64,000 nucleotides of DNA from an uncultured Lentisphaerota bacterium (lineage in GTDB: Bacteria > Verrucomicrobiota > Kiritimatiellia > RFP12 > UBA1067), in the NCBI GenBank assembly GCA_946413265.1, contig CAMKJU010000005.1, positions 1 through 64,000 on the forward strand. The letters run 5' to 3'. Shown here in pieces: positions 1 through 64,000 of this stretch. The position numbers and the translations under genes were made by a program. The notes beneath the pieces were generated by a model. That model was not told where the DNA came from. It searched no databases and worked only from the letters and a program-made list of their open reading frames with translations. Each line of letters starts with the position of its first letter. Positions within the stretch are counted from its first letter, which is position 1.

Positions 1-1
1 C

Positions 2-265
2 GTGATGGACGTGGTGGCGAACGTGGGCGTGTCGCGCAGGTTGCTTGAAAAACGCTTGCGCGAGGCGACCGGGCAGAGTCTGCTCGAGATGATCCAGTCG
101 GTGCGGCTGGAGAGCGTCTGCCGTCTGCTTACCACGACCTCACTGCCGATGTTGGAGGTGGGGGAGCGTTCCGGCTACGATTCCACCTCGAACCTCAGTT
201 GCCTGTTCCGCAAGCGATTCGGCATGACGATGAGCGACTACCGCGCCCAAAACGCGAAACCCTGA
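2..265 (+). CDS. AraC-family transcriptional regulator, C-terminal fragment
   Basis: This is the 3' end of a gene whose start lies outside the window. The roughly 87 residues left form the two helix-turn-helix motifs of an AraC/XylS DNA-binding domain. The first recognition helix is around VSRRLLEKRLREATG. The second half has the typical spacing of a repeated RLxxxxxLL segment, then EVGERSGYDSTSNLSCLFRKRFG and the terminal SDYRAQ, close to the family's F-x-x-x-F-R-K-x-x-G-x-x-P-x-x-Y-R ending. In this lineage such domains often sit behind a LacI-like sugar sensor (compare the complete gene on the minus strand ending at 49001), so the parent may be a XylR-type regulator, but the sensor is not visible. 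The target is unknown. Confidence 0.85.
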   Translation: MMDVVANVGVSRRLLEKRLREATGQSLLEMIQSVRLESVCRLLTTTSLPMLEVGERSGYDSTSNLSCLFRKRFGMTMSDYRAQNAKP

Positions 266-347
266 GCCGCAGAGAAGGTTTCGGGAGTGCCGCGCTTGTC
301 GCGGCCGCAGGGCGGGCGCGCTGTGACCTCCAAGGCATACCCTTTGT

Positions 348-435
348 GCCGTGTAGGGAGATCAAACCCGCCGTGTAGGGAAATCGAATTTGCCGTGTAG
401 GTAAGTCGCTCCCCCCGTGTAGGGAGACCCGTACA
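348..435. repeat. 22-bp tandem repeat, four copies (iteron-like)
   Basis: Units begin at 348, 370, 392 and 414, exactly 22 bases apart. Each starts with SCCGTGTAGGKA; the tails (roughly GATCAAACCC, AATCGAATTT, AGTCGCTCCC, GACCCGTACA) diverge. The period is not a multiple of three, so it is not a coding repeat. Function unknown; the layout resembles iterons or an operator array. Confidence 0.85.
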
Positions 436-493
436 GGGGGAGGCTGGCCGTCACTCATAAGGAAGTCGGCATGAAGTGGGCCCCGGTTTGCGT

Positions 494-633
494 GGTGCGA
501 TTACGGTGCGGAACGAGAAATCCCCCTAACCGGTAGGGCGGTCGCCCCGCGACCGCCACAACGGGAGGGCCGCGCTCCGTCGCGGCCACAGCGGAAACGA
601 TCTCGGTGCGCGCGGTGCGATTACGGTGCGGAA
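494..633. repeat. 20-bp direct repeat pair (494-513 and 614-633)
   Basis: GGTGCGATTACGGTGCGGAA occurs twice with start points 120 bases apart, bracketing the REP-like double hairpin at 527-587. Each copy contains a smaller internal repeat of GGTGCG. The arrangement could be the target-site duplication or border of an inserted repeat block, but no open reading frame is enclosed. Confidence 0.8.
527..587. repeat. REP-like palindrome doublet
   Basis: Two adjacent hairpins. The first has stem GGCGGTCGC/GCGACCGCC around CCC (537-557). The second has stem GGCCGCG/CGCGGCC (568-574 and 581-587). The first unit, including 10 flanking bases (527-557), recurs base-for-base at 1392-1422. Hairpins with the CCGCGCTT core also occur at 289-305, 20881-20902 and 25372-25388. 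Confidence 0.8.
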
Positions 634-680
634 TGAATACTGAGTTGCGCAAAAGCGGATGAAGTCTTGCGTAAAAACGA

Positions 681-709
681 GTGACACGGCAAAGGAGTTT
701 TGGTATACT
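681..709 (+). promoter_or_regulatory. Sigma-70-type promoter with extended -10
   Basis: GTGACA at 681-686, a 17-base spacer, and TGG-TATACT with the -10 at 704-709. The transcript would begin near 716 and run through the poly-G tract into the small genes at 854 and 1002. Confidence 0.65.
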
Positions 710-834
710 ATACATTGCACCCCAGATTGGGGACTTGAAGGTCGCATGAAATGATGCAGAAAACTACAGATAGGACGGCCCTAAAGGCCACTTGTTCGGT
801 GTTTCCATCGAACTGTGGTGAATTTGCAATTTCC

Positions 835-846
835 GGGGGGGGGGGG
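835..846 (+). other. Homopolymeric G12 tract, candidate phase-variation switch
   Basis: Twelve consecutive G residues lie seven bases before the ATG at 854, where a Shine-Dalgarno sequence would be expected. The tract also sits inside a 52-codon frame starting at 751 (SD-less ATG) and ending at 908. Loss of one G would fuse that frame to the one starting at 854. Slipped-strand mispairing at such tracts is a well-known switch in bacterial surface genes; its use here is inference. Confidence 0.5.
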
Positions 847-853
847 ATGCTAT

Positions 854-1000
854 ATGCTAATTTTAGCATTGGCGTTGTCCCTCTCGGCCCTTGCGGCTCC
901 GCCGCATGACGCATCTACGGGAGTCGCGGCCAATGACGGTTTCAACGACGGCATCGACCGCACCGATCCCAACTTCGTCACCGCAAGGGAGGAGGCATGA
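854..1000 (+). CDS. Small protein with signal-peptide-like N-terminus
   Basis: The frame encodes 48 residues beginning MLILALALSLSALAAPP, a hydrophobic stretch with an Ala-rich cleavage-type ending, then a short acidic tail. It has no normal Shine-Dalgarno sequence; the G12 tract occupies that place. A longer version from a GTG at 815 would read through the G tract and put Gly residues ahead of the hydrophobic segment, which looks less natural. The stop at 998-1000 is one base from the next ATG at 1002, so the two may be co-translated. It could be a decayed signal peptide of a lost secreted gene rather than a functional peptide. I recognise no family. Confidence 0.35.
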   Translation: MLILALALSLSALAAPPHDASTGVAANDGFNDGIDRTDPNFVTAREEA

Positions 1001-1001
1001 T

Positions 1002-1181
1002 ATGGCTTTGCCGATAGCACCTACACCGTTCCTCACCGGTCGGGACGCCGAGCGGTTCGACCACTTGGTGGCTGAGGGACTCAAGCACCCGCTCAAGTCC
1101 AAGAACATTCAGGTGGACTGGGATGCGATTCATCGTATTCAGCGTGAGATCGCCGCTAAACGGAAATGCGAGGCTGCATAG
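1002..1181 (+). CDS. Small charged protein of unknown function
   Basis: A 59-residue frame preceded by a strong Shine-Dalgarno sequence (GGGAGGAGG at 987-995). It starts MALPIAPTPFLTGRDAERF and ends in a basic, helical QREIAAKRKCEAA tail. The short Pro-rich opening followed by a G-R/K-D-A-x-R-F segment resembles small proteins I associate with toxin-antitoxin neighbourhoods in PVC and Bacteroidetes genomes, but no toxin gene is adjacent, so this is only a suggestion. It ends 30 bases before the next small frame and probably shares the promoter at 681-709. Confidence 0.5.
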   Translation: MALPIAPTPFLTGRDAERFDHLVAEGLKHPLKSKNIQVDWDAIHRIQREIAAKRKCEAA

Positions 1182-1211
1182 AAACCCCTCTAACGAACAC
1201 CGAAGGATCAA

Positions 1212-1394
1212 ATGAAAACGACGATCAGGAAGACATTCAGCAAAATGACGGCTCGGACAGCCGCCATCCTGCCCGCTTTCCTCGTTGCCACTGGCGAGTT
1301 GGGTGGAATGGCAACGGCCAAGGATTTCTTAGTAGTTCAACTAGAGGAAAACCGTACGCCGATCGGCTTCGGACAAGCAGGAGACAACCCTTAA
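1212..1394 (+). pseudogene. Truncated copy of a secreted-protein leader
   Basis: This 60-residue frame begins MKTTIRKTFSKMTARTAAILPAFLVATGE. It is recognisably related to the leader of the giant gene just downstream (MKKTMKNAMSSLTAKLAALLLAFTCAG) in length, basic start, T-A-K/R-x-A-A motif and hydrophobic core. Both are preceded by similar spacing to an AAGGA-type ribosome-binding site (CGAAGGATCAA here). After about 40 residues the similarity stops, and the frame runs directly into the REP-like palindrome at 1392-1422. The simplest reading is a leader duplicate whose body was lost; a functional short secreted peptide is possible. Confidence 0.45.
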
Positions 1395-1422
1395 CCGGTA
1401 GGGCGGTCGCCCCGCGACCGCC
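1392..1422. repeat. REP-like palindrome, exact copy of 527-557
   Basis: Thirty-one bases identical to 527-557, containing the GGCGGTCGC/GCGACCGCC stem. It lies between the truncated leader gene and the giant secreted-protein gene. Confidence 0.85.
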
Positions 1423-1473
1423 GAAAGCAAACCCTTTAAGAATCGAATCCCTTTAACAAAGGAAAAGAAGCAA

Positions 1474-4400
1474 ATGAAAAAGACCATGAAGAATGCAATG
1501 AGTTCATTGACGGCGAAGCTCGCCGCCCTGCTGCTCGCCTTCACGTGCGCGGGCACGGCGTGGGGCGCCACTACGCCGGTGTCGACGCTGGCCGAGCTGA
1601 CCGCCGCGATCACGGCGGCCTCCGCCGGCGACACGATTCAGCTGACGGCGGACATCACCGTCAATAAGGCGGTAGTTGTCGACAAGAGCCTGACGCTCGA
1701 TCTTAGCGGCAAAACGCTGGTACTTAAGTACATGGATGCCAGTCAGGGGTCTTTGACGAATACGGCTCCTCTGACGGTGGTCGGTGGCACGGTCACAAGT
1801 ACGGGGCCGTCGACGGCTGCTGGCGGCACCATCTATGGAATTACTTACGAAAGTGATTTAACGCTTCAAAATGTCTCGATTTCGGCTGTAAGTGCTGTTC
1901 CGAATAGTACCACTGTTAGCCCAGAGGGCAAAGTTTGCGCGGTGTATGGCAAGTCCGGCAATCTTGTGGTGGAAAACTGTACGTTGTCTGCGACGGCGAA
2001 GGCCAAGAACCAGAGCAACCATGCATACGCAGTTTATGTCGAGTCCACAGCTGGAGCGGTGAGTATCAGCGGCAGCAGCCTGACGGTTTCGAATACAACT
2101 GTTTCAAATGCCTCTTACGGGAAGGAATTTGGACTTTTCCTTGCCGCAGATATCGTCCCTTCGATTGCCGACAGCACGATTCAGGGTATAATGATAGCTA
2201 GTACCAACACAAGGGACATTACGCTTAATGCAGGTATTTTTGCGAACAACACGTTGACGGGGTTTACCCATGGCATTGACTATTCGGGGACGGGTTCCTT
2301 GACCGTTGACGGCATCACCGTCAACGCCGGTACTTTCTCCGGTTCCACAGGCATCTACAATCGCGGTACCGGCACGGTTGTCGTGAAAACAGGCTCGACC
2401 GTGGCCAGCACGCAGTCCGATGCAATCTACAACGCTTCCACGGGCAAGATTGTCGTTGACGGCGGTACGATAAGTACCACATATTCGACGATGGCTGGCG
2501 TCAAAAACTATGGTAAGGGTGAAGTCGTTATCAACGGCGGAACGATCAGCGGTGGGTACGGTGTGTACAACAACACCGGTACGACGACGATCAACAACGG
2601 CACGATTTCCGGAACGATGAGTACTGGTGCCGTTTTCAACAACGGTGCAGGTACGGTAAACATTGCGGGCGGTACAATCGAGAATACAGGTACGAGCGCA
2701 AACTGCTCGGCGGTTTACAACAATGGCACGGGCAAGATCAACATTACTGGCGGCTCCATGACCGGATCGAAATACGGCGTGTATAACAATGGCTCCGGTA
2801 CTGTCACCATCGAGGACGGGACGATTGCTGGACAGGCGCAGAGCGGTGTCTACAACAGAGTAGCAGGTAAAGTTGCCGTCACGGAAGGCACGATTACTGG
2901 CAAGACCGACGGCGTTTACAACTATGGCACGGGGTCGATCACGATTGAGGGCGGCGCGATCTCTGGCGAGACGAACGGTATCCACAACTACAACGCCAAA
3001 GGCTCTGTTGCCGTTTCGGGTGGCACCGTCAGCGGAGCAATCAACGACAACAACAAGACCGGCACCGTCACGGTCAGCGGCGGCACGTTTACCACGGACG
3101 TTTCAAGCTACCTCGCCGATGGCAGCACGCAGACCGACAACGGGAACGGTACGTACACGATTGCACCGCCCGCCGCGCAGATTGGCGAGACGAAGTACAA
3201 GACCCTCGCCGAGGCTCTTACCGCAGCGAAAGCCGCCGGCATGACCGAGGTGGAGGTTGTCTTGCTTGACGATGCTCAGTTCTCCACCATCACTTCGCTC
3301 GTCGGCTCGTTCTCCAAGATCACCTTTAAGGGAACGGCGCGCAACCAGACGCTTGACATCAATCTCAATAGTGCATTTGATGTCAGGCCTTCGACAGAAT
3401 TCGTTTTTGATGGTCTGACGGTTTCTCGCCTTGACACATCAAGCGATGCTTGGCTCTACCACTATTTTTCTGCGAATAAGATCACCTACAATGATTGCAA
3501 ACTGGTTGGCGAATTTACGGTGATGCATCAGGATACGGACTTCGTAAACTGCGCATTCACCGTGCCTGAGAGCTACGGCAAGCATTATGCCCTTTGGGTT
3601 TGCAAGTGCGACAACCGCACGGTCAACGTGTCGGGGTGTACTTTTGCCGGCTATGACCGGGCCATCAAGATGTATGGCGACGGTTTCTCCTCGACCATGA
3701 CCCTTAACATTTCCGATAGCCAGTTGGCGATATCGAAGAAGAATAAGACCGTAGTTGAAATTGCCGTCGACAAAGGCAATAAGGGTACGTTCAACCTGGT
3801 GATCAACAATTGCACCAAGACCAACTTCGGAACTTCCGAACATGTGGGCGCGAAGTGGGGTGAGAATCTTGTTTCTGAGTGGTTCAATGCAGAAATCAAA
3901 TCTGAAGTCGTTGCTAATGGCGACACGTTCAATGTCTACGTTGACGGCGAGCGTATCTTTATGCCATGCGCGAAAGTCGGTGAAGCGTCCTACTGCGATC
4001 TTCAGAAGGCCGTCGACGCTGCGGAAGCCGGGGGGACGGTTGAGTTGATCGGCAACGTGACGCTTGTTTCTGACCTCGTCGTCAACAAGACCCTCACGAT
4101 TACAACTGGCGGCTATGCCATCATCGGCAATGTCACGGCATCTGAGAACTATGTGGTCGTCAAGACTGAAACGGGGTATCAAATCGGCATTCCTGTTGCT
4201 AAGGTCGAAAAGGACGGTTCGACAATGCACTATTTCGACCTCCATGAAGCACTTGAGGCGGGCAAGGCGGCCGGTTCGGTCGTCACGCTCCTCGCGGACG
4301 TGGACCTCAACAACGAGCCGTGGACGCCGGTGGGCAAGTACGTCGTTTGGGTGGACGAGCAGGGCAACAAGATTCTCACCAGCCAGGGCAAAGAACAAGC

Positions 4401-7400
4401 CGACCCCGCCTACTACTTCGCGGGTACGTTCGACGGCAACGGAAAGAAGATTTCCAACCTGAAGATCAACAAGCCGACGATGACGTCTGTCGGCCTCATC
4501 GGCTACGGCCACGGCAGCCCGACGGTCAAGAACCTGACGGTCGAAAATGTGGACGTCAAGGGCCGTGCGGCGGTCGGCTCGGTTTTCGGCGACGGCATCA
4601 ACAACGTCCAGATCGACAACGTGACCGTGACGGGCAAGATTGCCATCGAGGGCAACTACAAGGTCGGCGGCATCATCGGCGGCGGCTACTTCTGCGTGAA
4701 GAACAGCCAGGTCGTCGGCGACGGCACCGGTACGATCACCGGTGTGTACCTCGGCGAGAAAGGCGATGTTGTCGGCGGTGAAACCTTCGCCATCGGTTAC
4801 GAGGGAGACAACGTGGGCGGCATCGCCGGATTCGCAGGCGAGGGCAATTCCCTCCGGTTCCAGAACTGCTCCGTGAGCGGCGTGAAGATCGTCGGTACGC
4901 GCAAGGTCGGCGGTGTTGCCGGTTCCCTCTATCAGAGCAACAAGGCCGAGAAAGTCTCCGTGAGCGACATCACAGTCGGCACGAATGCCGATACCGACTA
5001 CGCCACGGCCAACCTTAAGACGATGGGCATCGGCAGTCTCGTCGGCGTATACACGGCTCACGCCGAGAACAATGGCGAGCTTACGGGTTCCGTAAGCGGC
5101 GTCACGACGGTCAACGAGAACAAAATCGACGAGTCCCTTTACACGATTGGTGTGATTACGGGCGGCCTGCGCGGAGACAATACGCTGCCCGTGCATCCCG
5201 CATCCACGCTTGACAGCGACGTGCAACTGACGCTCACGTCCACGGCGGGATTCTCCAACGATTATCTTGTCCCTGTCGCGACGCTCTTCGATGTCGATGG
5301 CACGACGGCGATCCGCAGCTACACGACTCTCGCGGCGGCGGTCGAGGCGGCCACGACTGGCCAGACCGTGAAGCTCTTGACGGACAACGCGGAGGACATC
5401 ACCGTCTCCACGGCGAAGACGTTCACGATCGATGCGGATTCCTTCACCTACTCCGGCAACGTCACGGCGGCAAGCGGCTACGTCCTTTCCGCTACCACTT
5501 CCGGCACGACGACGACCTACGCCGCCGCCGTCGCCATCGCTCGGATTGGCTCGACCGAGTATGGTTCGCTTGACACGTTGCTTGCCGCCATTCCGTCGGA
5601 CGGCACGCCGACTACAATCACGATTCTTGTCGATCTGCCGACGGGGAGCACCTATATCACGCTTCCTCAGGGATACAACGTCACAATCGATTTTAACGGC
5701 CACGTGATTACATCGACGCTCAGCGGGGCCTACGCGCCAATCGAGAACTACGGCACGCTGACGCTTGTCGATACGAGCGCGGGTAAGACGGGCGGCATCG
5801 CCGGTGTCAACCGCTGCGTGAACAACTATGGGACGCTGAATGTCGGCACCGGCACGTTCGATTCCGGCACGAAGACGGCCAGCAACGTTGTTTTCGGCGG
5901 CAACTATACGACGACCAGTCATTCGGGCGGCACGGCAATACGCGGCGCAAACGCTTCGGCCGTCATGAATATTTGGGACTGCAACGTCGACGCCGGTATG
6001 TATGCCGTCTATAACTACGGCACGGCGAACGTATATGGCGGAACGTTCAACGGAACGTCGTGCAGCAAGTGCACCGGCAGCAGCTATGCCTACACGTTCT
6101 CTTCGGCTGGTACGTTGAATTTCTACAATGGCGCAGTCTCTGGCGTACACGGCGCTCTGAGCGTGGTCAATGGCACGGCGTCGATCTACGATGGAACGTT
6201 CACCGTCGTGTCCTGCCAAAGGCTTGTGGGCCATTCAGAGACGCCGAACGCCGGCAACTATTACGCGCTCTACGTGGCGGGCGAGACAGGTGCCGTGAGC
6301 TGTGACGTTCTCGGCGGCACATTCACCTCTCCCGGCGTTTCTGTCGTGCTGAACGGCAACAGCGGCGATGGCGGCCTCAAAGAGCACGCGACACTCGCAA
6401 TCCATGGCGGGACGTTCGTTGCCACAGGCAGCAGCACCACCGTCTTCCAGAATGACAATGTTCTCGGCGACCCCAAGATCTACGCGGGCACATTCACGGC
6501 GGCGACCGCCGAAAAGATTGCCGCGTTCTACGAGTCTGCTACCTCGAAGGGGTATCTTGGCGATGATTACAGGCTCAGTGAATTGGATGCCGCAACCCAC
6601 ACCTACACTGTCGAATCCCGCGGCGTAGCCAAAATCGAGCGCACTGGTGAGGCAACACAGTACTACTCCACTCTTGCGGCGGCCTTTGGTGCTGCGCAGA
6701 CTGACGATACGATCCTGCTTCTGGCGGATGTCGAGCAGACAAGCCCCATAACGCCGCTCAACTCGAAGCGTATTCTTGATTTGAACGGATATGAGATTGA
6801 CGGAAATGGCAACACCTCTATTTTCAATCTCAACAACGGTGGCATTTTGGAGATTGATGACAGTAGGGGCGGTGGCAAGATTTGCAACGCCGTTAAAGTC
6901 ATCCAGATAAATGGGGCATATCAAGACAATCTTACCGTCGGCGGTGAGGTTATTCTCAAGGCAGGAAGCATTGAGGGTTGTTTGAACAGAGAATCATATG
7001 GTATTTACTCCAACAATGGCCACACGAAGGTGGAAATTCAAGGAGGAAGTGTCTATGGTGGTTATATTGCCATTCGTATCGTAAAAGCCGATAAGGTTGG
7101 TGCGGGTTATGTCAAGGTTTCTGGAGGCCAGGTTAAAGGAGGTTTTGACGGGTATGTGCATGCCGCTTCTGGTATTGAGGCGACAGTTCCAATCACCATT
7201 GAGGGTGGTAAGATTGTTGCCGAGTCGAAAAACCAGACTTATGCCGTGAAAAGCAGTACGAAAACCCTTGGCGGCAATGAGTTAATTAAGATCACCGGAG
7301 GGACGCTCTGCTCTTATACGCCGGGCATTGGCGCTTCGCTTTCGATTGACTCCCAGTACACAACGGAGATCTCCGGCGGCTGGTTCTCCGAGAAGGTGAC

Positions 7401-10400
7401 GGCCAGCAGCGCCACTGCGGTTCCGGATGAGTACTGCGCCGAGGACTATCTGCCGTCTGAAGAAACCAAGAATGACTTTGGCGACGGTCTCACCTACCAC
7501 ACGGTCAAACTCGGCGTTGCCAAGATCGGGACGAAGGCGTACGATTCGCTGGCAGAAGCGTTCGCGGCGGCTGAAGATGGCGACACGGTGAAGCTCCTGA
7601 AGGACGTCGAGCTGACGGACCGCCTGTTCGTGAACGCCGGGGCGACGCCTGCCTACGCGGGCAGCAACAACCGCTACGCGACGACGAGCGAGAACAAGGC
7701 TGTCACGCTCGACCTGAACGGAAAGAACATCACGAGCGACAGCAACATCGCGCTCGCGGGCGGCAGCCTGAACGTCACAGGCACGGGCAAGATCTCGACG
7801 ACGAACGACGGCCTCGCGCCGATCGAAGTCCGCGGCACGGGCGACCTGGCGACCAAGCGCACGCTGACAATCGGCTCTGGCGTCACGCTCGAGGGCGGCG
7901 AGTACGGCCTGAACGTGTTCGGCTCGAACGACGCGCAGAAGAACGTGATTGACGTGACCGTTGACGGCACGGTTAACGGGACGCTGTTCGTGCTCGGCAA
8001 CCTCAAGAACGCCGCGAACGAGATCAACATCGTCGTGAACGGCACGGTGGCGGCGCCCGCCGGAGAGGGCGACAATGTCAACGTGGGTATTGCGCTCAAC
8101 GGCAACGCGAACGTGACTGTCAACAACGGTGCGACAGTGAGCGGCGACTCGGGCATCGAGGTGCGCGCGGGCACGCTGACGGTGAACGGCGGCACGATTA
8201 CTGCGAAAGCCGAGACCTACAGCTACAAGGCGAACGGCAGCGGTTCGACGACGAAGGGCGCGGCGATTTCTGTTGCGCAGCACACGACGGTGCTTCCGAC
8301 GGCGGTGACGCTCAACGGCGGCACGCTCGTCGGCACCGAGAAGGTGTACGTGAAGGAGGTCAACGCCGGCATGCCCGACGTTACGGTCCAGGCGACGCAG
8401 GGATACACCGCGACGGCGACGATCCCCGAGGACTTCAAGTGGGTCGAGACGGCGACGGCTGGCGTCTACACGCTGGCTGTGAAGGATTATGTTGCGCAGA
8501 TCGTGCGTAACGATACGGTTGTGTGCAAGTACGAGAGCCTGGCGGATGCCATTGCGCAGGCGCAGGCCGACGATACTATTGCGTTGCTGGCGGATGTGAA
8601 TTCCGACACCAGGTTCAGCATCACCAAGTCGCTTACGATTGACGGGCAGGGTCATACTATAGCGGTCAACAACCACGACAATCGCGTCATCGACATCAGC
8701 GAAACGAGTGATGTCACTTTGACCTTGAAGAATGTCACGATTGACGGCGACAATGTCAAAGTGGACGACGCCTATCCTCGTGGCATTTCCATGTATGGTA
8801 ACACAAATGTTAAACTGGTTCTGGACAATGCCACTGTCTCTGCTGGGCATTATGCCATCAACGTGGCTGGTGCCAACAATGGTGTTCAGATCGATATAAA
8901 GAATTCCTCCGTAGCGTCCGGCTGGGCGGCAATCAATGTTTGGTCGCCTGCTGAGATCAATGTGACCGGCAGTGAACTAAGTGGCAGCAACGACAAGGGC
9001 TTTGAAGCTAATGGCTGGAACAACTTCTCCACTATCGTTCTCAACGAGCAGGGCGATACGAGTGCTGCGGGTTCTGAACTGACTTTCACTAACACGAAGA
9101 TTAAGTCTGAAGTTCAAACAGGAAATTCACAGTGGTTTGTTGACGTTCGCTGCGGCGATGCAACCATTACTTTTGACAATTGTGAATTTGAACAGACCGG
9201 TACACCAGCCGATGATGGCAAGCATCCTGACGCCATGTTCGCAGTCAGGGGTGCTGAAGTCAGCGATGTCACTTTCGATGACTGCACCTTCACTAAGGAC
9301 GGTGTGGAAGTAGATGCAGTAGATGCCCTTGTCCAAAATACACTATTCTACAGCTATCCAGCACTATATTCCGATTATGTAATAGATCAAACGCAGTACG
9401 TTATCGGTACGGACGGCGAAGTTCGGCAAGCTGTTCCCGGTACGGTCGAGCGTGATGAAGACTACAACGTGACAGCGGGCACCTTCTATGACGAAAACGA
9501 TCCTACAGACACTCTTGCCGATGGGTACATTGCGGACAAGAATGCCGACGGAACGTATACCGTCAGGGTGGCTCATTACGTCGCGCAGGTGTTCACGGGA
9601 GAGACGGCCGGTCAGAAGTACGAGTCGCTCGACGAGGCCCTCAAGGCGGCGGCGGACGGCGACACGGTGAAACTGCTCCAGGACATCGAGCTGACGGATC
9701 GCCTGTTCGTGAACGCCGGCACGACGCCGACGCTTGACTCGAAGAACCGCTACGCGACGACGAGCGAAAACAAGAGCATTACGCTCGACCTGAATGGCTT
9801 CGACATCACGAGCGCGAGCAACATCGCTCTGGCGGGCGGCAGCCTCACCATCACGGGTAAGGGCACGATTTCTACGACCGGCTCCGGCCTTGCTCCGATC
9901 GAGGTGCGCGGCACGGGCGACCTGGCGAGCAAGCGCACGCTGACCATTGGCGAGGACGTGACGCTCGACAGCACGAGCCGTTCGTACGGCCTGAACGTGT
10001 TCGGCTCGAACGACGCGCAGAAGAACATCATCGACGTGACGGTCGACGGCACGGTGAACGGCACGGTGTTCGTGCTCGGCAACCTCACGAACGCCGACAA
10101 CGAGATCAACATCGTCGTGAACGGCACGGTGGTCGCGCCCAACAACGCGGCGGCCGACAAGTCCAACGTGGGCATCGCGATCAACGGCAACGCGAACGTG
10201 ACGGTGAACGACGGCGCGGCGGTGAGCGGCGACACGGGCGTCGAGGTGCGCGCGGGCGCGCTGACGGTGAACGGCGGCACGATCACGGGCACTGCGGAAA
10301 CCTACAGCTACAAGGCGAACGGCAGCGGCTCGACGACGAAGGGCGCGGCAGTCGCGGTGGCGCAGCACACCACGCGCCAGCCGATTTCCGTCGAAGTCAA

Positions 10401-13400
10401 GGGCGGCACGCTCGCCGGACCGGCGTCCGTGGCCGTGGTCGATCCGGAGAACGGCGATCCCGCTGGCGTGTCGGTCGCGCTGAAGGGCGGCACCTTCTCG
10501 GGTACGGTCGAGATCGACGAGTCCGCGGCTTCCGTCGGCTCGATCATCCCGGGCGAGGTCGGCGACGGCGCGAACCCGGCCCTGTTCTCGGACGCGGCGT
10601 CCGACGGTGTTGCCGAGGACTACAAGCTCGTGGCCGTCGAGCCCGCCACCGACCCTGTGATGTACCACGTGATTCCGAAGGACTATGTGGCCCAGGTCGG
10701 CGAGGGCGATGGCGCGAAGAAGTACGAGACCCTGGCGGAGGCGGTGAAGGCTGTTCCGACGGACGGCACGGCGACGACGGTGAAGCTCCTGAAGGCCGTG
10801 AGCGGGGAGACGATCGCGGTCAACGGCAGCAGGAACGTCGTCCTGGACCTTGACGGCAAGGAGCTGACGCCCGACTTCCTGTACGTGCTCAACGGCGCGC
10901 TGGAGGCGAGGAACGGCACGATCAAGAACCGCGTGTACGTGTACGGCCTGGACACGGACAACTCCGGCATGTCGAGCACCTTCACGCTCGCGCAGGGCGC
11001 GACGATCACGGCCCAGTACGGCGTGATCCTGAACAACATGACCACGGAGAGCCCGGCCTATGACGCGACGGTGAACGTCGCCGGCACGATCAACGGCAAC
11101 ATCTGGGTGATGGGCAACATCCAGGAGGGCGACAGCGTCATCAACGTGTCCGGCACGGTCGCGGCGAGCGGCGTGGCGATCGCGCTGAACGGCGTCGCCA
11201 CGCTGAACGTGACGGGCGGCACGGTGACGGGCACGACGGGCATCGAGGCCCGCGCGGGCACGCTGAACGTGACGGGCGGCACGATCAAGGAGACGGCGAC
11301 CGGGTTGACGGTCAAGGCGAACGGCAGCGGTACGACGGTGACGGGCGCGGCGGTCGCGATCTCGCAGCACACGACTGAGAAGCCGGTCACGGTGAACATT
11401 TCGGGCGGCACGCTCGACGCGACTGCGGGCGGCGTTGCGCTGTACGAAGTCGACACGGTGGCTTCGGAGACGCCCTCGGCGGGCGTGACGGCCACGGTGA
11501 CGGGCGGCACGTTCTACGGCTCGGTGACGAACGAGAACGGCACGATCACGATTCCGGCCCTGGTGGACGGCAACCCGAACCCGGCGCACTTCAGTGAGCA
11601 GGAGAAGACGCAGGGCGTCCCGGCCGACTACAAACTCGTGCCGGTGGAGGGCACCTCCGACCCGGTGATGTACCAGATCGTCGCGAAGGACTACGTGGTG
11701 AAGGCGGTCGACGGCGAGGGCAACATCCTCGCGCAGTACGAGTCGCTGCAGGAGGCGTTCGACAACGCTCCTGAGGGCAGCACGCTCCAGCCCCTGGACA
11801 ACCTCGTCCTCACGGAGATGGCGATTGTCAAGAAGGGCAGGACGGTCAGCCTCGACCTCGCGGGCAAGTCGATCACGGCGTCCCCGACCACATGGACGGC
11901 GGGCGACTGCGTGCTGTGCGTGAACTACGGCGGCAGCCTGACGGTTTCCGACAGCAGCAATCCGTCCACGGCAGCAATCGACGCGACGACGGGCAATACG
12001 GCTAAGGTCTACGGCGCGGTCAAGGTGACGAACAAGGGCGAGATCCGCAGCGGCGACGAGGTCGCGGCGCTGACCGTGGACGGCGGCACGCTGGTCGGCT
12101 ACTACTATGGCATCGTCGGCAATGGTGGACGTCCCGGCACGGAGATCACTGTCAACGGCGGCGAGGTCAAGGCGACCTGCCCGGGCGATAACCTTGCGAT
12201 CTTCCATCCGCAGTCCGGCACGCTCACGCTGAACGGCGGCAAGCTGACGGGCGCGACGGGCGTCGAGATGCGCGCGGGCGAGCTCGTGGTCCCGGCCGAC
12301 TCGACTGTCGAGGTGACGGCGGACGGCACCTACAGCGCGACGGCCAACGGCAGCGGATCGACCATCGTCGGCTCGGCGCTGGCGCTCTCGCAGCACGTCG
12401 CCAACCCGTCGCTGTCCGCGACGGTTGCGGGCGGCACGTTCCGCGCGACGGGCACGGACGGCAAGGCGTTCGTCGAGGTCGATCTCCAGAACGAGGACGT
12501 GACCGGCATTTCGGCGACGCTCGCCGGCGGCACGTTCTACGGCGTCGTCTCCACGGAGAACGTCGAGACGCTGATCCCGGGCACGTCCACGGCGCTCTTC
12601 AGCGACGCGGCGTCCGACGGTGTTGCCGAGGACTACAAGCTCGTGGCCGTCGAGCCCGCCACCGACCCTGTGATGTACCACGTGATTCCGAAGGACTATG
12701 TGGCCCAGGTCGGCGAGGGCGATGGCGCGAAGAAGTACGAGACCCTGGCGGAGGCGGTGAAGGCTGTTCCGACGGACGGCACGGCGACGACGGTGAAGCT
12801 CCTGAAGGCCGTGAGCGGGGAGACGATCGCGGTCAACGGCAGCAGGAACGTCGTCCTGGACCTTGACGGCAAGGAGCTGACGCCCGACTTCCTGTACGTG
12901 CTCAACGGCGCGCTGGAGGCGAGGAACGGCACGATCAAGAACCGCGTGTACGTGTACGGCCTGGACACGGACAACTCCGGCATGTCGAGCACCTTCACGC
13001 TCGCGCAGGGCGCGACGATCACGGCCCAGTACGGCGTGATCCTGAACAACATGACCACGGAGAGCCCGGCCTATGACGCGACGGTGAACGTCGCCGGCAC
13101 GATCAACGGCAACATCTGGGTGATGGGCAACATCCAGGAGGGCGACAGCGTCATCAACGTGTCCGGCACGGTCGCGGCGAGCGGCGTGGCGATCGCGCTG
13201 AACGGCGTCGCCACGCTGAACGTGACGGGCGGCACGGTGACGGGCACGACGGGCATCGAGGCCCGCGCGGGCACGCTGAACGTGACGGGCGGCACGATCA
13301 AGGAGACGGCGACCGGGTTGACGGTCAAGGCGAACGGCAGCGGTACGACGGTGACGGGCGCGGCGGTCGCGATCTCGCAGCACACGACTGAGAAGCCGGT

Positions 13401-16400
13401 CACGGTGAACATTTCGGGCGGCACGCTCGACGCGACTGCGGGCGGCGTTGCGCTGTACGAAGTCGACACGGTGGCTTCGGAGACGCCCTCGGCGGGCGTG
13501 ACGGCCACGGTGACGGGCGGCACGTTCTACGGCTCGGTGACGAACGAGAACGGCACGATCACGATTCCGGCCCTGGTGGACGGCAACCCGAACCCGGCGC
13601 ACTTCAGTGAGCAGGAGAAGACGCAGGGTGTCCCAGCGGACTACAAGCTGGTGCCGGTGGATGGCACCTCCGACCCGGTGATGTACCAGATTGTCCCGAA
13701 GGACTATGTGGCGCAGGTTGTGCGTGAAGAGGCGGTTGTCGGTAAGTACGAGTCGCTGGCAGAAGCGTTCGCGGCGGCTGAAGATGGCGACACGGTTCAG
13801 CTCATTGCCGATGCCGAGCTGGATGACAGCTTGGACGTTGCAAGCGACGGAGCGGTCATCACGCTCGATCTGAACGGCAAGGAACTGTCCGCTGCGGAAG
13901 GCAAGGTCGCAAACGACAAGTTCACGGCGAACAGCGCGCACGACTACCTCATCGGCGTCAAGTATGGCACGACGCTCCAAATCGTGGACAGCGTCGGCGG
14001 AGGCGCAATCGACGGTTCCAAGCTCATCGTCGCCGTCAAGCTCACCACGAAGGGCGAGACCCCGGCTAATGAAGACGATTCTGCGGCACTCGTCGTGGGC
14101 TCTGAAGATGACGCCGATTTGAACAACTTCACCATCAGCGGTGATTACTATGGCATCAGCGGCAACGGCACGCGCCACCAGACCAATCTCGCGGTCCACG
14201 GTGGTACAATCCAGGCCGTTAACGATTCCGAAGGCACGGGCATCTACCAGCCGCAGGACGGTATTCTATACATTGGAGGCGGCACCATCAAGGGCTTTGA
14301 TTCTGCCGTTGAAGTCCGCGCAGGCGATGCTACCTTCTGGGGCGGCAATTATGTCGTGACCGGTCCCACCACCTACTCCGCCACCAGCAACGGAAACGGC
14401 ACGACGATCAAGGGCGCGGCTATTGCCATTGACCCGCATGCGACTGGCAAGGAACTGTCGGTGACGGTACTTGACGAGGGGCCCTACTCGTTCACCGTCC
14501 CTCAGGGCGGAGTGCGTTTCGCTATCGCCAACGCAGAAAATGTGGATATCGATAGCCTGTTGTCCGTCCAGGTCACCGGCTTGGCCGAAGTCTTTGGGCA
14601 GAGCTTCGAGCTGCCCGAGGGATATGACTGGTACCTCGTCGGCGAAGATGTGTATACCATCAAGCGGACTGTTGCCGAACGCCTGGACGCGAACGGCGGC
14701 CATGTCGCGTACTACGCCACTCTTGAGGACGCGATGGATGCCGTTGAAGACGGCGAAACGGTGAAGCTCCTGAAGGACGTCGAGCTGACGGACCGCCTGT
14801 TCGTGAACGCCGGGGCGACGCCTGCCTACGCGGGCAGCAACAACCGCTACGCGACGACGAGCGAGAACAAGGCTGTCACGCTCGACCTGAACGGAAAGAA
14901 CATCACGAGCGACAGCAACATCGCGCTCGCGGGCGGCAGCCTGAACATCACTGGCACGGGCAAGATCTCGACGACGAACGACGGTCTCGCGCCGATCGAA
15001 GTCCGCGGCACGGGCGACCTGGCGAACAAGCGCACGCTGACAATCGGCTCTGGCGTCACGCTCGAGGGCGCCGAGTACGGCCTGAACGTGTTCGGCTCGA
15101 ACGACGCGCAGAAGAACCTCATCGACGTGACGGTGAACGGCACGGTGAACGGGACGATCTTCGTCCTGGGCAACCTGAAGAACGCCGAGAACGAGATCAA
15201 CATCGTCGTGAACGGCACGGTGACCGCGTCGGCGGGTTCCGCTGAAGACGTGACCGTGGGCATCGCGCTCAACGGCAACGCGAACGTGACGGTGAACGAC
15301 GGTGCGGAAGTGACCGGCGAGACCGGCATCGAGGTCCGCGCGGGCACCCTCACGGTGAACGGCGGCAAGATCACGGGCACGGCGTCCGAGTACAGCTACA
15401 ACCCGAACGGCAGCGGCTGCACGACGAAGGGCGCGGCCGTGGCGGTGGCGCAGCACGGCACGAAGCTCGCGACGAGCGTCACGCTCAACGGCGGCACGTT
15501 CGAGGGCGTCAAGACGATCGGCGTCACGGACGTGAACGGCAACATGGACAACGTGGAGGTGCTGGCAAAGCAGGGCTTCACCGAGAACTCCGCGATTCCA
15601 GACGACTACAAGTGGGTCGAGACGGAGACATCTGGCGTGTACGAACTCGTCCCGAAGGACTACGTGGCACAGATCGGCGACGACGGCGAGAAGTTCGAGA
15701 CGCTCGCCGAGGCGTTCGCGGCGGCGCAGTCCGGCGATACGGTCAAGCTGCTCAAGGACATCGAGCTCACGGACCGCCTGTTCGTGAACGCCGGGGCGAC
15801 GCCTGCCTACGCGGGCAAGAACAACCGCTACGCGACGACGAGCGAGAACAAGGCTGTCACGCTCGACCTGAACGACCACGACATCACGGGTTCGAGCAAC
15901 ATCGCGCTCGCGGGCGGCAGCCTGACCATCACGGGCTCGGGCACGATCTCGACCACGACCTCCGGCCTCGCGCCGATCGAGGTCCGCGGTACGGGCAGCC
16001 TGACGAGCAAGCGCACGCTGACGATCGACACGGGCGTGACGCTCGAGGGCAAGTGCTACGGCGTGAACGTGTTCGGCTCGAACAGCGCTGACAAGAACGT
16101 CATCGACGTGAACGTGAACGGTACGGTGAGGGGCATGGTCTTCGTGCTCGGCAACCTGACGAACAGCGCGAACGAGATCAACATCAACGTGACGGGCACG
16201 GTCGACGCGTCCGCAGCCGTTGGCGAAGAATCCGTCCATACGGCCATCGCGCAGTGCGGCTACTCGACCGTTACGGTCAGCGACGGTGCGGTCGTCAAGG
16301 GCGAGAGCGGCATCGAGACGCGCGCGGGCACCCTGACGGTGAACGGCGGCACGATCACGGCCACGGCGGCGTACAACTACGCGTCCAACGGCAGCGGCAC

Positions 16401-17094
16401 GACCACGAAGGGCGCGGCCGTCGCGGTGGCGCAGTACGGCGCGGACCGCGTCACGAGCGTGACGATCAACAACGGCACGCTGTCGGGCGAGAAGAAGATC
16501 GCCGTCACGGACGTCAACAACGACATGTCCAAGGTCAAGGTGTTCGCGAAGGAAGCCGACACGACTCCGACCGTGATTCCCGAGGGCTACTCGTGGGCTG
16601 AGTCGACGGAGAAGCCCGGCATGTGGACGCTCGTCAAGCAGCTCGCCTCCTTCACGTACCCGATCGAGGGCACGGCGGGCATCCCGGTCGACCTCCAGTG
16701 GCTGGAGGACAACCTTGACGGCGTCAAGCTCCCGATCCTCGAGACGCAGACCGACGACATCATCGCGGCCCTCTCCGAGAAGGGCGAAAACGGCATCCCG
16801 GTGTGGCAGAGCTACGTGCTCGGACTTAATCCCAAGAGTGCCACGTCTCAGCTGCGTCTGGCGGCGACTGCCAAGGACGCGACCACGGTGACGATCACAG
16901 GCATCATCGACACGACGAAGTTCCCGAAGATTGCAAATGTCACGGTGATTTTCCGCCTGGCCTCGCGTAACGCGGACGGCACTTGGTCGAATATCGATGG
17001 CTGCACGGGCGCGGCGTCGCCGTCGTTCGACATGGCGCTGGACGCGGTGGCCGGCAAGACGCTGGCGATCTTCGCCGACATCGTGACGGAGTGA
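1474..17094 (+). CDS. Giant secreted modular beta-helix protein (5,206 residues)
   Basis: The N-terminus is a signal peptide (cleavage near TAWGA, residue 32). Residues about 35-560 are short beta-helix rungs (G-T-V/I-x-I-x-G-G-T-I). From residue about 566 a module recurs: a linker such as DYVAQV, a K/Q-Y-E/D-S/T-L-x-E-A-x-x-A helix, G-D-T-V-K-L-L-x-D-V/I, then more beta-helix rungs. Eight late modules start at about residues 2338, 2701, 3070, 3406, 3741, 4077, 4399 and 4729, roughly 320-370 residues apart; several carry ELTDRLFV. GLUG-like Gly-rich repeats lie near 980-1240. The last 150 residues differ (WQSYVLGL) and I see no PEP-CTERM, LPxTG or beta-barrel anchor, so the retention mechanism is unclear. 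The start follows AAAGGA. Likely role: adhesin or cell-surface layer protein (inference). Two modules are recent exact duplicates, and base composition varies along the gene. Confidence 0.85.
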   Translation: MKKTMKNAMSSLTAKLAALLLAFTCAGTAWGATTPVSTLAELTAAITAASAGDTIQLTADITVNKAVVVDKSLTLDLSGKTLVLKYMDASQGSLTNTAPLTVVGGTVTSTGPSTAAGGTIYGITYESDLTLQNVSISAVSAVPNSTTVSPEGKVCAVYGKSGNLVVENCTLSATAKAKNQSNHAYAVYVESTAGAVSISGSSLTVSNTTVSNASYGKEFGLFLAADIVPSIADSTIQGIMIASTNTRDITLNAGIFANNTLTGFTHGIDYSGTGSLTVDGITVNAGTFSGSTGIYNRGTGTVVVKTGSTVASTQSDAIYNASTGKIVVDGGTISTTYSTMAGVKNYGKGEVVINGGTISGGYGVYNNTGTTTINNGTISGTMSTGAVFNNGAGTVNIAGGTIENTGTSANCSAVYNNGTGKINITGGSMTGSKYGVYNNGSGTVTIEDGTIAGQAQSGVYNRVAGKVAVTEGTITGKTDGVYNYGTGSITIEGGAISGETNGIHNYNAKGSVAVSGGTVSGAINDNNKTGTVTVSGGTFTTDVSSYLADGSTQTDNGNGTYTIAPPAAQIGETKYKTLAEALTAAKAAGMTEVEVVLLDDAQFSTITSLVGSFSKITFKGTARNQTLDINLNSAFDVRPSTEFVFDGLTVSRLDTSSDAWLYHYFSANKITYNDCKLVGEFTVMHQDTDFVNCAFTVPESYGKHYALWVCKCDNRTVNVSGCTFAGYDRAIKMYGDGFSSTMTLNISDSQLAISKKNKTVVEIAVDKGNKGTFNLVINNCTKTNFGTSEHVGAKWGENLVSEWFNAEIKSEVVANGDTFNVYVDGERIFMPCAKVGEASYCDLQKAVDAAEAGGTVELIGNVTLVSDLVVNKTLTITTGGYAIIGNVTASENYVVVKTETGYQIGIPVAKVEKDGSTMHYFDLHEALEAGKAAGSVVTLLADVDLNNEPWTPVGKYVVWVDEQGNKILTSQGKEQADPAYYFAGTFDGNGKKISNLKINKPTMTSVGLIGYGHGSPTVKNLTVENVDVKGRAAVGSVFGDGINNVQIDNVTVTGKIAIEGNYKVGGIIGGGYFCVKNSQVVGDGTGTITGVYLGEKGDVVGGETFAIGYEGDNVGGIAGFAGEGNSLRFQNCSVSGVKIVGTRKVGGVAGSLYQSNKAEKVSVSDITVGTNADTDYATANLKTMGIGSLVGVYTAHAENNGELTGSVSGVTTVNENKIDESLYTIGVITGGLRGDNTLPVHPASTLDSDVQLTLTSTAGFSNDYLVPVATLFDVDGTTAIRSYTTLAAAVEAATTGQTVKLLTDNAEDITVSTAKTFTIDADSFTYSGNVTAASGYVLSATTSGTTTTYAAAVAIARIGSTEYGSLDTLLAAIPSDGTPTTITILVDLPTGSTYITLPQGYNVTIDFNGHVITSTLSGAYAPIENYGTLTLVDTSAGKTGGIAGVNRCVNNYGTLNVGTGTFDSGTKTASNVVFGGNYTTTSHSGGTAIRGANASAVMNIWDCNVDAGMYAVYNYGTANVYGGTFNGTSCSKCTGSSYAYTFSSAGTLNFYNGAVSGVHGALSVVNGTASIYDGTFTVVSCQRLVGHSETPNAGNYYALYVAGETGAVSCDVLGGTFTSPGVSVVLNGNSGDGGLKEHATLAIHGGTFVATGSSTTVFQNDNVLGDPKIYAGTFTAATAEKIAAFYESATSKGYLGDDYRLSELDAATHTYTVESRGVAKIERTGEATQYYSTLAAAFGAAQTDDTILLLADVEQTSPITPLNSKRILDLNGYEIDGNGNTSIFNLNNGGILEIDDSRGGGKICNAVKVIQINGAYQDNLTVGGEVILKAGSIEGCLNRESYGIYSNNGHTKVEIQGGSVYGGYIAIRIVKADKVGAGYVKVSGGQVKGGFDGYVHAASGIEATVPITIEGGKIVAESKNQTYAVKSSTKTLGGNELIKITGGTLCSYTPGIGASLSIDSQYTTEISGGWFSEKVTASSATAVPDEYCAEDYLPSEETKNDFGDGLTYHTVKLGVAKIGTKAYDSLAEAFAAAEDGDTVKLLKDVELTDRLFVNAGATPAYAGSNNRYATTSENKAVTLDLNGKNITSDSNIALAGGSLNVTGTGKISTTNDGLAPIEVRGTGDLATKRTLTIGSGVTLEGGEYGLNVFGSNDAQKNVIDVTVDGTVNGTLFVLGNLKNAANEINIVVNGTVAAPAGEGDNVNVGIALNGNANVTVNNGATVSGDSGIEVRAGTLTVNGGTITAKAETYSYKANGSGSTTKGAAISVAQHTTVLPTAVTLNGGTLVGTEKVYVKEVNAGMPDVTVQATQGYTATATIPEDFKWVETATAGVYTLAVKDYVAQIVRNDTVVCKYESLADAIAQAQADDTIALLADVNSDTRFSITKSLTIDGQGHTIAVNNHDNRVIDISETSDVTLTLKNVTIDGDNVKVDDAYPRGISMYGNTNVKLVLDNATVSAGHYAINVAGANNGVQIDIKNSSVASGWAAINVWSPAEINVTGSELSGSNDKGFEANGWNNFSTIVLNEQGDTSAAGSELTFTNTKIKSEVQTGNSQWFVDVRCGDATITFDNCEFEQTGTPADDGKHPDAMFAVRGAEVSDVTFDDCTFTKDGVEVDAVDALVQNTLFYSYPALYSDYVIDQTQYVIGTDGEVRQAVPGTVERDEDYNVTAGTFYDENDPTDTLADGYIADKNADGTYTVRVAHYVAQVFTGETAGQKYESLDEALKAAADGDTVKLLQDIELTDRLFVNAGTTPTLDSKNRYATTSENKSITLDLNGFDITSASNIALAGGSLTITGKGTISTTGSGLAPIEVRGTGDLASKRTLTIGEDVTLDSTSRSYGLNVFGSNDAQKNIIDVTVDGTVNGTVFVLGNLTNADNEINIVVNGTVVAPNNAAADKSNVGIAINGNANVTVNDGAAVSGDTGVEVRAGALTVNGGTITGTAETYSYKANGSGSTTKGAAVAVAQHTTRQPISVEVKGGTLAGPASVAVVDPENGDPAGVSVALKGGTFSGTVEIDESAASVGSIIPGEVGDGANPALFSDAASDGVAEDYKLVAVEPATDPVMYHVIPKDYVAQVGEGDGAKKYETLAEAVKAVPTDGTATTVKLLKAVSGETIAVNGSRNVVLDLDGKELTPDFLYVLNGALEARNGTIKNRVYVYGLDTDNSGMSSTFTLAQGATITAQYGVILNNMTTESPAYDATVNVAGTINGNIWVMGNIQEGDSVINVSGTVAASGVAIALNGVATLNVTGGTVTGTTGIEARAGTLNVTGGTIKETATGLTVKANGSGTTVTGAAVAISQHTTEKPVTVNISGGTLDATAGGVALYEVDTVASETPSAGVTATVTGGTFYGSVTNENGTITIPALVDGNPNPAHFSEQEKTQGVPADYKLVPVEGTSDPVMYQIVAKDYVVKAVDGEGNILAQYESLQEAFDNAPEGSTLQPLDNLVLTEMAIVKKGRTVSLDLAGKSITASPTTWTAGDCVLCVNYGGSLTVSDSSNPSTAAIDATTGNTAKVYGAVKVTNKGEIRSGDEVAALTVDGGTLVGYYYGIVGNGGRPGTEITVNGGEVKATCPGDNLAIFHPQSGTLTLNGGKLTGATGVEMRAGELVVPADSTVEVTADGTYSATANGSGSTIVGSALALSQHVANPSLSATVAGGTFRATGTDGKAFVEVDLQNEDVTGISATLAGGTFYGVVSTENVETLIPGTSTALFSDAASDGVAEDYKLVAVEPATDPVMYHVIPKDYVAQVGEGDGAKKYETLAEAVKAVPTDGTATTVKLLKAVSGETIAVNGSRNVVLDLDGKELTPDFLYVLNGALEARNGTIKNRVYVYGLDTDNSGMSSTFTLAQGATITAQYGVILNNMTTESPAYDATVNVAGTINGNIWVMGNIQEGDSVINVSGTVAASGVAIALNGVATLNVTGGTVTGTTGIEARAGTLNVTGGTIKETATGLTVKANGSGTTVTGAAVAISQHTTEKPVTVNISGGTLDATAGGVALYEVDTVASETPSAGVTATVTGGTFYGSVTNENGTITIPALVDGNPNPAHFSEQEKTQGVPADYKLVPVDGTSDPVMYQIVPKDYVAQVVREEAVVGKYESLAEAFAAAEDGDTVQLIADAELDDSLDVASDGAVITLDLNGKELSAAEGKVANDKFTANSAHDYLIGVKYGTTLQIVDSVGGGAIDGSKLIVAVKLTTKGETPANEDDSAALVVGSEDDADLNNFTISGDYYGISGNGTRHQTNLAVHGGTIQAVNDSEGTGIYQPQDGILYIGGGTIKGFDSAVEVRAGDATFWGGNYVVTGPTTYSATSNGNGTTIKGAAIAIDPHATGKELSVTVLDEGPYSFTVPQGGVRFAIANAENVDIDSLLSVQVTGLAEVFGQSFELPEGYDWYLVGEDVYTIKRTVAERLDANGGHVAYYATLEDAMDAVEDGETVKLLKDVELTDRLFVNAGATPAYAGSNNRYATTSENKAVTLDLNGKNITSDSNIALAGGSLNITGTGKISTTNDGLAPIEVRGTGDLANKRTLTIGSGVTLEGAEYGLNVFGSNDAQKNLIDVTVNGTVNGTIFVLGNLKNAENEINIVVNGTVTASAGSAEDVTVGIALNGNANVTVNDGAEVTGETGIEVRAGTLTVNGGKITGTASEYSYNPNGSGCTTKGAAVAVAQHGTKLATSVTLNGGTFEGVKTIGVTDVNGNMDNVEVLAKQGFTENSAIPDDYKWVETETSGVYELVPKDYVAQIGDDGEKFETLAEAFAAAQSGDTVKLLKDIELTDRLFVNAGATPAYAGKNNRYATTSENKAVTLDLNDHDITGSSNIALAGGSLTITGSGTISTTTSGLAPIEVRGTGSLTSKRTLTIDTGVTLEGKCYGVNVFGSNSADKNVIDVNVNGTVRGMVFVLGNLTNSANEININVTGTVDASAAVGEESVHTAIAQCGYSTVTVSDGAVVKGESGIETRAGTLTVNGGTITATAAYNYASNGSGTTTKGAAVAVAQYGADRVTSVTINNGTLSGEKKIAVTDVNNDMSKVKVFAKEADTTPTVIPEGYSWAESTEKPGMWTLVKQLASFTYPIEGTAGIPVDLQWLEDNLDGVKLPILETQTDDIIAALSEKGENGIPVWQSYVLGLNPKSATSQLRLAATAKDATTVTITGIIDTTKFPKIANVTVIFRLASRNADGTWSNIDGCTGAASPSFDMALDAVAGKTLAIFADIVTE
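10591..13628 (+). repeat. Exact 1,025-bp direct repeat inside the giant gene
   Basis: Bases 10591-11615 recur at 12604-13628 with no difference that I can find, offset 2,013 bases. They encode residues about 3040-3381 and 3711-4052. A different module of about 1 kb lies between them. The total lack of even synonymous change indicates a very recent duplication or gene conversion. A shorter exact match of 189 bp links 7585-7773 and 14758-14946. Confidence 0.9.
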
Positions 17095-17133
17095 GTTGAC
17101 AATGGAAAGAAAATGGTGAGTTCTTAAAAATGG

Positions 17134-17205
17134 CCTTTGTCTTTTGTCATCTGTCTTCTGTCCTCCCCCCAAGAAGGACAAAGGACGAAAGACAGAAGAC
17201 AAAGG
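17134..17205. repeat. Imperfect inverted repeat with 31-base arms after the giant gene
   Basis: Left arm 17134-17164 and right arm 17175-17205 match at about 25 of 31 positions when one is reverse-complemented. Both are built from CTTTGTC/CTGTCTT-like short units (GACAAAG and GAAAGAC on the other arm). It lies 40 bases after the stop codon and could fold into a long hairpin, acting as a terminator or a transcript stabiliser. Confidence 0.65.
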
Positions 17206-17246
17206 ATGAGGACTGAAAGACAGAAAGACTTTAAGGAGAAATGAAA

Positions 17247-17993
17247 ATGAAGAAGATTCTGATGATTCTCGCGGCGGCCGCGACAAGCGCGGCCCTCCCG
17301 TTGCTGGCCGGGCAGGACAACCTGCTGGCGACGTTCTCGACGAAGGGGCCGGACCGCTACGCGGACGGCACGCTCGTGAAGGACGGCGAAAGCTACGCGC
17401 TCGTGTGGACGAAGGCCGGCGCGGCGTTCGCGGGCATCACCGTGACCGGCGAGGCCGTGGGCGACCAGAACCTGAACCGCGTGCTGTGCATTGCGCCGCT
17501 CGCGCAGGGCGGTCGCTGCCCCGACGTGGTCGTTGAGGTGAACAAGGTCGTGGCCGACCTCTACGCGGGCGCGGGCACGTTCTCGCTCCACCTGCTCGAC
17601 ACGCGCAAGGCCGACGGCACGCCCGGCGGCGTGGAAGCCGGCGTGAACGGCTTCGGCGCGGCGCAGGCGTTCACGCTCTCCGCCTCCCAGCAGCTGCAGT
17701 CCGGCGTTGCCACGAACGCGGCGCTCGCGGCCACGGCCACGGTCCTCCCGGATTCCATCCCGCAGCCGAAGATCAAGTCGATCGAGGTGAAGGACGGCAT
17801 CGTGCGCCTCACGGTGGCGCGCACGTCGAAGCTCGTGCGCTACGGCGTGTCCTCCGGCGACACTCCGGCGAACCTGAAGTCCGACGCCGACTTCGCCCCG
17901 CAGGACGGCAACGATGCGGGCGACATCGTGATCACGGCCCCGGCGAAGGGCACGAGCGGCTTCTTCTCGGTCGGCCGCGCGCCGCTGAAGTGA
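17247..17993 (+). CDS. Secreted protein of unknown function (about 248 residues)
   Basis: The protein has a clear signal peptide (MKKILMILAAAATSAALPLLAG). An ATG at 17241 is also in frame, but the GGAG at 17235-17238 is only two bases from it and eight from 17247, so I prefer 17247. After the leader come alternating hydrophobic strands (YALVWTKAG, VVVEVNKVVADLYAG, FSLHLLDTRKADGT) that suggest a beta-sandwich. The C-terminus reads GFFSVGRAPLK, an ending like that of the fibronectin-type result-table proteins of this lineage (F-F-x-V-x-R). No catalytic motif is visible. It sits between the giant beta-helix gene and another secreted gene, all with the same leader, and may be an accessory of that surface system. 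Codon use is GC-rich and uniform. Confidence 0.75.
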   Translation: MKKILMILAAAATSAALPLLAGQDNLLATFSTKGPDRYADGTLVKDGESYALVWTKAGAAFAGITVTGEAVGDQNLNRVLCIAPLAQGGRCPDVVVEVNKVVADLYAGAGTFSLHLLDTRKADGTPGGVEAGVNGFGAAQAFTLSASQQLQSGVATNAALAATATVLPDSIPQPKIKSIEVKDGIVRLTVARTSKLVRYGVSSGDTPANLKSDADFAPQDGNDAGDIVITAPAKGTSGFFSVGRAPLK

Positions 17994-17994
17994 A

Positions 17995-18033
17995 GTTAGT
18001 GGTTAGTGGCTAGTGGTTAGTTGCTAGTGACTG
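17995..18033. repeat. Degenerate heptamer repeat (GTTAGTG/GCTAGTG)
   Basis: About five units of GTTAGTG, GGTTAGT or GCTAGTG start directly after the stop codon and run to the shared TTTAAGGAGAAATGAAAATGAAG leader region. A longer version of the same repeat follows the next gene at 20154-20216. Confidence 0.8.
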
Positions 18034-18056
18034 AAAAAATTTAAGGAGAAATGAAA

Positions 18057-20153
18057 ATGAAGAAAATGTTTGACACGCTGGCGGCGAAGTTTGTCGCTCT
18101 GTTCGTGGCGCTCTGTTTCGCCACGGCAATGGCCGAGACGGTTGCATTGCCGAAGGCTAAAGTTGACAAGAAGACAGCAGCAGAGCTAGATCAGCTGATG
18201 GACGGTGCATCTGATATGATTGCGTCCATTCCTGTTTACAGCTTGAGCGGATCGGCGGAACAGTTTACCTTGAATCTTACCACGACGGTTGGCAATTCTT
18301 CCGCCGCAGAGGCTTTCATTTTCACAGCGGAGGAAGAAAGCAGAGGGAAGGAAGTGTTGGATAAATACGGTAGCTGGAATTGTGACTACGTGGTCAGCTT
18401 TGACAGTGGCGTTGACGCGAATTCCGTGATCCTGGCAGGATACCATAGCGGCATACGGATGTCGTTTCTCGTCCCGCAGAATTTCAGAGGAAACAATGCA
18501 GATGAGATGTTTTTGTTGAATTCTGTTGGTTTTGGCATGCCATATTCGGCAATCTTGGGTAATGTCGGCACGTTCGTCTGCACGGCGGTAAACGTCTCAA
18601 AGGAGAACATCGGCAAGAAGATCACCGTTTCGCTCGTAATGTGGCCGTCCGAAGGTGACAGGGTAGCAGATCGCGAGGTCGTTACCTCGATTACATACGA
18701 GTTTACTGCATCAAATCTGTCAACGCTTGATGTCTATGTCCCCGGTCTGGGAACGGTTCCGTTCGTCTATGTCTCTACGGGATTGGACGATACATACGGT
18801 ATGGCTTTTGACGGATCCGCTTCGCTTGTCAAGCAGACCGAGGCGGGGCCTCATTTCTCCCCGAACTATGTAATGGACGTGAAGGCTCCAGATGCTACGG
18901 GTGCGGTTACGGTGGACATTGACGTCATATCCGGTGCGGGCGGCTCGCCATCAAAGGTTGGCGCCGTGAAGGTTTCGACAGACGGGACGACGACCATTGA
19001 CAAATTCTCCGTCGAGAAGGTCGTTGGCGAGGCTGTGGCTGAACTGAATCCTCTAAGCAGTGAGAACACCATTGTGATCGGCATCGCAAAGCAGTCCGTG
19101 ACGAGCAGTGCGTCCTCGATTGAATATGATGTCAAGCCGATTGCCACCGTCAACGGCACCGGGACCCCGCTGACGCTCTCCAACGCCGACTTGGCGGCGA
19201 ACGCATCCTTTACGTTTGACCTTGACGTGACGGCGCTTGGCGTACAGGTTGGTGGATCGGTGAAGGTGAAGCATGTGAGCAGTGATCCCACATACGGTGA
19301 CGAGACGATGTACCTCCAGGCTGTCGCCGGAGAGAATGGCAAGGTGGTGGTGATGGTCACCACGAGCCACTTCAGCACCTTCACCCTTTCGCCGCTTACG
19401 TCGCAGCCGGTCACGACCAGCGTGCAGTCGGCGAACCTGTTCGGGGCGATCAAGATAAGCGGCAACGTGGCGTCGAACATGTACGTGGCGGTGCCGTTCG
19501 AGGGATTCGAGGCGAACGGCGCGGCGCGCAAGGCGAAGGATGCGGTGCATCCGGCGAACCTGTCCAACGGCGCTAAGATGTTCGCGTGGGACAAGTCGGG
19601 TGATAAGTACAACGTTTACGAGGTCGAGGGCGGCGCATGGAAGGCGCCCACCAAGGTGACGGTGACCGCCGAGGGCAAGACCGTGGTCGAGAATGCCGAA
19701 CTTGGATACGGCGTCACGGCGGGGACGGGCGTGATCCTTCAGCGTCCGAACTCGACCGGCACGGTGTACGTGTACGGACAGATTCCTGCCGCCACGGCTT
19801 CGGTGACGTTCGGCGCGGGGCAGACGCTCGTCTCGCCGCCCTACACGAACGCGACGGTGGAGGTCAGCGGCGTGAAATACGTGGACCTCAACGCCTTCAC
19901 CTGGACGGGCGTGAAGGGCACGTCGCTGCATCGCCTGGTCGGACAGAAGGATGCCGACTACATCCAGTTCCGCAACACGAACAACTCCCAGGTCAAGTAC
20001 TTCTACCTCCCGAACGAGGGCTGGGGCGTGACGCCGCGTCAGGTGGAGGACGCCGGTGTGCTCGTGCAGGGCAACAAGGCCCTGATTCCGGTGGGCACCG
20101 CATTCTGGTTCTACAGCACCGCCGGCGGCGCCAAGGTCGAGTGGACGAAGTGA
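18057..20153 (+). CDS. Secreted protein of unknown function (about 698 residues)
   Basis: A signal peptide (MKKMFDTLAAKFVALFVALCFATAMAE) opens the protein. As in the gene upstream, an in-frame ATG at 18051 is too close to GGAG (18045-18048), and 18057 has the better eight-base spacing. Residues about 60-450 form a beta-rich region with no family I can name. From about residue 465 (QSANLFGAIKISG) to the end there is a separate domain rich in short Gly/Val strands, with GVTPRQVEDAGV and an AFWFYSTAGGA near the C-terminus. Such domains recur at the ends of large secreted proteins in PVC bacteria. The first 300 residues use many A/T-ending codons, while the last 230 are GC-rich, which suggests a mosaic origin. 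No anchor or protease motif is seen. Confidence 0.75.
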   Translation: MKKMFDTLAAKFVALFVALCFATAMAETVALPKAKVDKKTAAELDQLMDGASDMIASIPVYSLSGSAEQFTLNLTTTVGNSSAAEAFIFTAEEESRGKEVLDKYGSWNCDYVVSFDSGVDANSVILAGYHSGIRMSFLVPQNFRGNNADEMFLLNSVGFGMPYSAILGNVGTFVCTAVNVSKENIGKKITVSLVMWPSEGDRVADREVVTSITYEFTASNLSTLDVYVPGLGTVPFVYVSTGLDDTYGMAFDGSASLVKQTEAGPHFSPNYVMDVKAPDATGAVTVDIDVISGAGGSPSKVGAVKVSTDGTTTIDKFSVEKVVGEAVAELNPLSSENTIVIGIAKQSVTSSASSIEYDVKPIATVNGTGTPLTLSNADLAANASFTFDLDVTALGVQVGGSVKVKHVSSDPTYGDETMYLQAVAGENGKVVVMVTTSHFSTFTLSPLTSQPVTTSVQSANLFGAIKISGNVASNMYVAVPFEGFEANGAARKAKDAVHPANLSNGAKMFAWDKSGDKYNVYEVEGGAWKAPTKVTVTAEGKTVVENAELGYGVTAGTGVILQRPNSTGTVYVYGQIPAATASVTFGAGQTLVSPPYTNATVEVSGVKYVDLNAFTWTGVKGTSLHRLVGQKDADYIQFRNTNNSQVKYFYLPNEGWGVTPRQVEDAGVLVQGNKALIPVGTAFWFYSTAGGAKVEWTK

Positions 20154-20216
20154 TTAGTGGCTAGTGGTTAGTGGTTAGTTGCTAGTGGTTAGTGGTTGGC
20201 TGCTAGTGGCTAGTGG
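20154..20216. repeat. Degenerate heptamer repeat (GTTAGTG/GCTAGTG), longer copy
   Basis: About nine units of TTAGTGG, CTAGTGG or TTGCTAG directly follow the stop codon at 20153. They end in GAAGACCGAAAGAC, which leads into the AAGGAG ribosome-binding leader of the next gene. Confidence 0.85.
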
Positions 20217-20245
20217 AAGACCGAAAGACTTTAAGGAGAAAGAAG

Positions 20246-20830
20246 ATGAAGAAGTTGATGAGTGTTGTTTTTGCGGTGGCCCTTGCGGGGGCGGCCTGGG
20301 CTGAAACGTCAGCCGACGTGCTGGTGTGGTACATCGACACCAAGTCTGACGGGGCGTCATACGACGGCGCAACGCGCTCGTTCGACACGATCAAGTTCTG
20401 GGCCGTGGACGCGCAAGGCGAGAAGACGGGTCTTGGCGACCAGACGTATAAAGGGCCGGATTACCTGTTGGCAGATCCTCAGGGGCCTGCGGTCGGTAGC
20501 GGCGACACGATTTCCGCCAACAACGCGCCGACGACGTTCGACGGACTCTTCTACACGGACTTGAGTGATTATAAAAGCGGGTATACGTTCATCGCGGAAC
20601 TCTATCGTTCGGGCCAGACCGATCCGGTGGACCGCATGCTGACGCCGCTGACGTGGTCTGATTTCACGGGTTACATGATTGCATCCTCGGACCTTCTCAA
20701 GGATTTCGACCTCACGCCGAGCAAGGGGGCCTACAACATGGCCTCGACGATGGTGCCGGAGCCGACGAGCGGGCTGTTGCTGCTGTTCGGCGGCGCGCTG
20801 CTGGCGTTGCGCCGCCGCCGCGTGGCGTGA
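20246..20830 (+). CDS. PEP-CTERM sorting-domain protein
   Basis: The protein is 194 residues from the ATG at 20246, which lies seven bases after GGAG (20235-20238); an upstream in-frame ATG at 20213 has no ribosome-binding site. It has a signal peptide (MKKLMSVVFAVALAGAAWAE), a central beta-rich domain of about 140 residues with no family I recognise, and a textbook PEP-CTERM tail: VPEPTSG, a hydrophobic helix LLLLFGGALLALR, and a final RRRR cluster. PEP-CTERM tails are recognised by exosortase (EpsH) and cut on the way to the cell surface; no exosortase gene is in this window. It is the last of the four secreted-protein genes sharing the same leader, so it may be the surface-attached partner of the others. 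Confidence 0.9.
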   Translation: MKKLMSVVFAVALAGAAWAETSADVLVWYIDTKSDGASYDGATRSFDTIKFWAVDAQGEKTGLGDQTYKGPDYLLADPQGPAVGSGDTISANNAPTTFDGLFYTDLSDYKSGYTFIAELYRSGQTDPVDRMLTPLTWSDFTGYMIASSDLLKDFDLTPSKGAYNMASTMVPEPTSGLLLLFGGALLALRRRRVA

Positions 20831-20852
20831 TGGGGGGGATGTGATGGGGGGA

Positions 20853-20902
20853 CGCGAGACGTGAGACGCGTCTCGCGGGAGGGGCCGCGCTTATCGCGGC
20901 CC
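20853..20902. repeat. Two hairpins after the PEP-CTERM gene
   Basis: A nine-base stem CGCGAGACG/CGTCTCGCG (20853-20861 and 20869-20877), then a GGGCCGCG/CGCGGCCC stem (20882-20889 and 20895-20902) of the dispersed CCGCGCTT family. No T-run follows, so a Rho-independent terminator is not certain. Confidence 0.6.
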
Positions 20903-20924
20903 AATTCCTGCAAGGCCTCCTCAT

Positions 20925-21010
20925 TGGCCATTGGCAACATTGGAACTGGCAACACTCCCACATTGGCAACATTTTCAACGTCCCGCTCGTCTCACGTCTA
21001 ACGTCTAACG
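20925..21010. repeat. Short degenerate repeats (TTGGCAACA and GTCTAAC types)
   Basis: TGGCAACA or TTGGCAACATT units occur at intervals (about 20932-20970), followed by ACGTCTA/ACGTCTC units (about 20990-21012). They fill the gap between the PEP-CTERM gene and the TPR-protein gene and belong to the same class of short-period intergenic repeats. Confidence 0.6.
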
Positions 21011-21121
21011 TCTCCCAGCACAAGCCACTAACCCCCTAGACAGCGGAAATGAAATCTGATAACATATCGGCGTTTTCGGTTCTTAAGAAGAGAGTCGGCG
21101 AGTTCAAGAATTCACAATGCC

Positions 21122-23536
21122 ATGGCAGATAATGATATAAGCTTTTTTAAGGGGCGATCACTCGCGCAGTGGGTGACGGCGGTGGCGCTTGGCGTTACCG
21201 TCGCCTTGCTCTCATGGTGGTGGCAGTATGCATGGCTGCCGCCGAGCGCATGGGAGGACGTGGCGGTGGCGGCGGGGATACGTCCGCCTGAGGCGCCGTT
21301 CCCGCTTCTCTGGCACGCGCTGACGCACCAGCTCTTTCAGTGGCTGGACGTGGCGCAGGCGATCCGCGTGCTGCGTCTGGCGGGACATGCGTCGCTCGGC
21401 CTTGCGGCGATGATGTTGTTTGCAATCCTTAACGAGATGTTGCCGAGCGTCATGCGGGGGCGGTTGCTGCGCATGTCCAGGAGCAGGTGGGTTGTGCGCG
21501 TGGTGCTGTTGCAGGGCGCGATGCTGTTCGCGTGTTCCGACCCGGTCTGGGAGATCGGCCAGGCGTTCTGTCCTGCCATGTTTCATTTTCTGCTGTTCCT
21601 CGCGGCGGTTCTGGTCTTCGTGCGGTACGCTTTGCGCCGTGGCGTCATCGCGGGGTGGTACTGGACGATGGGGTTCCTCGGCGTACTGGCCGGCGAGACC
21701 GTGCTTGGAGTGTTGCTGACCGTGGCATGTCTTGTCGTGTGCCGCATACGCGCCGAGTACAGTGCCGACCAAAGGGTCAATCCGATGGCGGATCCGTTCA
21801 TCAGGACGGTGACGATGCGACGGATGACGCTGTCCGCGCTGGCAGGGTGGCTTGTGACCGTGGCCTGCAACGTCGTGTATTTCTGCATGATGGACGGACT
21901 TGAGGCGCATGATCTTTCGGCATCCCAGTACGCGGTCACGTATATTGTCAACTACTGGAAGTCGCTCGCTGCTGCGTCAACGCCGTCCGGCTGGATGCTG
22001 TTCGTGGTCGTGGTGCTGGTGCCGCTTGTGCTGTCGATCGTGCATATCCCCGTGGCGACGGACGACGAGAAGTTCCTGCCGTACTGGTATGCGGCGTTCT
22101 TCATGCTTGTAGGAATCGTCGCGTTCCTCCAGCTTGCGGGATGGCAGTCGTTCTGGTTCTGGACGTGGACGGGCGGACAGAAGTCGGTGAGTTCCCAGCT
22201 GCTGAAGTGCATGTGTTCGTTCGTGTGCGTGCAGACGTTCATCTACGCGCTATGCGTGCTTGAAGTGGAGGTGTACTTCCGCGACTACAAACGTATAGCC
22301 GAGATCAAGTTCCAGGACTCTATCGAGGAGAACGCGCGCGGGGCGGACCTCGCGAAGTCGTTCCGCGGCTTCAACCGCATCGCGCGCCTGTGTCTCCTGC
22401 TGGAACCGCTTGTGGTTCTTGCGCTCGTCGTGCCGTACCGGATGCAGACTATCACGCGCCGGATCATAGGCGCTATCTACGACTGCGTGAGGCAGACCGT
22501 GGTGGAGTGCCAGGACGCCCGGTACGTGTTTACGGACGGCGCGCTCGACACCGCTGTGGAGCTGTGCGCCCGCGAGCAGGGACGGGGGCTGCTGGCGCTG
22601 CCCGTGGCCGGCGGGCATTCGGAACGGGAGCGCTACCTGCGCCGCCGCGGCGCGGAGGACGAAGAGGACCGGGATATGCTGTCCGTCAATGCCATGGACG
22701 CGCTGCGCACGTGGCTGCGCTTCAAGAGGCAGCGCATCGAGAGTGTGGCCGTGCAGCTGGGGTTCGAGCAGTGGAAGTGGAGACGCGGCAAGGAGCGCAT
22801 GCCCCCTGTGGCGGGAATGGTGGCGCGCCCGGCCGGGTTTCCGCCCGGCCTCGCGGAGGCGGGCGTTAAGGCGGCGCACGACCTGGTGAAGCGCATCCAG
22901 GACATCTACGCGGACGACGAGAAACTCGAGATGACGTCGTCTGCGCTGCGCGACCTGTTCTCGCGGATGCAGTGGCGAGTGGCGCGTATGTGCCGTCTGC
23001 GGGCGGACAACCTGGATCGTGATGGTGACAAGGAACGCGCGCTTGCCGAAAGCAAGCTCGCGGACGACCTGGACGAGAGCAACGAGTCTTTCACGCGCGT
23101 ACGCAGGCAGCTGGAGATGGTCGGACAGGGAAGCTCGCGTCTCACGCCACGCGAGGGGCTGCGTCTGGCGATGGAGCGCCCCAACTTCCACATGGCGGCC
23201 ATGTTCGCGCGTCAGGTGCTTGTGTCGGATCCTTTGGACTTGGAGGCGAACTTCGCGATGGGGATGTTCTATCACTGCGACGAGCAGTATGGTCAGGCGG
23301 AGGCGTACCTCAAGAAATGCCTTGAAAGAGATCCCCGGAACGCATCGATCCTGAACAACCTTGCGGTGGTGCAGCTCCGCCAGGGACATCTTGACGACGC
23401 CGAGGAGAACGCGCGAAAGGCGGTGGAGTCCAACGGCAAGCTGGCGGAGGCGCGCCGCACGCTTGAAAACGTGTTGAATGAGAAGAAGTCGGCAGAGAAG
23501 TCCAAGCACGAGAAGCTTCTGCAGAAGAACCGGTAG
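21122..23536 (+). CDS. Multi-pass membrane protein with C-terminal TPR repeats
   Basis: The 804-residue protein has an N-terminal half with about eight to nine hydrophobic helices (for example LAQWVTAVALGVTVALLSW, LGLAAMMLFAILNEML, FLGVLAGETVLGVLLTVAC, GWMLFVVVVLVPLVLSIV). It has no cleaved signal peptide. After residue about 440 it becomes soluble and charged, and the last 120 residues contain tetratricopeptide-like repeats (A-M-F-x-R-Q-V-L-V-S-D-P, then A-E-A-Y-L-K-K-C-L-E-R-D-P-R-N-A-S-I-L-N-N-L-A). TPR units bind partner proteins, so this is probably a membrane scaffold. The start lacks a strong ribosome-binding site. It stands alone between two repeat-filled gaps and I cannot assign a pathway. 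Confidence 0.75.
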   Translation: MADNDISFFKGRSLAQWVTAVALGVTVALLSWWWQYAWLPPSAWEDVAVAAGIRPPEAPFPLLWHALTHQLFQWLDVAQAIRVLRLAGHASLGLAAMMLFAILNEMLPSVMRGRLLRMSRSRWVVRVVLLQGAMLFACSDPVWEIGQAFCPAMFHFLLFLAAVLVFVRYALRRGVIAGWYWTMGFLGVLAGETVLGVLLTVACLVVCRIRAEYSADQRVNPMADPFIRTVTMRRMTLSALAGWLVTVACNVVYFCMMDGLEAHDLSASQYAVTYIVNYWKSLAAASTPSGWMLFVVVVLVPLVLSIVHIPVATDDEKFLPYWYAAFFMLVGIVAFLQLAGWQSFWFWTWTGGQKSVSSQLLKCMCSFVCVQTFIYALCVLEVEVYFRDYKRIAEIKFQDSIEENARGADLAKSFRGFNRIARLCLLLEPLVVLALVVPYRMQTITRRIIGAIYDCVRQTVVECQDARYVFTDGALDTAVELCAREQGRGLLALPVAGGHSERERYLRRRGAEDEEDRDMLSVNAMDALRTWLRFKRQRIESVAVQLGFEQWKWRRGKERMPPVAGMVARPAGFPPGLAEAGVKAAHDLVKRIQDIYADDEKLEMTSSALRDLFSRMQWRVARMCRLRADNLDRDGDKERALAESKLADDLDESNESFTRVRRQLEMVGQGSSRLTPREGLRLAMERPNFHMAAMFARQVLVSDPLDLEANFAMGMFYHCDEQYGQAEAYLKKCLERDPRNASILNNLAVVQLRQGHLDDAEENARKAVESNGKLAEARRTLENVLNEKKSAEKSKHEKLLQKNR

Positions 23537-23569
23537 GCTCCGGCCACGAGACGAGTGCGGAATGGGTGC

Positions 23570-23599
23570 TTGATTAGGGTGCCGCGCGTATGCTATACT
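23570..23599 (+). promoter_or_regulatory. Promoter of the 5'-nucleotidase gene, leaderless type
   Basis: TTGATT at 23570-23575, an 18-base spacer and TGC-TATACT with the -10 at 23594-23599. The ATG follows after seven bases, so transcription would start at or next to the start codon. No Shine-Dalgarno sequence is present. Confidence 0.75.
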
Positions 23600-23606
23600 T
23601 CATGCC

Positions 23607-25364
23607 ATGCTTGCGAAAATCATGAAACGACATTCCTTTCGGCTGGGCGCCGCTGCGTTGGCGCTGGCCGCATCCTTATTGGCTGCACAGGTCGGCTACG
23701 CCGTCAAGTCGCGCGTGATAGTGCTGCACACGAACGACACCCATACCCACATCGACGATGGCCGCGTGGCGTTTTCAGAAATCGCCGCGGAAAGGGCCCG
23801 TTACGAGGCGGAGGGTGAGAACGTAATACTCGTGGACGCGGGAGACTACGTGCAGGGTACGGCGCTCGGCGGCTACGACTCGGGACGCAGCGCAATCGAG
23901 ATCATGAACGCCACCGGCTACCGGGTCGCCACTCTCGGCAACCATGAGTTCGACTATGGCATCAAGGCGATGTTCGCCAACGCCGCACACGCCACGTTCC
24001 AGACCGTCAGCTGCAACTTCATAGAAAGGAAGTCAGCCGACGATCCGGGGCGTCTCGTGTTTCCAGCCTACACTGTCGTTACGAGCGGCACTGTGAGAGT
24101 CGCATTCGTGGGCGTGACCACGCCAACAACTCTCGTCTCGGCGAAGCCCTCCACGTTCCTCGACCCTACCGGCACTTACCGCGCATACGACTTCATGGCG
24201 GGCGAGCGCGGTGCTATGTTGTACAAGGCCGTGCAGGACGCAGTGAACGACGCAGCGCGGCACGCGGACTACGTGATCGTGCTGGGGCACCTGGGCATCT
24301 CTCCCGACTGCGCGGACTACATGTCCACAGACGTAATCGCGCACACCACCAACTTCGTGGCGCTCGTCGACGGACACTCCCACTCGGAGTACACCGGCTC
24401 GCGCGTGCGCAACGCCGCCGGAAAGGACGTGATCCTCACGCAGAGCGGCAGCTACCTCGGTCTTCTCGGTTGTCTCGTGCTTGAGGATGGCCAGTGCGTG
24501 ATGGCCGGCACGATCTACACGCGCGGCAAGAAGGATGCGAAGGTGTCGCGTCTGGAAAAGGAATTGTCAGACGCCGTCGAACGGCAGCTCGGCGTGAAGA
24601 TCGCCCGCGCGCCAGCCACGCTCTGCGCCTATCGTCCAGGCGCGAACGAGCGTCTCGCCCGCAAACAGGGATGTTCGGCCGGTGACTTCGCGGCGGATGC
24701 GGTGCTTTGGTACGCCAACGAAAAGGCGGGGCTTGCGTGCGACTTCGCGATGATGAACGGTGGCAACGTGCGCGCCGACGTCCCGGCGGGGGACGTCACG
24801 CTCAAGGTGTTGCGCACGGTCCAGCCGTTCGCCGGCGACATTGGCATCGTGGAGGCGAACGGGCGGCAGATACTCGATGCGCTTGAATTCGGCGCGCAGG
24901 CGGTCGGAGACGGCGAGTTCGGCGGATTTCTCCATGTCGCTGGACTTTCGTACACGGTGGACGCGACCGTCAAGCCAAGCGTGCACGTGGACGCCACGGG
25001 CACATGGCTCTCAGGGCCTTCGAACGGCGTCTACCGCGTGAGGGACGTGAAGGTGTACAACCGCAAGGCTGGCGCGTTCGAGCCGATTAACCCCAACGCC
25101 GTCTACCGCATAGCCGGCAACGCCTTCACGCTCGTCGAGGGTGGCGACGGGTTCGCCATGTTCCGCAGCACGAAGAAGGTCGAGAACGGACTGGCGATGG
25201 ACTACCTCGTACTTGCCGAATACGCCAAGGCGTTTCGGCGCGGTGCGGACGGAACGCCCGCGCTCACGTCGGCCAACGCGCCGTTCGCGTCGTTCGCAAA
25301 CTACCCGCTCAACTACGAAAACCCGGATGGCGCCGGCCGCATTACGATCAAGGGCCTCCGCTAA
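23607..25364 (+). CDS. Secreted 5'-nucleotidase / UDP-sugar hydrolase family protein (UshA-like)
   Basis: A 585-residue two-domain metallophosphatase with a signal peptide (leader hydrophobic from about residue 12, ending QVGYA). The N-terminal calcineurin-type domain shows all expected metal motifs: HTNDTHTH (residues 41-48), VDAGDYVQG (76-84), TLGNHEFDYG (109-118), VILGHLGIS and DGHSHSEY. The C-terminal 5'-nucleotidase domain carries the substrate-binding NGGNVRADV, in place of the family's N-G-G-x-R. The family hydrolyses nucleotides or UDP-sugars in the periplasm and delivers nucleosides. That fits with the pyrimidine nucleoside phosphorylase encoded further downstream (29484), although they are not one operon. 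The leaderless promoter points to the ATG at 23607, although a second ATG at 23622 would also give a good signal peptide. Confidence 0.9.
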   Translation: MLAKIMKRHSFRLGAAALALAASLLAAQVGYAVKSRVIVLHTNDTHTHIDDGRVAFSEIAAERARYEAEGENVILVDAGDYVQGTALGGYDSGRSAIEIMNATGYRVATLGNHEFDYGIKAMFANAAHATFQTVSCNFIERKSADDPGRLVFPAYTVVTSGTVRVAFVGVTTPTTLVSAKPSTFLDPTGTYRAYDFMAGERGAMLYKAVQDAVNDAARHADYVIVLGHLGISPDCADYMSTDVIAHTTNFVALVDGHSHSEYTGSRVRNAAGKDVILTQSGSYLGLLGCLVLEDGQCVMAGTIYTRGKKDAKVSRLEKELSDAVERQLGVKIARAPATLCAYRPGANERLARKQGCSAGDFAADAVLWYANEKAGLACDFAMMNGGNVRADVPAGDVTLKVLRTVQPFAGDIGIVEANGRQILDALEFGAQAVGDGEFGGFLHVAGLSYTVDATVKPSVHVDATGTWLSGPSNGVYRVRDVKVYNRKAGAFEPINPNAVYRIAGNAFTLVEGGDGFAMFRSTKKVENGLAMDYLVLAEYAKAFRRGADGTPALTSANAPFASFANYPLNYENPDGAGRITIKGLR

Positions 25365-25371
25365 CGCATGG

Positions 25372-25388
25372 GCGCGACAAGCGCGGCC
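25372..25388. repeat. Dispersed palindrome (GCGCGACAAGCGCGGCC)
   Basis: This is the reverse complement of the GGCCGCGCTTGTCGCG type seen at 289-305, with one stem position changed. It lies just after the stop codon of the 5'-nucleotidase gene. Confidence 0.55.
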
Positions 25389-25425
25389 ACGCTGTTGTAA
25401 AGTGGTTAAAGGTGAATTATTCCAC

Positions 25426-25455
25426 TTGCGGTCAACCATGGGTATATGATAAACT
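25426..25455 (+). promoter_or_regulatory. Promoter of the B-repeat secreted-protein gene
   Basis: TTGCGG at 25426-25431, an 18-base spacer and TGA-TAAACT with the -10 at 25450-25455. A leader of about 110 bases follows, ending with AGGAGGAAAGG before the ATG at 25573. Confidence 0.6.
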
Positions 25456-25572
25456 AAACGCAGCTGGTCTGGTTAAACCTAAAGGTTCTGCCGGCCTCGG
25501 ACGGAATATGAACATTGAGGAGTGCCCCGTTAATTAGGGGGCAAGCTTCAGGAGGAAAGGAAGCGACAAAAG

Positions 25573-28413
25573 ATGAAAGAGAATGTCGGAGACGAGCAGG
25601 CTCATGTAGCCAATCTGCGAATGCGCCATGGCGAGGGGGATGCCGTGTCGGCGAAGCTGAGGCGCGGTTTTGCGGTCGGCAGAAGGTTGGCGGTGGCGGC
25701 ATTGGTCGCATTGTCCGCCATGGGCGCCTTCGCGGATGCCAAATCAGCGTGGTTTTCCAATCATAGTTTTTCATGGGTAACATTGACGAATACCATTACT
25801 GTCAATGTCGGCTCTGAGACTCCAACTGTCGTCCATACCAAAGATTTACTGGAAAATAACATTACTAGTAAGAACTTAGGTGGCGGTGTGACACTTGTTC
25901 TTACCGATTCAATATGGACTCTGAGAATGTCTGGTAATGTCTCTATATATGGGATTGATTCAAAAAAATCCATAGCCATTGAACTCATGCCTGGATCCTT
26001 CACGCACATTACAGCACCGCGTCCATATACTGACTCTGGTAACAACAAGAGTGTATATGGGATTTATTGTGAGCACGGGTTGCTCATTCATGGCAATGGA
26101 ACATTGTCGGTTAGCCACCTGGGGAGTAGTTTGTCTTCTCAGGGTTGTGGAATAGCGATACGCTATCGCGATCTTCTGATAACAGGTGGGGCTTCAGTTC
26201 GTGTGCAGACGGCTGGAGTGCCTGCGATAGAGGCGGGGAAGAATGGTGATGGCACATCGATGTCTGATTTGTCGGTCGTCGGTGCGCTGTTAGAGACGAC
26301 TGGCGGTAGGGTATGGTCGCGCGGGGACATGCTTTTTGACAGGGCCGTCGTCAACATATTATCCTTAGGAGAAGGAATAAATGCGTGGGGCAACTTGACC
26401 ATGGGCAGATCTTTCTGCGCGAGCATGGCGAGGGAAGGAACTGCAATCTCTACCACAAAGGTTCTGAATTTTGACAACTCCATAGTCTATGCGTTGTCGA
26501 AGGAGGACACGTGCGTAAAAGTGCTATACGACACCTCTCATGAACCGAGTCTTGTCGGAAAAGGTTTGTACAAGTTTGCGACGCTTGGAGGAACGGGGAA
26601 GTCTGCGTTTGAGTTTAATCTTCCAATGAAGTTCGAGGGCGGAGTACTTGTAACCTGTGCACCAGGCGGATATGGGATGCGGTCGACATTGTACGACTTT
26701 ACCCTCAATTCAGGGTTGATTCGTAACCAATATTCTATGAACCCAAAGAACGAGTTTTTTGTGAGCAGAGAACTTATGGACGCTTACGATTTTATTGTCG
26801 GGTGGGAGGCATTAGAATATGAAACAGAGTTCAATCCATATAATGAAATTGAGTTATTCATTGGATATACAATGCTTGACTGGATTGAAGCACAGGGCAT
26901 TGAAACGCCTAGTGGAGATGCGTACGCAGCTGTTGCGACGGCAAGTTTTTGCTTGAATGGAGGGACGATACTTCCTGAGGCGTCTGAAATGGGGGTGATC
27001 GTGAACGGTTCAGGCGGTGAGTATTTGGAACCGACAGTAAAAGGCGGTAGTCTGCGCGGGCCAATTGGATACTATTACATTTATGCGGGTGGCTATAACG
27101 AGATGTGTGCGGTTTCTGAAAGAGGGGCCGGACGGCATGCTGATGGGACTCCTGAATACGCTCTTGTCTGCGTGACAAATAGAGTTGCCGGCGAGCCGTA
27201 CAGTCGCGTCACGAGCGGCTGGACGGCCAAGCTGCCAAGCGGCTATGACACCTCGTCGCTTTATCTCGACGGCGAGAACAAGCTCTACTTCTGGGTGCCA
27301 GAGGAGTATGCAAAGTCCGGCTCTGGTGGTGGCTCCGGCTCAGGTAGAGGCTCGGGGTCAGGGAGAGGCACTTATTGGGATCGGACATACTGTACGGTCA
27401 CGCTTGACTTCAATGGCGGCAATGGAGGCATAGGAAGCAGTTTCCTTAATGTTCAGGTCAAGAGCGGTGAAGCGGTTGGATACTTGCCGGCGCCGACGCG
27501 GGCCGGCTATTCGTTCGATGGCTGGTGGACGGCGAAGAGCGGCGGGTTTCGGATAACCGCAGAGACTAAGGTGACTAGTTCCGTCACCTACTACGCGCAC
27601 TGGCGGTCGAACGGTTCATCCGGCGGTGGTTCGGGAAGTGACAGCGCCATCGGCGGGAGAATACCGGACATGACGTTCGCCAAGACGCAGGTGGTGACGG
27701 GGGCGTTGTACAGAGACGGCAATCTGGTCGGTTCGGTGCAGGTGAAGGCTGGGAAGATCAATGTACGAAAGGACACGGTGAATCTTACCATTGTAGCAAC
27801 AGTGTTGGCTGACGGAAAGGTGAAGAAGGTTACGGTCAGGGCGGTGTTGCGGGATGCGAGCGAGGCGAGATCGGCGCGTCACATGGGAACATTCTCTTTC
27901 AAGGCGCCGATTGGCGCTATGACGTTTGTGCTGAATACGGACGGAACCTTCTCGTTGACGAACGCCTCCTACGCAATGGGGAAGGCGACCGTGGGTGGTA
28001 CGCTGAAGAGCGGTTCGCGGGGAACCTTCCGGTTGGAGGGCTTCAATCTTGCTGTGCCTGGTGAGTCGCTGGGTAACCTATTGCCGTACGAGGTATCGTT
28101 TGGCATCGCGGGCACGAGATGGCAGTTTGCCAAGACGGCGGCCGTGAAGTGGGTGAAAGACAGGTCGACGGGTGAATCCGTCCTTGTGGCGGACTCGGAC
28201 AATCCTTCGTCCTTGAAACTCTCCTATGTGGCGAAGACAGGCGTCTTCAAAGGCTCGTTCAAGGCATACGCGTTGGAGACCGTGGCTGGTGGCAAGAAGA
28301 ATCTTAAGAAATACACGGTGAATGTAATTGGAATCGTGGCGGATGGCATTGGTCAGGGCGAGGCCTCATGCAGACGTCCATCCGCCGGTCCATGGAAGGT
28401 GACCGTGAAATAG
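25573..28413 (+). CDS. Secreted protein with InlB-type B-repeat (Listeria-Bacteroides repeat)
   Basis: The 946-residue protein has an unusual N-terminus: about 35 polar residues before the hydrophobic export segment (RRLAVAALVALSAMGAFADA). The good AGGAGGAAAGG at 25550-25560 supports the start at 25573. Residues about 60-570 are a beta-helix-like region with G-T-I/G-G-T rungs. A Gly-Ser-Arg linker follows (SGSGGGSGSGRGSGSGRG, about residues 580-600). Next is a single B-repeat of about 70 residues with the family signatures TLDFNGGNGG, P-T-R-A-G-Y-x-F-D-G-W-W-T and TYYAHW. A second Gly-rich linker leads to a C-terminal beta domain of about 250 residues with LKSGSRGTF and a final TVNVIGI. These repeats mediate cell-surface interactions in Gram-positive internalins; here they indicate an exported adhesin-like protein. 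The first half is noticeably A/T-richer than the flanking genes. Confidence 0.8.
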   Translation: MKENVGDEQAHVANLRMRHGEGDAVSAKLRRGFAVGRRLAVAALVALSAMGAFADAKSAWFSNHSFSWVTLTNTITVNVGSETPTVVHTKDLLENNITSKNLGGGVTLVLTDSIWTLRMSGNVSIYGIDSKKSIAIELMPGSFTHITAPRPYTDSGNNKSVYGIYCEHGLLIHGNGTLSVSHLGSSLSSQGCGIAIRYRDLLITGGASVRVQTAGVPAIEAGKNGDGTSMSDLSVVGALLETTGGRVWSRGDMLFDRAVVNILSLGEGINAWGNLTMGRSFCASMAREGTAISTTKVLNFDNSIVYALSKEDTCVKVLYDTSHEPSLVGKGLYKFATLGGTGKSAFEFNLPMKFEGGVLVTCAPGGYGMRSTLYDFTLNSGLIRNQYSMNPKNEFFVSRELMDAYDFIVGWEALEYETEFNPYNEIELFIGYTMLDWIEAQGIETPSGDAYAAVATASFCLNGGTILPEASEMGVIVNGSGGEYLEPTVKGGSLRGPIGYYYIYAGGYNEMCAVSERGAGRHADGTPEYALVCVTNRVAGEPYSRVTSGWTAKLPSGYDTSSLYLDGENKLYFWVPEEYAKSGSGGGSGSGRGSGSGRGTYWDRTYCTVTLDFNGGNGGIGSSFLNVQVKSGEAVGYLPAPTRAGYSFDGWWTAKSGGFRITAETKVTSSVTYYAHWRSNGSSGGGSGSDSAIGGRIPDMTFAKTQVVTGALYRDGNLVGSVQVKAGKINVRKDTVNLTIVATVLADGKVKKVTVRAVLRDASEARSARHMGTFSFKAPIGAMTFVLNTDGTFSLTNASYAMGKATVGGTLKSGSRGTFRLEGFNLAVPGESLGNLLPYEVSFGIAGTRWQFAKTAAVKWVKDRSTGESVLVADSDNPSSLKLSYVAKTGVFKGSFKAYALETVAGGKKNLKKYTVNVIGIVADGIGQGEASCRRPSAGPWKVTVK

Positions 28414-28463
28414 AAATCCGCGTATTGGCAAGAAGGTATCTTTGCGAGCGGCAGGGATTATGG

Positions 28464-28469
28464 TAAACT
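28464..28469 (+). promoter_or_regulatory. Extended -10 box of fmt
   Basis: TGG-TAAACT, with a weak TTTGCG at 28441-28446 (17-base spacer). The fmt ATG follows nine bases after the -10, and no Shine-Dalgarno sequence is present, so the leader would be zero to three bases. Confidence 0.55.
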
Positions 28470-28478
28470 ATCCCCGTC

Positions 28479-29471
28479 ATGCGAATTGTTTTTATGGGTT
28501 CATCATCGGCTTCGGCCATGTGTCTGAAGGGCCTCCTGCGCTATCCTGAGCTGCAGGTGGTCGGCCTTGTCACACAGCCGGACCGTCCGGCGGGGCGCGG
28601 GCGCGAGCTCACGCCGTGTCCTTGTCGTAAGTACGCGATCGAGCGCGGCATCAAGGAATGCATCACTCCAGAGAACGTGAACGCGCCCGAGGCGCTCGCG
28701 TGGATTCGCGCGAAGAAGCCGGACGCGATCGCCGTGGTTGCATTCGGGCAGTTCCTCAAGAAGGAGATTCTCGAACTACCGCCGTTCGGCTGCATCAACT
28801 GTCATTTTTCGCTTCTGCCTAAGTACCGAGGTGCTGCGCCCGTGACGGCTGCGGTGCTTGCCGGCGACGAGCTTTCCGGCGTGAGCGTGATCAAGATGGG
28901 CCTTGGCATGGATGACGGCCCGATCCTGATGAGCAAGGTGGAGCCGGTCTATCCGGAGGACACGGCGGAAACGCTCATGGAGAAGCTCGCGATCTGCGGC
29001 GGCGTTACCCTCGCTAAGACAATGCGGATGCTTGCAGCGGGCACGCTGCCCCCGCCCCAGCCGCAGGAGGAGGCGCGCGTCACGTTTGCGCACAAGATCA
29101 AGAAGACGGACGGCCTCATCGACTGGAGCCGTCTGCGCTCGTACGACATCGAACGCATGCTGCGCGCCTACGTGCCCTGGCCGGGCTGCTACACCTTCCT
29201 CCCCATGCGTTTCCGCAGGAAGGGGAACACGGGGCGCGTGACCGTGATGGGCGTCGAGTTCGTGCCGTCCGACAAGATCGCCCCCGCATGGCGCGGCGAG
29301 ATGCCGGGTACGGTCCTCTCCACTACGAAGCGCGGACCGATCATCCGCACGCTCGACGGCGCGGTGCTGCTCGTGTCGCTAAAGGCCGAGGGCGCGCGCG
29401 CGATGGGCGGCGGACAGTTTCTGCTGGGGCGTCCGCTCACGCCGCTGACGGACATGTTGCTGAACGACTGA
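28479..29471 (+). CDS. fmt: Methionyl-tRNA formyltransferase
   Basis: The 330-residue protein matches Fmt throughout. It transfers a formyl group from 10-formyl-tetrahydrofolate to initiator Met-tRNA in the cytoplasm. The N-terminal formyltransferase fold begins MRIVFMGSSS. The active-site segment is CINCHFSLLPKYRGAAPV, with Asn107, His109 and the conserved SLLP loop, and the catalytic Asp lies in MDDGPIL (about residue 145-146). The C-terminal OB-fold starts near residue 205 (KKTDGLIDW, W-P-G-C-Y-T-F). Length is normal. The usual partner gene def (peptide deformylase) is not adjacent. The next gene, a nucleoside phosphorylase, starts 12 bases after the stop, so the two are likely co-transcribed. 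Confidence 0.95.
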   Translation: MRIVFMGSSSASAMCLKGLLRYPELQVVGLVTQPDRPAGRGRELTPCPCRKYAIERGIKECITPENVNAPEALAWIRAKKPDAIAVVAFGQFLKKEILELPPFGCINCHFSLLPKYRGAAPVTAAVLAGDELSGVSVIKMGLGMDDGPILMSKVEPVYPEDTAETLMEKLAICGGVTLAKTMRMLAAGTLPPPQPQEEARVTFAHKIKKTDGLIDWSRLRSYDIERMLRAYVPWPGCYTFLPMRFRRKGNTGRVTVMGVEFVPSDKIAPAWRGEMPGTVLSTTKRGPIIRTLDGAVLLVSLKAEGARAMGGGQFLLGRPLTPLTDMLLND

Positions 29472-29483
29472 CGGGAGGCGGTC

Positions 29484-30797
29484 ATGATCGTCAAACTGCT
29501 GCTCGACAAAAAACGAGAAGGGGGCGAACTGGCGCCGGAGGAGATTCGCGCGCTGATCGACGCCTACACGCGCGGAGATGTGCCCGACTACCAGATGGCG
29601 GCGTTCGCGATGGCCGTGTGCTGCCGCGGGATGACGCCGGCGGAGACGCACGCGCTCACGGACGCAATGCAGCATTCCGGCGAATGCCTCAAATGGCAAG
29701 GACCTTCCGCCGACAAGCATTCGACGGGCGGCATCGGCGACAAACTTTCGCTCATCATCCAACCGCTTGCCGCGTCATGCGGGATATCCGTGCCGTCCCT
29801 TGCGGGACGCGGCCTCGGGCTCACGGGAGGCACGGTGGACAAGCTCGAGTCGATTCCCGGCTACAACGCATGCCTGTCGCTTGACGATTTCAGGCGCGTG
29901 GTGTCGGAATGTGGCGTGTCGATCGCCGCGCAGACGGCGGAGATCGCGCCGGCGGACAAGAAGCTCTACGCGCTCCGCGACGTGACGGGCACGGTGCCGT
30001 CGATTCCGCTCATCGTAGGCTCGATTCTCTCGAAGAAGCTCGCGGAGGGCGCGGGGACGCTCGTCTTCGACGTGAAGTGCGGCGCGGGTGCGTTCATGAA
30101 GACGCGCGCGGAGGCGTGCGCGCTCGCGCGGGCACTGGTGGATGGTGCGCGCGCGGCGGGACGTCGCGCGGCGGCGCTTGTGACGGCGATGGACGAGCCG
30201 CTCGGGTGGACTGTTGGCAACGCGCTTGAGGTTGAGGAGGCGATTGGGGTGCTGGGGGGCGGCGCGCTCGGTGATCGCGCCCTACCGTGGCCGCTCCCGG
30301 ATGATGTGGTGGAGCTTTCAGTGGAGTTGGCGGCGCGGATGGTGGCGTTGGAGAAGGGCGTGGCGCTTGAAGAGGCGCGGGCGATGTGCCGGGAGAACCT
30401 TGCGAACGGCGCGGCCTGGGCGCGGTTTGCGGAGATGGTGAAGTTGCACGGCGGCGACTTGGAGGCGTTCGCGTTGCGTCCGCGCGGCGAGGCGCACGTT
30501 GTCGCTGCGTCGTGTGCCGGGTATGTGGCGCGGGTCGACGCGGAGGGAATAGCGAAGGCGGCGTTCGAGTTGGGGGCGGGGCGTGCGAAGTCCGATGATG
30601 CCATCGACTTCTCGGCCGGCGTGACGCTCGCCGTGGCGCATGGTGACCGCGTGGAGGTTGGGCAGCCGCTTGCGTGGCTGTATGCGCCAACGCGGCCGGA
30701 GCGTCTGGCCGATGCGGCGCGACTTGTCCAGGAGTCTGTTGCGGTCACGTCGGAGCAGCCAGTTGCCAAGCAGTTGATACTGGAGGTGGTCGAATGA
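29484..30797 (+). CDS. pdp: Pyrimidine-nucleoside / thymidine phosphorylase
   Basis: The 437-residue enzyme cleaves thymidine, uridine or deoxyuridine with phosphate, giving the base and (deoxy)ribose 1-phosphate. The family signatures are present in order: an N-terminal helical domain, DKHSTGGIGDK (77-87, phosphate site), LAGRGLGLTGGTVDKLESIPG, and GTLVFDVKCGAGAFMKT (close to the family's V-x-D-V-K-x-G-x-G-A-F-M). The C-terminal domain is the expected PYNP alpha/beta domain. Length fits pdp/deoA; I cannot separate the two substrate classes with confidence. A GGGAGG precedes the start. Its stop overlaps the next ATG (ATGA at 30794-30797), so the GspG-like gene downstream is translationally coupled. 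The 5'-nucleotidase at 23607 could provide its substrate. Confidence 0.92.
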   Translation: MIVKLLLDKKREGGELAPEEIRALIDAYTRGDVPDYQMAAFAMAVCCRGMTPAETHALTDAMQHSGECLKWQGPSADKHSTGGIGDKLSLIIQPLAASCGISVPSLAGRGLGLTGGTVDKLESIPGYNACLSLDDFRRVVSECGVSIAAQTAEIAPADKKLYALRDVTGTVPSIPLIVGSILSKKLAEGAGTLVFDVKCGAGAFMKTRAEACALARALVDGARAAGRRAAALVTAMDEPLGWTVGNALEVEEAIGVLGGGALGDRALPWPLPDDVVELSVELAARMVALEKGVALEEARAMCRENLANGAAWARFAEMVKLHGGDLEAFALRPRGEAHVVAASCAGYVARVDAEGIAKAAFELGAGRAKSDDAIDFSAGVTLAVAHGDRVEVGQPLAWLYAPTRPERLADAARLVQESVAVTSEQPVAKQLILEVVE

Positions 30798-31447
30798 CGG
30801 AAGCGGAAAAGTCGTCACCGAAGAGGCGTCCGCTCTCGAAGCAGGAGCGCAACAGGAAGATCAAGGCCATCTACCATGAGCTGGAGGCCAAGAAGCGGGA
30901 GCTGGGTCTGCGTGCGCCGATGATCAAGCGCGGGCCGGTGTTCTACGTGGCAGTGCTTGTGGTGCTGCTGTTGATCGGGGGGCTTGTGATCCAGGCCGCC
31001 GGAAAGGGCGGCGGCAAGAAGATGCGCGACGGCAACATCGTCAGGGCCGAGCAGAGCGTGTCCGCGCTTGCCGAGGCGCTGGGGCGGTTCAAGTTCCACT
31101 GCGGGGTCTACCCTACGGAGAAGGAGGGGCTGGCCGCGCTTTCGGAGAAGTTCTCGACGCACGCGGGTTGGGTCGGCCCCTACGCCGAGCGGATACTGCC
31201 AGATCCGTGGAAGCATCCCTACGTGTACGAGCCGACGAACGATCCGCCGGTCGTGCTGTCGTTGGGGCCGGACGGCGTACGCGGCACGGCGGACGACATC
31301 GTGCCGGATCCGGAGCTCTTCGCGAAGCCGTTCAAGGACACGTCCTGGACGAACGACTGGGTCTATTTCAGCCGACGTGGCATCGTGGTGGTGCCCACGC
31401 AGGAGGAGAAGGAGAAACTTCTCAAGGAAGGGATGCGGGATCGGTAA
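30794..31447 (+). CDS. GspG-like (type II secretion pseudopilin) protein without a prepilin leader
   Basis: The 217-residue protein starts at the ATG that overlaps the pdp stop codon. The N-terminal 45 residues are highly charged (KSSPKRRPLSKQERNRK) and lead into one transmembrane helix (about 48-68, PVFYVAVLVVLLLIGGLVI). The soluble domain resembles the GspG core. It has CGVYPTEKEGLAAL, WVGPYAERILPDPWKHPYVYEP and LSLGPDGVRGTADDI, corresponding to the family's YPT..GL.AL, GPY...LP.DPW..PY.Y and LG.DG..GG...A.DI. It lacks the G-F-T-L-x-E prepilin cleavage motif, so it would not be processed by a prepilin peptidase like a true pseudopilin. It may be a membrane-tethered GspG-fold protein. No other secretion gene is close. 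Confidence 0.75.
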   Translation: MTEAEKSSPKRRPLSKQERNRKIKAIYHELEAKKRELGLRAPMIKRGPVFYVAVLVVLLLIGGLVIQAAGKGGGKKMRDGNIVRAEQSVSALAEALGRFKFHCGVYPTEKEGLAALSEKFSTHAGWVGPYAERILPDPWKHPYVYEPTNDPPVVLSLGPDGVRGTADDIVPDPELFAKPFKDTSWTNDWVYFSRRGIVVVPTQEEKEKLLKEGMRDR

Positions 31448-31658
31448 GCCGCTTGCGGCGCAACGCCAGGATGGCTCCGCCCACAAGCAACAGCAGGCAG
31501 CCGGAAGGCTCTGGAACCGCGTAGAGTTCGGGCGCCCACGGTACCTGGTCTTGCAACGAGACGCCGCCGGAGGAGATGTGGCTTGTCAGGTCCCTGTAGT
31601 AGGCTTGCGCCGTGGCAGGGGGAAAGGTCTGCCTGGAGCGAGATAGTGAAAACGCCGG
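31422..31658 (-). pseudogene. Remnant of a PEP-CTERM protein gene
   Basis: On the minus strand an open frame from 31658 down to the stop at 31422-31424 contains a complete PEP-CTERM tail: AVPEPSG, then CLLLLVGGAILALRRKR, then a short LTDPASLP. It is nearly the same as the tail of the protein ending at 20830. The frame has no start codon and is closed upstream by a stop at 31659-31661; another minus frame over the same region contains a VFTISLQ-type strand, so a frameshift may have separated the body. The 3' end overlaps the GspG-like gene by 26 bases in the opposite direction. I read it as a broken gene partly displaced by the promoter of the AAA-ATPase/nuclease gene. Confidence 0.55.
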
Positions 31659-31684
31659 TCACTGCGCGGATCGCTGAATTATGG

Positions 31685-31690
31685 TATACT
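31685..31690 (+). promoter_or_regulatory. Extended -10 box, leaderless type
   Basis: TGG-TATACT lies six bases before the ATG at 31697. No clear -35 and no Shine-Dalgarno sequence are visible. Confidence 0.7.
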
Positions 31691-31696
31691 TACCGC

Positions 31697-33454
31697 ATGG
31701 CTAAGAAGCGCACAGACCTCAAGATACCTTACGGCGTGTCGGATTTCAGGCGGATCCGCAGGGAGGGGTACTACTACGTCGACAAGACGGAGTACCTTGC
31801 GCAGATGGAGGCGCGGGACAGTTTCATCTTCTTCGTCCGCCCGCGCCGGTTCGGCAAGTCGCTCTTCATCTCGATGATGGAGAGCTACTACGACCTCAAT
31901 CGGAAAAAGGACTTCAAGAAACTCTTCGGCGATCTCTGGATCGGCAAGTACCCCACGGAGAACGCCAACCGCTTCATGACACTGAAACTCGACTTCTCGA
32001 AAGTCGGAGGCACTGGTGAGGTGCTGGAGCGGGCGTTCGAGGATCATATCAGCAAGCAACTTGATGATATGGTGTTGCGATATCCGTCGTGCTTCGACGC
32101 TGAATTCCGCGCTTCGTTTACAGGGCAGCCAGCGTCTGGAAAGCTTGCCGACATTGTCAACAAGGCTCGCCGTTCCAGTATCCCCCTATACCTGATCATC
32201 GACGAGTACGACAACTTCACGAACCAGATGATCCGCGCGGCGGGGGTGACGGACTACCGCAAGATTACGCATGGCGCGGGGTTCTACCGCAACTGGTTCA
32301 AGAAGTTCAAGGGCGAGTTCGACCGTATTTTCATGACGGGCGTCTCGCCCGTTACGCTGGATGACCTCACGAGCGGCTTCAACATTGCAAAGAACCTCTC
32401 CCTTGACGCCTACTGCAACGCCACGCTCGGTTTCTCGACAGCGGAGGCCGTGAAGATGTTCTCCGATTTCAAGGGTACGGGAAGGTTCACGCACGGCGAT
32501 CCCGTGGCGATCGTCGAGTCCATCAAGCCCTGGTATGACGGCTACTGCTTCGCGAAGAAGAAGGTGGGCGTGGAGTGCGTGTTCAACTCCGACATGACGC
32601 TCTACTACCTCAAGAGCCTTGTCGAGACGGGCGAACCGCCTGAGAACATGGTGGATGCCAACATCAAGACGGACTATGACAAGCTCAAGACGATCTCCGA
32701 CCTCCAGCGTACCGTGTTCAAGATGGAGCCCCTTGAGGCTCTGCCGATGACGGAGCAGGCCGTCGCCAAGGGCGGCGTCCAGTTCCCGCTCGTGGAGTCG
32801 TTCCCCGCCGAGGCGATCGTCAAGCCCGAGAATTTCCGGTCGCTCTTCTTCTACTACGGGCTTCTCTCGATGGCTGGACGCAAGATGGGCGCGACGGTGT
32901 TCGCCGTGCCGAACGCTTGCGTGGAGAAGCAGATATACAGTTACCTTCGCGACCGGTATTTCCCGCCATCGAAGAGCTTCCTAGACTGGGACGCCGCAGC
33001 GCAGTCCTTCGCCTACGAGGGCAAGTGGAAGGAGTTCTTTGAGCTTGTCTCCAAGAACTTCGCGGAGACGACGCCGATACGCGGCGGCATCGATGGCGAG
33101 GTGCGCATGCAGGGGTACTTCCAGTGCGAGATGGGGCATCTGCCGCAGTTCATCACATGTCCTGAACTGGAGATGTCGCACGGCAACTGCGACTTCTTCC
33201 TCTTCCCGGAGCGCCACTACTACGGCGACGTGCTGCACAGCTACATCGTCGAGTTCAAGTACCTCAAGAAGGGCGCGAAGAAAGCGGAACTGGATGCGCA
33301 GCGCAAGGAAGGGGGCGCGCAGCTGCAGGCGTACGCGAAGGACAAGAAGATCCCTGCGCTCGCGAAGGGCACGACACTCCATCTCATCCTCGTCCAATAC
33401 CGTGGTCCCAAGATGTGCACCTGCGAACTTGTGGGTGAGAAGCGGTACGAATGA
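31697..33454 (+). CDS. AAA-ATPase-like / PD-(D/E)XK nuclease protein
   Basis: The 585-residue protein has the two parts of the AAA-ATPase-like (PF09820) plus DUF1703 nuclease (PF08011) family. Near the N-terminus are IPYGVSDFRRIRREGYYYVDKT-type residues and the P-loop-like RPRRFGKSL (48-56). The Walker B-like motif is LIIDEYDNF. The middle contains KPWYDGYCF, typical of the family. The C-terminal PD-(D/E)XK part shows CDFFLFPE, then IVEFKYLK and a Q-containing LQAYA helix. The biological role of the family is not established; copies are multiplied in gut Bacteroidetes and PVC genomes. A longer frame extends upstream to 31583, but the -10 at 31685-31690 fixes the start at 31697. A divergent relative is encoded on the minus strand at 61515-63077. 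Confidence 0.88.
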   Translation: MAKKRTDLKIPYGVSDFRRIRREGYYYVDKTEYLAQMEARDSFIFFVRPRRFGKSLFISMMESYYDLNRKKDFKKLFGDLWIGKYPTENANRFMTLKLDFSKVGGTGEVLERAFEDHISKQLDDMVLRYPSCFDAEFRASFTGQPASGKLADIVNKARRSSIPLYLIIDEYDNFTNQMIRAAGVTDYRKITHGAGFYRNWFKKFKGEFDRIFMTGVSPVTLDDLTSGFNIAKNLSLDAYCNATLGFSTAEAVKMFSDFKGTGRFTHGDPVAIVESIKPWYDGYCFAKKKVGVECVFNSDMTLYYLKSLVETGEPPENMVDANIKTDYDKLKTISDLQRTVFKMEPLEALPMTEQAVAKGGVQFPLVESFPAEAIVKPENFRSLFFYYGLLSMAGRKMGATVFAVPNACVEKQIYSYLRDRYFPPSKSFLDWDAAAQSFAYEGKWKEFFELVSKNFAETTPIRGGIDGEVRMQGYFQCEMGHLPQFITCPELEMSHGNCDFFLFPERHYYGDVLHSYIVEFKYLKKGAKKAELDAQRKEGGAQLQAYAKDKKIPALAKGTTLHLILVQYRGPKMCTCELVGEKRYE

Positions 33455-33495
33455 TTGGCAACACACCAACACCGCAGGGAACGCGGAATTTATGA

Positions 33496-33501
33496 TATAC
33501 T
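33496..33501 (+). promoter_or_regulatory. Extended -10 box of the sigma factor-protease unit, leaderless type
   Basis: TGA-TATACT lies seven bases before the ATG at 33509. There is no Shine-Dalgarno sequence and no clear -35. Confidence 0.7.
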
Positions 33502-33508
33502 GTTTGCC

Positions 33509-34201
33509 ATGCGACAAATGAGGAAATCTCCGACAAACAGTGACGGTTACGCTGAAAGGCTGTCCGAGCACGAGATCTACGAGCTGATGAAGCTCCATGA
33601 CGATCTCGCCTGGCGTCTCGTGTGGGAAAAGGCCGTCTTGGCCGAGGCGAAGTCCCTCCGCAGCGCGCGCATGGCGCGCGAATGGGGCGTGACGCCCGAG
33701 GAACTGATGGGCATCCTCTACGAGGACATGATCGCCAAGAAGAAAATCGAGCTGTTCCGCGACGACGGCGGGAGCCTGTGGGGATGGCTGCGGCAGTACG
33801 TGCGGGGGTACATCCGGCGGGCGAATCCGGCTGCGCGTGGGGAGGTTTCGCTAGAGGGGGCGGACGATTCCGACTTCGGGGACGAAGAGGGCGGGGCGAG
33901 CTATACGGATAAAATTTCAAAAATGCTGTCAGATGCGCAGGGCCGGGACGCCAATCCCTCTGAAGACCCTGCGATGCGACGGCGGGAGGAGTGGGCCCTT
34001 GTGCAGACCTGCTTCGGCGATCTCTGGAAGGAGAATCCCCTCCGGGCCTACGTCCACCTGCTGAAACTTCGCTTGAACCTGTCTTCAATGGAAATCAAAA
34101 ACATGCTCGGCATCAGCTCGGAGGCGAACGTGGACCAGTTGTTCTCCCGCGCGCTGAAAGACATGAGAAAGTTGAAGGATGAACATGAAGAACGCGATTG
34201 A
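33509..34201 (+). CDS. ECF-like RNA polymerase sigma factor
   Basis: The 230-residue protein is organised like a small sigma-70 family member. Residues about 55-100 match region 2: a helical ELMGILYEDMIAKKKIELF then GSLWGWLRQYVRGYIRR, comparable with the L-x-x-x-x-x-F-D-x-x-x-S-L-x-x-W-L segment of ECF sigma factors. An acidic linker (about 105-150) follows. The last 60 residues contain a region-4 helix-turn-helix (LNLSSMEIKNMLGISSEANVDQLFSRALKDMRKL). The match is by architecture, and it is a divergent member. It opens a tight unit: the next gene overlaps its end by 17 bases and the papain-like protease gene follows one base later, so it probably directs transcription of this unit or of a stress regulon. 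No classical anti-sigma gene is visible. Confidence 0.72.
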   Translation: MRQMRKSPTNSDGYAERLSEHEIYELMKLHDDLAWRLVWEKAVLAEAKSLRSARMAREWGVTPEELMGILYEDMIAKKKIELFRDDGGSLWGWLRQYVRGYIRRANPAARGEVSLEGADDSDFGDEEGGASYTDKISKMLSDAQGRDANPSEDPAMRRREEWALVQTCFGDLWKENPLRAYVHLLKLRLNLSSMEIKNMLGISSEANVDQLFSRALKDMRKLKDEHEERD

Positions 34202-34703
34202 AGAAGAGAAAGTCGTCATGACGGCCGACGAGGCGGCGTTCATCGACCGCTTCGTCGCGGAGCACTGCCGTCCGCATGCCGTGGTGATGGCGGAACGCCT
34301 GCGGGACTTCGTGTCCAAGCGGCAGATGGCGTTGTTTTCAGCGGACGACGGTCCGGCGTTCGCGCTGGCGGCGGGGCCGTCGGCAAAGGCACCGGCGTCC
34401 GTCAAGGCCCCGGACGAGCCGGTGACGTTCGTTTTCGCCTCGGAGGGCGATGAGGATGCGCCTGGCGCCTGGCGGGCCGAGCTCGCGGTGCCGCCCGGCG
34501 CGACGGCGGAAACGCCGTTGACGCTGAAGGTAGGCGGCCGGGATGTTGCGGGGGTGTTTGCGCTCTCCGGCGTAAAGCTGCCGCTCATGGACGGTGCGGC
34601 GGAGATACCGTTCGGGGTGTTCCTTGCTGGCATCAAGGATACGGACGTGTCGCTCCGCCGTCCCGGCGGCGACGCGGTGAAGGGAAAGCTGCTGTTCTTC
34701 TGA
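34185..34703 (+). CDS. Unknown protein linking sigma factor and protease genes
   Basis: A protein of about 172 residues with no signal peptide or membrane segment. The ATG at 34179 is possible, but GAAGGA at 34174-34179 is well placed for 34185, giving MKNAIEEEK. The N-terminal 50 residues are helical and charged (DEAAFIDRFVAEH, AERLRDFVSKRQ), followed by an Ala/Pro-rich linker and a C-terminal beta domain of about 90 residues (VTFVFASEGDE, WRAELAVPP, TLKVGG, GVFLAGIKDTDVSL). The overlap with the sigma factor gene implies coupled translation, so it could be its binding partner (anti-sigma-like role) or a substrate of the protease. Both ideas are inference, and I recognise no family. Confidence 0.7.
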   Translation: MKNAIEEEKVVMTADEAAFIDRFVAEHCRPHAVVMAERLRDFVSKRQMALFSADDGPAFALAAGPSAKAPASVKAPDEPVTFVFASEGDEDAPGAWRAELAVPPGATAETPLTLKVGGRDVAGVFALSGVKLPLMDGAAEIPFGVFLAGIKDTDVSLRRPGGDAVKGKLLFF

Positions 34704-34704
34704 C

Positions 34705-36363
34705 ATGTCCGCGGCTCCCTACATCTTTCCGGCGCAGCAGGCGGAGTTCCTGCGCGCACTTAGGGATGGCCGCTACCGCGCGCCGGCCCGCACGCGCAAC
34801 GTGCCCGCGTCCACGTCCCTCGTCTCGAAGATGCCTCCCATCTACGAGCAGGCTCTGCGCGGCACGTGCGTGGCGAACGCCGTCACGGCGATGCTGGAGT
34901 ACTACGAGGACTGCAAGATGCGCCTCAGCGTGCAGTACCTCTTCGCCGCGACGAAGGAGGTCGAGCGCGCGGCGATCGAGCGTAACCTCCTGCGTCTGCG
35001 CACGGGGGAGCCGCTTGATCCAGCCTTCGAACTCGCGCTCCACTCTAAGCTGCTCCAGCTGCGGATGATGGCGGATGCGAACGGGGGCATCAACACGCCC
35101 GTGATGCGTCCCTACCTCACGCAATTCGAGGAGACGGTGCGGACTCGGTACGAGGCGATGGATGGCAGCCTGCTCCGGTCGTGCTTCAACGTGCTCGAGT
35201 TCCAGGGAACGTGCCGTTACGCGCTGTGGCCCTACGCGGGTGTAACCGCCGCACCGCTGTTCGGGGCGGCGGAGAGCGGCGCGCATCCGCCCGGGTCGGA
35301 CGACGACGCGAAGAAGCACCGGGTTCTCTCCGGGCTATACCTGCTGCCCGCGCCGAACAATGTGGACGAGATCCGCAGCATTCTCGCGGGCGTGAACGAT
35401 CGGCGTCCGATGCCCGTATGCGTGACGGTGAGCTTTTTCGAGGGGTGCGACGGCGAGACGTTCTCGTTCCCGCAGACAGAGGAGACGGAGGCCGGCCTTG
35501 CCGCGAAGAACAAGTGGCTGGGCGTGCATGGCATGCTGATCGTGGGGTACGTGGACAGCGCGGCGTCGCCGGGTGGCGGCTACTTCATCGTGCGCAACAG
35601 TCTCGGCGAGGCGTGGGGCAACCGCGGGTACGGCAAGCTGCCCTACGCCTACGTGGCCTGCTTCGCGCTGGAGGCCGGCACGATCCTGCAGGACCTCGTG
35701 GACTACACGGGCGACGGGTACGGCGGGCTCCATGCCGATGGGGCATCCGGGCGGCGGTGTCGCCGGTGGTGGCTTGTTTTCATGAACCTCCTCGTGGGCG
35801 CGGCGCTCGTGGCGGGGACGTGGGCGGTCGTGAAGTGGAATCAAGAGCAGAAATCGCCTGTCCCATCCGCCCCGCCCGTTCCACCGCATCCACCCTACGC
35901 GGAGGTCACTGTGTACGGTCGGGATTCGAAGGTGAATGTGACGTTGCCGCCGCCGTGGAACGAGGTAAAGGGCGTTGCGATCGACGGTGGGGTGGTATTC
36001 CGTCTTCCGGCGAAGACGCGCGCGGACGTGGACGCCATCCGCAGGAAACTCGACGCGGAACCAACGCTGCGCGAGAAGCGCGGCAAGCCGCTGACGTACG
36101 ATCTCGTGTCGTTCTTCGATCTAGTCGCCGATGACGTTGACGACTTGAAGAAGACCATTGGCATGTTCGCGGCGGATCACTTCCTCGTGCGGATCGAGGG
36201 CGAGAGCAACGGCGTGCTACGCGTGTCGACCGTTTCGCCGGCGGGACTGCGGGGGCGGTTGAAGACGATGTTCCGAGTGCAGGATGATGGGAAGAATCGA
36301 TTGATTTTGAAACCGACCACGACAAACGACGTGATGTCAGCCGTGAGGCAGAGGGGGCATTGA
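34705..36363 (+). CDS. Membrane-anchored papain-like (C1) cysteine protease
   Basis: In the 552-residue protein, residues about 35-325 are a papain-fold domain. The catalytic Cys55 lies in QALRGTCVANAV with the oxyanion Gln49, His275 is in GVHGMLIVGY and Asn298 in FIVRNSLGEAWGNRGYG, all in the order and spacing of the C1 family. There is no signal peptide or cleavable prodomain, so the protease domain should be cytoplasmic. One transmembrane helix follows (about 356-378, WWLVFMNLLVGAALVAGTWAVV). A Pro-rich stalk and a C-terminal domain of about 150 residues would then lie in the periplasm and could act as a sensor. It begins one base after the preceding stop. Co-expression with a sigma factor suggests regulated proteolysis; the substrate is unknown. 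Confidence 0.8.
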   Translation: MSAAPYIFPAQQAEFLRALRDGRYRAPARTRNVPASTSLVSKMPPIYEQALRGTCVANAVTAMLEYYEDCKMRLSVQYLFAATKEVERAAIERNLLRLRTGEPLDPAFELALHSKLLQLRMMADANGGINTPVMRPYLTQFEETVRTRYEAMDGSLLRSCFNVLEFQGTCRYALWPYAGVTAAPLFGAAESGAHPPGSDDDAKKHRVLSGLYLLPAPNNVDEIRSILAGVNDRRPMPVCVTVSFFEGCDGETFSFPQTEETEAGLAAKNKWLGVHGMLIVGYVDSAASPGGGYFIVRNSLGEAWGNRGYGKLPYAYVACFALEAGTILQDLVDYTGDGYGGLHADGASGRRCRRWWLVFMNLLVGAALVAGTWAVVKWNQEQKSPVPSAPPVPPHPPYAEVTVYGRDSKVNVTLPPPWNEVKGVAIDGGVVFRLPAKTRADVDAIRRKLDAEPTLREKRGKPLTYDLVSFFDLVADDVDDLKKTIGMFAADHFLVRIEGESNGVLRVSTVSPAGLRGRLKTMFRVQDDGKNRLILKPTTTNDVMSAVRQRGH

Positions 36364-36380
36364 CGGAGCGGCATTTGCGC

Positions 36381-36409
36381 TTGCCCTTACACGGATAATT
36401 TGGTATTCT
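36381..36409 (+). promoter_or_regulatory. Promoter of the YcfL-LpoB envelope operon
   Basis: TTGCCC at 36381-36386, a 17-base spacer and TGG-TATTCT with the -10 at 36404-36409. A leader of about 30 bases with GGAGGAG precedes the first ATG at 36442. Confidence 0.7.
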
Positions 36410-36441
36410 AGCAAAGTGAAAACCTTGGAGGAGAAATCAAA

Positions 36442-36819
36442 ATGAACAGAAAAAGCTTCCTTGTAGCCGCTATGGCCGGTCTGATGGCGGGGTGCGTCGC
36501 CACATACGTGCCGCCCATGGATCGGCGCGTGACGCTTGCGGAAGACCTGGGAACATCGGTGTTCGTGACTGATGTTCGGTGTGTGAAGGGGGCAAGTCCA
36601 TACGCTACGTTCCAAGCGAACGTGGTGAACAACACGTCGCACGACTTGGGCGTGGAGTACAAGGTAGTGTGGCTTGACGCGAACGGCCTCACGATCGACT
36701 CTCTCGTGTCCACCTGGAACAAGATCATGCTTGCTCCCAAGGACGTACAGGCGCTCAAGGGCACGGCATCCACGCCTGACGCCGCCGACATGCTGTTCTA
36801 CGTGCGCAGGTTGCGCTGA
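36442..36819 (+). CDS. YcfL-family (DUF1425) lipoprotein
   Basis: The 125-residue lipoprotein has a lipobox ending LMAGC (Cys18). After it, the YcfL pattern is visible: VTDVRCVK, a strand ATFQANVVNNT, then YKVVWLDANGLTID and a W-x-K-I-M-L-A-P-K-D segment. In E. coli ycfL lies directly upstream of lpoB, and the same order is found here, which supports both assignments. Its exact function is unknown; it is thought to sit in the outer membrane facing the periplasm. It is the first gene of a six-gene operon with gaps of 12-42 bases. Confidence 0.8.
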   Translation: MNRKSFLVAAMAGLMAGCVATYVPPMDRRVTLAEDLGTSVFVTDVRCVKGASPYATFQANVVNNTSHDLGVEYKVVWLDANGLTIDSLVSTWNKIMLAPKDVQALKGTASTPDAADMLFYVRRLR

Positions 36820-36853
36820 CTGTTTCCAAAATCAACTAGAAAGGCAAATCAAA

Positions 36854-37411
36854 ATGAACAAGGCATATTGTGCATTGACCGCTGCCACTCTGGCGGCAAT
36901 GGCTGTAGTTTTCTCTGGCTGCACGACGACGACACGCCGTTATGCGGCGAACGAGACGCGTACTACAGTTGCAGGATTCTCAGAGGAGGACATCAACGAC
37001 ACGATATCCCGCGCAGTTCAGAGCGTCTGCTCGCAGGACCGCATCAAGCTACGGCCCGGGGCGAACCGCGCCGTGATGATCGTGGAGAATGTGCGGAACG
37101 ATACTCTCTCGCGCGGTCGCGACGCAGAGGCGCTCGCAGAGGCGCTTGGGCAATCGTTGCGCGAAGAACTGACGAACGGGAAGAAGGTCATTGTGTACAA
37201 CAAGGAGGCCGCGCAGTATGCGACGGTCAAGGTAGAGCCGCAGTACATCCTTCGCGGGCGCCTTACCCAGCGCAATCTCCGGCAGGACAACGGCGATGTC
37301 CAGATTGAGTACAATCTCAACCTCACGCTGATCGACCTTCAGACCGGACTCGAGTTCTGGCAGAAGCGCGTACATGTCGGCAAGCTGGCCGACGCCGCGA
37401 ACGCCATGTAA
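36854..37411 (+). CDS. lpoB: LpoB-family penicillin-binding protein activator
   Basis: The 185-residue lipoprotein has lipobox VFSGC (Cys23). The mature part matches LpoB (PF13036): GFSEEDINDTISRAV, the NDT/D-A-E-A-L-A-E-A-L-G-Q-S-L-R-E-E-L helix, QYILRGRLTQRN and YNLNLTLIDLQTGLEFWQKR near the end. In E. coli LpoB spans from the outer membrane to stimulate the peptidoglycan synthase PBP1b. The long linker of E. coli LpoB is short here. A longer in-frame extension from 36674 overlaps the upstream gene and has no signal peptide, so I prefer the ATG at 36854, preceded by AAGG. Confidence 0.88.
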   Translation: MNKAYCALTAATLAAMAVVFSGCTTTTRRYAANETRTTVAGFSEEDINDTISRAVQSVCSQDRIKLRPGANRAVMIVENVRNDTLSRGRDAEALAEALGQSLREELTNGKKVIVYNKEAAQYATVKVEPQYILRGRLTQRNLRQDNGDVQIEYNLNLTLIDLQTGLEFWQKRVHVGKLADAANAM

Positions 37412-37445
37412 TCCAATTTCAACCACTCAAGAAAGGAACAAGCAA

Positions 37446-38885
37446 ATGAAGATTCAAACGATTTTCGCCGTGGCGCTCGCAGCGTCCGCCACGTTCGCCC
37501 AGGAAATAGCGCCTTCTGTGCCTTCTGTCGCGCCTACGCCTGCGCCAGCTACCGCTGCAGTTGCCGCGCCCGCGCCAGCTGCCGCGCCTACTGCCGTTGC
37601 CGCGCCCGCAGCAGGACAAGCCGCAGTCGTTGCTGTACAGCCTAGAGTCGCAGCGATTGAAGCCAACAAGGATATCACTGTAGAGGTGAATGCTAAGGAC
37701 AAGCTGGATGACGCTTTCGCAGAATATGCCGAGAAGCGAGGATTCTCATACGGCGAGAAGACTCCTAAAGGGAGCATTTACTACAAAGGATCATCTCCTG
37801 TCGACCAGCATGTTGAATCGGCTTCCTTCATCAAGTCGCGCGCTTTTGCGTACGAGCGTGCGTATCTTAACGCAGTTGGATCGTATGTGATGGACTTCTT
37901 CGGTCGGGAGCTGGCAGAGACATGCATGGAAACGTTCGGAAACCAGTCCTCGAACGCCGAGGAGGCTCCAAAAATGACGCCAGCGGATGTTTCTGAGAAG
38001 ATCGCACTTCTGGCTGACGCAAAGCTTGACAAGGCACTTGCCGACGCGGGGGTGGATCCGTCTAAGTATCAGGGATCCCCTGTCGTCGAGAAGCGCAAGC
38101 TCATGCAGGATACGCTTGTCAAGCGTACTGTCAACAAGGCGCTCCACTCGTCTTCGGGATGTCTGCCCGTGAAGACGTTCGAGTCGCGTGGCACGGACGG
38201 ACGTTACTACATTGGAGTTGTCATCCGGGTCGGGGCCGACTGCACAGAGCTGTCAAAAGCGTTCCGGACCAAGCAGCGCCCTGCGCTCATGCGGGAAGGG
38301 GGATTGACGGTCAAGGAGGCACTTCCCGACACGCCGGAGGAAATCGTGCAGACATTCGGTGTCCGCCTTTACTTCGACGAGACGGGTACGCCCTCATTGC
38401 TTAGCTTTGGGCAGTTCGGTTCTGCCTATAAGGGTAAGAGTGGGCGTATGGCAGAGCGTGCGGAGTTGCAGGCTCAGCGGCAGGCGCGGGCCTTGGCAGA
38501 TTCTGCGCTCACCACGTTCATCAACAGCTTTGCGGATATGACTGATGAGTCGGAACTTTCTGAGGACATTGGCGAATCCCGCCTGTTCCGTGCTGATGGC
38601 ACGGCTACGCCTGAAGAGATGTCCAACATCATAGACATATACCGCAGCAAGATCAAGCAGACGGGGTCGGACACCATGAAGGGACGCACGACAGTCTATG
38701 ATCGGATCGTTAAGCATCCGGCGGGACAGCGAGTCGCCGTGTGCGTGCGTCGCTGGAGTTTTGGCCAGGTTGACTCCGTAAATGAGATCATCAATCAGGG
38801 TGTGCCGCAGGTACCTGTGCCGCAACCGGCGACTCCGAAGTCTTACGACAGCGGCGTTCGTTCTAGCCGCACGTATGACTTCTGA
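37446..38885 (+). CDS. Periplasmic DUF6844-like protein with Ala/Pro-rich linker
   Basis: The 479-residue protein has a signal peptide (MKIQTIFAVALAASATFA). Residues about 20-75 are an Ala-Pro-Val-rich linker, long enough to cross a peptidoglycan layer. A globular domain follows with ESASFIKSRAFAYERAYLNA, a motif that in similar proteins marks a repeated helical core, and a C-terminal half with RAELQAQRQARALAD-S-A-L and QRVAVCVRRWSFGQ. I place it provisionally in the DUF6844 group; function unknown. Another ATG at 37374 lies in the same frame but inside lpoB, and GAAAGGA just before 37446 makes 37446 the better start. As third gene of the operon it probably works in the same outer-membrane/peptidoglycan assembly. 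Confidence 0.65.
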   Translation: MKIQTIFAVALAASATFAQEIAPSVPSVAPTPAPATAAVAAPAPAAAPTAVAAPAAGQAAVVAVQPRVAAIEANKDITVEVNAKDKLDDAFAEYAEKRGFSYGEKTPKGSIYYKGSSPVDQHVESASFIKSRAFAYERAYLNAVGSYVMDFFGRELAETCMETFGNQSSNAEEAPKMTPADVSEKIALLADAKLDKALADAGVDPSKYQGSPVVEKRKLMQDTLVKRTVNKALHSSSGCLPVKTFESRGTDGRYYIGVVIRVGADCTELSKAFRTKQRPALMREGGLTVKEALPDTPEEIVQTFGVRLYFDETGTPSLLSFGQFGSAYKGKSGRMAERAELQAQRQARALADSALTTFINSFADMTDESELSEDIGESRLFRADGTATPEEMSNIIDIYRSKIKQTGSDTMKGRTTVYDRIVKHPAGQRVAVCVRRWSFGQVDSVNEIINQGVPQVPVPQPATPKSYDSGVRSSRTYDF

Positions 38886-38927
38886 TTGAACATATCCCTT
38901 ACCCACACTTTCTAGGGAGCAAGTGCC

Positions 38928-40211
38928 ATGAGAAAACTTGTGATGTCAATAGTATGCCTGTACGCATCGTTCCTTGTGTCGGCGGACGTCCAGTCACCTA
39001 CCGTCCGGGCTGTTGGTGAGGCTAGGAGTTATCGCGCTGCCATCAGCGAGGCACTCGTTACAGCGCTAGAGCAAAATAATGGGTTTACGATAAGCGCAGA
39101 GGAGCGGCAGACGATGGTGCATAACGACTCTGCGACGAACATTTGTGAGAATGGCGCGCTTGATGACCGCACGAAGCTCGAGATGAACGATTCCATAAAC
39201 AAGGACATGCAGAAGTGGGCCAAGGGAAAAATCAGCGGCTATACAGTCCTGTCTGACACGTTCGACCCTGCGACGCGGAAGTACCGTGTGACGCTGGAGG
39301 TTCGCTTCCCGCCGAAGTACACCGGTCCCGGCCGTCCCGAGTCCAACCTGCGGCGCATGGCCGTGAGCCCGTTCAACGTGCAGGGGAATACGTTCAACTG
39401 GTACGGCCAGCCCATCGGTACGGTCGAGTGGTCTGCCGCGCTTGCCGAGCAGTTGAACGTGCGCCTCACGCAGACTCGGAAGTTCACGATGCTCGACCGT
39501 GCCTTCGATCCGGAGATCAACGCCGAGCTGGCGCGCCTTAGCGCGGCAAACGCCGCGCCTGAGGACGCCGCGCGCCTCAACCGCAAGTTGGGCACGGACT
39601 ATCTCGTGGTGGGCATGGTGAAATTCAACGACGTACTGCCTCCTGCCGTGAATCCGCTCACCGACCAACCGTTGCCTCGTGCCTCGTCGCTGTTCGCGGA
39701 AATCACCTACCGTGTTCTGATTGCACCGACCGGGCAGCTCAAATGGACTAACACGATCAGGCTGGACGCGGCGATTTTCGCGGCTGCGGACGCGCGTTCG
39801 TTCGTGTCCATGTCCGCCGAGACGGCGGCCGGAGCGATCTGCGACGACATGATGACGAACATCCTGCCGTTTGAGGTGGTGAAGGTCGTCGGTGACCAGG
39901 TCGTCATCGGCGAAGGCGGAAAGCAGTTGGCCGCAGGCGACCGCTTTACTGTCTGCGCCCTGGGAGAGCCGGTCAAGGATACGAGAACGGGCGAGGTCAT
40001 TGACGAAGTGGAGATTCCGGTTGCAACGGTCGAGGTGACGACCGTCATGCCGAAGCTCAGCTATGCCAAGATCATCGAGGGCGACGCGGCTAAGGTGACG
40101 GTTGGCTCGCGGCTGCGCAGGGTTAAGATGCCGGAGGCGCCCCAGCCGCAGGCACCCATCACAACCACGATCCAGAGCAATGGAGGCGGCGGAGTCGTCG
40201 TCCCGTTTTAA
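38928..40211 (+). CDS. CsgG / FlgT-like outer-membrane-associated protein
   Basis: The 427-residue protein has a signal peptide ending FLVSA. Its N-terminal domain (VRAVGEARSYRAAISEALVTALEQ, followed by KISGYTVL and KYRVTLEVRF) looks like the FlgT/LPP20 N-terminal fold. The central domain resembles the CsgG/FlgT-M periplasmic fold: RRMAVSPF, then TRKFTMLDRAFD and LGTDYLVVGMV. The C-terminal part has GDQVVIGEGGKQLAAGDRFTV, reminiscent of the FlgT SH3-like domain. In Vibrio, FlgT builds a ring at the flagellar base; CsgG is the curli export pore. No flagellar or curli genes occur here, so this may be part of another outer-membrane complex that includes LpoB and COG3014. Confidence 0.7.
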   Translation: MRKLVMSIVCLYASFLVSADVQSPTVRAVGEARSYRAAISEALVTALEQNNGFTISAEERQTMVHNDSATNICENGALDDRTKLEMNDSINKDMQKWAKGKISGYTVLSDTFDPATRKYRVTLEVRFPPKYTGPGRPESNLRRMAVSPFNVQGNTFNWYGQPIGTVEWSAALAEQLNVRLTQTRKFTMLDRAFDPEINAELARLSAANAAPEDAARLNRKLGTDYLVVGMVKFNDVLPPAVNPLTDQPLPRASSLFAEITYRVLIAPTGQLKWTNTIRLDAAIFAAADARSFVSMSAETAAGAICDDMMTNILPFEVVKVVGDQVVIGEGGKQLAAGDRFTVCALGEPVKDTRTGEVIDEVEIPVATVEVTTVMPKLSYAKIIEGDAAKVTVGSRLRRVKMPEAPQPQAPITTTIQSNGGGGVVVPF

Positions 40212-40223
40212 GGAGAAAAAACG

Positions 40224-40745
40224 ATGAAGATCGGTATTGCATTCGCAATGGCATGCGCTGTGTTCGCGGCGACGGCGCAGTTCCAGCCCGGACAGGGCAT
40301 AGCCAACGACCATGCGCGCGGCGGAAATGCCCGCGACGTGGTGTTCGTCGAGCGTGGCGGCGGCAACCCGTACGGATACAGGTCGTATGACACCGCCATC
40401 GGCCTCACCGTGCTGCCTTGGAGCCTCCCGAACGAGGAGTCGTCCGTCACCGGTCTTCGCCTCAACCTCGGTTGGGGCTACTACGCGGGGACGTACGGAC
40501 TCGATCTCGGTGCCTTCTCGAACTCCGGGGAATTCCGCGGGGTTGGCGCGAACTGGATCGGACACTTGGCCGACAAGGACGCCAAGGGCCTCCAGGTCGG
40601 GCTTGTCAACGTCACGGGACACCGTGCCGTCGGGCTTCAGATTGGCCTCGTCAACTACGTGGAGCGTCTGGAAGGCGTGCAGATCGGCCTGCTGAACTTC
40701 GCCACGTCTCAATGGACGTTCCCTTTCATCAACATCGGCTGGTAA
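40224..40745 (+). CDS. LA_2272-type surface repeat protein
   Basis: This 173-residue protein has a signal peptide (MKIGIAFAMACAVFAATAQ). After residue about 115 it consists of repeating beta units: GLQVGLVNVT, GLQIGLVNYV and GVQIGLLNFA, about 18 residues apart. These are the surface repeats of the LA_2272/LA_2273 group described from Leptospira and found in several Gram-negative envelopes. The N-terminal half contains GLRLNLGWGYYAGTYGLDLG, also strand-rich. It starts 12 bases after the previous stop with a TAAGGAG site. Function unknown; likely outer-membrane associated. Confidence 0.7.
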   Translation: MKIGIAFAMACAVFAATAQFQPGQGIANDHARGGNARDVVFVERGGGNPYGYRSYDTAIGLTVLPWSLPNEESSVTGLRLNLGWGYYAGTYGLDLGAFSNSGEFRGVGANWIGHLADKDAKGLQVGLVNVTGHRAVGLQIGLVNYVERLEGVQIGLLNFATSQWTFPFINIGW

Positions 40746-40758
40746 GAAGAGGTCTCCT

Positions 40759-42231
40759 ATGAGGTTCTGGAAAATCGCCGCTGCGGCATTCGCGCTTGCG
40801 AGTGCCGCAGGTTGCCGCACGACGAAGGAAGTGCTGGACGATTACGAGGTCGCGCTATCAACTGGCAACTACGCCGCTCCGGTGCAGGAGACGGCCGAGC
40901 TTGCCTCGAAGAAGGACGGATCGCAGCTCCTATGGCAGTTATTGGCCGGCGGTGCCATGTACATGGCGGACGACAAGGGAAATGCCATTGCCATGTTCGA
41001 TTCGGCCGAGGACGCGATGCACGCAAACGACGCTACGTCTGTGTTCGCCAGGGGTGGAGAGGGTGCGCTCGCAATGATGACGAATGACCGGGCCTTCGAC
41101 TACGACGGCGGTGGCCAGGATCGTGTCTTCACATGCCTGTACAAGGCAATAGACTACATGACGTTAGGAAGGCCGGATGCGGCGCGTACAGAGTTGAACC
41201 GCGCGGGGCAGCATCAGGAGAACTGGCTGTGGGAGCGCAGAAAGGACATTGCGGCTGCATCCAAGAAAATGAGGGCGGACGCTGACGCCTACGTGAGGCA
41301 GAACAACGCACCGCAGGAAGGGAACCGCGATGCGCAGGTGGGCACCGTGCTGGGCGACGCTGCTTTCCGTTCGCAGGTGCAGGCGCAGTGCAGGTTCGAC
41401 CCCGCCACGTCCGGCAACCTGGATGCCTTGGCCCCCAGAGACTACATGAATGCATACGCGGAACATGTAACCGGAGTGTTCCGGTGGCTGAACGGCGATG
41501 GTGCGCGCAACTATCTCAAGGACGTAGCGGCCCTTGTGCCGGGTAATTCGGTAGCAGCACGCGACTTCGCCGAGGTGGATAGCGGGATCAAGCCATCCAA
41601 CCAGGTGTGGATATACGTCGAAGACGGCCTCTGTCCATGTCGGGAAGAGTGGCGGGTGGACCTCCCTCTGGGATTGCTGCCGTTTGTAAGGAGGTACGTT
41701 ATCTATGCAGGCATGGCGTTGCCATATCTGCGTGAACGCGCGCATGGTGCCATAAACTGGTCGGTGGCGGCAGGAGGCCAGAACGTGCCGATGTATCAGC
41801 TTGCCAACGTTGATGCGCTTCTGAAGACGGAGTACGACGTGTACATGCGCGGTGCGCTTACCCGCGAAATCACGCGCACGATTGTCAAGGTCGGCGTGCA
41901 GGTGGCGCTTGGCGTTGCGGCGGACGCCGCAGAAAGGCGTCAGTACAAGAAGGGGAAGTCAGGAGGCGACTATCTTGCGCTTAAGCTGGCGCAGATGGGC
42001 GTGGCCACATGGGCCGCGACGACAACCGCAGCCGACCTGCGTAGCTGGACCGCATTGCCGAAGACCGTGAAGGTGGCGCGTATAGACTGTCCGGCGGACG
42101 GACGGCTGGAGGTGGTGGCCGACGGCCAGCGTATCCAGCTGTCGGTGCAGCCAGGCAACAACTGGATGGTGTTTCTCCGCAAGCCGGGTCCGTCGGCATA
42201 TCCCGTCGTGAAGATGGCGAAGTTCAAGTGA
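40759..42231 (+). CDS. COG3014-family lipoprotein
   Basis: The 490-residue lipoprotein has a lipobox around ASAAGC (Cys19). The N-terminal half is helical and TPR-like (LLWQLLAGGAMYMADDKGNAI, FDSAEDAM). The central segment VFTCLYKAIDYMTLGRPDAARTELNRAGQ and the strand VWIYVEDGLCPCREEWRVDLPL are the characteristic COG3014 blocks. COG3014 genes are found next to ycfL and lpoB in several Gram-negative genomes, and that grouping recurs here. I take it to be a structural or regulatory partner of the LpoB system. It is the last gene of the operon; the following gene has its own leader. Confidence 0.8.
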   Translation: MRFWKIAAAAFALASAAGCRTTKEVLDDYEVALSTGNYAAPVQETAELASKKDGSQLLWQLLAGGAMYMADDKGNAIAMFDSAEDAMHANDATSVFARGGEGALAMMTNDRAFDYDGGGQDRVFTCLYKAIDYMTLGRPDAARTELNRAGQHQENWLWERRKDIAAASKKMRADADAYVRQNNAPQEGNRDAQVGTVLGDAAFRSQVQAQCRFDPATSGNLDALAPRDYMNAYAEHVTGVFRWLNGDGARNYLKDVAALVPGNSVAARDFAEVDSGIKPSNQVWIYVEDGLCPCREEWRVDLPLGLLPFVRRYVIYAGMALPYLRERAHGAINWSVAAGGQNVPMYQLANVDALLKTEYDVYMRGALTREITRTIVKVGVQVALGVAADAAERRQYKKGKSGGDYLALKLAQMGVATWAATTTAADLRSWTALPKTVKVARIDCPADGRLEVVADGQRIQLSVQPGNNWMVFLRKPGPSAYPVVKMAKFK

Positions 42232-42309
42232 TTTTTTCAAGATACGTGTCAGACGGCGCGCACATTTGTTCCTAGCCAATCATAAACCCAAAAAGAAAGA
42301 GGTGATAAC

Positions 42310-42774
42310 ATGAAGATTAACAAGATTCTCGCTGCGGCGGTTGCCGCAGTTGCATGCGTGAGCATGGCGTCGGCAGGTCTCTGCGCGCGTCCATGCGGTG
42401 GCGGTTTCCGCGGCGGTCACCACGCCTTCCGCGGCCACCATGGTGGCTGGGGGCACCACGGCGGCTGGGGCCATCGTGGCGGCTGGTACCATGGCGGACA
42501 CCATGGCGGACACCACGGCTGGCATCACGGCGGCTGGGGACGCGGCTGGGGCTGGGGCCTCGGCGGCTTCGCGGCCGGCTACGTGACTGGGGCGCTCTGG
42601 AACCGGGGCTATTACTCGCCCTACTACTCGACGCCAGTCTATACGACGCCCGTGTACACGGCTCCGACGGTTGTGACCCCCACTGTCGTGACTCCGACGG
42701 TCGTTGCTCCGACGGTGCAGACGGTCGTGGCGCCTGCGACGTACACGGCTCCCGTCGTCTACCGCTCGTGGTAA
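42310..42774 (+). CDS. Small secreted His/Gly-rich protein
   Basis: A 154-residue protein with a signal peptide (MKINKILAAAVAAVACVSMASA). Residues about 30-80 are repeats of GGW, HHGG and GHHGGW, very rich in His, Gly and Trp. The rest is a Tyr/Thr/Pro/Val-rich tail of TVVTPTVVTP-like units. His-rich exported proteins often bind metals, which is a possible role here, but low-complexity composition alone does not prove it. The gene has AAGAGGTGATAAC before the ATG. Confidence 0.7.
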   Translation: MKINKILAAAVAAVACVSMASAGLCARPCGGGFRGGHHAFRGHHGGWGHHGGWGHRGGWYHGGHHGGHHGWHHGGWGRGWGWGLGGFAAGYVTGALWNRGYYSPYYSTPVYTTPVYTAPTVVTPTVVTPTVVAPTVQTVVAPATYTAPVVYRSW

Positions 42775-42782
42775 TTTTGTGG

Positions 42783-42811
42783 TTGCCTACGCGCGTTTTT
42801 TTCGGTAAACT
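42783..42811 (+). promoter_or_regulatory. Promoter of the CxxCxG small-protein gene
   Basis: TTGCCT at 42783-42788, a 17-base spacer and TAAACT at 42806-42811. Confidence 0.6.
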
Positions 42812-42841
42812 AACTCCAAACAACCCATAGGAGTAATGTTT

Positions 42842-43309
42842 ATGAAGAAAATGATTATGCTCGCTGGGCTTGTCGCCGCCTGTTCGGCGTCGGCTCAGCT
42901 GCTCCAGAACCTGACGCAGGCGCTTCTAGAGCCCGAGCCCGCCCCTGCCCCCGCGCAGCCCGTGCAGGTGGTACAGCCGCAAACGGTCGTGCAGCAGCAG
43001 GTAGTGCAGCCTGTCCAGCAGGTTACAACCACTACGGTACAGCCCGTGCAACAGGTCACGACCACCACGGTGCAGCCCATGCAGCAGATCACGACTACGA
43101 CGGTTCAGCCTGCCCCTGTGGTAGCACCTGCTCCCGTAGTGGTCGTCCCGCCGCCGCGTCCGGGGTGGCAGCCCTGCCCCCGCTGCGGGGGCCGCGGCAA
43201 GGAAGAGCACGCGATGGGCTTCAAGGTGAAGCGCTGCAAGCTCTGTGACGGCAAGGGCTTCCTGCCCCCGCCGCCTCCGCCCCGCCGCCACCACCATAGG
43301 CGGTACTAA
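42842..43309 (+). CDS. Small secreted protein with DnaJ-type CxxCxG pair
   Basis: The protein has about 155 residues: a signal peptide (MKKMIMLAGLVAACSASAQ), a long Pro/Val/Gln/Thr-rich middle with a repeated VQPVQQVTTTT unit (three copies), and a C-terminal zinc-finger-like pair: CPRCGGRGKEEH, then KRCKLCDGKGFL. Two CxxCxGxG units spaced about 20 residues apart are the hallmark of DnaJ-type zinc fingers; here they are in an exported protein with a basic His-Arg tail. The upstream ATG at 42836 is only two bases from AGGAG; 42842 has eight-base spacing and is preferred. Followed by a strong terminator. Confidence 0.72.
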   Translation: MKKMIMLAGLVAACSASAQLLQNLTQALLEPEPAPAPAQPVQVVQPQTVVQQQVVQPVQQVTTTTVQPVQQVTTTTVQPMQQITTTTVQPAPVVAPAPVVVVPPPRPGWQPCPRCGGRGKEEHAMGFKVKRCKLCDGKGFLPPPPPPRRHHHRRY

Positions 43310-43335
43310 GCCGGGGAAACTACGTTCCCCGATGG

Positions 43336-43372
43336 CGCCTGCGGGAAATGTCCCGCAGGCGTCCGTTTTTTT
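43336..43372 (+). terminator. Rho-independent terminator
   Basis: A perfect 11-base stem (43336-43346 and 43351-43361, CGCCTGCGGGA with its complement) closes on a four-base loop, AATG. A T-rich stretch ending in seven T residues follows. Confidence 0.9.
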
Positions 43373-43374
43373 GC

Positions 43375-43380
43375 TATAAT
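43375..43380 (+). promoter_or_regulatory. Extended -10 box before parE
   Basis: TGC-TATAAT directly follows the terminator T-run; parE starts 43 bases later. A -35 element is not clear. Confidence 0.55.
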
Positions 43381-43422
43381 ACTCGCTCATTTCAAACCAA
43401 AGATTTCAGGATCCATCTGTTC

Positions 43423-45267
43423 ATGGCAGCATCAAGCTACGACGACAAAAACATAACGACCCTTGACTGGGTCGAGCATATCCGCAAGCGCCCCGGCATG
43501 TACATCGGGGACATCGGCAACGGCAGCGGCTACCACGACTGCGTCTACATCCTCATGAAGGAGGTGATCGACAACGCCGTGGACGAGTTCGTGATGGGCT
43601 TCGGACGGCAGATCGACGTGACCGTCAACTTCGAGACGGGCGAGACGACCGTGCGCGACTACGGACGCGGCATCCCGCTCGGCAAGGTGGTCGAGTGCGT
43701 GAGCGAGATGAACACCGGAGGCAAGTTCGACTCCGACGCCTTCCAGTTCTCCGCCGGCATGAACGGCGTGGGCACGAAGGCCGTGAACGCCCTCTCGAGC
43801 GAGTTCGAGGTGCGCGCGTTCCGCGAGGGCGAGTTCTCCGAGGCGTTCTTCCGCGAGGGGAAGCTCGTTTCAAAGAAGCGCGGCAAGTGCAAGGAGGCGA
43901 ACGTCCGCAACGGCACCTACGTGCGCTATGTCCCCGACGTGAACGTGCTCCGCAAGTTCAAGGTGCGCGAGGAGTACGTCGAGCGCCGCATGAAGATGTA
44001 CTGCTACGTGAACGCCGGCCTCACGATCAACCTCAACGGCAAGAAGATCCAGTCGTCTGAGGGCCTTGCGGACCTCATCGCCGACGAGGCGCAGTTCGAG
44101 AAGCTCTACCAGCCGTTCCACTACCGCACGAAGATGATGGAGATCATCTTCACCCACACGAACCGCTTCTCGGAGGAATACTACACCTTCGTCAACGGAC
44201 AGTACACCACCGAGGGCGGCACCCACCTCACCGCCTTCAAGGAGGCGCTCACGAAGGCCGTCAACGACTACGACTCCAAGAAGAAGTTCGACGGCGACGA
44301 CGTGCGCGAGGGTCTGCTCGGGTGCGTGGCGATTCGCATGAAGGACCCCGTGTTCGACGGGCAGACGAAGACGAAGCTCGGCAACGGCGAGCTCCGCAGC
44401 GAGTTCGTGGCGCAGATGAAGAAGGCCATCGAGGAGATGCTCCACCGCGCCCCCGCCGAGACGGACAAGCTCATCGCCAAGATCGAGGAGACCACGAAGC
44501 TCCGCAGCCAGCTCAACACGATCAAGAAGCAGAGCCGCGAGCGCGCAGCCGCCGTCTCCGTGCGCGTGCCGCAGCTCAAGGACTGCAAGGAGCATCTGCG
44601 TCTCGACAAGAAGGGCGACAAGAAGGGCTGGGGCGAGGACACGATGATCTTCCTCACCGAGGGCAAGTCCGCGGGCGGTACCCTCGGCACCGCGCGCGAC
44701 GCCGTGAAGCAGGCCGTGTTTTGCCTGCGCGGCAAGCCCCTCAACACCTGCGGCGAGAACCGCGACATGCTCTACCGCAACGAGGAGTTCTACAATCTCA
44801 TCAAGACCCTTGACGTGGAGGACTCCATCGAGCGTCTCCGCTACGGCAAGATCATCTTCGCCACCGATGCCGATGTGGACGGCCTCCACATCCGCAACCT
44901 CCTCATCACCTTCTTCATGCGCTTCTACAAGCAGCTCGTCATCGACGGACGCGTGTTCGTGCTCGAGACGCCCCTCTTCCGCGTGCGCAACAAGAAGGAG
45001 CAACACTACTGCTTCACCGAGGAGGAGCGCGTGAAGGCCATCGCCAAGTGCGGACAGGGCTGCGAGATCACGCGCTTCAAGGGACTCGGCGAGCTGAACG
45101 CCAAGGAGTTCAAGGAGTTCATCGGCCCCGACATGCGCCTCACGCCCGTCTCCTGCCTCGACGACACCGACATCGACAAGACGATCAAGTTCTACATGGG
45201 CGCCAACACGCCCGACCGCAAGGACTACATCATGGACAACCTCGTCTGCGATTCCAGCGAATTCTGA
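43423..45267 (+). CDS. parE: DNA topoisomerase IV subunit B (type IIA topoisomerase ATPase subunit)
   Basis: A 614-residue GyrB/ParE-family subunit that hydrolyses ATP to drive DNA strand passage. The GHKL ATPase motifs are EVIDNAVDE (Glu47, Asn51, Asp54), YGRGIPL and SAGMNGVGTKAVNALS. The TOPRIM domain has TEGKSAGGT (Glu413), ATDADVDGLHI (Asp482, 484, 486) and a C-terminal TRFKGLGELN. The wording of the last 200 residues (SLRGKPLN-like, TPLFRVRNKKE, FYMGANTPDR) is close to Bacteroidetes-type ParE, so I choose parE over gyrB. The usual EGDSAGG is EGKSAGG here; the catalytic Glu is kept. No parC follows, which is uncommon. The ATG at 43423 begins MAASSYDDKN; a longer frame from 43348 overlaps the terminator. 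Confidence 0.9.
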   Translation: MAASSYDDKNITTLDWVEHIRKRPGMYIGDIGNGSGYHDCVYILMKEVIDNAVDEFVMGFGRQIDVTVNFETGETTVRDYGRGIPLGKVVECVSEMNTGGKFDSDAFQFSAGMNGVGTKAVNALSSEFEVRAFREGEFSEAFFREGKLVSKKRGKCKEANVRNGTYVRYVPDVNVLRKFKVREEYVERRMKMYCYVNAGLTINLNGKKIQSSEGLADLIADEAQFEKLYQPFHYRTKMMEIIFTHTNRFSEEYYTFVNGQYTTEGGTHLTAFKEALTKAVNDYDSKKKFDGDDVREGLLGCVAIRMKDPVFDGQTKTKLGNGELRSEFVAQMKKAIEEMLHRAPAETDKLIAKIEETTKLRSQLNTIKKQSRERAAAVSVRVPQLKDCKEHLRLDKKGDKKGWGEDTMIFLTEGKSAGGTLGTARDAVKQAVFCLRGKPLNTCGENRDMLYRNEEFYNLIKTLDVEDSIERLRYGKIIFATDADVDGLHIRNLLITFFMRFYKQLVIDGRVFVLETPLFRVRNKKEQHYCFTEEERVKAIAKCGQGCEITRFKGLGELNAKEFKEFIGPDMRLTPVSCLDDTDIDKTIKFYMGANTPDRKDYIMDNLVCDSSEF

Positions 45268-45576
45268 AGAGAGAATGATAACATGAATATTGTTCACAAA
45301 TCGCAATTGCCACAATTGTTCACAAATCACAAATGGCAAGTGCCATCACATTTTTATTTTCGTGCGAACCAGTTGCAAAACCTATTGGGGGAAGGTTTTA
45401 TCCATGTAGAACAGGTAAAACATGTAAGGTATACTGATGTTCTAAATGTTTTACATGTTCTACATGGACAATCAAAAGAGGCTTGTCAACTGGTTCCCTT
45501 CAGAAAGGCTCAATAACTCCAAGCCTCCGAAACTCCAAATAGCGAAAGCAACAAATGATAGGTAAAGGAAAAGAAA
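45268..45576. other. A/T-rich intergenic island with repeats
   Basis: This 309-base gap is much lower in GC than its neighbours. It begins with a duplicated ATTGTTCACAAATC (about 45291-45304 and 45314-45327) and ACAAATSRCAA-type short units, followed by the 22-base inverted repeat at 45402-45467. A 77-codon frame starts at 45283 but is made largely of these repeats, so I do not count it as a gene. Confidence 0.6.
45402..45467. repeat. Inverted repeat with 22-base arms
   Basis: The left arm (45402-45423, CCATGTAGAACAGGTAAAAC plus AT) and right arm (45446-45467, ATGTTTTACATGTTCTACATGG) are complementary apart from a small central mismatch. The 22-base loop contains GGTATACTGATG. It may be a transcript hairpin, a protein-binding site or the trace of a small mobile element. 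Confidence 0.75.
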
Positions 45577-46680
45577 ATGTCTAAGTCAATCGTTTACTTC
45601 GCCGACTTCCGCTGCTCCGACTCGGAGAACCTCCAGCAGAAGTTCACGCGCCTCCTCAAAACCGCCGGTCTCGAGAAACTCGGCCTCGACGGGAAGTTCA
45701 CCGCCATCAAGACCCACTTCGGCGAGCCCGGCTGCCTCGCGTACCTCCGTCCGAACTGGGCGAAGACGCTCGTGGACGCCGTCCGCGCGGCGGGCGGGAT
45801 GCCGTTCCTCACGGACGCGAACACGCTCTACGTGGGCCGCCGCAAGAACGCGCTCGACCACATCGCCGCCGCCTACGAGAACGGCTTCTCGCCGTTCGCC
45901 ACGGGCTGCCACGTGATCATCGCGGACGGACTCAAGGGCACGGACGACGTGTCCATTCCACTCCCCGACGGCAAGTACGTAAAGGAGGCGTTCATCGGCC
46001 GCGCGCTCGTGGACGCCGACGCGGTCATCTCCCTCACGCACTTCAAGTGCCACGAAATGACGGGCATCGGCGGCGCGCTCAAGAACCTCGGCATGGGCGG
46101 CGGCTCGCGCGCCGGCAAGAAGGCCATGCACTCGAGCGTGCATCCGAGCGTGAACGAGGACGCCTGCATCGGCTGCGGCAAGTGCACGCGCGAGTGCGCG
46201 CACGGCGCCTGCACCGTGACGAACCGCAAAGCGCACATCGACCCCGCGAAGTGCGTGGGGTGCGGACGCTGCATCGGCGCGTGCAACCGCGACGCGATCC
46301 AGAGCGACTTCGGCGAGCCCTGCACCGTGATGCAGGGCAAGATCGCGGAGTACGCGGCCGCCGTCGTGCGCGGCAAGCCCGCGCTGCACGTCTCCTTCAT
46401 CTGCGACGTGTCGCCGCACTGCGACTGCCACCCGATGAACGACTACCCGCTCATCCCCGACCTCGGCATCGCCGTCTCCACCGACCCCGTCGCCCTCGAC
46501 CAGGCCTGCACCGACCTCTGCAACGCCGCGCCGATCATGCCCGGTTGCGCGCTCGACGGCGTGGACGTGAAGGGCGACATCTTCACCGCCATGCACCCGA
46601 CCACGCGCTGGCAGGATGCCATCGCCGAAGGCGTACGCATGAAACTCGGCTCCGCCGAGTACGAGCTGAAGCGCATCTAA
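45577..46680 (+). CDS. DUF362-domain protein with two 4Fe-4S clusters
   Basis: The 367-residue cytoplasmic protein has a DUF362 fold (IKTHFGEPGC, DANTLYVGRR, ALVDADAVISLTHFKCHEMTGIGGALKNLGMG) with a bacterial ferredoxin insertion. The first cluster site is CIGCGKCTRECAHGAC (from about residue 197) and the second is CVGCGRCIGACNRDAI, each with the CxxCxxCxxxC layout. A Cys-rich segment CDVSPHCDCHP follows, and the domain ends with STDPVALDQAC. The family probably couples electron transfer to an unknown reaction. The gene lies 13 bases upstream of lpxI and both have ribosome-binding sites, so they are likely co-transcribed, but the metabolic link is not evident. Confidence 0.88.
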   Translation: MSKSIVYFADFRCSDSENLQQKFTRLLKTAGLEKLGLDGKFTAIKTHFGEPGCLAYLRPNWAKTLVDAVRAAGGMPFLTDANTLYVGRRKNALDHIAAAYENGFSPFATGCHVIIADGLKGTDDVSIPLPDGKYVKEAFIGRALVDADAVISLTHFKCHEMTGIGGALKNLGMGGGSRAGKKAMHSSVHPSVNEDACIGCGKCTRECAHGACTVTNRKAHIDPAKCVGCGRCIGACNRDAIQSDFGEPCTVMQGKIAEYAAAVVRGKPALHVSFICDVSPHCDCHPMNDYPLIPDLGIAVSTDPVALDQACTDLCNAAPIMPGCALDGVDVKGDIFTAMHPTTRWQDAIAEGVRMKLGSAEYELKRI

Positions 46681-46693
46681 GGGGCCAGACACG

Positions 46694-47539
46694 ATGTCCA
46701 CCCTCCCGCAGAAAATGATCGTGATTTCCGGATCGGGCGCGTATCCGCGCCTGATCGTGGAGGGCGCGCACGCGGCGGGGGTGCGTCAGGTGGATGTCCT
46801 CGCGGTGCGCGGTTCCACCGCCCGCGCCACGGTGAAGGTGGCGGACAACGTCCACGTCATCAACATCGGCGGCATCGCCGCCGGTCTCCGCTGGGTGGCC
46901 GCGCAGGGGTACGACGGCGCGTGCTTCGCCGGACAGATCAACCCGCTTTCCCTCTTCACGGCGCGTTTCGACGCCGAGACGAAGGGCTGGCTCGACTCGC
47001 TCTCCGTCAAGAACGCCCACACCGTGTACGGCAAGCTCGCCTACGAGTTCGAGGCGGCGGGCGTGAAGGTGTTCCCCGCCTCGTCGTTCATGGACGGACA
47101 CCTGCCCGGCGTGGGCGCGCTCACCAACCGCGCGCTCACCGACCGCGAAGCGTCCGACGTGGCACACGGCGCGGCCGTGATGCGCGACATGGGCCGTCAC
47201 GACGTGGGCCAGACCGTGCTCGTGAAGGAGGGCATGGTGCTTGCCGTGGAGGCGTTCGAGGGCACGAACGCGGCGATCAAGCGCGGCGGCAAGCTCGGCG
47301 GCAAGGGCGCGGTGATCGTGAAGGGCGCGCGCGAAGGGCACGACATGCGCTTCGACATTCCCGTGGTGGGCCTCAAGACCCTGAAGGTGATGAAGTCCGC
47401 CGGAGTAACGGCACTCGCCTTCCAGGCGGGGCGTCTCGTCCTCCTCGACCGCGAGGCGGTCGTCGCCTACGCCAACAAACACAACATCGCCCTCGTCGGC
47501 ATCGCCACCGACCTCCCCCCCGCGCCGCTGCGGCCGTGA
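46694..47539 (+). CDS. lpxI: LpxI-type UDP-2,3-diacylglucosamine pyrophosphatase
   Basis: A 281-residue protein of the LpxI family (formerly DUF1009), which makes lipid X from UDP-2,3-diacylglucosamine in lipid A biosynthesis, replacing LpxH. It starts with the typical GSGAYPRLIVEGA segment, has VHVINIGGIAAGLRWV, then LTNRALTDREASDVAHGA and MRDMGRHDVGQTVLVKEGMVLAVEAFEGTNA. This last block, followed by KGAREGHDMRFDIPVVGLKTL, is diagnostic: the K-E-G-x-V-x-A-x-E-A-x-E-G-T motif. The presence of a lipid A gene supports a Gram-negative envelope. The window contains no other lpx gene. Confidence 0.9.
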   Translation: MSTLPQKMIVISGSGAYPRLIVEGAHAAGVRQVDVLAVRGSTARATVKVADNVHVINIGGIAAGLRWVAAQGYDGACFAGQINPLSLFTARFDAETKGWLDSLSVKNAHTVYGKLAYEFEAAGVKVFPASSFMDGHLPGVGALTNRALTDREASDVAHGAAVMRDMGRHDVGQTVLVKEGMVLAVEAFEGTNAAIKRGGKLGGKGAVIVKGAREGHDMRFDIPVVGLKTLKVMKSAGVTALAFQAGRLVLLDREAVVAYANKHNIALVGIATDLPPAPLRP

Positions 47540-47681
47540 ATCGTCCATCCGCGAGGAGGTGTTGAAGAACATGGCGTCGGACATGTCCACGTCATCAACA
47601 TCGTCGAGTAGGATGTAACCTTTCATGTTGAAACGTGTAATCAGAGCAAGAAATTACAGACCATAAAAAGGAAAACAAACA

Positions 47682-48056
47682 ATGGGCATCTTCGACAAGA
47701 ACATCCACATGAACGGATCCAGAACGACATATCAGGCGTTCCTCGACCTGGCCGACGCGGCCGAGGAAAAGGGCGGGACGATCGGAGACCGCACCGTGCG
47801 GCTCGTCAAGGCCGGCGACGGCCTCGCGACCACGACCTCCCTTGGCACGAAGGGTGCGCGCGCCGACCAGATCGCCGGCGCGCGCGCGAAATTGTTCGAC
47901 GATGCCGTGGAGGCGTCGATCGACAAGTCGCGTGAACTCCAGAATCGAAACAGGGACGGACTTACCAAGCTGCAGGAGTTGGCCATGGGGCTGGAAGCGA
48001 GGCACTGGCCGGCGGATACCTCATGCGTCATGCAGCTGAATCAGGCGGTCGCCTAG
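47682..48056 (+). CDS. Small protein of unknown function
   Basis: A 124-residue cytoplasmic-looking protein that starts MGIFDKNIHMNG after AAAAAGGAAAAC. It is predicted mostly helical, with YQAFLDLADAAEEKGG, an Arg/Lys-Glu-rich KSRELQNRNRDGLTKLQEL and a single Trp and Cys near the end. No membrane or signal segment. It stands between lpxI and a GDPD gene, ten bases before the latter, so they may be co-transcribed. I recognise no family. Confidence 0.6.
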   Translation: MGIFDKNIHMNGSRTTYQAFLDLADAAEEKGGTIGDRTVRLVKAGDGLATTTSLGTKGARADQIAGARAKLFDDAVEASIDKSRELQNRNRDGLTKLQELAMGLEARHWPADTSCVMQLNQAVA

Positions 48057-48078
48057 AAATAGGAAAATGGAAGGCAAC

Positions 48079-49023
48079 ATGAACATCAGCATTAAAAAAC
48101 TGTCGCTGGCACTTCTCGTCTGCGCCGCCGTTTCCGCGTTCGCGGGGCCGCGTACCGGGCTCCTGCACCTCAGCCACGTCCATCGCGGCGGCGGCAAGCT
48201 GGAGCGGCCCGACAACACGCTCGAAACCTTCAAATGGTGTTGGGAGAACGGCTCGGCGCTTGAGTGCGACTGCCGCAAGACCAAGGACGGCGTGGGCATC
48301 ATGCTCCACGACAAGACGCTCAAGCGCACGGCGCGCGGGATCCCCGCCGAGCTGGCGAAGAAGGACGTCTCCAAGGAGGTGACATGGGCAGAAATCAAGG
48401 ATATCGATGTCGGGTCGTACCTCAAGGAGCTGAACCCCGCCGCCGCCGACTTCAGCCACCACCGCATCCCGACGATCGAGGCGACTTTTGCCGCGATGAA
48501 GGGGCATCCGACCTATCTTTGCTTCGTCGACGAAAAGGGCGCGGGTCCCGCGTACATCGCCGCGAAGGCCCGCGAGGCGGGCGTGCTCGACCAGGTGTAC
48601 TACACGGGACAGGACTACGGCAAGGCGCTTGAATGGAACAAGGCGACAAAGGGCGGGAAGACGCTCATCTGGATCGGCACCTGGCCGAAGCCGAAGCACA
48701 CGGCCAAGGACACCGCGCGCTTCGAGGCGCATTACGAGAAGAAGATGGACGAAATGCGCGCCAATGACTTCAAGGGCGTGTCGGCCGTGTCGCTTCACAC
48801 CTACTACGATCCGAAGGCCGCAGATCCTTTCGTGCCGAGTACGGCGTATCTCAAGAAGATCATCGCCGAGTTCCACGCGCACAACATCCCCGTCTGCTCC
48901 ATTCCGTTCGAGGGCGGCGAGACGGAGGAGGTCTACTTCAAGCTGTTCGAGCTGGGATGCGACGGTTTTTCCACCGACTACCCGAGCGTGATGTTCTCCG
49001 TCATTCGCAAGCTGAAGGAGTGA
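48079..49023 (+). CDS. Secreted glycerophosphodiester phosphodiesterase (GDPD family)
   Basis: The protein has a signal peptide (MNISIKKLSLALLVCAAVSAFAG) and a GDPD TIM-barrel. Family motifs are SHVHRGGGK...RPDNTLETF, then LECDCRKTKDGVGIMLHD (the E-x-D...H-D metal and catalytic set) and a C-terminal GCDGFSTDYPSVM. It should hydrolyse glycerophosphodiesters to a glycerol phosphate and an alcohol in the periplasm or outside the cell. The ATG at 48067 is also in frame; 48079 gives the cleaner signal peptide and has GGAAGG ahead of it. It overlaps the end of the convergent regulator gene by 23 bases. It fits with the glycerol-1-phosphate dehydrogenase, OPA transporter and HAD phosphatase genes further downstream. 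Confidence 0.85.
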   Translation: MNISIKKLSLALLVCAAVSAFAGPRTGLLHLSHVHRGGGKLERPDNTLETFKWCWENGSALECDCRKTKDGVGIMLHDKTLKRTARGIPAELAKKDVSKEVTWAEIKDIDVGSYLKELNPAAADFSHHRIPTIEATFAAMKGHPTYLCFVDEKGAGPAYIAAKAREAGVLDQVYYTGQDYGKALEWNKATKGGKTLIWIGTWPKPKHTAKDTARFEAHYEKKMDEMRANDFKGVSAVSLHTYYDPKAADPFVPSTAYLKKIIAEFHAHNIPVCSIPFEGGETEEVYFKLFELGCDGFSTDYPSVMFSVIRKLKE

Positions 49024-50113
49024 TTGGGCCAGCGCAGATTCTGTTGCGCCAGGCGCGGGGAGAGATTCCGGTTTCCTTGCGGAAGACGTTGGAGAGATAG
49101 GCGACGTTGCAGAAGCCGCATTCTTCCGCGATTGCGTGCACGGGCTTTGACGGGTCTCCCAGCAGGTGCTTGACGCGCGCAATGCGGCGGGAATAGATCT
49201 CCGTGCCGACCGAATGCTCCAGCTTCTCCGCAAAGAGCCGGTCGAGCTTGTGGCGGGCGATGCCGAGGGCCTGCGCGATTTCCGGCGCGCCGAAGGATTC
49301 GCCGAGGTGCCGGTCGATGTAGACGAGCGCGGTGCGGACCAGCGGGTCGGGATGCGCCAGGGTGTCCGTCGATGCGCGGGCGGTGAGCCCCGTCGGCGGA
49401 ATCAGCACCGGCTCCGCCGGGGCCGCCTCGCCGTCCATGAGCCGCTGCAGGAGATCGGCGCCTTCGTATGCGCCGCGAACGAGGTCCTGCCGGATGCTGG
49501 AGATCGGCGTGGACTGGTTCTCGCACAGGAACGGGTCGTCGCCGATGCCGAGGACTGAGACATCGTCCGGGACGTCCAGCCCCAGTTCGCGCGCGGCGTA
49601 GACGACCTGCGCGGCGTCGGTGTCGTTGTAGGCGAAGACGCCGACGGGCTTCTCGCATTCCTTCAGCCGGCGGCGGAGGTTGCGCAATCCGATGCGCGGC
49701 ACCTTCTTCGCGAAGACGTCGGAGAAGCCCTGGTAGCGGCGGCGGTGGACTTCCGACCATCCGGACGAGAACCAGACGACGTTCTCGAAGCCGCGCGCCT
49801 TGAAATGCTCGCCGCCGAGGCGTCCGATGGCCGTGTGGTCAGAAATGACGCGCGGGAGCCTGAGGCGCAGGCATTCGATGGTGAGGTCGACCACCGGAAT
49901 CCCCGCGCGCGTGAGCTTGCGCACGGCGGCGAGCCGGGAAGAGCGCCTGCGGAGCGTCGCGATCACGCCGTCGCCGCGCCAGTCGGAAATGCCGCCCGCG
50001 AGCCTGTCGTCGAGCATGAGGTTCCAATGGTGTTCGCGGGCATAGCGCGCGATGCCCTCGAGCCTCGGCAGGCTGACGGGCTCCATCATCACGAGAACGG
50101 AAGGCGGTTTCAT
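49001..50113 (-). CDS. XylR-type transcriptional regulator (LacI-like sensor plus AraC domain)
   Basis: A regulator of about 370 residues from the ATG at 50113 (MKPPSVLVMM). In-frame ATGs at 50122 and 50161 are possible, but the -10 box at 50126-50121 makes 50113 the likely leaderless start. The N-terminal 260 residues form a periplasmic-binding-protein-like sugar sensor (KPPSVLVMMEPVSLPRLEGIARYARE, DGVIATLRR, VPDDVSVLGIGDDPF with the L-G-x-D-D motif of XylR). The last 100 residues are an AraC domain with two helix-turn-helix motifs (APEIAQALGIARHKLDRLF and AIAEECGFCNVAYLSNVFRKETG). It is divergent from the LamG-repeat gene at 50313 and probably controls it and the downstream glycosidase-like locus. 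Confidence 0.88.
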   Translation of the reverse strand: MKPPSVLVMMEPVSLPRLEGIARYAREHHWNLMLDDRLAGGISDWRGDGVIATLRRRSSRLAAVRKLTRAGIPVVDLTIECLRLRLPRVISDHTAIGRLGGEHFKARGFENVVWFSSGWSEVHRRRYQGFSDVFAKKVPRIGLRNLRRRLKECEKPVGVFAYNDTDAAQVVYAARELGLDVPDDVSVLGIGDDPFLCENQSTPISSIRQDLVRGAYEGADLLQRLMDGEAAPAEPVLIPPTGLTARASTDTLAHPDPLVRTALVYIDRHLGESFGAPEIAQALGIARHKLDRLFAEKLEHSVGTEIYSRRIARVKHLLGDPSKPVHAIAEECGFCNVAYLSNVFRKETGISPRAWRNRICAGPITPSACE

Positions 50114-50120
50114 GCGCGCC

Positions 50121-50126
50121 ATTATA
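50121..50126 (-). promoter_or_regulatory. Extended -10 box of the XylR-type gene, leaderless type
   Basis: On the minus strand TGA-TATAAT lies seven bases before the ATG at 50113. No Shine-Dalgarno sequence or clear -35 is visible. Confidence 0.65.
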
Positions 50127-50196
50127 TCACATTCCGCGTTCGGGGGCATGTTGAATTCCACAACTTTTTCTCATTAAAATTACAACACAAAACACA

Positions 50197-50226
50197 TTGC
50201 CCCATTTCGGGGGGATGATATATAAT
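50197..50226 (+). promoter_or_regulatory. Promoter of the LamG-repeat gene with an inverted repeat between -35 and -10
   Basis: TTGCCC at 50197-50202, an 18-base spacer and TATAAT at 50221-50226. The spacer contains CCCC-ATTTC-GGGG (50200-50212). Its position suggests an operator for the divergent XylR-type regulator, although no second half-site copy is seen. Confidence 0.65.
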
Positions 50227-50312
50227 TGGGCGCAGTCGGGCACGGTGTGCCTTTCGGCCGGTTTCCGAAGGCGCATCGCGGTTCGAGAGCAAACAACCAA
50301 GGAGACAACTGT

Positions 50313-53300
50313 ATGAAGCAAAGAACAACAGTCATGTTCCTCGCGGCGCAGATTCTGGCGGCGGCCTGTCTGCCTGCCTCTGCGGCGTGGTACGACGATC
50401 CGTCGATCATCAAGAAGGTGCCGCTGGCGGTGAACGCCTCCGGAACGGTCGACCCGCACTTCATGAACAAGTCCGAGGACGATTCGCTCCTGCTCGTCAA
50501 TCTCCAGGCGAGCGGCGACAACGCGCCGACGGTGCTGATCGACATGAAGGCGCTCGCCGACAAAAGTACTGCCGTGAATGACGTCACGATCCGCCGGCCC
50601 GTCGCGAAGCCTTCGGAGGGCTATGGCGCCGAATGGAAGGGCGGCGCAGTTTCCGCGAAGCTCGGCATCGCGCTGATGGGCGGCGGACTTTCCTCCGAGA
50701 CGTGCGCCTTGGCCACGGGCGACGGGAAGTGGGTGAAGGGCATCGGGCTCCTTCCGCTTTCGACCTCGAACGGAATGAAGACCGACGGACTCGACTTCTC
50801 GGCGGATTCGTCCTTCGTCTACTCGACGGAGTACGACGGGGGCGACCGCGGAAAGATCGCCCAGTGGACATACGACAAGGCGAACGGACGGCTGGCCTTT
50901 GTAAAGGACTTCAAGACGTCCCTGACGCGCATCCGCAACATCTCCGTGTACACGGTGGGCGGCAAGGAACTCGTCTACTGCGGCGAAGGCACCGGGACGT
51001 CCGCCGCCGCGAAGGTCGTCGCCATCGACGTTTCGGGCGATACGTGGACGGAAACGGTCGTATCCTCCGGCATCGCCGGTCTCACGGGTGACATCACGAA
51101 CGTGAAGCTCTCGAACGAGAACGATGCCAATCCCGTCATGTACGTTCTCTGCGACAGCGGCAAGCTCGCGGTATGCAGGCTCGCCTCCGACGGACTTTCC
51201 GTCTCCGAAATCGTCAAGACCTTCGACGCCGCCGCACTTCACGCGCTCGCCGGCGGCACGACTACCGCCAAGTTCCGCAACTTCGAGGTGACGAAGGACG
51301 GCAAGACCGCGTTTCTCGTCAATCGCATCGATACTCATAACGCCAACCTCTGCGTGCTTGCCGCATCCACATCTGCTTATATCGAATCGGACGGAACGCA
51401 GTTCATGAACACGGGCTACTATCCGGGGCCGAAGACGAAGATTGAAGTCGATTTCCAGTTGACGGAAGCCATCAAGGCCAAGGACTGCGTTTTCGGCAAC
51501 TACGGGGATGCAAATTTCTCCGTTCTTCTTTACGCTCAGCCGGGCAACACGTATTTCCAGTTTTGCGGCAAGGACGGCGTATGGGACGGTGGCGTGAGTA
51601 CCGGCGTCAAAATCGACACGGAACGCCATACGATGGTCATTGACGTCCCCTCGCGGAAAGGAACGCTATTAGCGCCTGGTGGGACTGTCCAGGGACAGGT
51701 GGGCTTCAAGAGTTCATGGACATACACGAACACGGCAAACTGGCCGATTGCCTTTTTCGCGTCGTGCAACAGCGCATCCGGCATTTCGGCGCACCAGGGC
51801 GCCAAGGTGAAAATCTACGGCGCAAGGATCTGGGAACTCGACGACAACGGCGAGACATACACGCTTCTCCACGACTATTCGCCCACCATCAAAAATGGCA
51901 TCGCCGGTCTTCTCGATGCCGAAACCGGTACATTCCTCTATGACACACGCGCCAACGGCACCTGGACATTCGCCACTGGCGGCGACATTGAGACCATCGA
52001 CGACGACCCCTACGTTGAATCCGACGGCACAAGTGCGATCAACCTCGGCATCAGCACCTCGCCCAAACTCAAGATCGCGCTCGACTACGCGCTTCTGGAG
52101 GGGAATGACCTGCAGGACCGGCTCCTTGGACAGGATACGAAGGACGGCTTACCTCGTTTTTCGGCTTATATCAACGGCAGCGGAAACATCGCCCTCGCCG
52201 GCGGCACTGATACGGCTTTCAACAACGTATCCACCGGCATAGCGACGAACACGGTGCGTCATACAGTTGTCATTGACAATGTCGCCCTCCGCAACGCTTA
52301 CATGACCGGCGTGACGACGAACTGGTCCGGCTACGGCACAACGAAAGCCGATTGCACTACATGCGCGACGCGTCCGCTCGCCCTCTTCGGCAACACGGCC
52401 AACGACGCCGGCACGTCGTTCAATCAATGCACCAAGATGAAGGTTTATGGTCTCAAGATCTGGGCCGGAGACACGCTTCTGCGCGACCTTGCGCCGCGTT
52501 GCATCGACGGCACTGCCGGTTTCGAGGATCGTGCGACGGGCCGCTTCTACACATGCGACGGCCTCACGGCCAGCGCGAACGCCCCGACCGAACTTACAGG
52601 TCCCGCGAAAGAAGGCGATGCGTTCATTGAGTCCGACGGCTCGTTCTATTCAGTCGTCAACACCTACTACTTCGTCAAGCCAAGCACGAAAATCGAAATC
52701 GACTATGCGCTCGCAAGTATTGTGAGCGGTGCAGGCGTCCTCGGCGGCTACGGCGGGAACGCCGGCATCTCGACGATCCTCTGGTGCAAGAACACGTCGA
52801 ACTTCGTACTCGAGATGCATGACGGGAGCCACGCCGGGACGGCCGACAACCTGTTATCGCCTGCCGTCCCGCTCGACCTCGCGCGCCACACGGCTGTAAT
52901 CGACGGACCAGGGCGACACCTCACGCTCTCCGCGCACGATGGAACCGTTGAAGGTGACGCCGATTTCTATGAAGATTGGACGCTCAACACGGCCCAGGCC
53001 AACTGGCCGGTGCTGCTCTTCGGATTCGCGACGGACGCATACGGACACAACCAGCAGCGCGCGAAGGCGCGTATCTATGGCGTGAAGTTCTACGAGAACG
53101 GCTCGCCCGTGCTGACGCTCACGCCGGCGGTCAAAGGCGGAGTGGCAGGCTTCAAGGACGGCAACGGCAATTTCTACTCCGGCGACGGACTCGTCGCCGG
53201 CGGCGCCGTCGAAACGCTCGACGAGGATCCCTACGTCGAGAACCCGACCGGCGGGCGCTTCTTCGACACGGGCTACTACGTGACGAGCAACACTTGCATC

Positions 53301-54752
53301 AAGATTGACTACATGCCCCTTGTGCAGCAGGCCACCCAGCAGTTCCCGTACGAGGCGGGCAGCTCGGCTAATGCTACCGCCATGTTCATGCGCATCTACG
53401 GGAACGGCAGTGCGGGCCAGGGGGATATCGCCTACGCCTGTGGGCAATCCCTCTGGCAAAGCCTCAACGTCCCCTACGCACCGCACGTCCGCCGCCAGGT
53501 GACGGTCGACGCCTACAACCTCACAACGAAAATCGAGACGGCGGGGCAGACGATCCGCGAGACGACGATTGCGGACAGCGGCAGGGTGCCACAGCGGTCA
53601 AGCAACACGTTGAAGCTTCTTTCCAATTCCACCATGAACGCCAACAGCTGCAAGGCGCGACTCTACGGCGTCCAGATTTACGAAGAGGGGACGCTCGTCC
53701 GCGACTACGTGCCGATTTGCCAGGGCGGCACCTATGCGCTTTTCGACAAAGTAAGCGGCACTGTTCTCGCCAAGGCGTCGAATTCACAGGAGTTCAACGG
53801 ATATCCCGTGAACAATGACCTTGACGACGCCTTCTTCAACGCGCCGATGCGCGACGAAGACGCCTACATCGAGTCGGACGGCACGCAGGGCATCAACCTC
53901 GGTTACCTCACCACGCCGAACACGCGTTACGAGATCGACTACCAGATGACGGAAATCGTCGGCCAGATGCGTCCGTTCGGCGAGGCGGGGGGCGATCTCA
54001 ACGCTGAGCTCTACATCCAAGGCTCCGCGACCGGATCCGGCAACGTGGCCTTTGGCGTTGGCGACTCGTGGAAAGGCCAGTACACGAACACCGGCGCAGA
54101 TATGAACCGCCATGTTGCCGTCCTGGACTTGGCCAATCGCGCGTGCGGCTACAGCGGCTACAAGATGTTCGCGTTCACCAGCGACACCGTCTGCCCGAAG
54201 ACGGCCACGAACCCGATATGGATCTTCGCCAAGGGAGGTGGCAACGGCAGTCATTCGAACCCCGCGAAGATGAAGCTCTACGCCTTCCGTATCTACGAAT
54301 CCGGCACTCTGGTGCACGAGTACCTGCCTTACAAGAACGGCGACACCGTGGGACTCTACGACACGGTTACGGGCGATGTGAAGTTGAACAGCGTGAACGG
54401 TGCGAATGCGTTCGCATACGGCGGCGGACTTGGCTACGGCAAGTTCGCGGGCATCAAGACCGTGCTGACCACGAGCCCTGTCGGTATGCGCGTCAAACCA
54501 AACAGGACGGCGACGCTGACGGCGTTCGCGCCGGGTGCGATTCGCTATGTCTGGACACGCAACGGCGAAGTTCTCGCCGGGGCGTCCGGACCCGAGATCA
54601 CCGTCGTATGGGAAAGCCCGAAAACGGTGGGCGGAACTCCCGTCTATGGCGTCACGCCTGTCTTTCTCAAGGATGGCGTGGAGGTGTTGGGAACCGAGGC
54701 CACGGCTGAAGTGACAATGTTGCCGCTCGGCATGATGATCATACTCCGATGA
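50313..54752 (+). CDS. Large secreted protein with five LamG-like repeats
   Basis: The 1,479-residue protein starts at the ATG at 50313 behind AAGGAGA; the frame is open back to 50226, which is inside the promoter. A signal peptide (MKQRTTVMFLAAQILAAACLPASAA) precedes a domain of about 320 residues with repeated short strands (SFVYSTEYDGGDRGKIAQW, IRNISVYTVGGKEL), probably a beta-propeller. Then come five jelly-roll modules beginning Y-I/V-E-S-D-G-T near residues 356, 567, 771, 974 and 1185, about 205 residues apart. Each has a G-Y/I-x-x-x-x-x-T-K-I-E-I/V-D-Y strand and a K-x-Y-G-x-x-I-x-E motif. The C-terminus is an Ig-like domain. LamG-like folds bind glycans or proteins, so this is likely a surface or secreted carbohydrate-binding protein. 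Its stop overlaps the next start. Confidence 0.82.
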   Translation: MKQRTTVMFLAAQILAAACLPASAAWYDDPSIIKKVPLAVNASGTVDPHFMNKSEDDSLLLVNLQASGDNAPTVLIDMKALADKSTAVNDVTIRRPVAKPSEGYGAEWKGGAVSAKLGIALMGGGLSSETCALATGDGKWVKGIGLLPLSTSNGMKTDGLDFSADSSFVYSTEYDGGDRGKIAQWTYDKANGRLAFVKDFKTSLTRIRNISVYTVGGKELVYCGEGTGTSAAAKVVAIDVSGDTWTETVVSSGIAGLTGDITNVKLSNENDANPVMYVLCDSGKLAVCRLASDGLSVSEIVKTFDAAALHALAGGTTTAKFRNFEVTKDGKTAFLVNRIDTHNANLCVLAASTSAYIESDGTQFMNTGYYPGPKTKIEVDFQLTEAIKAKDCVFGNYGDANFSVLLYAQPGNTYFQFCGKDGVWDGGVSTGVKIDTERHTMVIDVPSRKGTLLAPGGTVQGQVGFKSSWTYTNTANWPIAFFASCNSASGISAHQGAKVKIYGARIWELDDNGETYTLLHDYSPTIKNGIAGLLDAETGTFLYDTRANGTWTFATGGDIETIDDDPYVESDGTSAINLGISTSPKLKIALDYALLEGNDLQDRLLGQDTKDGLPRFSAYINGSGNIALAGGTDTAFNNVSTGIATNTVRHTVVIDNVALRNAYMTGVTTNWSGYGTTKADCTTCATRPLALFGNTANDAGTSFNQCTKMKVYGLKIWAGDTLLRDLAPRCIDGTAGFEDRATGRFYTCDGLTASANAPTELTGPAKEGDAFIESDGSFYSVVNTYYFVKPSTKIEIDYALASIVSGAGVLGGYGGNAGISTILWCKNTSNFVLEMHDGSHAGTADNLLSPAVPLDLARHTAVIDGPGRHLTLSAHDGTVEGDADFYEDWTLNTAQANWPVLLFGFATDAYGHNQQRAKARIYGVKFYENGSPVLTLTPAVKGGVAGFKDGNGNFYSGDGLVAGGAVETLDEDPYVENPTGGRFFDTGYYVTSNTCIKIDYMPLVQQATQQFPYEAGSSANATAMFMRIYGNGSAGQGDIAYACGQSLWQSLNVPYAPHVRRQVTVDAYNLTTKIETAGQTIRETTIADSGRVPQRSSNTLKLLSNSTMNANSCKARLYGVQIYEEGTLVRDYVPICQGGTYALFDKVSGTVLAKASNSQEFNGYPVNNDLDDAFFNAPMRDEDAYIESDGTQGINLGYLTTPNTRYEIDYQMTEIVGQMRPFGEAGGDLNAELYIQGSATGSGNVAFGVGDSWKGQYTNTGADMNRHVAVLDLANRACGYSGYKMFAFTSDTVCPKTATNPIWIFAKGGGNGSHSNPAKMKLYAFRIYESGTLVHEYLPYKNGDTVGLYDTVTGDVKLNSVNGANAFAYGGGLGYGKFAGIKTVLTTSPVGMRVKPNRTATLTAFAPGAIRYVWTRNGEVLAGASGPEITVVWESPKTVGGTPVYGVTPVFLKDGVEVLGTEATAEVTMLPLGMMIILR

Positions 54753-56809
54753 TAGCTGGAATGCATACGACGCGCAGGGAGTCTACCAAGTGGCTGTTCG
54801 CGGCAGCCGGACTGTCGGCGGTTGTCGCGAGTGGCGCGATGAACGTGTCGTTCGACGACAAGAACACGCTGCGTGCGATTCGCGTCGGCGCGGCGGAATT
54901 CGCCACTGGCGGCGGCGATTTGTGGACGGCAGAGTTCGCCCAGGACGGAAACCTGACGAACCGCGTAAAGGTGTCCGCGCATGAAGCTGTATTTTTCGGC
55001 CGCTCGGGTTCCGGCGCGGGCGAGGAGATTCTCGTCTGGCGCGACGTGCCGCTCGGCGTGGAACGCGGCGTTCTGGACGCGAAGGTCGCGATTGAAAAAC
55101 GCGCCGACGGCTCGCAGGCGTGGCGTCTTTCCTTCGACAACCGTTCGCGTGGCTGGAAGCTTTTTTCGACCGACTTCCCGCGCCTCGACCGTGTGACGCG
55201 CAATGGCGAGGGTGACGCGCTGCTGCCGGACTCCGACCACGGTGCACGCCTTTTCAGAAAGCGCACTGCTAGGCCGAAGCCCGTCCGCCGCGACTATCTC
55301 GGATACGCGCCTATGGTCAGCGCGTTTTTCATCGGCGAGGACGGGCTCTACATCGCTGCGGAAGACCCGGAGGCGAGAGTCAAAAGTTTTGTCATTGAAG
55401 GCGAGCAGGACATCCGCTTCGAGACGCCGACTGAACTTGGCGCCGAAGGACCGCGCCATCCTGTCGTGCTCGCGCCGCTGAAGGGCGATTGGTGGGCTGC
55501 GGCGCGCCGCTACCGCGATTTCGCGCTCAGGCAGAAATGGGCGGCAAAGGGGCTCATAAAGGACATCCCGTCCTATCCGCGCCGCATTTGCGAAATTCCG
55601 CTTTGGATCAACATCCACGGCAGCCCGGCCGTCGCGTCGAACGTGCTGTCGAAGGCGAAGGCCGTTTTCCCGGAATGGACGACAGGGCTGCACTGGCATC
55701 TGTGGCAGCATTCCGGCCACGACGTGAACTACCCAGAATATTTTCCGGAACAGCTGGGCGCGAAAGATAGCATCGCGTTTTGTGAATCCATCGGGCAGGA
55801 GCCGATGCCGTACACGAACGGGCGGCTTTGGACGGCGACGACGAGCGGATTCCTCATGGCTGAACCGTATTCCGTCAAGCGCGCCGACGGTGTGCGCAAC
55901 ATCGAAAAGTATGCGCCGTGGACGCCGCCAATGGCCGTGATGTGCCCGTCATGTCCCGAGTGGCGCCGTGTCGTGCGGAATTTCACCGGACGCATACTGG
56001 ACGACCTTGGCGCGAAGTCGATCTTCATCGACCAGATTGGCGCGGCGGCGGGTTGCGCATGCTACGACCCGTTCCACGGCCACCCGGTCGGCGGCGGCGC
56101 GTGGTGGTACGACGGCTACGAAAAGGCGCTGGAGCCGATCCGCCGCGCATACAACGAAAAGGGCGCGTTCGTCACGACCGAAGGCGCGGGCGAAGCGTAC
56201 ATCGGCGTGGTGGACGGGTTTCTCCAGGTCGTGCCCAGGACGCCGGAAGACGTGCCGTTCTACAATGCCGTGTACTCCGGCTACACAACATATTTCTGCA
56301 GCCCGGAAAACAACGACGACGCGCCTGCCGCATTCCGCGCGCTCCAGACGCGCGAACTCCTCTGGGGCAATTCGCTCGGCTGGTTCCTGCAGGATATCCT
56401 CGACCGCCCCGACAAGTGCGGAATCCTGCGCGAACTGTGCGCGTTCAGGCAGAACAACCTGGACGCCCTGGCCTACGGGAATCTGCTTGACGAGTTGCGT
56501 TTCGCCGGTCCCGTCGGCACTTCGACATACGAGTGGCTGGGGCGGAGGCCGCATTTCCGCCTTTTCGACAAGACGTTCAAATTGCCGCCAAGCAAAATCG
56601 CGGCGATGACGGACGTGATCGGGAACTGGTGGCGGACGGCAGACGGCGAAGTCGTCCTTCTCGCGGCCAACCTGGCGGATAGTCGGCAGGACATTGAATG
56701 CCATGTGTTCGGCACGGACGAAACCATGCGGCTTTCGTTAGCGCCGCACGAACTCGTTCGTGTGTCGCATGGCACCGGGACTCGGATTCAATCCAAGGAG
56801 GGAAATTAG
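54749..56809 (+). CDS. DUF6259-type putative glycoside hydrolase with Tat-like leader
   Basis: The 686-residue protein overlaps the previous stop as ATGA (54749-54752), so translation is coupled; an alternative ATG at 54761 gives MHTTRREST. The leader TTRRESTKWLFAAAGLSA resembles a twin-arginine signal. The body matches my memory of DUF6259 proteins, which are TIM-barrel glycosidase relatives: an N-terminal beta-sandwich, then WTTGLHWHLWQHSGHDVN with YPEYFP, a motif near SIFIDQIGA with a candidate catalytic Asp, and FVTTEGAGEAYIG with a candidate acid Glu. The C-terminus is a small beta domain. Located between a LamG protein and a phosphoesterase under a XylR-type regulator, it probably cleaves a host or microbial polysaccharide. 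Activity is unproven. Confidence 0.72.
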   Translation: MIAGMHTTRRESTKWLFAAAGLSAVVASGAMNVSFDDKNTLRAIRVGAAEFATGGGDLWTAEFAQDGNLTNRVKVSAHEAVFFGRSGSGAGEEILVWRDVPLGVERGVLDAKVAIEKRADGSQAWRLSFDNRSRGWKLFSTDFPRLDRVTRNGEGDALLPDSDHGARLFRKRTARPKPVRRDYLGYAPMVSAFFIGEDGLYIAAEDPEARVKSFVIEGEQDIRFETPTELGAEGPRHPVVLAPLKGDWWAAARRYRDFALRQKWAAKGLIKDIPSYPRRICEIPLWINIHGSPAVASNVLSKAKAVFPEWTTGLHWHLWQHSGHDVNYPEYFPEQLGAKDSIAFCESIGQEPMPYTNGRLWTATTSGFLMAEPYSVKRADGVRNIEKYAPWTPPMAVMCPSCPEWRRVVRNFTGRILDDLGAKSIFIDQIGAAAGCACYDPFHGHPVGGGAWWYDGYEKALEPIRRAYNEKGAFVTTEGAGEAYIGVVDGFLQVVPRTPEDVPFYNAVYSGYTTYFCSPENNDDAPAAFRALQTRELLWGNSLGWFLQDILDRPDKCGILRELCAFRQNNLDALAYGNLLDELRFAGPVGTSTYEWLGRRPHFRLFDKTFKLPPSKIAAMTDVIGNWWRTADGEVVLLAANLADSRQDIECHVFGTDETMRLSLAPHELVRVSHGTGTRIQSKEGN

Positions 56810-57763
56810 ATGACACGGAGAGATTTTACGAAGGGGTTGCTCGCGGCGGCGGGGATGTCGGCGGCCGGGTGCCAGTCTTGCCTGACGGCGTCCAAGGGCG
56901 CGCTCGATCCGTTCGCGGTCGGCGTGATCAGCGACATCCACACGGGGCTGCCGTGGTCGCGGCAGAAGTACCGCACAGGCCGCGAATACCCGTGGCAGCC
57001 GGAGGCGTCGAAGCGGCTGGTGGCCGAAATCCTCGCGTTGCCGAATCCGCCGGCGAACGTGATCGGACTCGGCGATATCTCGCTCGCGTTCGGCGAAACG
57101 GGCGACTACGAAATCGCGGCGGAGGTCCTCAAGCCGCTTTCCGACGCGGGTATCAAGGTCACGCTCGCAATGGGCAACCATGACATCCGCGCCGAGTTCC
57201 TGAAGTCCTTCCCCGGGTACGACAGGACGACGAAGGTCCCGGGCCGGTTCGTGTCCGTCGTGGAGACGCCGCACGTGGACTTCATCCTGCTCGACTCCCT
57301 GAAGGAGCCGACGAAGCGCGGCGACTACGCCGCGTGCACCGGCTTCGAGCTCGGGGATGCGCAGATGGCGTGGCTGCGCGAAACGCTCGCGTCGCTCGTG
57401 AAGCCGACGTTCGTGTGCGCGCACCATACCGCGTGGGACCTGAAGATCTCGGGCCTCTGCGCCAAGTCGCCGAAGGTCGTCGGGTATCTGCACGGACACC
57501 ACCACCGGTGGATGACGAACTTCATCCACAACGGGTACGCCAACACGGCGCGCGTGGTCCGCATGATGGGCTTTCCGTCGTTCGGACTCGACTTCGACGT
57601 CGGCTGGGGGCTGATCCGCACGTCGCCGTCGAAGGCCGTGCTGGAATGCAAGGCGCGCGACCATTATTTCCCGGTCAAGCGTCCGGCGGCGGAACGATCA
57701 GCGTCATGGGACATCTTCGTTCGCGACTGGGCCGACCGCGAGATTGGCTTCTCGTTGGCGTGA
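56810..57763 (+). CDS. Tat-exported calcineurin-like metallophosphoesterase
   Basis: The 317-residue protein begins directly after the previous stop, with GGAGGG before its ATG. The leader MTRRDFTKGLLAAAGMSAAGC carries a canonical twin-arginine motif and a possible lipobox (SAAGC, Cys21). The phosphoesterase motifs are complete: VISDIHTG, VIGLGDIS, AMGNHDIR, CAHHTAW and YLHGHHHRW, giving the D-x-H / G-D / G-N-H-[DE] / H / G-H-x-H set for a two-metal centre. The substrate could be a phosphodiester or phosphorylated sugar released by the neighbouring hydrolase. It is the third gene of the LamG-DUF6259 unit. Confidence 0.88.
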   Translation: MTRRDFTKGLLAAAGMSAAGCQSCLTASKGALDPFAVGVISDIHTGLPWSRQKYRTGREYPWQPEASKRLVAEILALPNPPANVIGLGDISLAFGETGDYEIAAEVLKPLSDAGIKVTLAMGNHDIRAEFLKSFPGYDRTTKVPGRFVSVVETPHVDFILLDSLKEPTKRGDYAACTGFELGDAQMAWLRETLASLVKPTFVCAHHTAWDLKISGLCAKSPKVVGYLHGHHHRWMTNFIHNGYANTARVVRMMGFPSFGLDFDVGWGLIRTSPSKAVLECKARDHYFPVKRPAAERSASWDIFVRDWADREIGFSLA

Positions 57764-57791
57764 AACGGCGTGGGGAAAGGATGGATGAAAC

Positions 57792-59138
57792 ATGGCAAGT
57801 GAGATGATCGAGAAGGCGTTGGCGCGCGCGACGGACACGCGGGCGTGCGAGATTGGCGATGGCGTGCTGGAGAAGGTTCCGTCGCTCTTCCGGACGTGGT
57901 TCCCGTCGGCGACACGGGCCGTTGTCGTCTGCGACCCGCGCACGCGCGCGGCGGCGGGTGAACGCGTCGAGGCGCTACTCGCGGCGGCGGGCGTCGCCGT
58001 GTCGGAGCACATCCTGGAGCCGGGCGGGAAGACCTTCCACGGCGACTACCGCTACGCCGAGGAGGTGCGCGAGGCGATCCGGTCCGTCGGCGAGGCGGCG
58101 GCGGGGGAGTCGCTCGTGCCGGTTGCCGTCGGCAGCGGCGTCGTCAACGACGTGACGAAGCGCGCGGCGGGTGAATTGGGCATTCCATACTTGACCCTCG
58201 GCACGGCGGCGAGCGTGGACGGCTATTCAAGTTTTGGCGCCGCGCTGAGGAGTCCCGAGGGGGCGAAGCAGACGTATCTCTGTCCCGCGCCGCGCGTCAT
58301 CGTCGCCGATCTCGACGTCATGCGGACGGCTCCCGCGTGGATGGCGGCGAGCGGGTTCGCCGATTTGATGGCGAAGGTGCCGGCGGGCGCGGACTGGATC
58401 CTGGCGAGCGAGCTGGGCGCGACGGCGTGGCACGACTCCGCCTGGCACACGGTGCAGGACGGCCTCAAGGAGGCGATCGGCGACCCGGAAGGCGTCGCCC
58501 GCATGGAGACCCTGCCGCTCACGCGCTTTGTCGAGGGCCTCATGCTCGGCGGCTTTGCGATGCAGGACATGCAGAGTTCGCGTCCGGCCTCCGGCGCGGA
58601 GCACATGTTCAGCCACTTGCTGGAGATGCGCGACCACGTGTTCAAGGGCGAGATCGTGCCGCACGGCATCCAGGTCGGGGTGTTCACGCTCTTCATGTGC
58701 CGCGTGTACGAGCAGATCCTCGCGTTCGACTACTCCGCGCTCGACGTCGAAAGGTGCCTTGGCAACTGGAAGCCCCTTGCCGAGCAGGAGAAGATCGGCG
58801 CGGGCGTCTTTGCGGGGACGCGCTTCCCGGATCTCGGCGTCAAGGCCGTGCGCGCAAAGTTCATCGACCGCGAGGCGACGCGGGCGCGGCTGGAGGATTT
58901 CAAGGCGCGCTGGCCGCAGATACGGGCGCGGCTCGAGGCGCAGCTCATCCCCGCTGCCGAGATCGAGCGCCGGCTCAAGGTCGTCGGCGCGCCGACGACG
59001 CCGGAGGAGATCGGCTCAAGTGTCGCCGCCACGCTTGCGGACGCACGGAAGACGATCTACATGCGCGACCGCTACATGGCCCTAGACTTCCTCGACCTCA
59101 CGGGACAGCTTGATTCCTTCGCGGCAAATGCGCTATAA
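57792..59138 (+). CDS. sn-Glycerol-1-phosphate dehydrogenase (AraM/EgsA-like)
   Basis: A 448-residue member of the iron-dependent alcohol dehydrogenase group (Fe-ADH_2, PF13685). It interconverts sn-glycerol 1-phosphate and dihydroxyacetone phosphate with NAD(P)H. Motifs visible are VGSGVVNDVTK (about 113-123, nucleotide binding), LGTAASVDGYSS, SGFADLMAKVPAGADW with metal ligand Asp191, and the ligand histidines in GAEHMFSHLLEM and IVPHGIQVG. In B. subtilis, AraM has this activity and is encoded next to the phosphatase AraL. Here an AraL-like gene occurs two genes downstream. The start follows GAAAGGATGG. The 100-residue C-terminal extension is typical of bacterial members. Confidence 0.88.
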   Translation: MASEMIEKALARATDTRACEIGDGVLEKVPSLFRTWFPSATRAVVVCDPRTRAAAGERVEALLAAAGVAVSEHILEPGGKTFHGDYRYAEEVREAIRSVGEAAAGESLVPVAVGSGVVNDVTKRAAGELGIPYLTLGTAASVDGYSSFGAALRSPEGAKQTYLCPAPRVIVADLDVMRTAPAWMAASGFADLMAKVPAGADWILASELGATAWHDSAWHTVQDGLKEAIGDPEGVARMETLPLTRFVEGLMLGGFAMQDMQSSRPASGAEHMFSHLLEMRDHVFKGEIVPHGIQVGVFTLFMCRVYEQILAFDYSALDVERCLGNWKPLAEQEKIGAGVFAGTRFPDLGVKAVRAKFIDREATRARLEDFKARWPQIRARLEAQLIPAAEIERRLKVVGAPTTPEEIGSSVAATLADARKTIYMRDRYMALDFLDLTGQLDSFAANAL

Positions 59139-59139
59139 T
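59110..59139 (+). promoter_or_regulatory. Internal promoter before the OPA transporter gene
   Basis: TTGATT at 59110-59115, an 18-base spacer and TATAAT at 59134-59139. It lies across the end of the dehydrogenase gene, 17 bases before the ATG at 59157. The -35 is identical to that at 23570. Confidence 0.65.
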
Positions 59140-59156
59140 AACCGGCCCTGTCGGAA

Positions 59157-60569
59157 ATGAAAGAAACTGCAAACGAGACAGCCCGTCGGTTCAACCGCAT
59201 GCAGTGGCGGATGCTCTTCGCCACGATGATTGGTTACACCTTGTTCTACTTCATGCGGAAGAACTTCTCCTTCGCGATGCCTGGTCTCCAGCAGGACTGC
59301 GGCATCTCGAAGTCGATGCTCGGCAACTTCCTCTTCTGGGGTGGCATCGTGTACGGGCTCTCCAAGTTCCTGAACGGCATCATCGGCGACAAGGTGAACC
59401 CCCGGCGGATGCTCTGCTTCGGGCTGCTTGCCTGCACGCTCGTCAACGTCGCCTTCGGGTTTGCGCCAGAAATCGCTGCGCGATTGGGGAACGGGGAACA
59501 GGGAACGGGGAACGGGAGTGTTGCTTTAGCCTGGACCTTCGGCATCCTGCTCGTCGTCAACCAGTTCTTCCAGGGGACGGGCTTCCCGCCCTGCGCCAAG
59601 CTGATCGCGTTCTGGATTCCGCCGAAGGAGCTGGCCACGAAGATGAGCGTGTGGAACACGTCGCATTCCATCGGCGGCGGGCTCGTGGCGAAGATATGCG
59701 GCATCATCATGGGTCTCGGCGCGATCGGCGCGGCGAACCAGGGCGTCGGGATGTGGCGGTGGTGCTTCTGGTCGATGGCGGCGCTCGGCTTCCTGGGCCT
59801 CGTGCTGATGATCTTCTGGCTTCCGGGCACGCCGAAGGAGGAGGGACTTCCGGATTTGCCGGGCACCGATGTTGCTCGTGAGAAGCGGCAAGAGTGCCGC
59901 TTCCCCGAGGAGAAGGGCCAGGTCGGGGAAGCGACACTCTTGTCGCTTCACGACCAGCCCTCAATGGCGCGGATGGTCTTCCTCAACCCCGTCATCTGGA
60001 TGCTCGGCGTGGCCAATTTCGCCATCAATGCCGTCCGCGCGCTCATCGCGGACTGGGGCCCGACGATGCTGCAGGAGGCCAAGGGCTTCGATCCGGGCTC
60101 GACGGGCACGGTGATCATGTTCTTCGAGTTCGCGGGAATTGCCGGGATGCTGTTCGCGGGCTGGGCGACGGATCGGTTCTTCGGCGGGCGGGCGCCGCGT
60201 CTGTGCGTGTTTCTGATGGCGCTCACGGCGGGGCTGCTGGCGGCGTTCTGGTTCCTACCCGCAGGGGTCGCCGGGGCGACGGCGCTTTGTCTGGGCGGAT
60301 TCTGTCTGTACGGACCGCAGGCGCTCACGGGCGTCACGGCGACCAACACCTCGACCAAGCGCTTCGCCGGCACGTCCATCGGTTTCATCTCCCTCTTTTC
60401 CTACGTCGGGGCGTCCGTCGCGGGCAAGGTCTGCGGCAACCTTGCGCAGTCGTTTGGCGGCTGGAGGCTTCCGTTGCTCGTCATGGTCGCGACAGCTGCT
60501 GTCGGCGCGGCCGTGTTCCTCTGCCTCTGGTGGACACGAGCGAATTCATACGAGTCCGACGGCGTGTAA
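59157..60569 (+). CDS. OPA-family MFS transporter (GlpT/UhpC-like)
   Basis: The 470-residue protein has about 12 transmembrane helices. The signature near the N-terminus, GYTLFYFMRKNFSFAMPGLQ, is that of the organophosphate:phosphate antiporter family (glycerol phosphate, hexose phosphate). Other family marks are SKFLNGIIGDKVNPRRML and the helix after FRKS-like Arg residues. It is placed between glycerol-1-phosphate dehydrogenase and an AraL-like phosphatase, so a glycerol phosphate is the most likely cargo. Two segments look inserted relative to the family: a GNGEQGTGNGS loop (about residues 110-121) from a short DNA repeat, and about 25 residues around REKRQECRFPEE (240-265) encoded by a double hairpin element. 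Both fall in loops, so function may survive. The start ATG lies 17 bases after a -10 box and lacks a strong ribosome-binding site. Confidence 0.85.
   Translation: MKETANETARRFNRMQWRMLFATMIGYTLFYFMRKNFSFAMPGLQQDCGISKSMLGNFLFWGGIVYGLSKFLNGIIGDKVNPRRMLCFGLLACTLVNVAFGFAPEIAARLGNGEQGTGNGSVALAWTFGILLVVNQFFQGTGFPPCAKLIAFWIPPKELATKMSVWNTSHSIGGGLVAKICGIIMGLGAIGAANQGVGMWRWCFWSMAALGFLGLVLMIFWLPGTPKEEGLPDLPGTDVAREKRQECRFPEEKGQVGEATLLSLHDQPSMARMVFLNPVIWMLGVANFAINAVRALIADWGPTMLQEAKGFDPGSTGTVIMFFEFAGIAGMLFAGWATDRFFGGRAPRLCVFLMALTAGLLAAFWFLPAGVAGATALCLGGFCLYGPQALTGVTATNTSTKRFAGTSIGFISLFSYVGASVAGKVCGNLAQSFGGWRLPLLVMVATAAVGAAVFLCLWWTRANSYESDGV
59486..59517 (+). repeat. Short-period repeat (GGGAACG) inside the transporter gene
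   Basis: About four units of GGGGAAC/GGGAACG, encoding the GNGEQGTGNGS loop. It belongs to the same type of short degenerate repeat as those in intergenic regions of this window. Confidence 0.75.
59882..59948. repeat. Paired hairpin element inside the transporter gene
   Basis: Two related palindromes, GAAGCGGCA-AGAG-TGCCGCTTC (59882-59903) and its near-inverse GAAGCGACA-CTCT-TGTCGCTTC (59927-59948). Taken with the flanking CCCC and GGGG they form an inverted pair of 25-base arms with two differences. The coding frame is kept through it. Confidence 0.8.
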
Positions 60570-60580
60570 CAGGAGGCATT

Positions 60581-61435
60581 ATGTTCGACATAACAAAAAA
60601 GAAGGTATTTGTCTGCGACCTCGACGGAACGCTGTTCATGGGCCCGAATCCGATTCCGTCTGCGGTCAAGTTCGTGATCGACTCGACGAACAGCGGACGC
60701 TTCGCGTTCTTCTATCTCACGAACAACACCTCGAAGTGCCCCGAGGAGTACATGAAGAAGATTTCGGGCGCGGCGATTCCCGTGGTGCCCGAGCAGATCC
60801 TCACGCCGCTCATCACGCTCGAGTCGTATATCCGCGAGAAGGGCTACAAGTCGGTCTACCTCATCTCAAGCGAGAAGGTGAAGGCCCACATGGCGGAGCA
60901 CCTCGCGGACGCGGGGGTGTCGCTCGACTACGACCCGGAGCGCAACGAGCTGATCGCGCTCACGTACGACAAGGAGCTCACGTATGCGAAGCTGGCGGAC
61001 GCGACGAGTCTCTGGAACATGCGCAACTGCCCGCCGAGCCCGATGTGCCCGGTCCGCACGAAGAACCAGGCCCCCGTCGACTTCGTGGCCACGCATCCCG
61101 ACAACTGCTGTCCGAGCGAGCGCGGCCCGATCCCCGACATCGGCGGCATGATGAAGTTCCTCGAGATCACGAACGGCATGAAGCCGAGCCACGTGTTCGG
61201 CAAGCCCTCGCCCACGCTCCTCGCGCCGGTGCTCGCGAAGTTCAAGCCGGAGGAAATCGCCGTCGTCGGGGACAGGCTCTACACGGACAAGGCGATAGCG
61301 GACAACGCGGGCGTTGACTTCGTGTGCGTCCTTTCGGGCGAGACGACTCCGGAAGACCTGAAAAACTACGGGGGAACGCCGCCCGCAATCGTCGTGGAGA
61401 CCTTCGACAAGGTTCAACGTGCGGCAAGCCGCTGA
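60581..61435 (+). CDS. HAD-IIA phosphatase (AraL/NagD-like)
   Basis: A 284-residue member of HAD subfamily IIA. It has the nucleophile motif VCDLDGTLF (Asp13, Asp15), motif II FYLTNNTSK, and motif III/IV region HVFGKPSPTLL followed by VVGDRLYTDKAIADNAG. These enzymes dephosphorylate small sugar phosphates and glycerol phosphates. An unusual Cys-rich insertion (NCPPSPMCPV and NCCPSERG) lies in the cap region. The AGGAGG at 60570-60575 fixes the start at 60581; the longer open frame upstream overlaps the transporter gene. With AraM-like and OPA genes upstream, it parallels the araL-araM arrangement of B. subtilis and probably acts on the same phosphate pool. Confidence 0.85.
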   Translation: MFDITKKKVFVCDLDGTLFMGPNPIPSAVKFVIDSTNSGRFAFFYLTNNTSKCPEEYMKKISGAAIPVVPEQILTPLITLESYIREKGYKSVYLISSEKVKAHMAEHLADAGVSLDYDPERNELIALTYDKELTYAKLADATSLWNMRNCPPSPMCPVRTKNQAPVDFVATHPDNCCPSERGPIPDIGGMMKFLEITNGMKPSHVFGKPSPTLLAPVLAKFKPEEIAVVGDRLYTDKAIADNAGVDFVCVLSGETTPEDLKNYGGTPPAIVVETFDKVQRAASR

Positions 61436-61493
61436 CGGCGCGGCGCATAATGCCGTGGTCAAGACGCACGCCAACTCCTTCCTTGCCTAAGGG

Positions 61494-61513
61494 GTGCCGC
61501 GCTTATTGCCGCG
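61494..61513. repeat. Dispersed GTGCCGCGCTT palindrome
   Basis: GTGCCGCGCTTATTGCCGCG lies in the 79-base gap between two convergent genes. It resembles 289-305 and 20881-20902, so it belongs to the same dispersed family with an imperfect stem. Confidence 0.5.
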
Positions 61514-61514
61514 T

Positions 61515-63077
61515 TTATGCATCGCGAACGATCTTCACGCCGGAAATGGTGCGCTTCTTCGTGGAGAAGGCGAGGCCGATGAGAGTTATGGGCTTGCCGG
61601 ATGGGCGGAAGCGGTCGGTGTAGGATTTGTCCTGGATCTGCTCGATGGCCTTCTTCGCCGTGGAGTCGCGCTTCACCTCGATGATGTAGGCGTCCGTCGC
61701 AGTTTCCACGGTGAGGTCGATGCGGCCTTTGTGAGTGCGCACCTTGCCGCCTACGTTGATGCCGACCACGCGCAGCACCACGTACATGATCGCCTGCCAC
61801 GTCTGCTCGTTCTGTCTGTCGGTGAGGTCGTAGGGAATCGCCGCGAAGAACTGCCGGAACGCCTCGACGAAGCCTTCGGGATCGCGGGCGAGCAACGCCT
61901 TGTTCGTCGCCGCGGCGATGTTGGCGGAACCGGAATTGTCGGTTCCCACGTACACGGACGAAAGGTCGGTCAGGAAGGAGTTTTCCACTTCCATGTTGGG
62001 GAACCCAAGCAGATACCTCCTGTTTACGCCGATCTGCTCGAACCCCTTGATGGTGAGATACCCCGTCTGGAAAAGAAGCGTGACGGGCTTGATCTTCTCT
62101 GGTTCGTAGGCGGCCAGGTCCACGTCCGACACCGAGAGGTCTGATACGTCCAGCGGTCGCGTCTTGAAGAAGTCCATGAGGAACGTGGGAATGGCGGTGA
62201 GCGACCACCAGTTGCCCAGTTCCATGGTGTCGAACGTCATGCCAAGCGAAACGGGATTGACGACGGGTTCGGCGTTTTGGTGGAACCTGTAACCGTCATA
62301 GCACTTGACGATCTCCGCAAACGCGCCGTCGGGTGTCTTGCCCAGCTTCTCGCCGAGTGCGGCGAGGCATCCGGGAAAGTACCGGCGTACCTCCCCGTGC
62401 GTGTAGCCGAAGAGCGTACCGACTACGGCTTCGAGCGTGTAGTCCTTGAGGTTATTGAGATCGGAGAAGATTGACACCTTCGAGAACTTGCTCACGCCCG
62501 TGATAAACAAGAAGCGCTGCTTGCCCTCCAGCGTCTTCAATACGGAGTAGAACGTCTTTAGCGCGTTCTTGAACTCCGTCACCTGCGGGGTCATGAGATG
62601 CCCCAGAAGCGGCTTGTCATATTCATCGATGAGGATGACCACCTGTTCGTCGCCGGATTCAGCTGCAAGGTCGTTGATGACATTTGAAAAGGCGATGGAT
62701 GGCACTTCAGAATCCCTGAATGAGATGCCGTTGCGGGCACATTCATTTGAGAGCATGTCGCGCCAGATGACCTTAAGCTCCGGCACAGTTGAGGCCTGGG
62801 CGCTGCCCATGTCGAGGTGGATGACGGGCCACTTCCTCGACCAGTCCCACGCCGACTCGATGGCCAGGCCTTCGAAGAGATCGCGCTTCCCCTCGAAGAG
62901 GCACTTTAGCGTGGAGACGGCGAGCGACTTCCCAAACCGGCGCGGGCGCGCGATGAAGAACTGCTTGCCACGCGACAGGTCGGCAAGTTGCTTCAGGATC
63001 GCCGTCTTATCGACATACGTAAAACCTCCGCTGCGGAGCTTTTCGAAGGTATAAGTGTCTGTGGCCGCTTTTTCCAT
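61515..63077 (-). CDS. AAA-ATPase-like / PD-(D/E)XK nuclease protein
   Basis: A 520-residue member of the same PF09820/PF08011-type family as the protein at 31697-33454, although distant from it. From the N-terminus: GFTYVDKT, the P-loop-like FFIARPRRFGKSL, the Walker B-like VVILIDEYDKPL, LFITGVSKFSKVSIFSDLNNL (the sensor region) and KCYDGYRF. The C-terminal nuclease domain has GRIDLTVET, IIEVKRDS (the D...E-x-K core) and a Gln-containing QIQDKSY helix. The function is not known; such genes behave as a multiplied, possibly horizontally mobile family. The leaderless -10 box seven bases upstream fixes the ATG at 63077. Confidence 0.9.
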   Translation of the reverse strand: MEKAATDTYTFEKLRSGGFTYVDKTAILKQLADLSRGKQFFIARPRRFGKSLAVSTLKCLFEGKRDLFEGLAIESAWDWSRKWPVIHLDMGSAQASTVPELKVIWRDMLSNECARNGISFRDSEVPSIAFSNVINDLAAESGDEQVVILIDEYDKPLLGHLMTPQVTEFKNALKTFYSVLKTLEGKQRFLFITGVSKFSKVSIFSDLNNLKDYTLEAVVGTLFGYTHGEVRRYFPGCLAALGEKLGKTPDGAFAEIVKCYDGYRFHQNAEPVVNPVSLGMTFDTMELGNWWSLTAIPTFLMDFFKTRPLDVSDLSVSDVDLAAYEPEKIKPVTLLFQTGYLTIKGFEQIGVNRRYLLGFPNMEVENSFLTDLSSVYVGTDNSGSANIAAATNKALLARDPEGFVEAFRQFFAAIPYDLTDRQNEQTWQAIMYVVLRVVGINVGGKVRTHKGRIDLTVETATDAYIIEVKRDSTAKKAIEQIQDKSYTDRFRPSGKPITLIGLAFSTKKRTISGVKIVRDA

Positions 63078-63084
63078 GCCGCAG

Positions 63085-63090
63085 AGTATA
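63085..63090 (-). promoter_or_regulatory. Extended -10 box, leaderless type
   Basis: On the minus strand TGC-TATACT lies seven bases before the ATG at 63077; the sequence is the same as that before the 5'-nucleotidase gene. Confidence 0.72.
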
Positions 63091-63163
63091 GCATTTCATG
63101 TGCGTTTCGGCAATGGGCATGCGTCGCGTTTGGTTCGGTCTTCAAAAATCTAAAACTCCATAA

Positions 63164-63192
63164 TTGACAATACCACATGGGGCGGGTAGAAT
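63164..63192 (+). promoter_or_regulatory. Promoter of the autotransporter-type gene
   Basis: TTGACA at 63164-63169, a 17-base spacer and TAGAAT at 63187-63192. This is the closest match to the consensus -35 in the window. The ATG at 63233 has AAAAGGAA upstream. Confidence 0.75.
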
Positions 63193-63232
63193 ATGAGTTG
63201 TATCTTTTTAGGGTTCAAAAGGAATTCTGCAA

Positions 63233-64000
63233 ATGAACACGCAAAAACCGGTGAAACTCACGATGGCGACGCACGGATGGCGCGTTGTACCAATGGCAAT
63301 AGTCGCGTTCTGCATGGCGGCGGCATTACCGTTGATGGCGGCGAACTGGACCGGCAACGGTGCCAACACGTACTGGAACACGTCGGGCAACTGGGACACC
63401 CAGCCGGGTGGAAGCGATTCGTTGGCGTTTAGAACTTCCGGTGTCAAAAACATGACCGCCACGCTGAATGCTTCATACACCTATACAGGCAATATCCACA
63501 TGGGCAATGGCAGCTCCGCTGCCAATCCCTATATCTGGGAGGCGACCGATCCGGCGAACACGCTGACCATCAAGGACGACACCTGGCTCGGCTACCACGA
63601 AAACGGCTGGCTCTGGATCAAGTCCGGGACCTATGTGTTCAATGGCACTGGCAGCAAGAACTTCCACATGGGTGAAGGGGCGCGTGGCGCGAGGCGCAAT
63701 TTCTGGTTGCGGGTCGGCGACGGATCGTCAACCGTGTCCGTGCAGGGAAGAAACGGATATGTTCGCGGAGGAAGCGCACTCATCGCGGACAATGCGACGA
63801 TCAACTTCACCGAACATCTTCACTTTTCCGAGACAGCCTCGATGGCATGCACCAACTCGTCAGTGACGGTTGCGCGTGACCTCAACGTCGCCAACAGCAC
63901 GGGGGCGAACTGCGTGTTCAGTGGGACTTCAAGTACAGTGCGCCAGACAGGTTCGGGCAATGTATTCAACGTGGGCATTGCCGAGAACGCCACGGGCATC
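63233..64000 (+). CDS. Autotransporter-type beta-strand repeat protein, N-terminal part
   Basis: The frame begins at the ATG at 63233 (AAAAGGAATTCTGCAAATG) and is open to the end of the window (256 codons), so the 3' end is missing. The leader is long: about 18 polar residues, then VPMAIVAFCMAAALPLMAANW with the signal cleavage after MAA. The mature start, WTGNGANTYWNTSGNWDTQ, is the standard opening of Verrucomicrobia/PVC proteins with autotransporter-associated beta-strand repeats (W-x-G-x-x-x-x-x-W-x-x-x-x-N-W). It continues with Ser/Thr/Asn-rich beta-helix rungs (TLTIKDDTWLGYHENGWLW, STVSVQGRNGYVRGGS). The C-terminal anchor is outside the window. Confidence 0.8.
   Translation, partial: MNTQKPVKLTMATHGWRVVPMAIVAFCMAAALPLMAANWTGNGANTYWNTSGNWDTQPGGSDSLAFRTSGVKNMTATLNASYTYTGNIHMGNGSSAANPYIWEATDPANTLTIKDDTWLGYHENGWLWIKSGTYVFNGTGSKNFHMGEGARGARRNFWLRVGDGSSTVSVQGRNGYVRGGSALIADNATINFTEHLHFSETASMACTNSSVTVARDLNVANSTGANCVFSGTSSTVRQTGSGNVFNVGIAENATGI

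What the first reader, a model, noticed from the sequence alone, without database searches (positions are those of the whole stretch)
10591..13628. Perfect 1,025-bp duplication in a 15.6-kb surface gene
The two copies have no difference that I can find, including synonymous positions, although the other modules of the gene are diverged. This indicates very recent duplication or ongoing gene conversion, and such long identical repeats would permit RecA-dependent deletion or amplification of a two-module unit (2,013 bases, in frame). Length variation of the protein between cells is therefore plausible. If the sequence comes from short-read assembly, copy number could be mis-assembled.
Basis: seen in the sequence. 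Interest (0 to 1): 0.6.

Follow-up and report, generated by a model that had tools for sequence, protein, structure and literature searches.

The report
Copied beta-helix module in giant protein
A gut bacterium's giant secreted protein carries one of its building blocks twice in apparently identical form, which fits ordinary recombination between similar blocks, but the draft assembly cannot be trusted to show how many copies exist or that they are truly identical.

Summary
In detail: 10591-11615 and 12604-13628 are identical over exactly 1,025 bases (offset 2,013, in frame) inside a 5,206-aa ORF. It is the longest exact repeat in all DNA examined; the next is 189 bp, in the same gene. The interpretation needs correcting. 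The copied unit is one beta-helix module (C) plus 84 bp of the preceding linker, not a two-module unit: the modules after the two copies (D, E) are only 33% identical. Both tract edges lie in conserved inter-module linkers. Just past the right edge the copies still align but differ at 8 of 78 bases, 7 of them third codon positions, so the edge is a real recombination boundary. The most likely cause is gene conversion or a double crossover between linkers in a module array that recombines repeatedly. At the same syntenic locus in related species the gene has 3 to 16 modules. However, contig ends show exact 55-bp overlaps, the mark of a k=55 short-read assembly. Such an assembly fixes the order C-D-C but neither the number of C-D units nor strict identity, and variation between cells is untested. 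It resembles variable-length 'Periscope' proteins but fails their adjacent-repeat criterion. Solid but mostly ordinary.

The parts
1474..17094 (+). 5,206-aa secreted multi-module protein; signal-peptide-like N terminus (by eye), 16 module headers, C-terminal domain
7492..8481 (+). module A1; 189-bp exact match with A3 at 7585-7773
8482..9570 (+). module B (diverged)
9571..10674 (+). module A2: A-type up to about 10350, then a C/D-type tail (chimera)
10591..11615 (+). copy 1 of the exact 1,025-bp tract: last 84 bp of the A2 linker plus module C1 without its last 73 bp
10675..11688 (+). module C1, predicted right-handed beta-helix
11689..12687 (+). module D
12604..13628 (+). copy 2 of the exact 1,025-bp tract: last 84 bp of the D linker plus most of module C2
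12688..13698 (+). module C2
13699..14664 (+). module E, not a copy of D (33% aa)
14665..15663 (+). module A3
15664..16638 (+). module A4
16639..17091 (+). C-terminal domain; matched in 50 of 114 genomes of the family, up to 24 matches in one genome (G041)
17241..17993 (+). conserved neighbour gene (250 aa; 80-94% aa in five same-genus genomes) that marks the syntenic locus

Best explanation
The two copies are module C of a giant, probably surface-exposed array of right-handed beta-helix modules. Homologous recombination between conserved in-register linkers copied a whole module (linker piece plus helix) from one site of the array to the other by gene conversion or a double crossover, keeping the frame and leaving D and E unlike each other. 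Similar patchy exchanges of other ages are seen between A1 and A3 and in the chimeric module A2. SHOWN: the tract, its edges in linkers, the D/E divergence, the mosaics, and different module numbers at the same locus in related species. INFERRED: the recombination mechanism, surface location, and that the two copies are exactly identical in the living cell. UNKNOWN: direction of copying, number of C-D units, variation between cells, ligand.
For: Exact tract with sharp edges: 14 of 30 bases differ just left, 8 of 78 just right, 7 of those 8 at third positions. Edges fall in linkers: on the left in the tail shared by A2 and D, on the right in the C tail; in the model the C-terminal linker (about residues 290-338) is low-confidence while the helix core is mostly above 90. 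C1 and C2 tails (including 12 bp of the tract) are 85% identical, against 52-70% for the other pairs of six tails, apart from the tract-shared A2/D pair at 100%, so C2 was probably already C-like before the last homogenisation. D/E: 33% aa, different codon at 51% of shared residues. A1/A3: 189 bp exact, neighbouring windows 89-98%, later windows 68-83%. A2 is A-type up to about 10350 and C/D-like in its tail. At one syntenic locus, header counts are 16 (own), at least 7 (G007), 3 (G010), 4 (G012), 13 (G005), although a GyrB-like protein is 94-99% identical among them (the G005 value rests on two fragments).
Against: One assembly only; no reads and no second genome of the species. The 55-bp contig-end overlaps imply a short-read graph that cannot fix copy number and may have removed isolated differences between the copies. 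No long relative of module C above 48% aa was found outside the two copies (short matches of under 80 residues reach 58%), so donor and direction are unknown. A double exchange is inferred; no intermediate was seen.
Confidence: 0.58

Rival explanations
1. The identity, or the copy number, is partly made by the assembler: near-identical C copies were collapsed to one consensus, or a simple C-D loop was walked once although the molecule has more units, or strains were merged.
For: Contig ends share exactly 55 bp at three places (C5 start with C4, C28 start with its own interior, both ends of C255); 10 of 104 ends had any match of 25 bp or more, the other lengths being 25-33 bp. No 16S rRNA was found, and the 4.70 Mb lie in 275 contigs. 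A k=55 graph cannot pass a true 1,025-bp repeat without very long inserts, a loop rule or collapsed variants; PMC8021871 (passages read) states that metaSPAdes collapses strain differences by bulge projection and uses pre-collapse paths to resolve repeats. In a related genome (G007) the frame breaks right after each copy of a 99-bp exact repeat.
Against: Differences spaced under 55 bp survive between A1 and A3, and the sharp edge with third-position changes cannot come from collapse alone. In C5 the repeat pattern is nested (189-R-R-189), so if every unique stretch is used once the order C-D-C is forced (from the runs; by reasoning). The frame stays open through both copies.
Confidence: 0.3
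2. Tandem duplication of the two-module unit C-D (2,013 bp), after which the second D turned into, or was replaced by, E.
For: The spacing is in frame and equals C plus D.
Against: D and E share 33% aa and 49% DNA identity, like other unrelated module pairs, while C1/C2 show none of this divergence; the tract stops inside the C tail.
Confidence: 0.07
3. Identity kept by strong selection on the sequence rather than by recent copying.
For: None found.
Against: 0 differences over about 341 third positions, against 7 third-position changes in the adjacent 78 bp; same-residue codons differ at 17-31% between A, C and D modules other than C1/C2.
Confidence: 0.02

Closest known systems
Periscope Proteins (SasG, Rib, Sgo_0707, CdrA; PMC8201768, passages read)
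   Same: Surface-protein gene with long, highly similar in-frame domain repeats that would permit intragenic recombination and length change.
   Different: Periscope repeats are tandem with 80% identity or more, and their number variation was seen in long-read genomes; here two identical modules flank an unrelated one and variation within the species is unknown.
Right-handed beta-helix surface proteins (pertactin, PfbA, L. reuteri SRRP; matches)
   Same: Predicted fold of module C (Z 18.5-20.8 to these).
   Different: About 16 modules in one chain; no Pfam family reached its cut-off in the giant protein.
Gene-conversion cassette systems such as vls of Borrelia (PMC2632889, listing and abstract start only)
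   Same: Segmental transfer between related stretches of a surface-protein gene.
   Different: No donor cassettes outside the gene were found in the held genome.

Membership tests
Periscope Proteins | tandem repeats over 50 residues with at least 80% identity, side by side | tested here: not met
   C copies are 99% identical but separated by D; adjacent modules among the last nine are at most 66% aa (A3-A4)
Periscope Proteins | repeat number varies between strains in long-read genomes | not testable with these tools
   one short-read-like assembly of the species; only different species compared
Periscope Proteins | surface-anchored, with an N-terminal ligand domain | tested here: inconclusive
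   signal-peptide-like start by eye; no anchor or ligand family found
Right-handed parallel beta-helix fold | coiled parallel beta-strands over the module | tested here: met
   model pLDDT 85, pTM 0.87; VIA Z up to 20.8 to beta-helix proteins; Foldseek matches weak, best E 0.02
Cassette gene-conversion systems (vls/pilE type) | silent donor copies elsewhere in the genome | tested here: not met
   own-genome matches to C and A3 lie only in this gene; caveat: 92.8% complete and some contigs withheld
PEP-CTERM sorted proteins | C-terminal PEP-CTERM motif | tested here: not met
   no hit for the giant protein; neighbour 20213-20830 matches

The most novel reading that the evidence does not exclude
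A locus in gut Kiritimatiellia works as a module-shuffling generator: conserved linkers let RecA-dependent exchange swap, copy and delete whole beta-helix modules in frame, so that cells of one population differ in length and ligand repertoire; a conserved leader with an 11- to 15-G tract may add on/off switching.
Probability: 0.15. Interest if true: 0.65.

Novelty: new member of a known kind. Interest (0 to 1): 0.33.

Why it matters
If real in the cells, it adds an uncultured gut lineage to the bacteria that remodel giant surface proteins by intragenic recombination, with linkers as exchange points and one syntenic locus where module number can be followed. It also warns that perfect repeats in short-read metagenome assemblies say little about age or copy number.

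Tried and rejected
Two-module tandem duplication: rejected on D/E divergence. Silent donor cassettes: none in the held genome. Close relatives by the two-module protein in genome contigs: none; the module alignment found 25 loci, 23 of them only 29-44% identical. Pfam and NCBIfam gave no family above its cut-off for the modules; no solved-structure match by sequence. 16S rRNA, tRNA and Rfam searches gave nothing useful. The head of C9 gave only dispersed repeats, no 55-bp partner. Horizontal transfer of A4 was considered because it is 95% identical in G007, but a GyrB-like protein is 97% there, so it is not unusual. In the VIA list, families other than those named were not assessed; absence from that list proves nothing. 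Paper searches on Kiritimatiellia, surface-protein repeats and giant proteins (listings only) showed nothing on this gene. A taxonomy look-up by the RUG572 record's organism name found nothing. A second structure job (C-terminal domain) was left undone.

Full report
WHAT IS THERE. The window is the first 64,000 bases of contig C5 (87,379 bp) of a 4.70-Mb genome in 275 contigs, 92.8% complete. ORF 1474-17094 encodes 5,206 aa. Two stretches, 10591-11615 and 12604-13628, are identical over exactly 1,025 bp. Next come 189 bp (A1/A3, same gene) and runs of 55 bp or less in the window. Over 35 stretches (613,143 bases; this genome and relatives) and over 82 stretches of the own genome (415,625 bases, 18 of the 82 wholly N) nothing else reaches 190 bp.

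THE ORGANISM. Genome G007, of the same genus, has a contig of the same length (15,974 bp) as ONRL01000132.1, 'uncultured Lentisphaerae bacterium isolate RUG572', which the module alignment query also found. PMC11672655 (passage read) names an uncultured genus RUG572 in class Kiritimatiellia; that the window belongs to that genus is inferred from this. The 913 cow-rumen genomes of PMC5830445 (passages read) are Illumina assemblies made with MEGAHIT; that RUG572 is one of them is recalled. The window genome's own source is not known.

ANATOMY. A header profile finds 16 modules in the gene. The last nine are A1, B, A2, C1, D, C2, E, A3, A4, each about 320-370 aa and joined by linkers around a 'KDYVAQ'-like motif. 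Module C is predicted as a right-handed parallel beta-helix (pLDDT 85, pTM 0.87); its best structural matches are pertactin, polysaccharide lyases and epimerases, the adhesin PfbA and an L. reuteri SRRP, although Foldseek alone was weak (best E 0.02). Surface exposure is inferred from the signal-peptide-like start and the fold.

WHAT WAS COPIED. The tract is the last 84 bp of the preceding linker plus module C without its last 73 bp. The modules after the two copies, D and E, share 33% aa and use different codons at 51% of shared residues, against 17-31% among A, C and D modules other than C1/C2. A single two-module duplication therefore does not explain the tract. Just left of it 14 of 30 bases differ. 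Just right, 8 of 78 differ, 7 at third positions, so the copies continue to align but with ordinary synonymous divergence: the edge is a recombination boundary. C1 and C2 tails are 85% identical (12 bp of the tract included), against 66% and 70% to the A2/D tail, so C2 was probably C-like before the last homogenisation. This favours gene conversion between existing C modules, or a double crossover between linkers, over a fresh tandem duplication. With 0 of 1,025 differences, the upper 95% bound on divergence is about 0.3% per site, if the assembly is right.

OTHER EXCHANGES IN THE ARRAY. A1 and A3 share 189 bp exactly, then show five single differences between 7774 and 7898, then fall to 68-83% in the later windows. 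A2 is A-type up to about 10350 and then carries a C/D-type tail. These look like exchanges of different ages.

THE SAME LOCUS IN RELATIVES. The neighbour 17241-17993 is 94, 84, 82, 82 and 80% identical in G007, G010, G012, G002 and G005, and next to it lies a giant or modular gene in four of these; in G002 the gene is cut by the contig end. Header counts are 16 (own), at least 7 in pieces (G007), 3 (G010), 4 (G012) and 13 (G005). A GyrB-like protein is 97-99% identical in G007, G010 and G012 and 94-97% in two fragments of G005. Module number and content thus change much faster than this protein; this is between species, not between cells. Module C has no long relative above 48% aa outside the two copies (23 of 161 genomes of the order, own included, have any match; short matches of under 80 residues reach 50-58%).

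WHY THE ASSEMBLY MATTERS. Of 104 contig ends tested, 4 ends at three places show an exact overlap of 55 bp: C5 start with C4, C28 start with its own interior, and the two ends of C255. Six other ends matched only 25-33 bp and 94 had no match of 25 bp or more. A fixed overlap of 55 is what a de Bruijn graph with k=55 leaves; that 55 is the last default k of metaSPAdes is recalled. With such data a true 1,025-bp repeat can be passed only with very long inserts, a loop rule, or paths taken before variants were collapsed; PMC8021871 (passages read) describes the last for metaSPAdes. Because the repeats in C5 are nested, the order C-D-C is forced if each unique stretch is used once (from, by reasoning), but the number of C-D units is not, and isolated differences between the copies could have been erased. 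In G007 the reading frame breaks right after each copy of its 99-bp exact repeat (offset 841, not a multiple of 3), either misassembly or real damage.

VERDICT. The tract is real in the sequence, the copied unit is one module, and its edges in linkers point to recombination within the array. Exact identity, copy number and variation between cells stay open. The behaviour resembles Periscope Proteins (PMC8201768, passages read), but their defining side-by-side high-identity repeats are not met. Interest is moderate to low.

Noticed in passing
window 646-860: A leader region upstream of the giant gene is conserved in 3 of 16 same-genus genomes (own, G005 90%, G007 83%), once per genome and upstream of the giant gene in each. 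It holds hairpin-like stretches (by eye) and a G tract of 12 (own), 15 (G005) and 11 (G007) bases: possible phase variation. No Rfam match near its gathering score.
   Followed up: partly
window 282-309 and 348-425: Short dispersed repeats with dozens of partial matches across the genome (56 rows with window 1-400, 44 rows with the head of C9), several near contig ends.
   Followed up: no
L259 (G000 C255, 3,241 bp): Both ends share exactly 55 bp, so it looks circular, but it encodes chromosomal-looking proteins (a UDP-GlcNAc 2-epimerase-like ORF, by eye): probably a graph loop, not a plasmid.
   Followed up: partly
L064 5867-5965 and 6708-6806: G007's version of the gene carries a 99-bp exact repeat with a frame break right after each copy.
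   Followed up: partly
window 858-1000 and 1213-1394: Short secretory-looking ORFs just upstream of the giant gene, perhaps remnants of older genes; read by eye.
   Followed up: no
window 43348-45267: GyrB/ParE-like protein of 639 aa scoring far below all NCBIfam cut-offs (428 against 740 bits for the best model), yet 94-99% conserved in the four same-genus genomes tested.
   Followed up: no
L044 5042-5140 and 6280-6378 (C5 69042 and 70280): A 99-bp exact direct repeat, offset 1,238, elsewhere on the same contig.
   Followed up: no

Follow-up and report, generated by a model that had tools for sequence, protein, structure and literature searches.

Within the window, the 64,000-nucleotide stretch of DNA from a rumen bacterium that was analysed here, a sigma-like gene, a middle gene, and a protease gene lie together on the + strand and probably constitute a protease-gated sigma switch, apparently one for stress, in which a membrane-anchored protease cuts an anti-sigma factor and frees a sigma factor; there are no binding, cleavage, or transcription data. 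As we envisage it, the soluble middle protein would belong to an undescribed anti-sigma family and hold the ECF-type sigma inactive. Members of that family would share a constant C-terminal beta domain, preceded by an N-terminal ZAS finger in another class and by zinc-less helices in the lineage of the window. A trigger, most likely one arising at the membrane, would activate the cytosol-facing papain-type protease, which would then cut the anti-sigma factor, possibly in its linker near L61-A62-A63-G64, and the freed sigma would redirect transcription. The features on which this model rests are as follows.

33493..33501, + strand: extended -10-like promoter element TG-A-TATACT, 5' of the sigma gene (read from the sequence; a consensus inference only)
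33509..34201 (ATG at 33509 or 33518), + strand: ECF-type sigma factor (NCBIfam match, AlphaFold model, Foldseek)
about 33566-33820 and about 33968-34195, + strand: sigma2 domain and sigma4 domain, respectively
34185..34703, + strand: middle protein, 172 aa, soluble, candidate anti-sigma factor (family with 13 ZAS-bearing homologues; sigma neighbour in 54/56 loci)
34224..34340, + strand: helices at the N-terminus of the middle protein (residues 14-52), in which C28-R29 is invariant (model, alignments)
34365..34376, + strand: L61-A62-A63-G64, a conserved motif of a linker that is otherwise disordered (alignment, model)
34416..34700, + strand: beta domain at the C-terminus (residues 78-172), which is constant across the family (profile match to ZAS-type homologues)
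34705..36363, + strand: membrane-anchored papain-family (C1) protease, 552 aa, with catalytic Q49, C55, H275, and N298 (PF00112; invariant residues)
35776..35832, + strand: single transmembrane helix of the protease, residues 358-376, N-terminus cytosolic (19-residue hydropathy 2.02, N-flank rich in Arg)
35833..36360, + strand: C-terminal periplasmic-side domain, variable between relatives and absent in G022 (alignment; L037 ends soon after the helix)

The reading frames of the three genes are those given by an earlier, sequence-only reading of this DNA, as are the 17-nt overlap between the end of the sigma gene (34201) and the start of the middle gene (34185) and the one-base gap between the end of the middle gene (34703) and the start of the protease gene (34705). 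The start of the unit, which that reading had put at 33496, has to be moved: there is no start codon at this position, which is the first base of the -10-like TATACT. The sigma gene likely starts at the ATG at 33509 or 33518, and the sigma genes of relatives begin just upstream of a conserved LSEHE segment. TATGGTATAAT is found at the same place in relatives in which no operon gene precedes the sigma gene. An ECF-like autoregulated promoter was sought before the sigma genes and none was recognised, the only elements seen being housekeeping-like extended -10 elements. In close relatives the sigma gene lies directly 3' of a T2SSG-type gene. These two are separated in the window by a gene with AAA-ATPase_like (PF09820) and PDDEXK_9 domains (31697-33454), which is missing at that position from near relatives and looks like an insertion; behind it, the window sigma gene appears to have a promoter of its own. 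Downstream of the triad, positions 36442-42231 hold DUF1425 (YcfL), LpoB, DUF6844, and more lipoprotein-like genes, which are mostly kept across the genus.

The predicted structure of the gene 1 product is that of an ECF-type sigma factor, with sigma2 and sigma4 joined by a linker. At the sequence level, its NCBIfam sigma match is weak (E 3e-5) and covers only the region-4 part, and no Pfam sigma region rises above cut-off in the window gene; a homologue in L222 passes PF08281 (26.1 versus a cut-off of 25.7 bits). A sequence profile of the sigma protein found no relative in the PDB, and consequently the structural route was taken. The AlphaFold model, which was made with 15 homologues and has a pLDDT of 73, consists of two helical domains with a disordered linker between them, and a Foldseek search of the PDB with this model returned sigma factors for all of the top ~30 matches, including AlgU and SigE at a probability of 1.00. 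Matched separately, the two domains correspond to sigma4 of SigL (TMt 0.82) and sigma2 of SigE (TMt 0.51). An absence of region 2 and region 4 folds would have refuted the ECF-like identity first proposed for this gene, and both folds were found.

Gene 3 encodes a protease of the C1 papain family. Pfam PF00112 (Peptidase_C1) scores 24.5 bits versus a cut-off of 20.7, and the four catalytic residues, whose positions the earlier reading had given correctly, are invariant in an alignment of 16 homologues; in a more distant homologue, L060, Asp replaces the catalytic Asn. The window protease, which Pfam places in C1, is of neither the CHAT nor the Lon type. As was also proposed from the sequence, the protein has no signal peptide and one transmembrane helix, and the helix was found in 16/16 homologues scanned. 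The one helix, its Arg-rich N-flank, and the missing signal peptide together place the catalytic domain in the cytosol. The further suggestion that a periplasmic sensor may control the protease survives only in part. The membrane anchor is kept, but the region past the helix differs between subclades in the alignment, is missing from one relative, and gives way in the other class to a C-terminal membrane-spanning tail, usually a hairpin, with which the papain proteins end. Thus, the conserved feature of the protease is a membrane anchor rather than any particular periplasmic sensor.

The middle protein had been assigned to no known family, and indeed none of the curated families (Pfam, NCBIfam) matched it. 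No transmembrane helix was called in it (maximum 19-residue hydropathy 1.37). Structure prediction, which the earlier reading had recommended, gave a helical-plus-beta model of two N-terminal helices, a disordered linker (residues 48-72, pLDDT below 50), and a beta domain, and a fold search of PDB and viral libraries returned nothing significant. The evidence as to its function comes from its homologues. The ZAS zinc finger is a hallmark of anti-sigma factors. Thirteen homologues, three from the family of the window (G023, G032, and G249) and ten from loci in another class of the phylum, have a ZAS finger (C-x~23-H-x3-C-x2-C) ahead of this beta domain; the finger is N-terminal, stands in place of the two helices, and has four zinc ligands that are invariant in 13/13. 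Pfam zf-HC2 passes in two of these, L225 and L233 (25.5 and 31.3 versus a cut-off of 22.2 bits), and a profile built from triad proteins only matches the ZAS-type homologues by the beta domain, with E values from 7e-20 to 5e-7. The C..H-x3-C-x2-C ligands are absent from the middle protein of the window, which retains only C28 and H31 as possible remnants; on this comparison of sequences it is a ZAS relative that has lost its zinc ligands and not itself a ZAS protein. Because 13 homologues join the ZAS domain to the same beta domain, an anti-sigma role for the middle protein, first put forward only as a candidate, is now strongly supported, its binding to and inhibition of sigma being inferred.

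By profile searches, the beta-domain family is present in 80/346 genomes of the class and also in further families of the phylum. In the loci inspected, a sigma gene adjoins the beta-domain gene on the same strand in 54/56, and a fusion of the two in G040 ties the beta domain directly to sigma. This fusion (L123:10008-11108) lies in a cluster with AAA, YbjN-like, and Hsp70-like genes. In genus g6 the beta domain occurs in about 50 genomes, and the g6 loci that were read usually consist of a sigma gene and a 105-residue beta domain alone, with no protease nearby; consequently, the sigma/short beta-protein pair can work without a protease. Both the fusion and the many short, protease-free partners in g6 would also fit if the beta-domain protein were a positive partner or cofactor of sigma, with the N-terminal domain and the protease tuning that partnership, and some ECF sigma factors do need C-terminal extensions for activity (PMC8999054). 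However, the ZAS fingers that 13 homologues carry on the same chain are an anti-sigma signature, and a positive partnership is accordingly held to be improbable.

The order of the three genes recurs more often than chance would allow. Each of the 15 remaining genus genomes has the protease, and the contiguous triad is found in 12/16 genus genomes and in G022, G025, G026, G194, G240, and G270; the order sigma-middle-protease is also seen in further genera and in another class, and other genera also retain the 17-nt overlap of the sigma gene with the middle gene. The proposed unit would have been refuted had its homologues not been adjacent elsewhere, and a survey of neighbourhoods found them adjacent in many genomes. 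In G003, G004, and G014 both parts are kept on different contigs, the sigma and middle genes together and the protease on another, which still favours the model. Against it stands G008, a 90% complete genome with the protease gene but neither partner gene detected; the protease-free pairs of g6, the lost zinc ligands, and the lack of a recognised autoregulated promoter also weigh against the model. A C1 protease adjoins the beta-domain gene in 26 of the 56 loci, in two classes. Within the family of the window, an adjacent protease goes together with a long middle protein that has the N-terminal helices, and genomes with the short, beta-only form are without the protease; in G270, which has both forms, the protease lies only beside the long one. 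It should be noted that this co-occurrence is no tally of independent events, since the whole cassette may move together.

In the other class, the gene downstream of the anti-sigma gene encodes a papain at 9 loci, a subtilisin at 4, and an M48 metalloprotease at 3. Among the first ten loci, the protease is next or nearly next downstream and is C1 in seven, S8 in two, and M48 in one; the two S8 genes lie behind a GAF or HD+GAF gene. Seven held-out loci were then found by a second search that used the anti-sigma sequence only. Sigma is directly upstream in 7/7 of these and a protease is downstream in 6/6 readable ones (two each of C1, S8, and M48), the seventh being cut off by the contig end. 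A crude motif scan of 177 ORFs from other loci gave six loose HExxH-type matches and no C1 or S8 signature, and the base rate is therefore low. The protease swap suggests anti-sigma proteolysis as the common function and is the strongest support for it.

The same swap bears on another explanation, which retains the anti-sigma role of the middle protein but has the protease degrade sigma itself, as a shut-off, or act on envelope proteins as the output of the system. That ECF sigma factors can be shut off by proteolysis is known from AntA/ClpXP (PMC8999054). Furthermore, in G003, G004, and G008 the protease occurs in other contexts, beside efflux or rsmI genes. However, the presence of the protease tracks the long middle protein and not sigma, and the fact that one position may hold a C1, an S8, or an M48 enzyme suggests a cytosolic substrate, encoded there, that all three share. 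Sigma degradation or an envelope output is thus considered unlikely, and cleavage of the anti-sigma factor remains the preferred reading. Where such cleavage might take place is an inference as well. In the linker, L61, A62, and A63 are invariant in 15 homologues, and the L61-A62-A63-G64 motif is a candidate cleavage or docking site, its role being inferred; a similar motif is present in ZAS-type homologues. Loci with other protease types have the motif in similar form too, and it may therefore serve the structure instead of marking a cut.

At four papain-type triads of the other class (L216:740-3416, L222:8021-11762, L230:5971-7936, and L231:5778-8271), genes for coiled-coil proteins and AAA ATPases follow. 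The coiled-coil proteins give weak Snf7 (ESCRT-III) matches (E 4e-4 and 2e-4), the ATPases are extended at their N-termini and the one in L216 weakly matches Vps4_C, and a bacterial ESCRT-III/Vps4-like operon is possible. A membrane-related signal is suggested, without proof, by these Snf7-like and Vps4-like genes, by the anchor of the protease, by the YcfL/LpoB envelope cluster downstream of the window triad, and by the efflux genes beside the separated parts in G003 and G004. The triad could represent an undescribed, phylum-wide class of sigma switch in which a dedicated protease of freely exchanged fold (papain, subtilisin, or M48) cleaves the members of one anti-sigma family (a ZAS or helical segment plus the new beta domain) and membrane damage is read out. 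This broader proposal is tentative and is judged slightly less likely than not.

The ZAS-type loci of G249, G032, and G023 (L169:1-2084, L090:1-978, L092:1-978, and L178) include a membrane protein in place of the window protease. The third gene of G023, G032, and G249 has an S170/K214 pair at Lon-like spacing, also seen in L178; a Lon-like reading was considered, but the profile comparison with Lon was not significant (E 0.055, probability 1%), and it is a lead only. The transmembrane and repeat-rich C-terminal part of this membrane protein is also found behind TIR-like N-terminal domains (L179:997-3159, L180:946-3144, and L235:310-4836), and thus the cytosolic domain is exchanged.

That relatives of this alternative third gene share their C-terminal part with TIR-like proteins could point to an anti-phage or conflict system, with the papain domain as toxic effector and sigma as a regulatory side gene. 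Conflict neighbourhoods described as EACC2-caspase likewise bring a protease gene together with an ECF sigma gene (PMC8195603). Their peptidase is of the caspase type and their partner is a TPR/DUF1822 protein, with no ZAS-beta anti-sigma described (PMC8195603). Against a conflict role, the triad keeps a fixed chromosomal place across the genus, beside the fmt-deoA-T2SSG and YcfL-LpoB genes, no CRISPR-like direct repeats were seen in the 20-50 kb scanned, and PADLOC families were unmatched except for a weak match of the middle protein (E 0.03). The defence reading was dropped after that comparison and is regarded as very improbable.

In RseA/DegS/RseP and RsiW-type regulated intramembrane proteolysis, the anti-sigma factor spans the membrane and is cut first outside and then within it. 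In contrast, the putative anti-sigma factor here is soluble, without a helix, and the protease bears the membrane anchor. ChrR, RsrA, and RshA are soluble ZAS anti-sigma factors. Like them, homologues of the middle protein carry a C..H-x3-C-x2-C domain beside an ECF sigma gene; unlike them, the window protein has no zinc ligands, and there is an extra conserved beta domain and a dedicated protease gene. CalpL is a Lon protease with a SAVED domain that acts in type III CRISPR on the anti-sigma factor CalpT, CalpS being the sigma. The type III-E craspase Csx29 has a CHAT protease fold and is activated by RNA-guided Cas7-11. The sequence-only reading knew of no named system with this layout, but its logic does exist, with unrelated proteases, in both of these systems. 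In CalpL-CalpT-CalpS, a Lon protease in a CRISPR locus frees sigma by cutting the anti-sigma factor (PMC12751052); in contrast, the protease of our unit is papain-family and membrane-anchored and has no SAVED sensor, the surrounding 20-50 kb lack CRISPR-like repeats, and the anti-sigma family, with a ZAS or helical segment plus a beta domain, differs. In Csx29-Csx30-CASP-sigma, a cysteine protease, its anti-sigma substrate, and an ECF sigma are encoded together (PMC10028731), a grouping that the present locus shares, although Csx29, with its CHAT fold, is neither a papain nor membrane-anchored. The unit is a member of neither system; by analogy, the simplest reading would be that it works like them.

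No description of a papain/sigma triad was found in the published literature. To our knowledge, release of sigma by a dedicated soluble protease is known so far chiefly from systems linked to CRISPR. In the present unit this way of release seems to be built into the chromosome as a conserved switch, in which three unrelated protease families fill one slot, and such swapping suggests a modular wiring of new signals into bacterial transcription. It would also give the papain-like proteases of rumen Kiritimatiellae a function and a predicted substrate, testable with three cloned genes. Since the sigma-inhibitor pair is kept while the enzyme often differs in relatives, the idea that the inhibitor is cut is itself testable.

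Two further observations may be mentioned. In G205 (L061, L132, and L172) the triad is decayed, with sigma in two frames, a truncated middle gene, and a protease gene that runs into unrelated sequence. Elsewhere, a PP2C phosphatase gene (L093:7881-8771) lies directly 3' of a pair made up of sigma and a short beta protein, a hint of a further mode of control.
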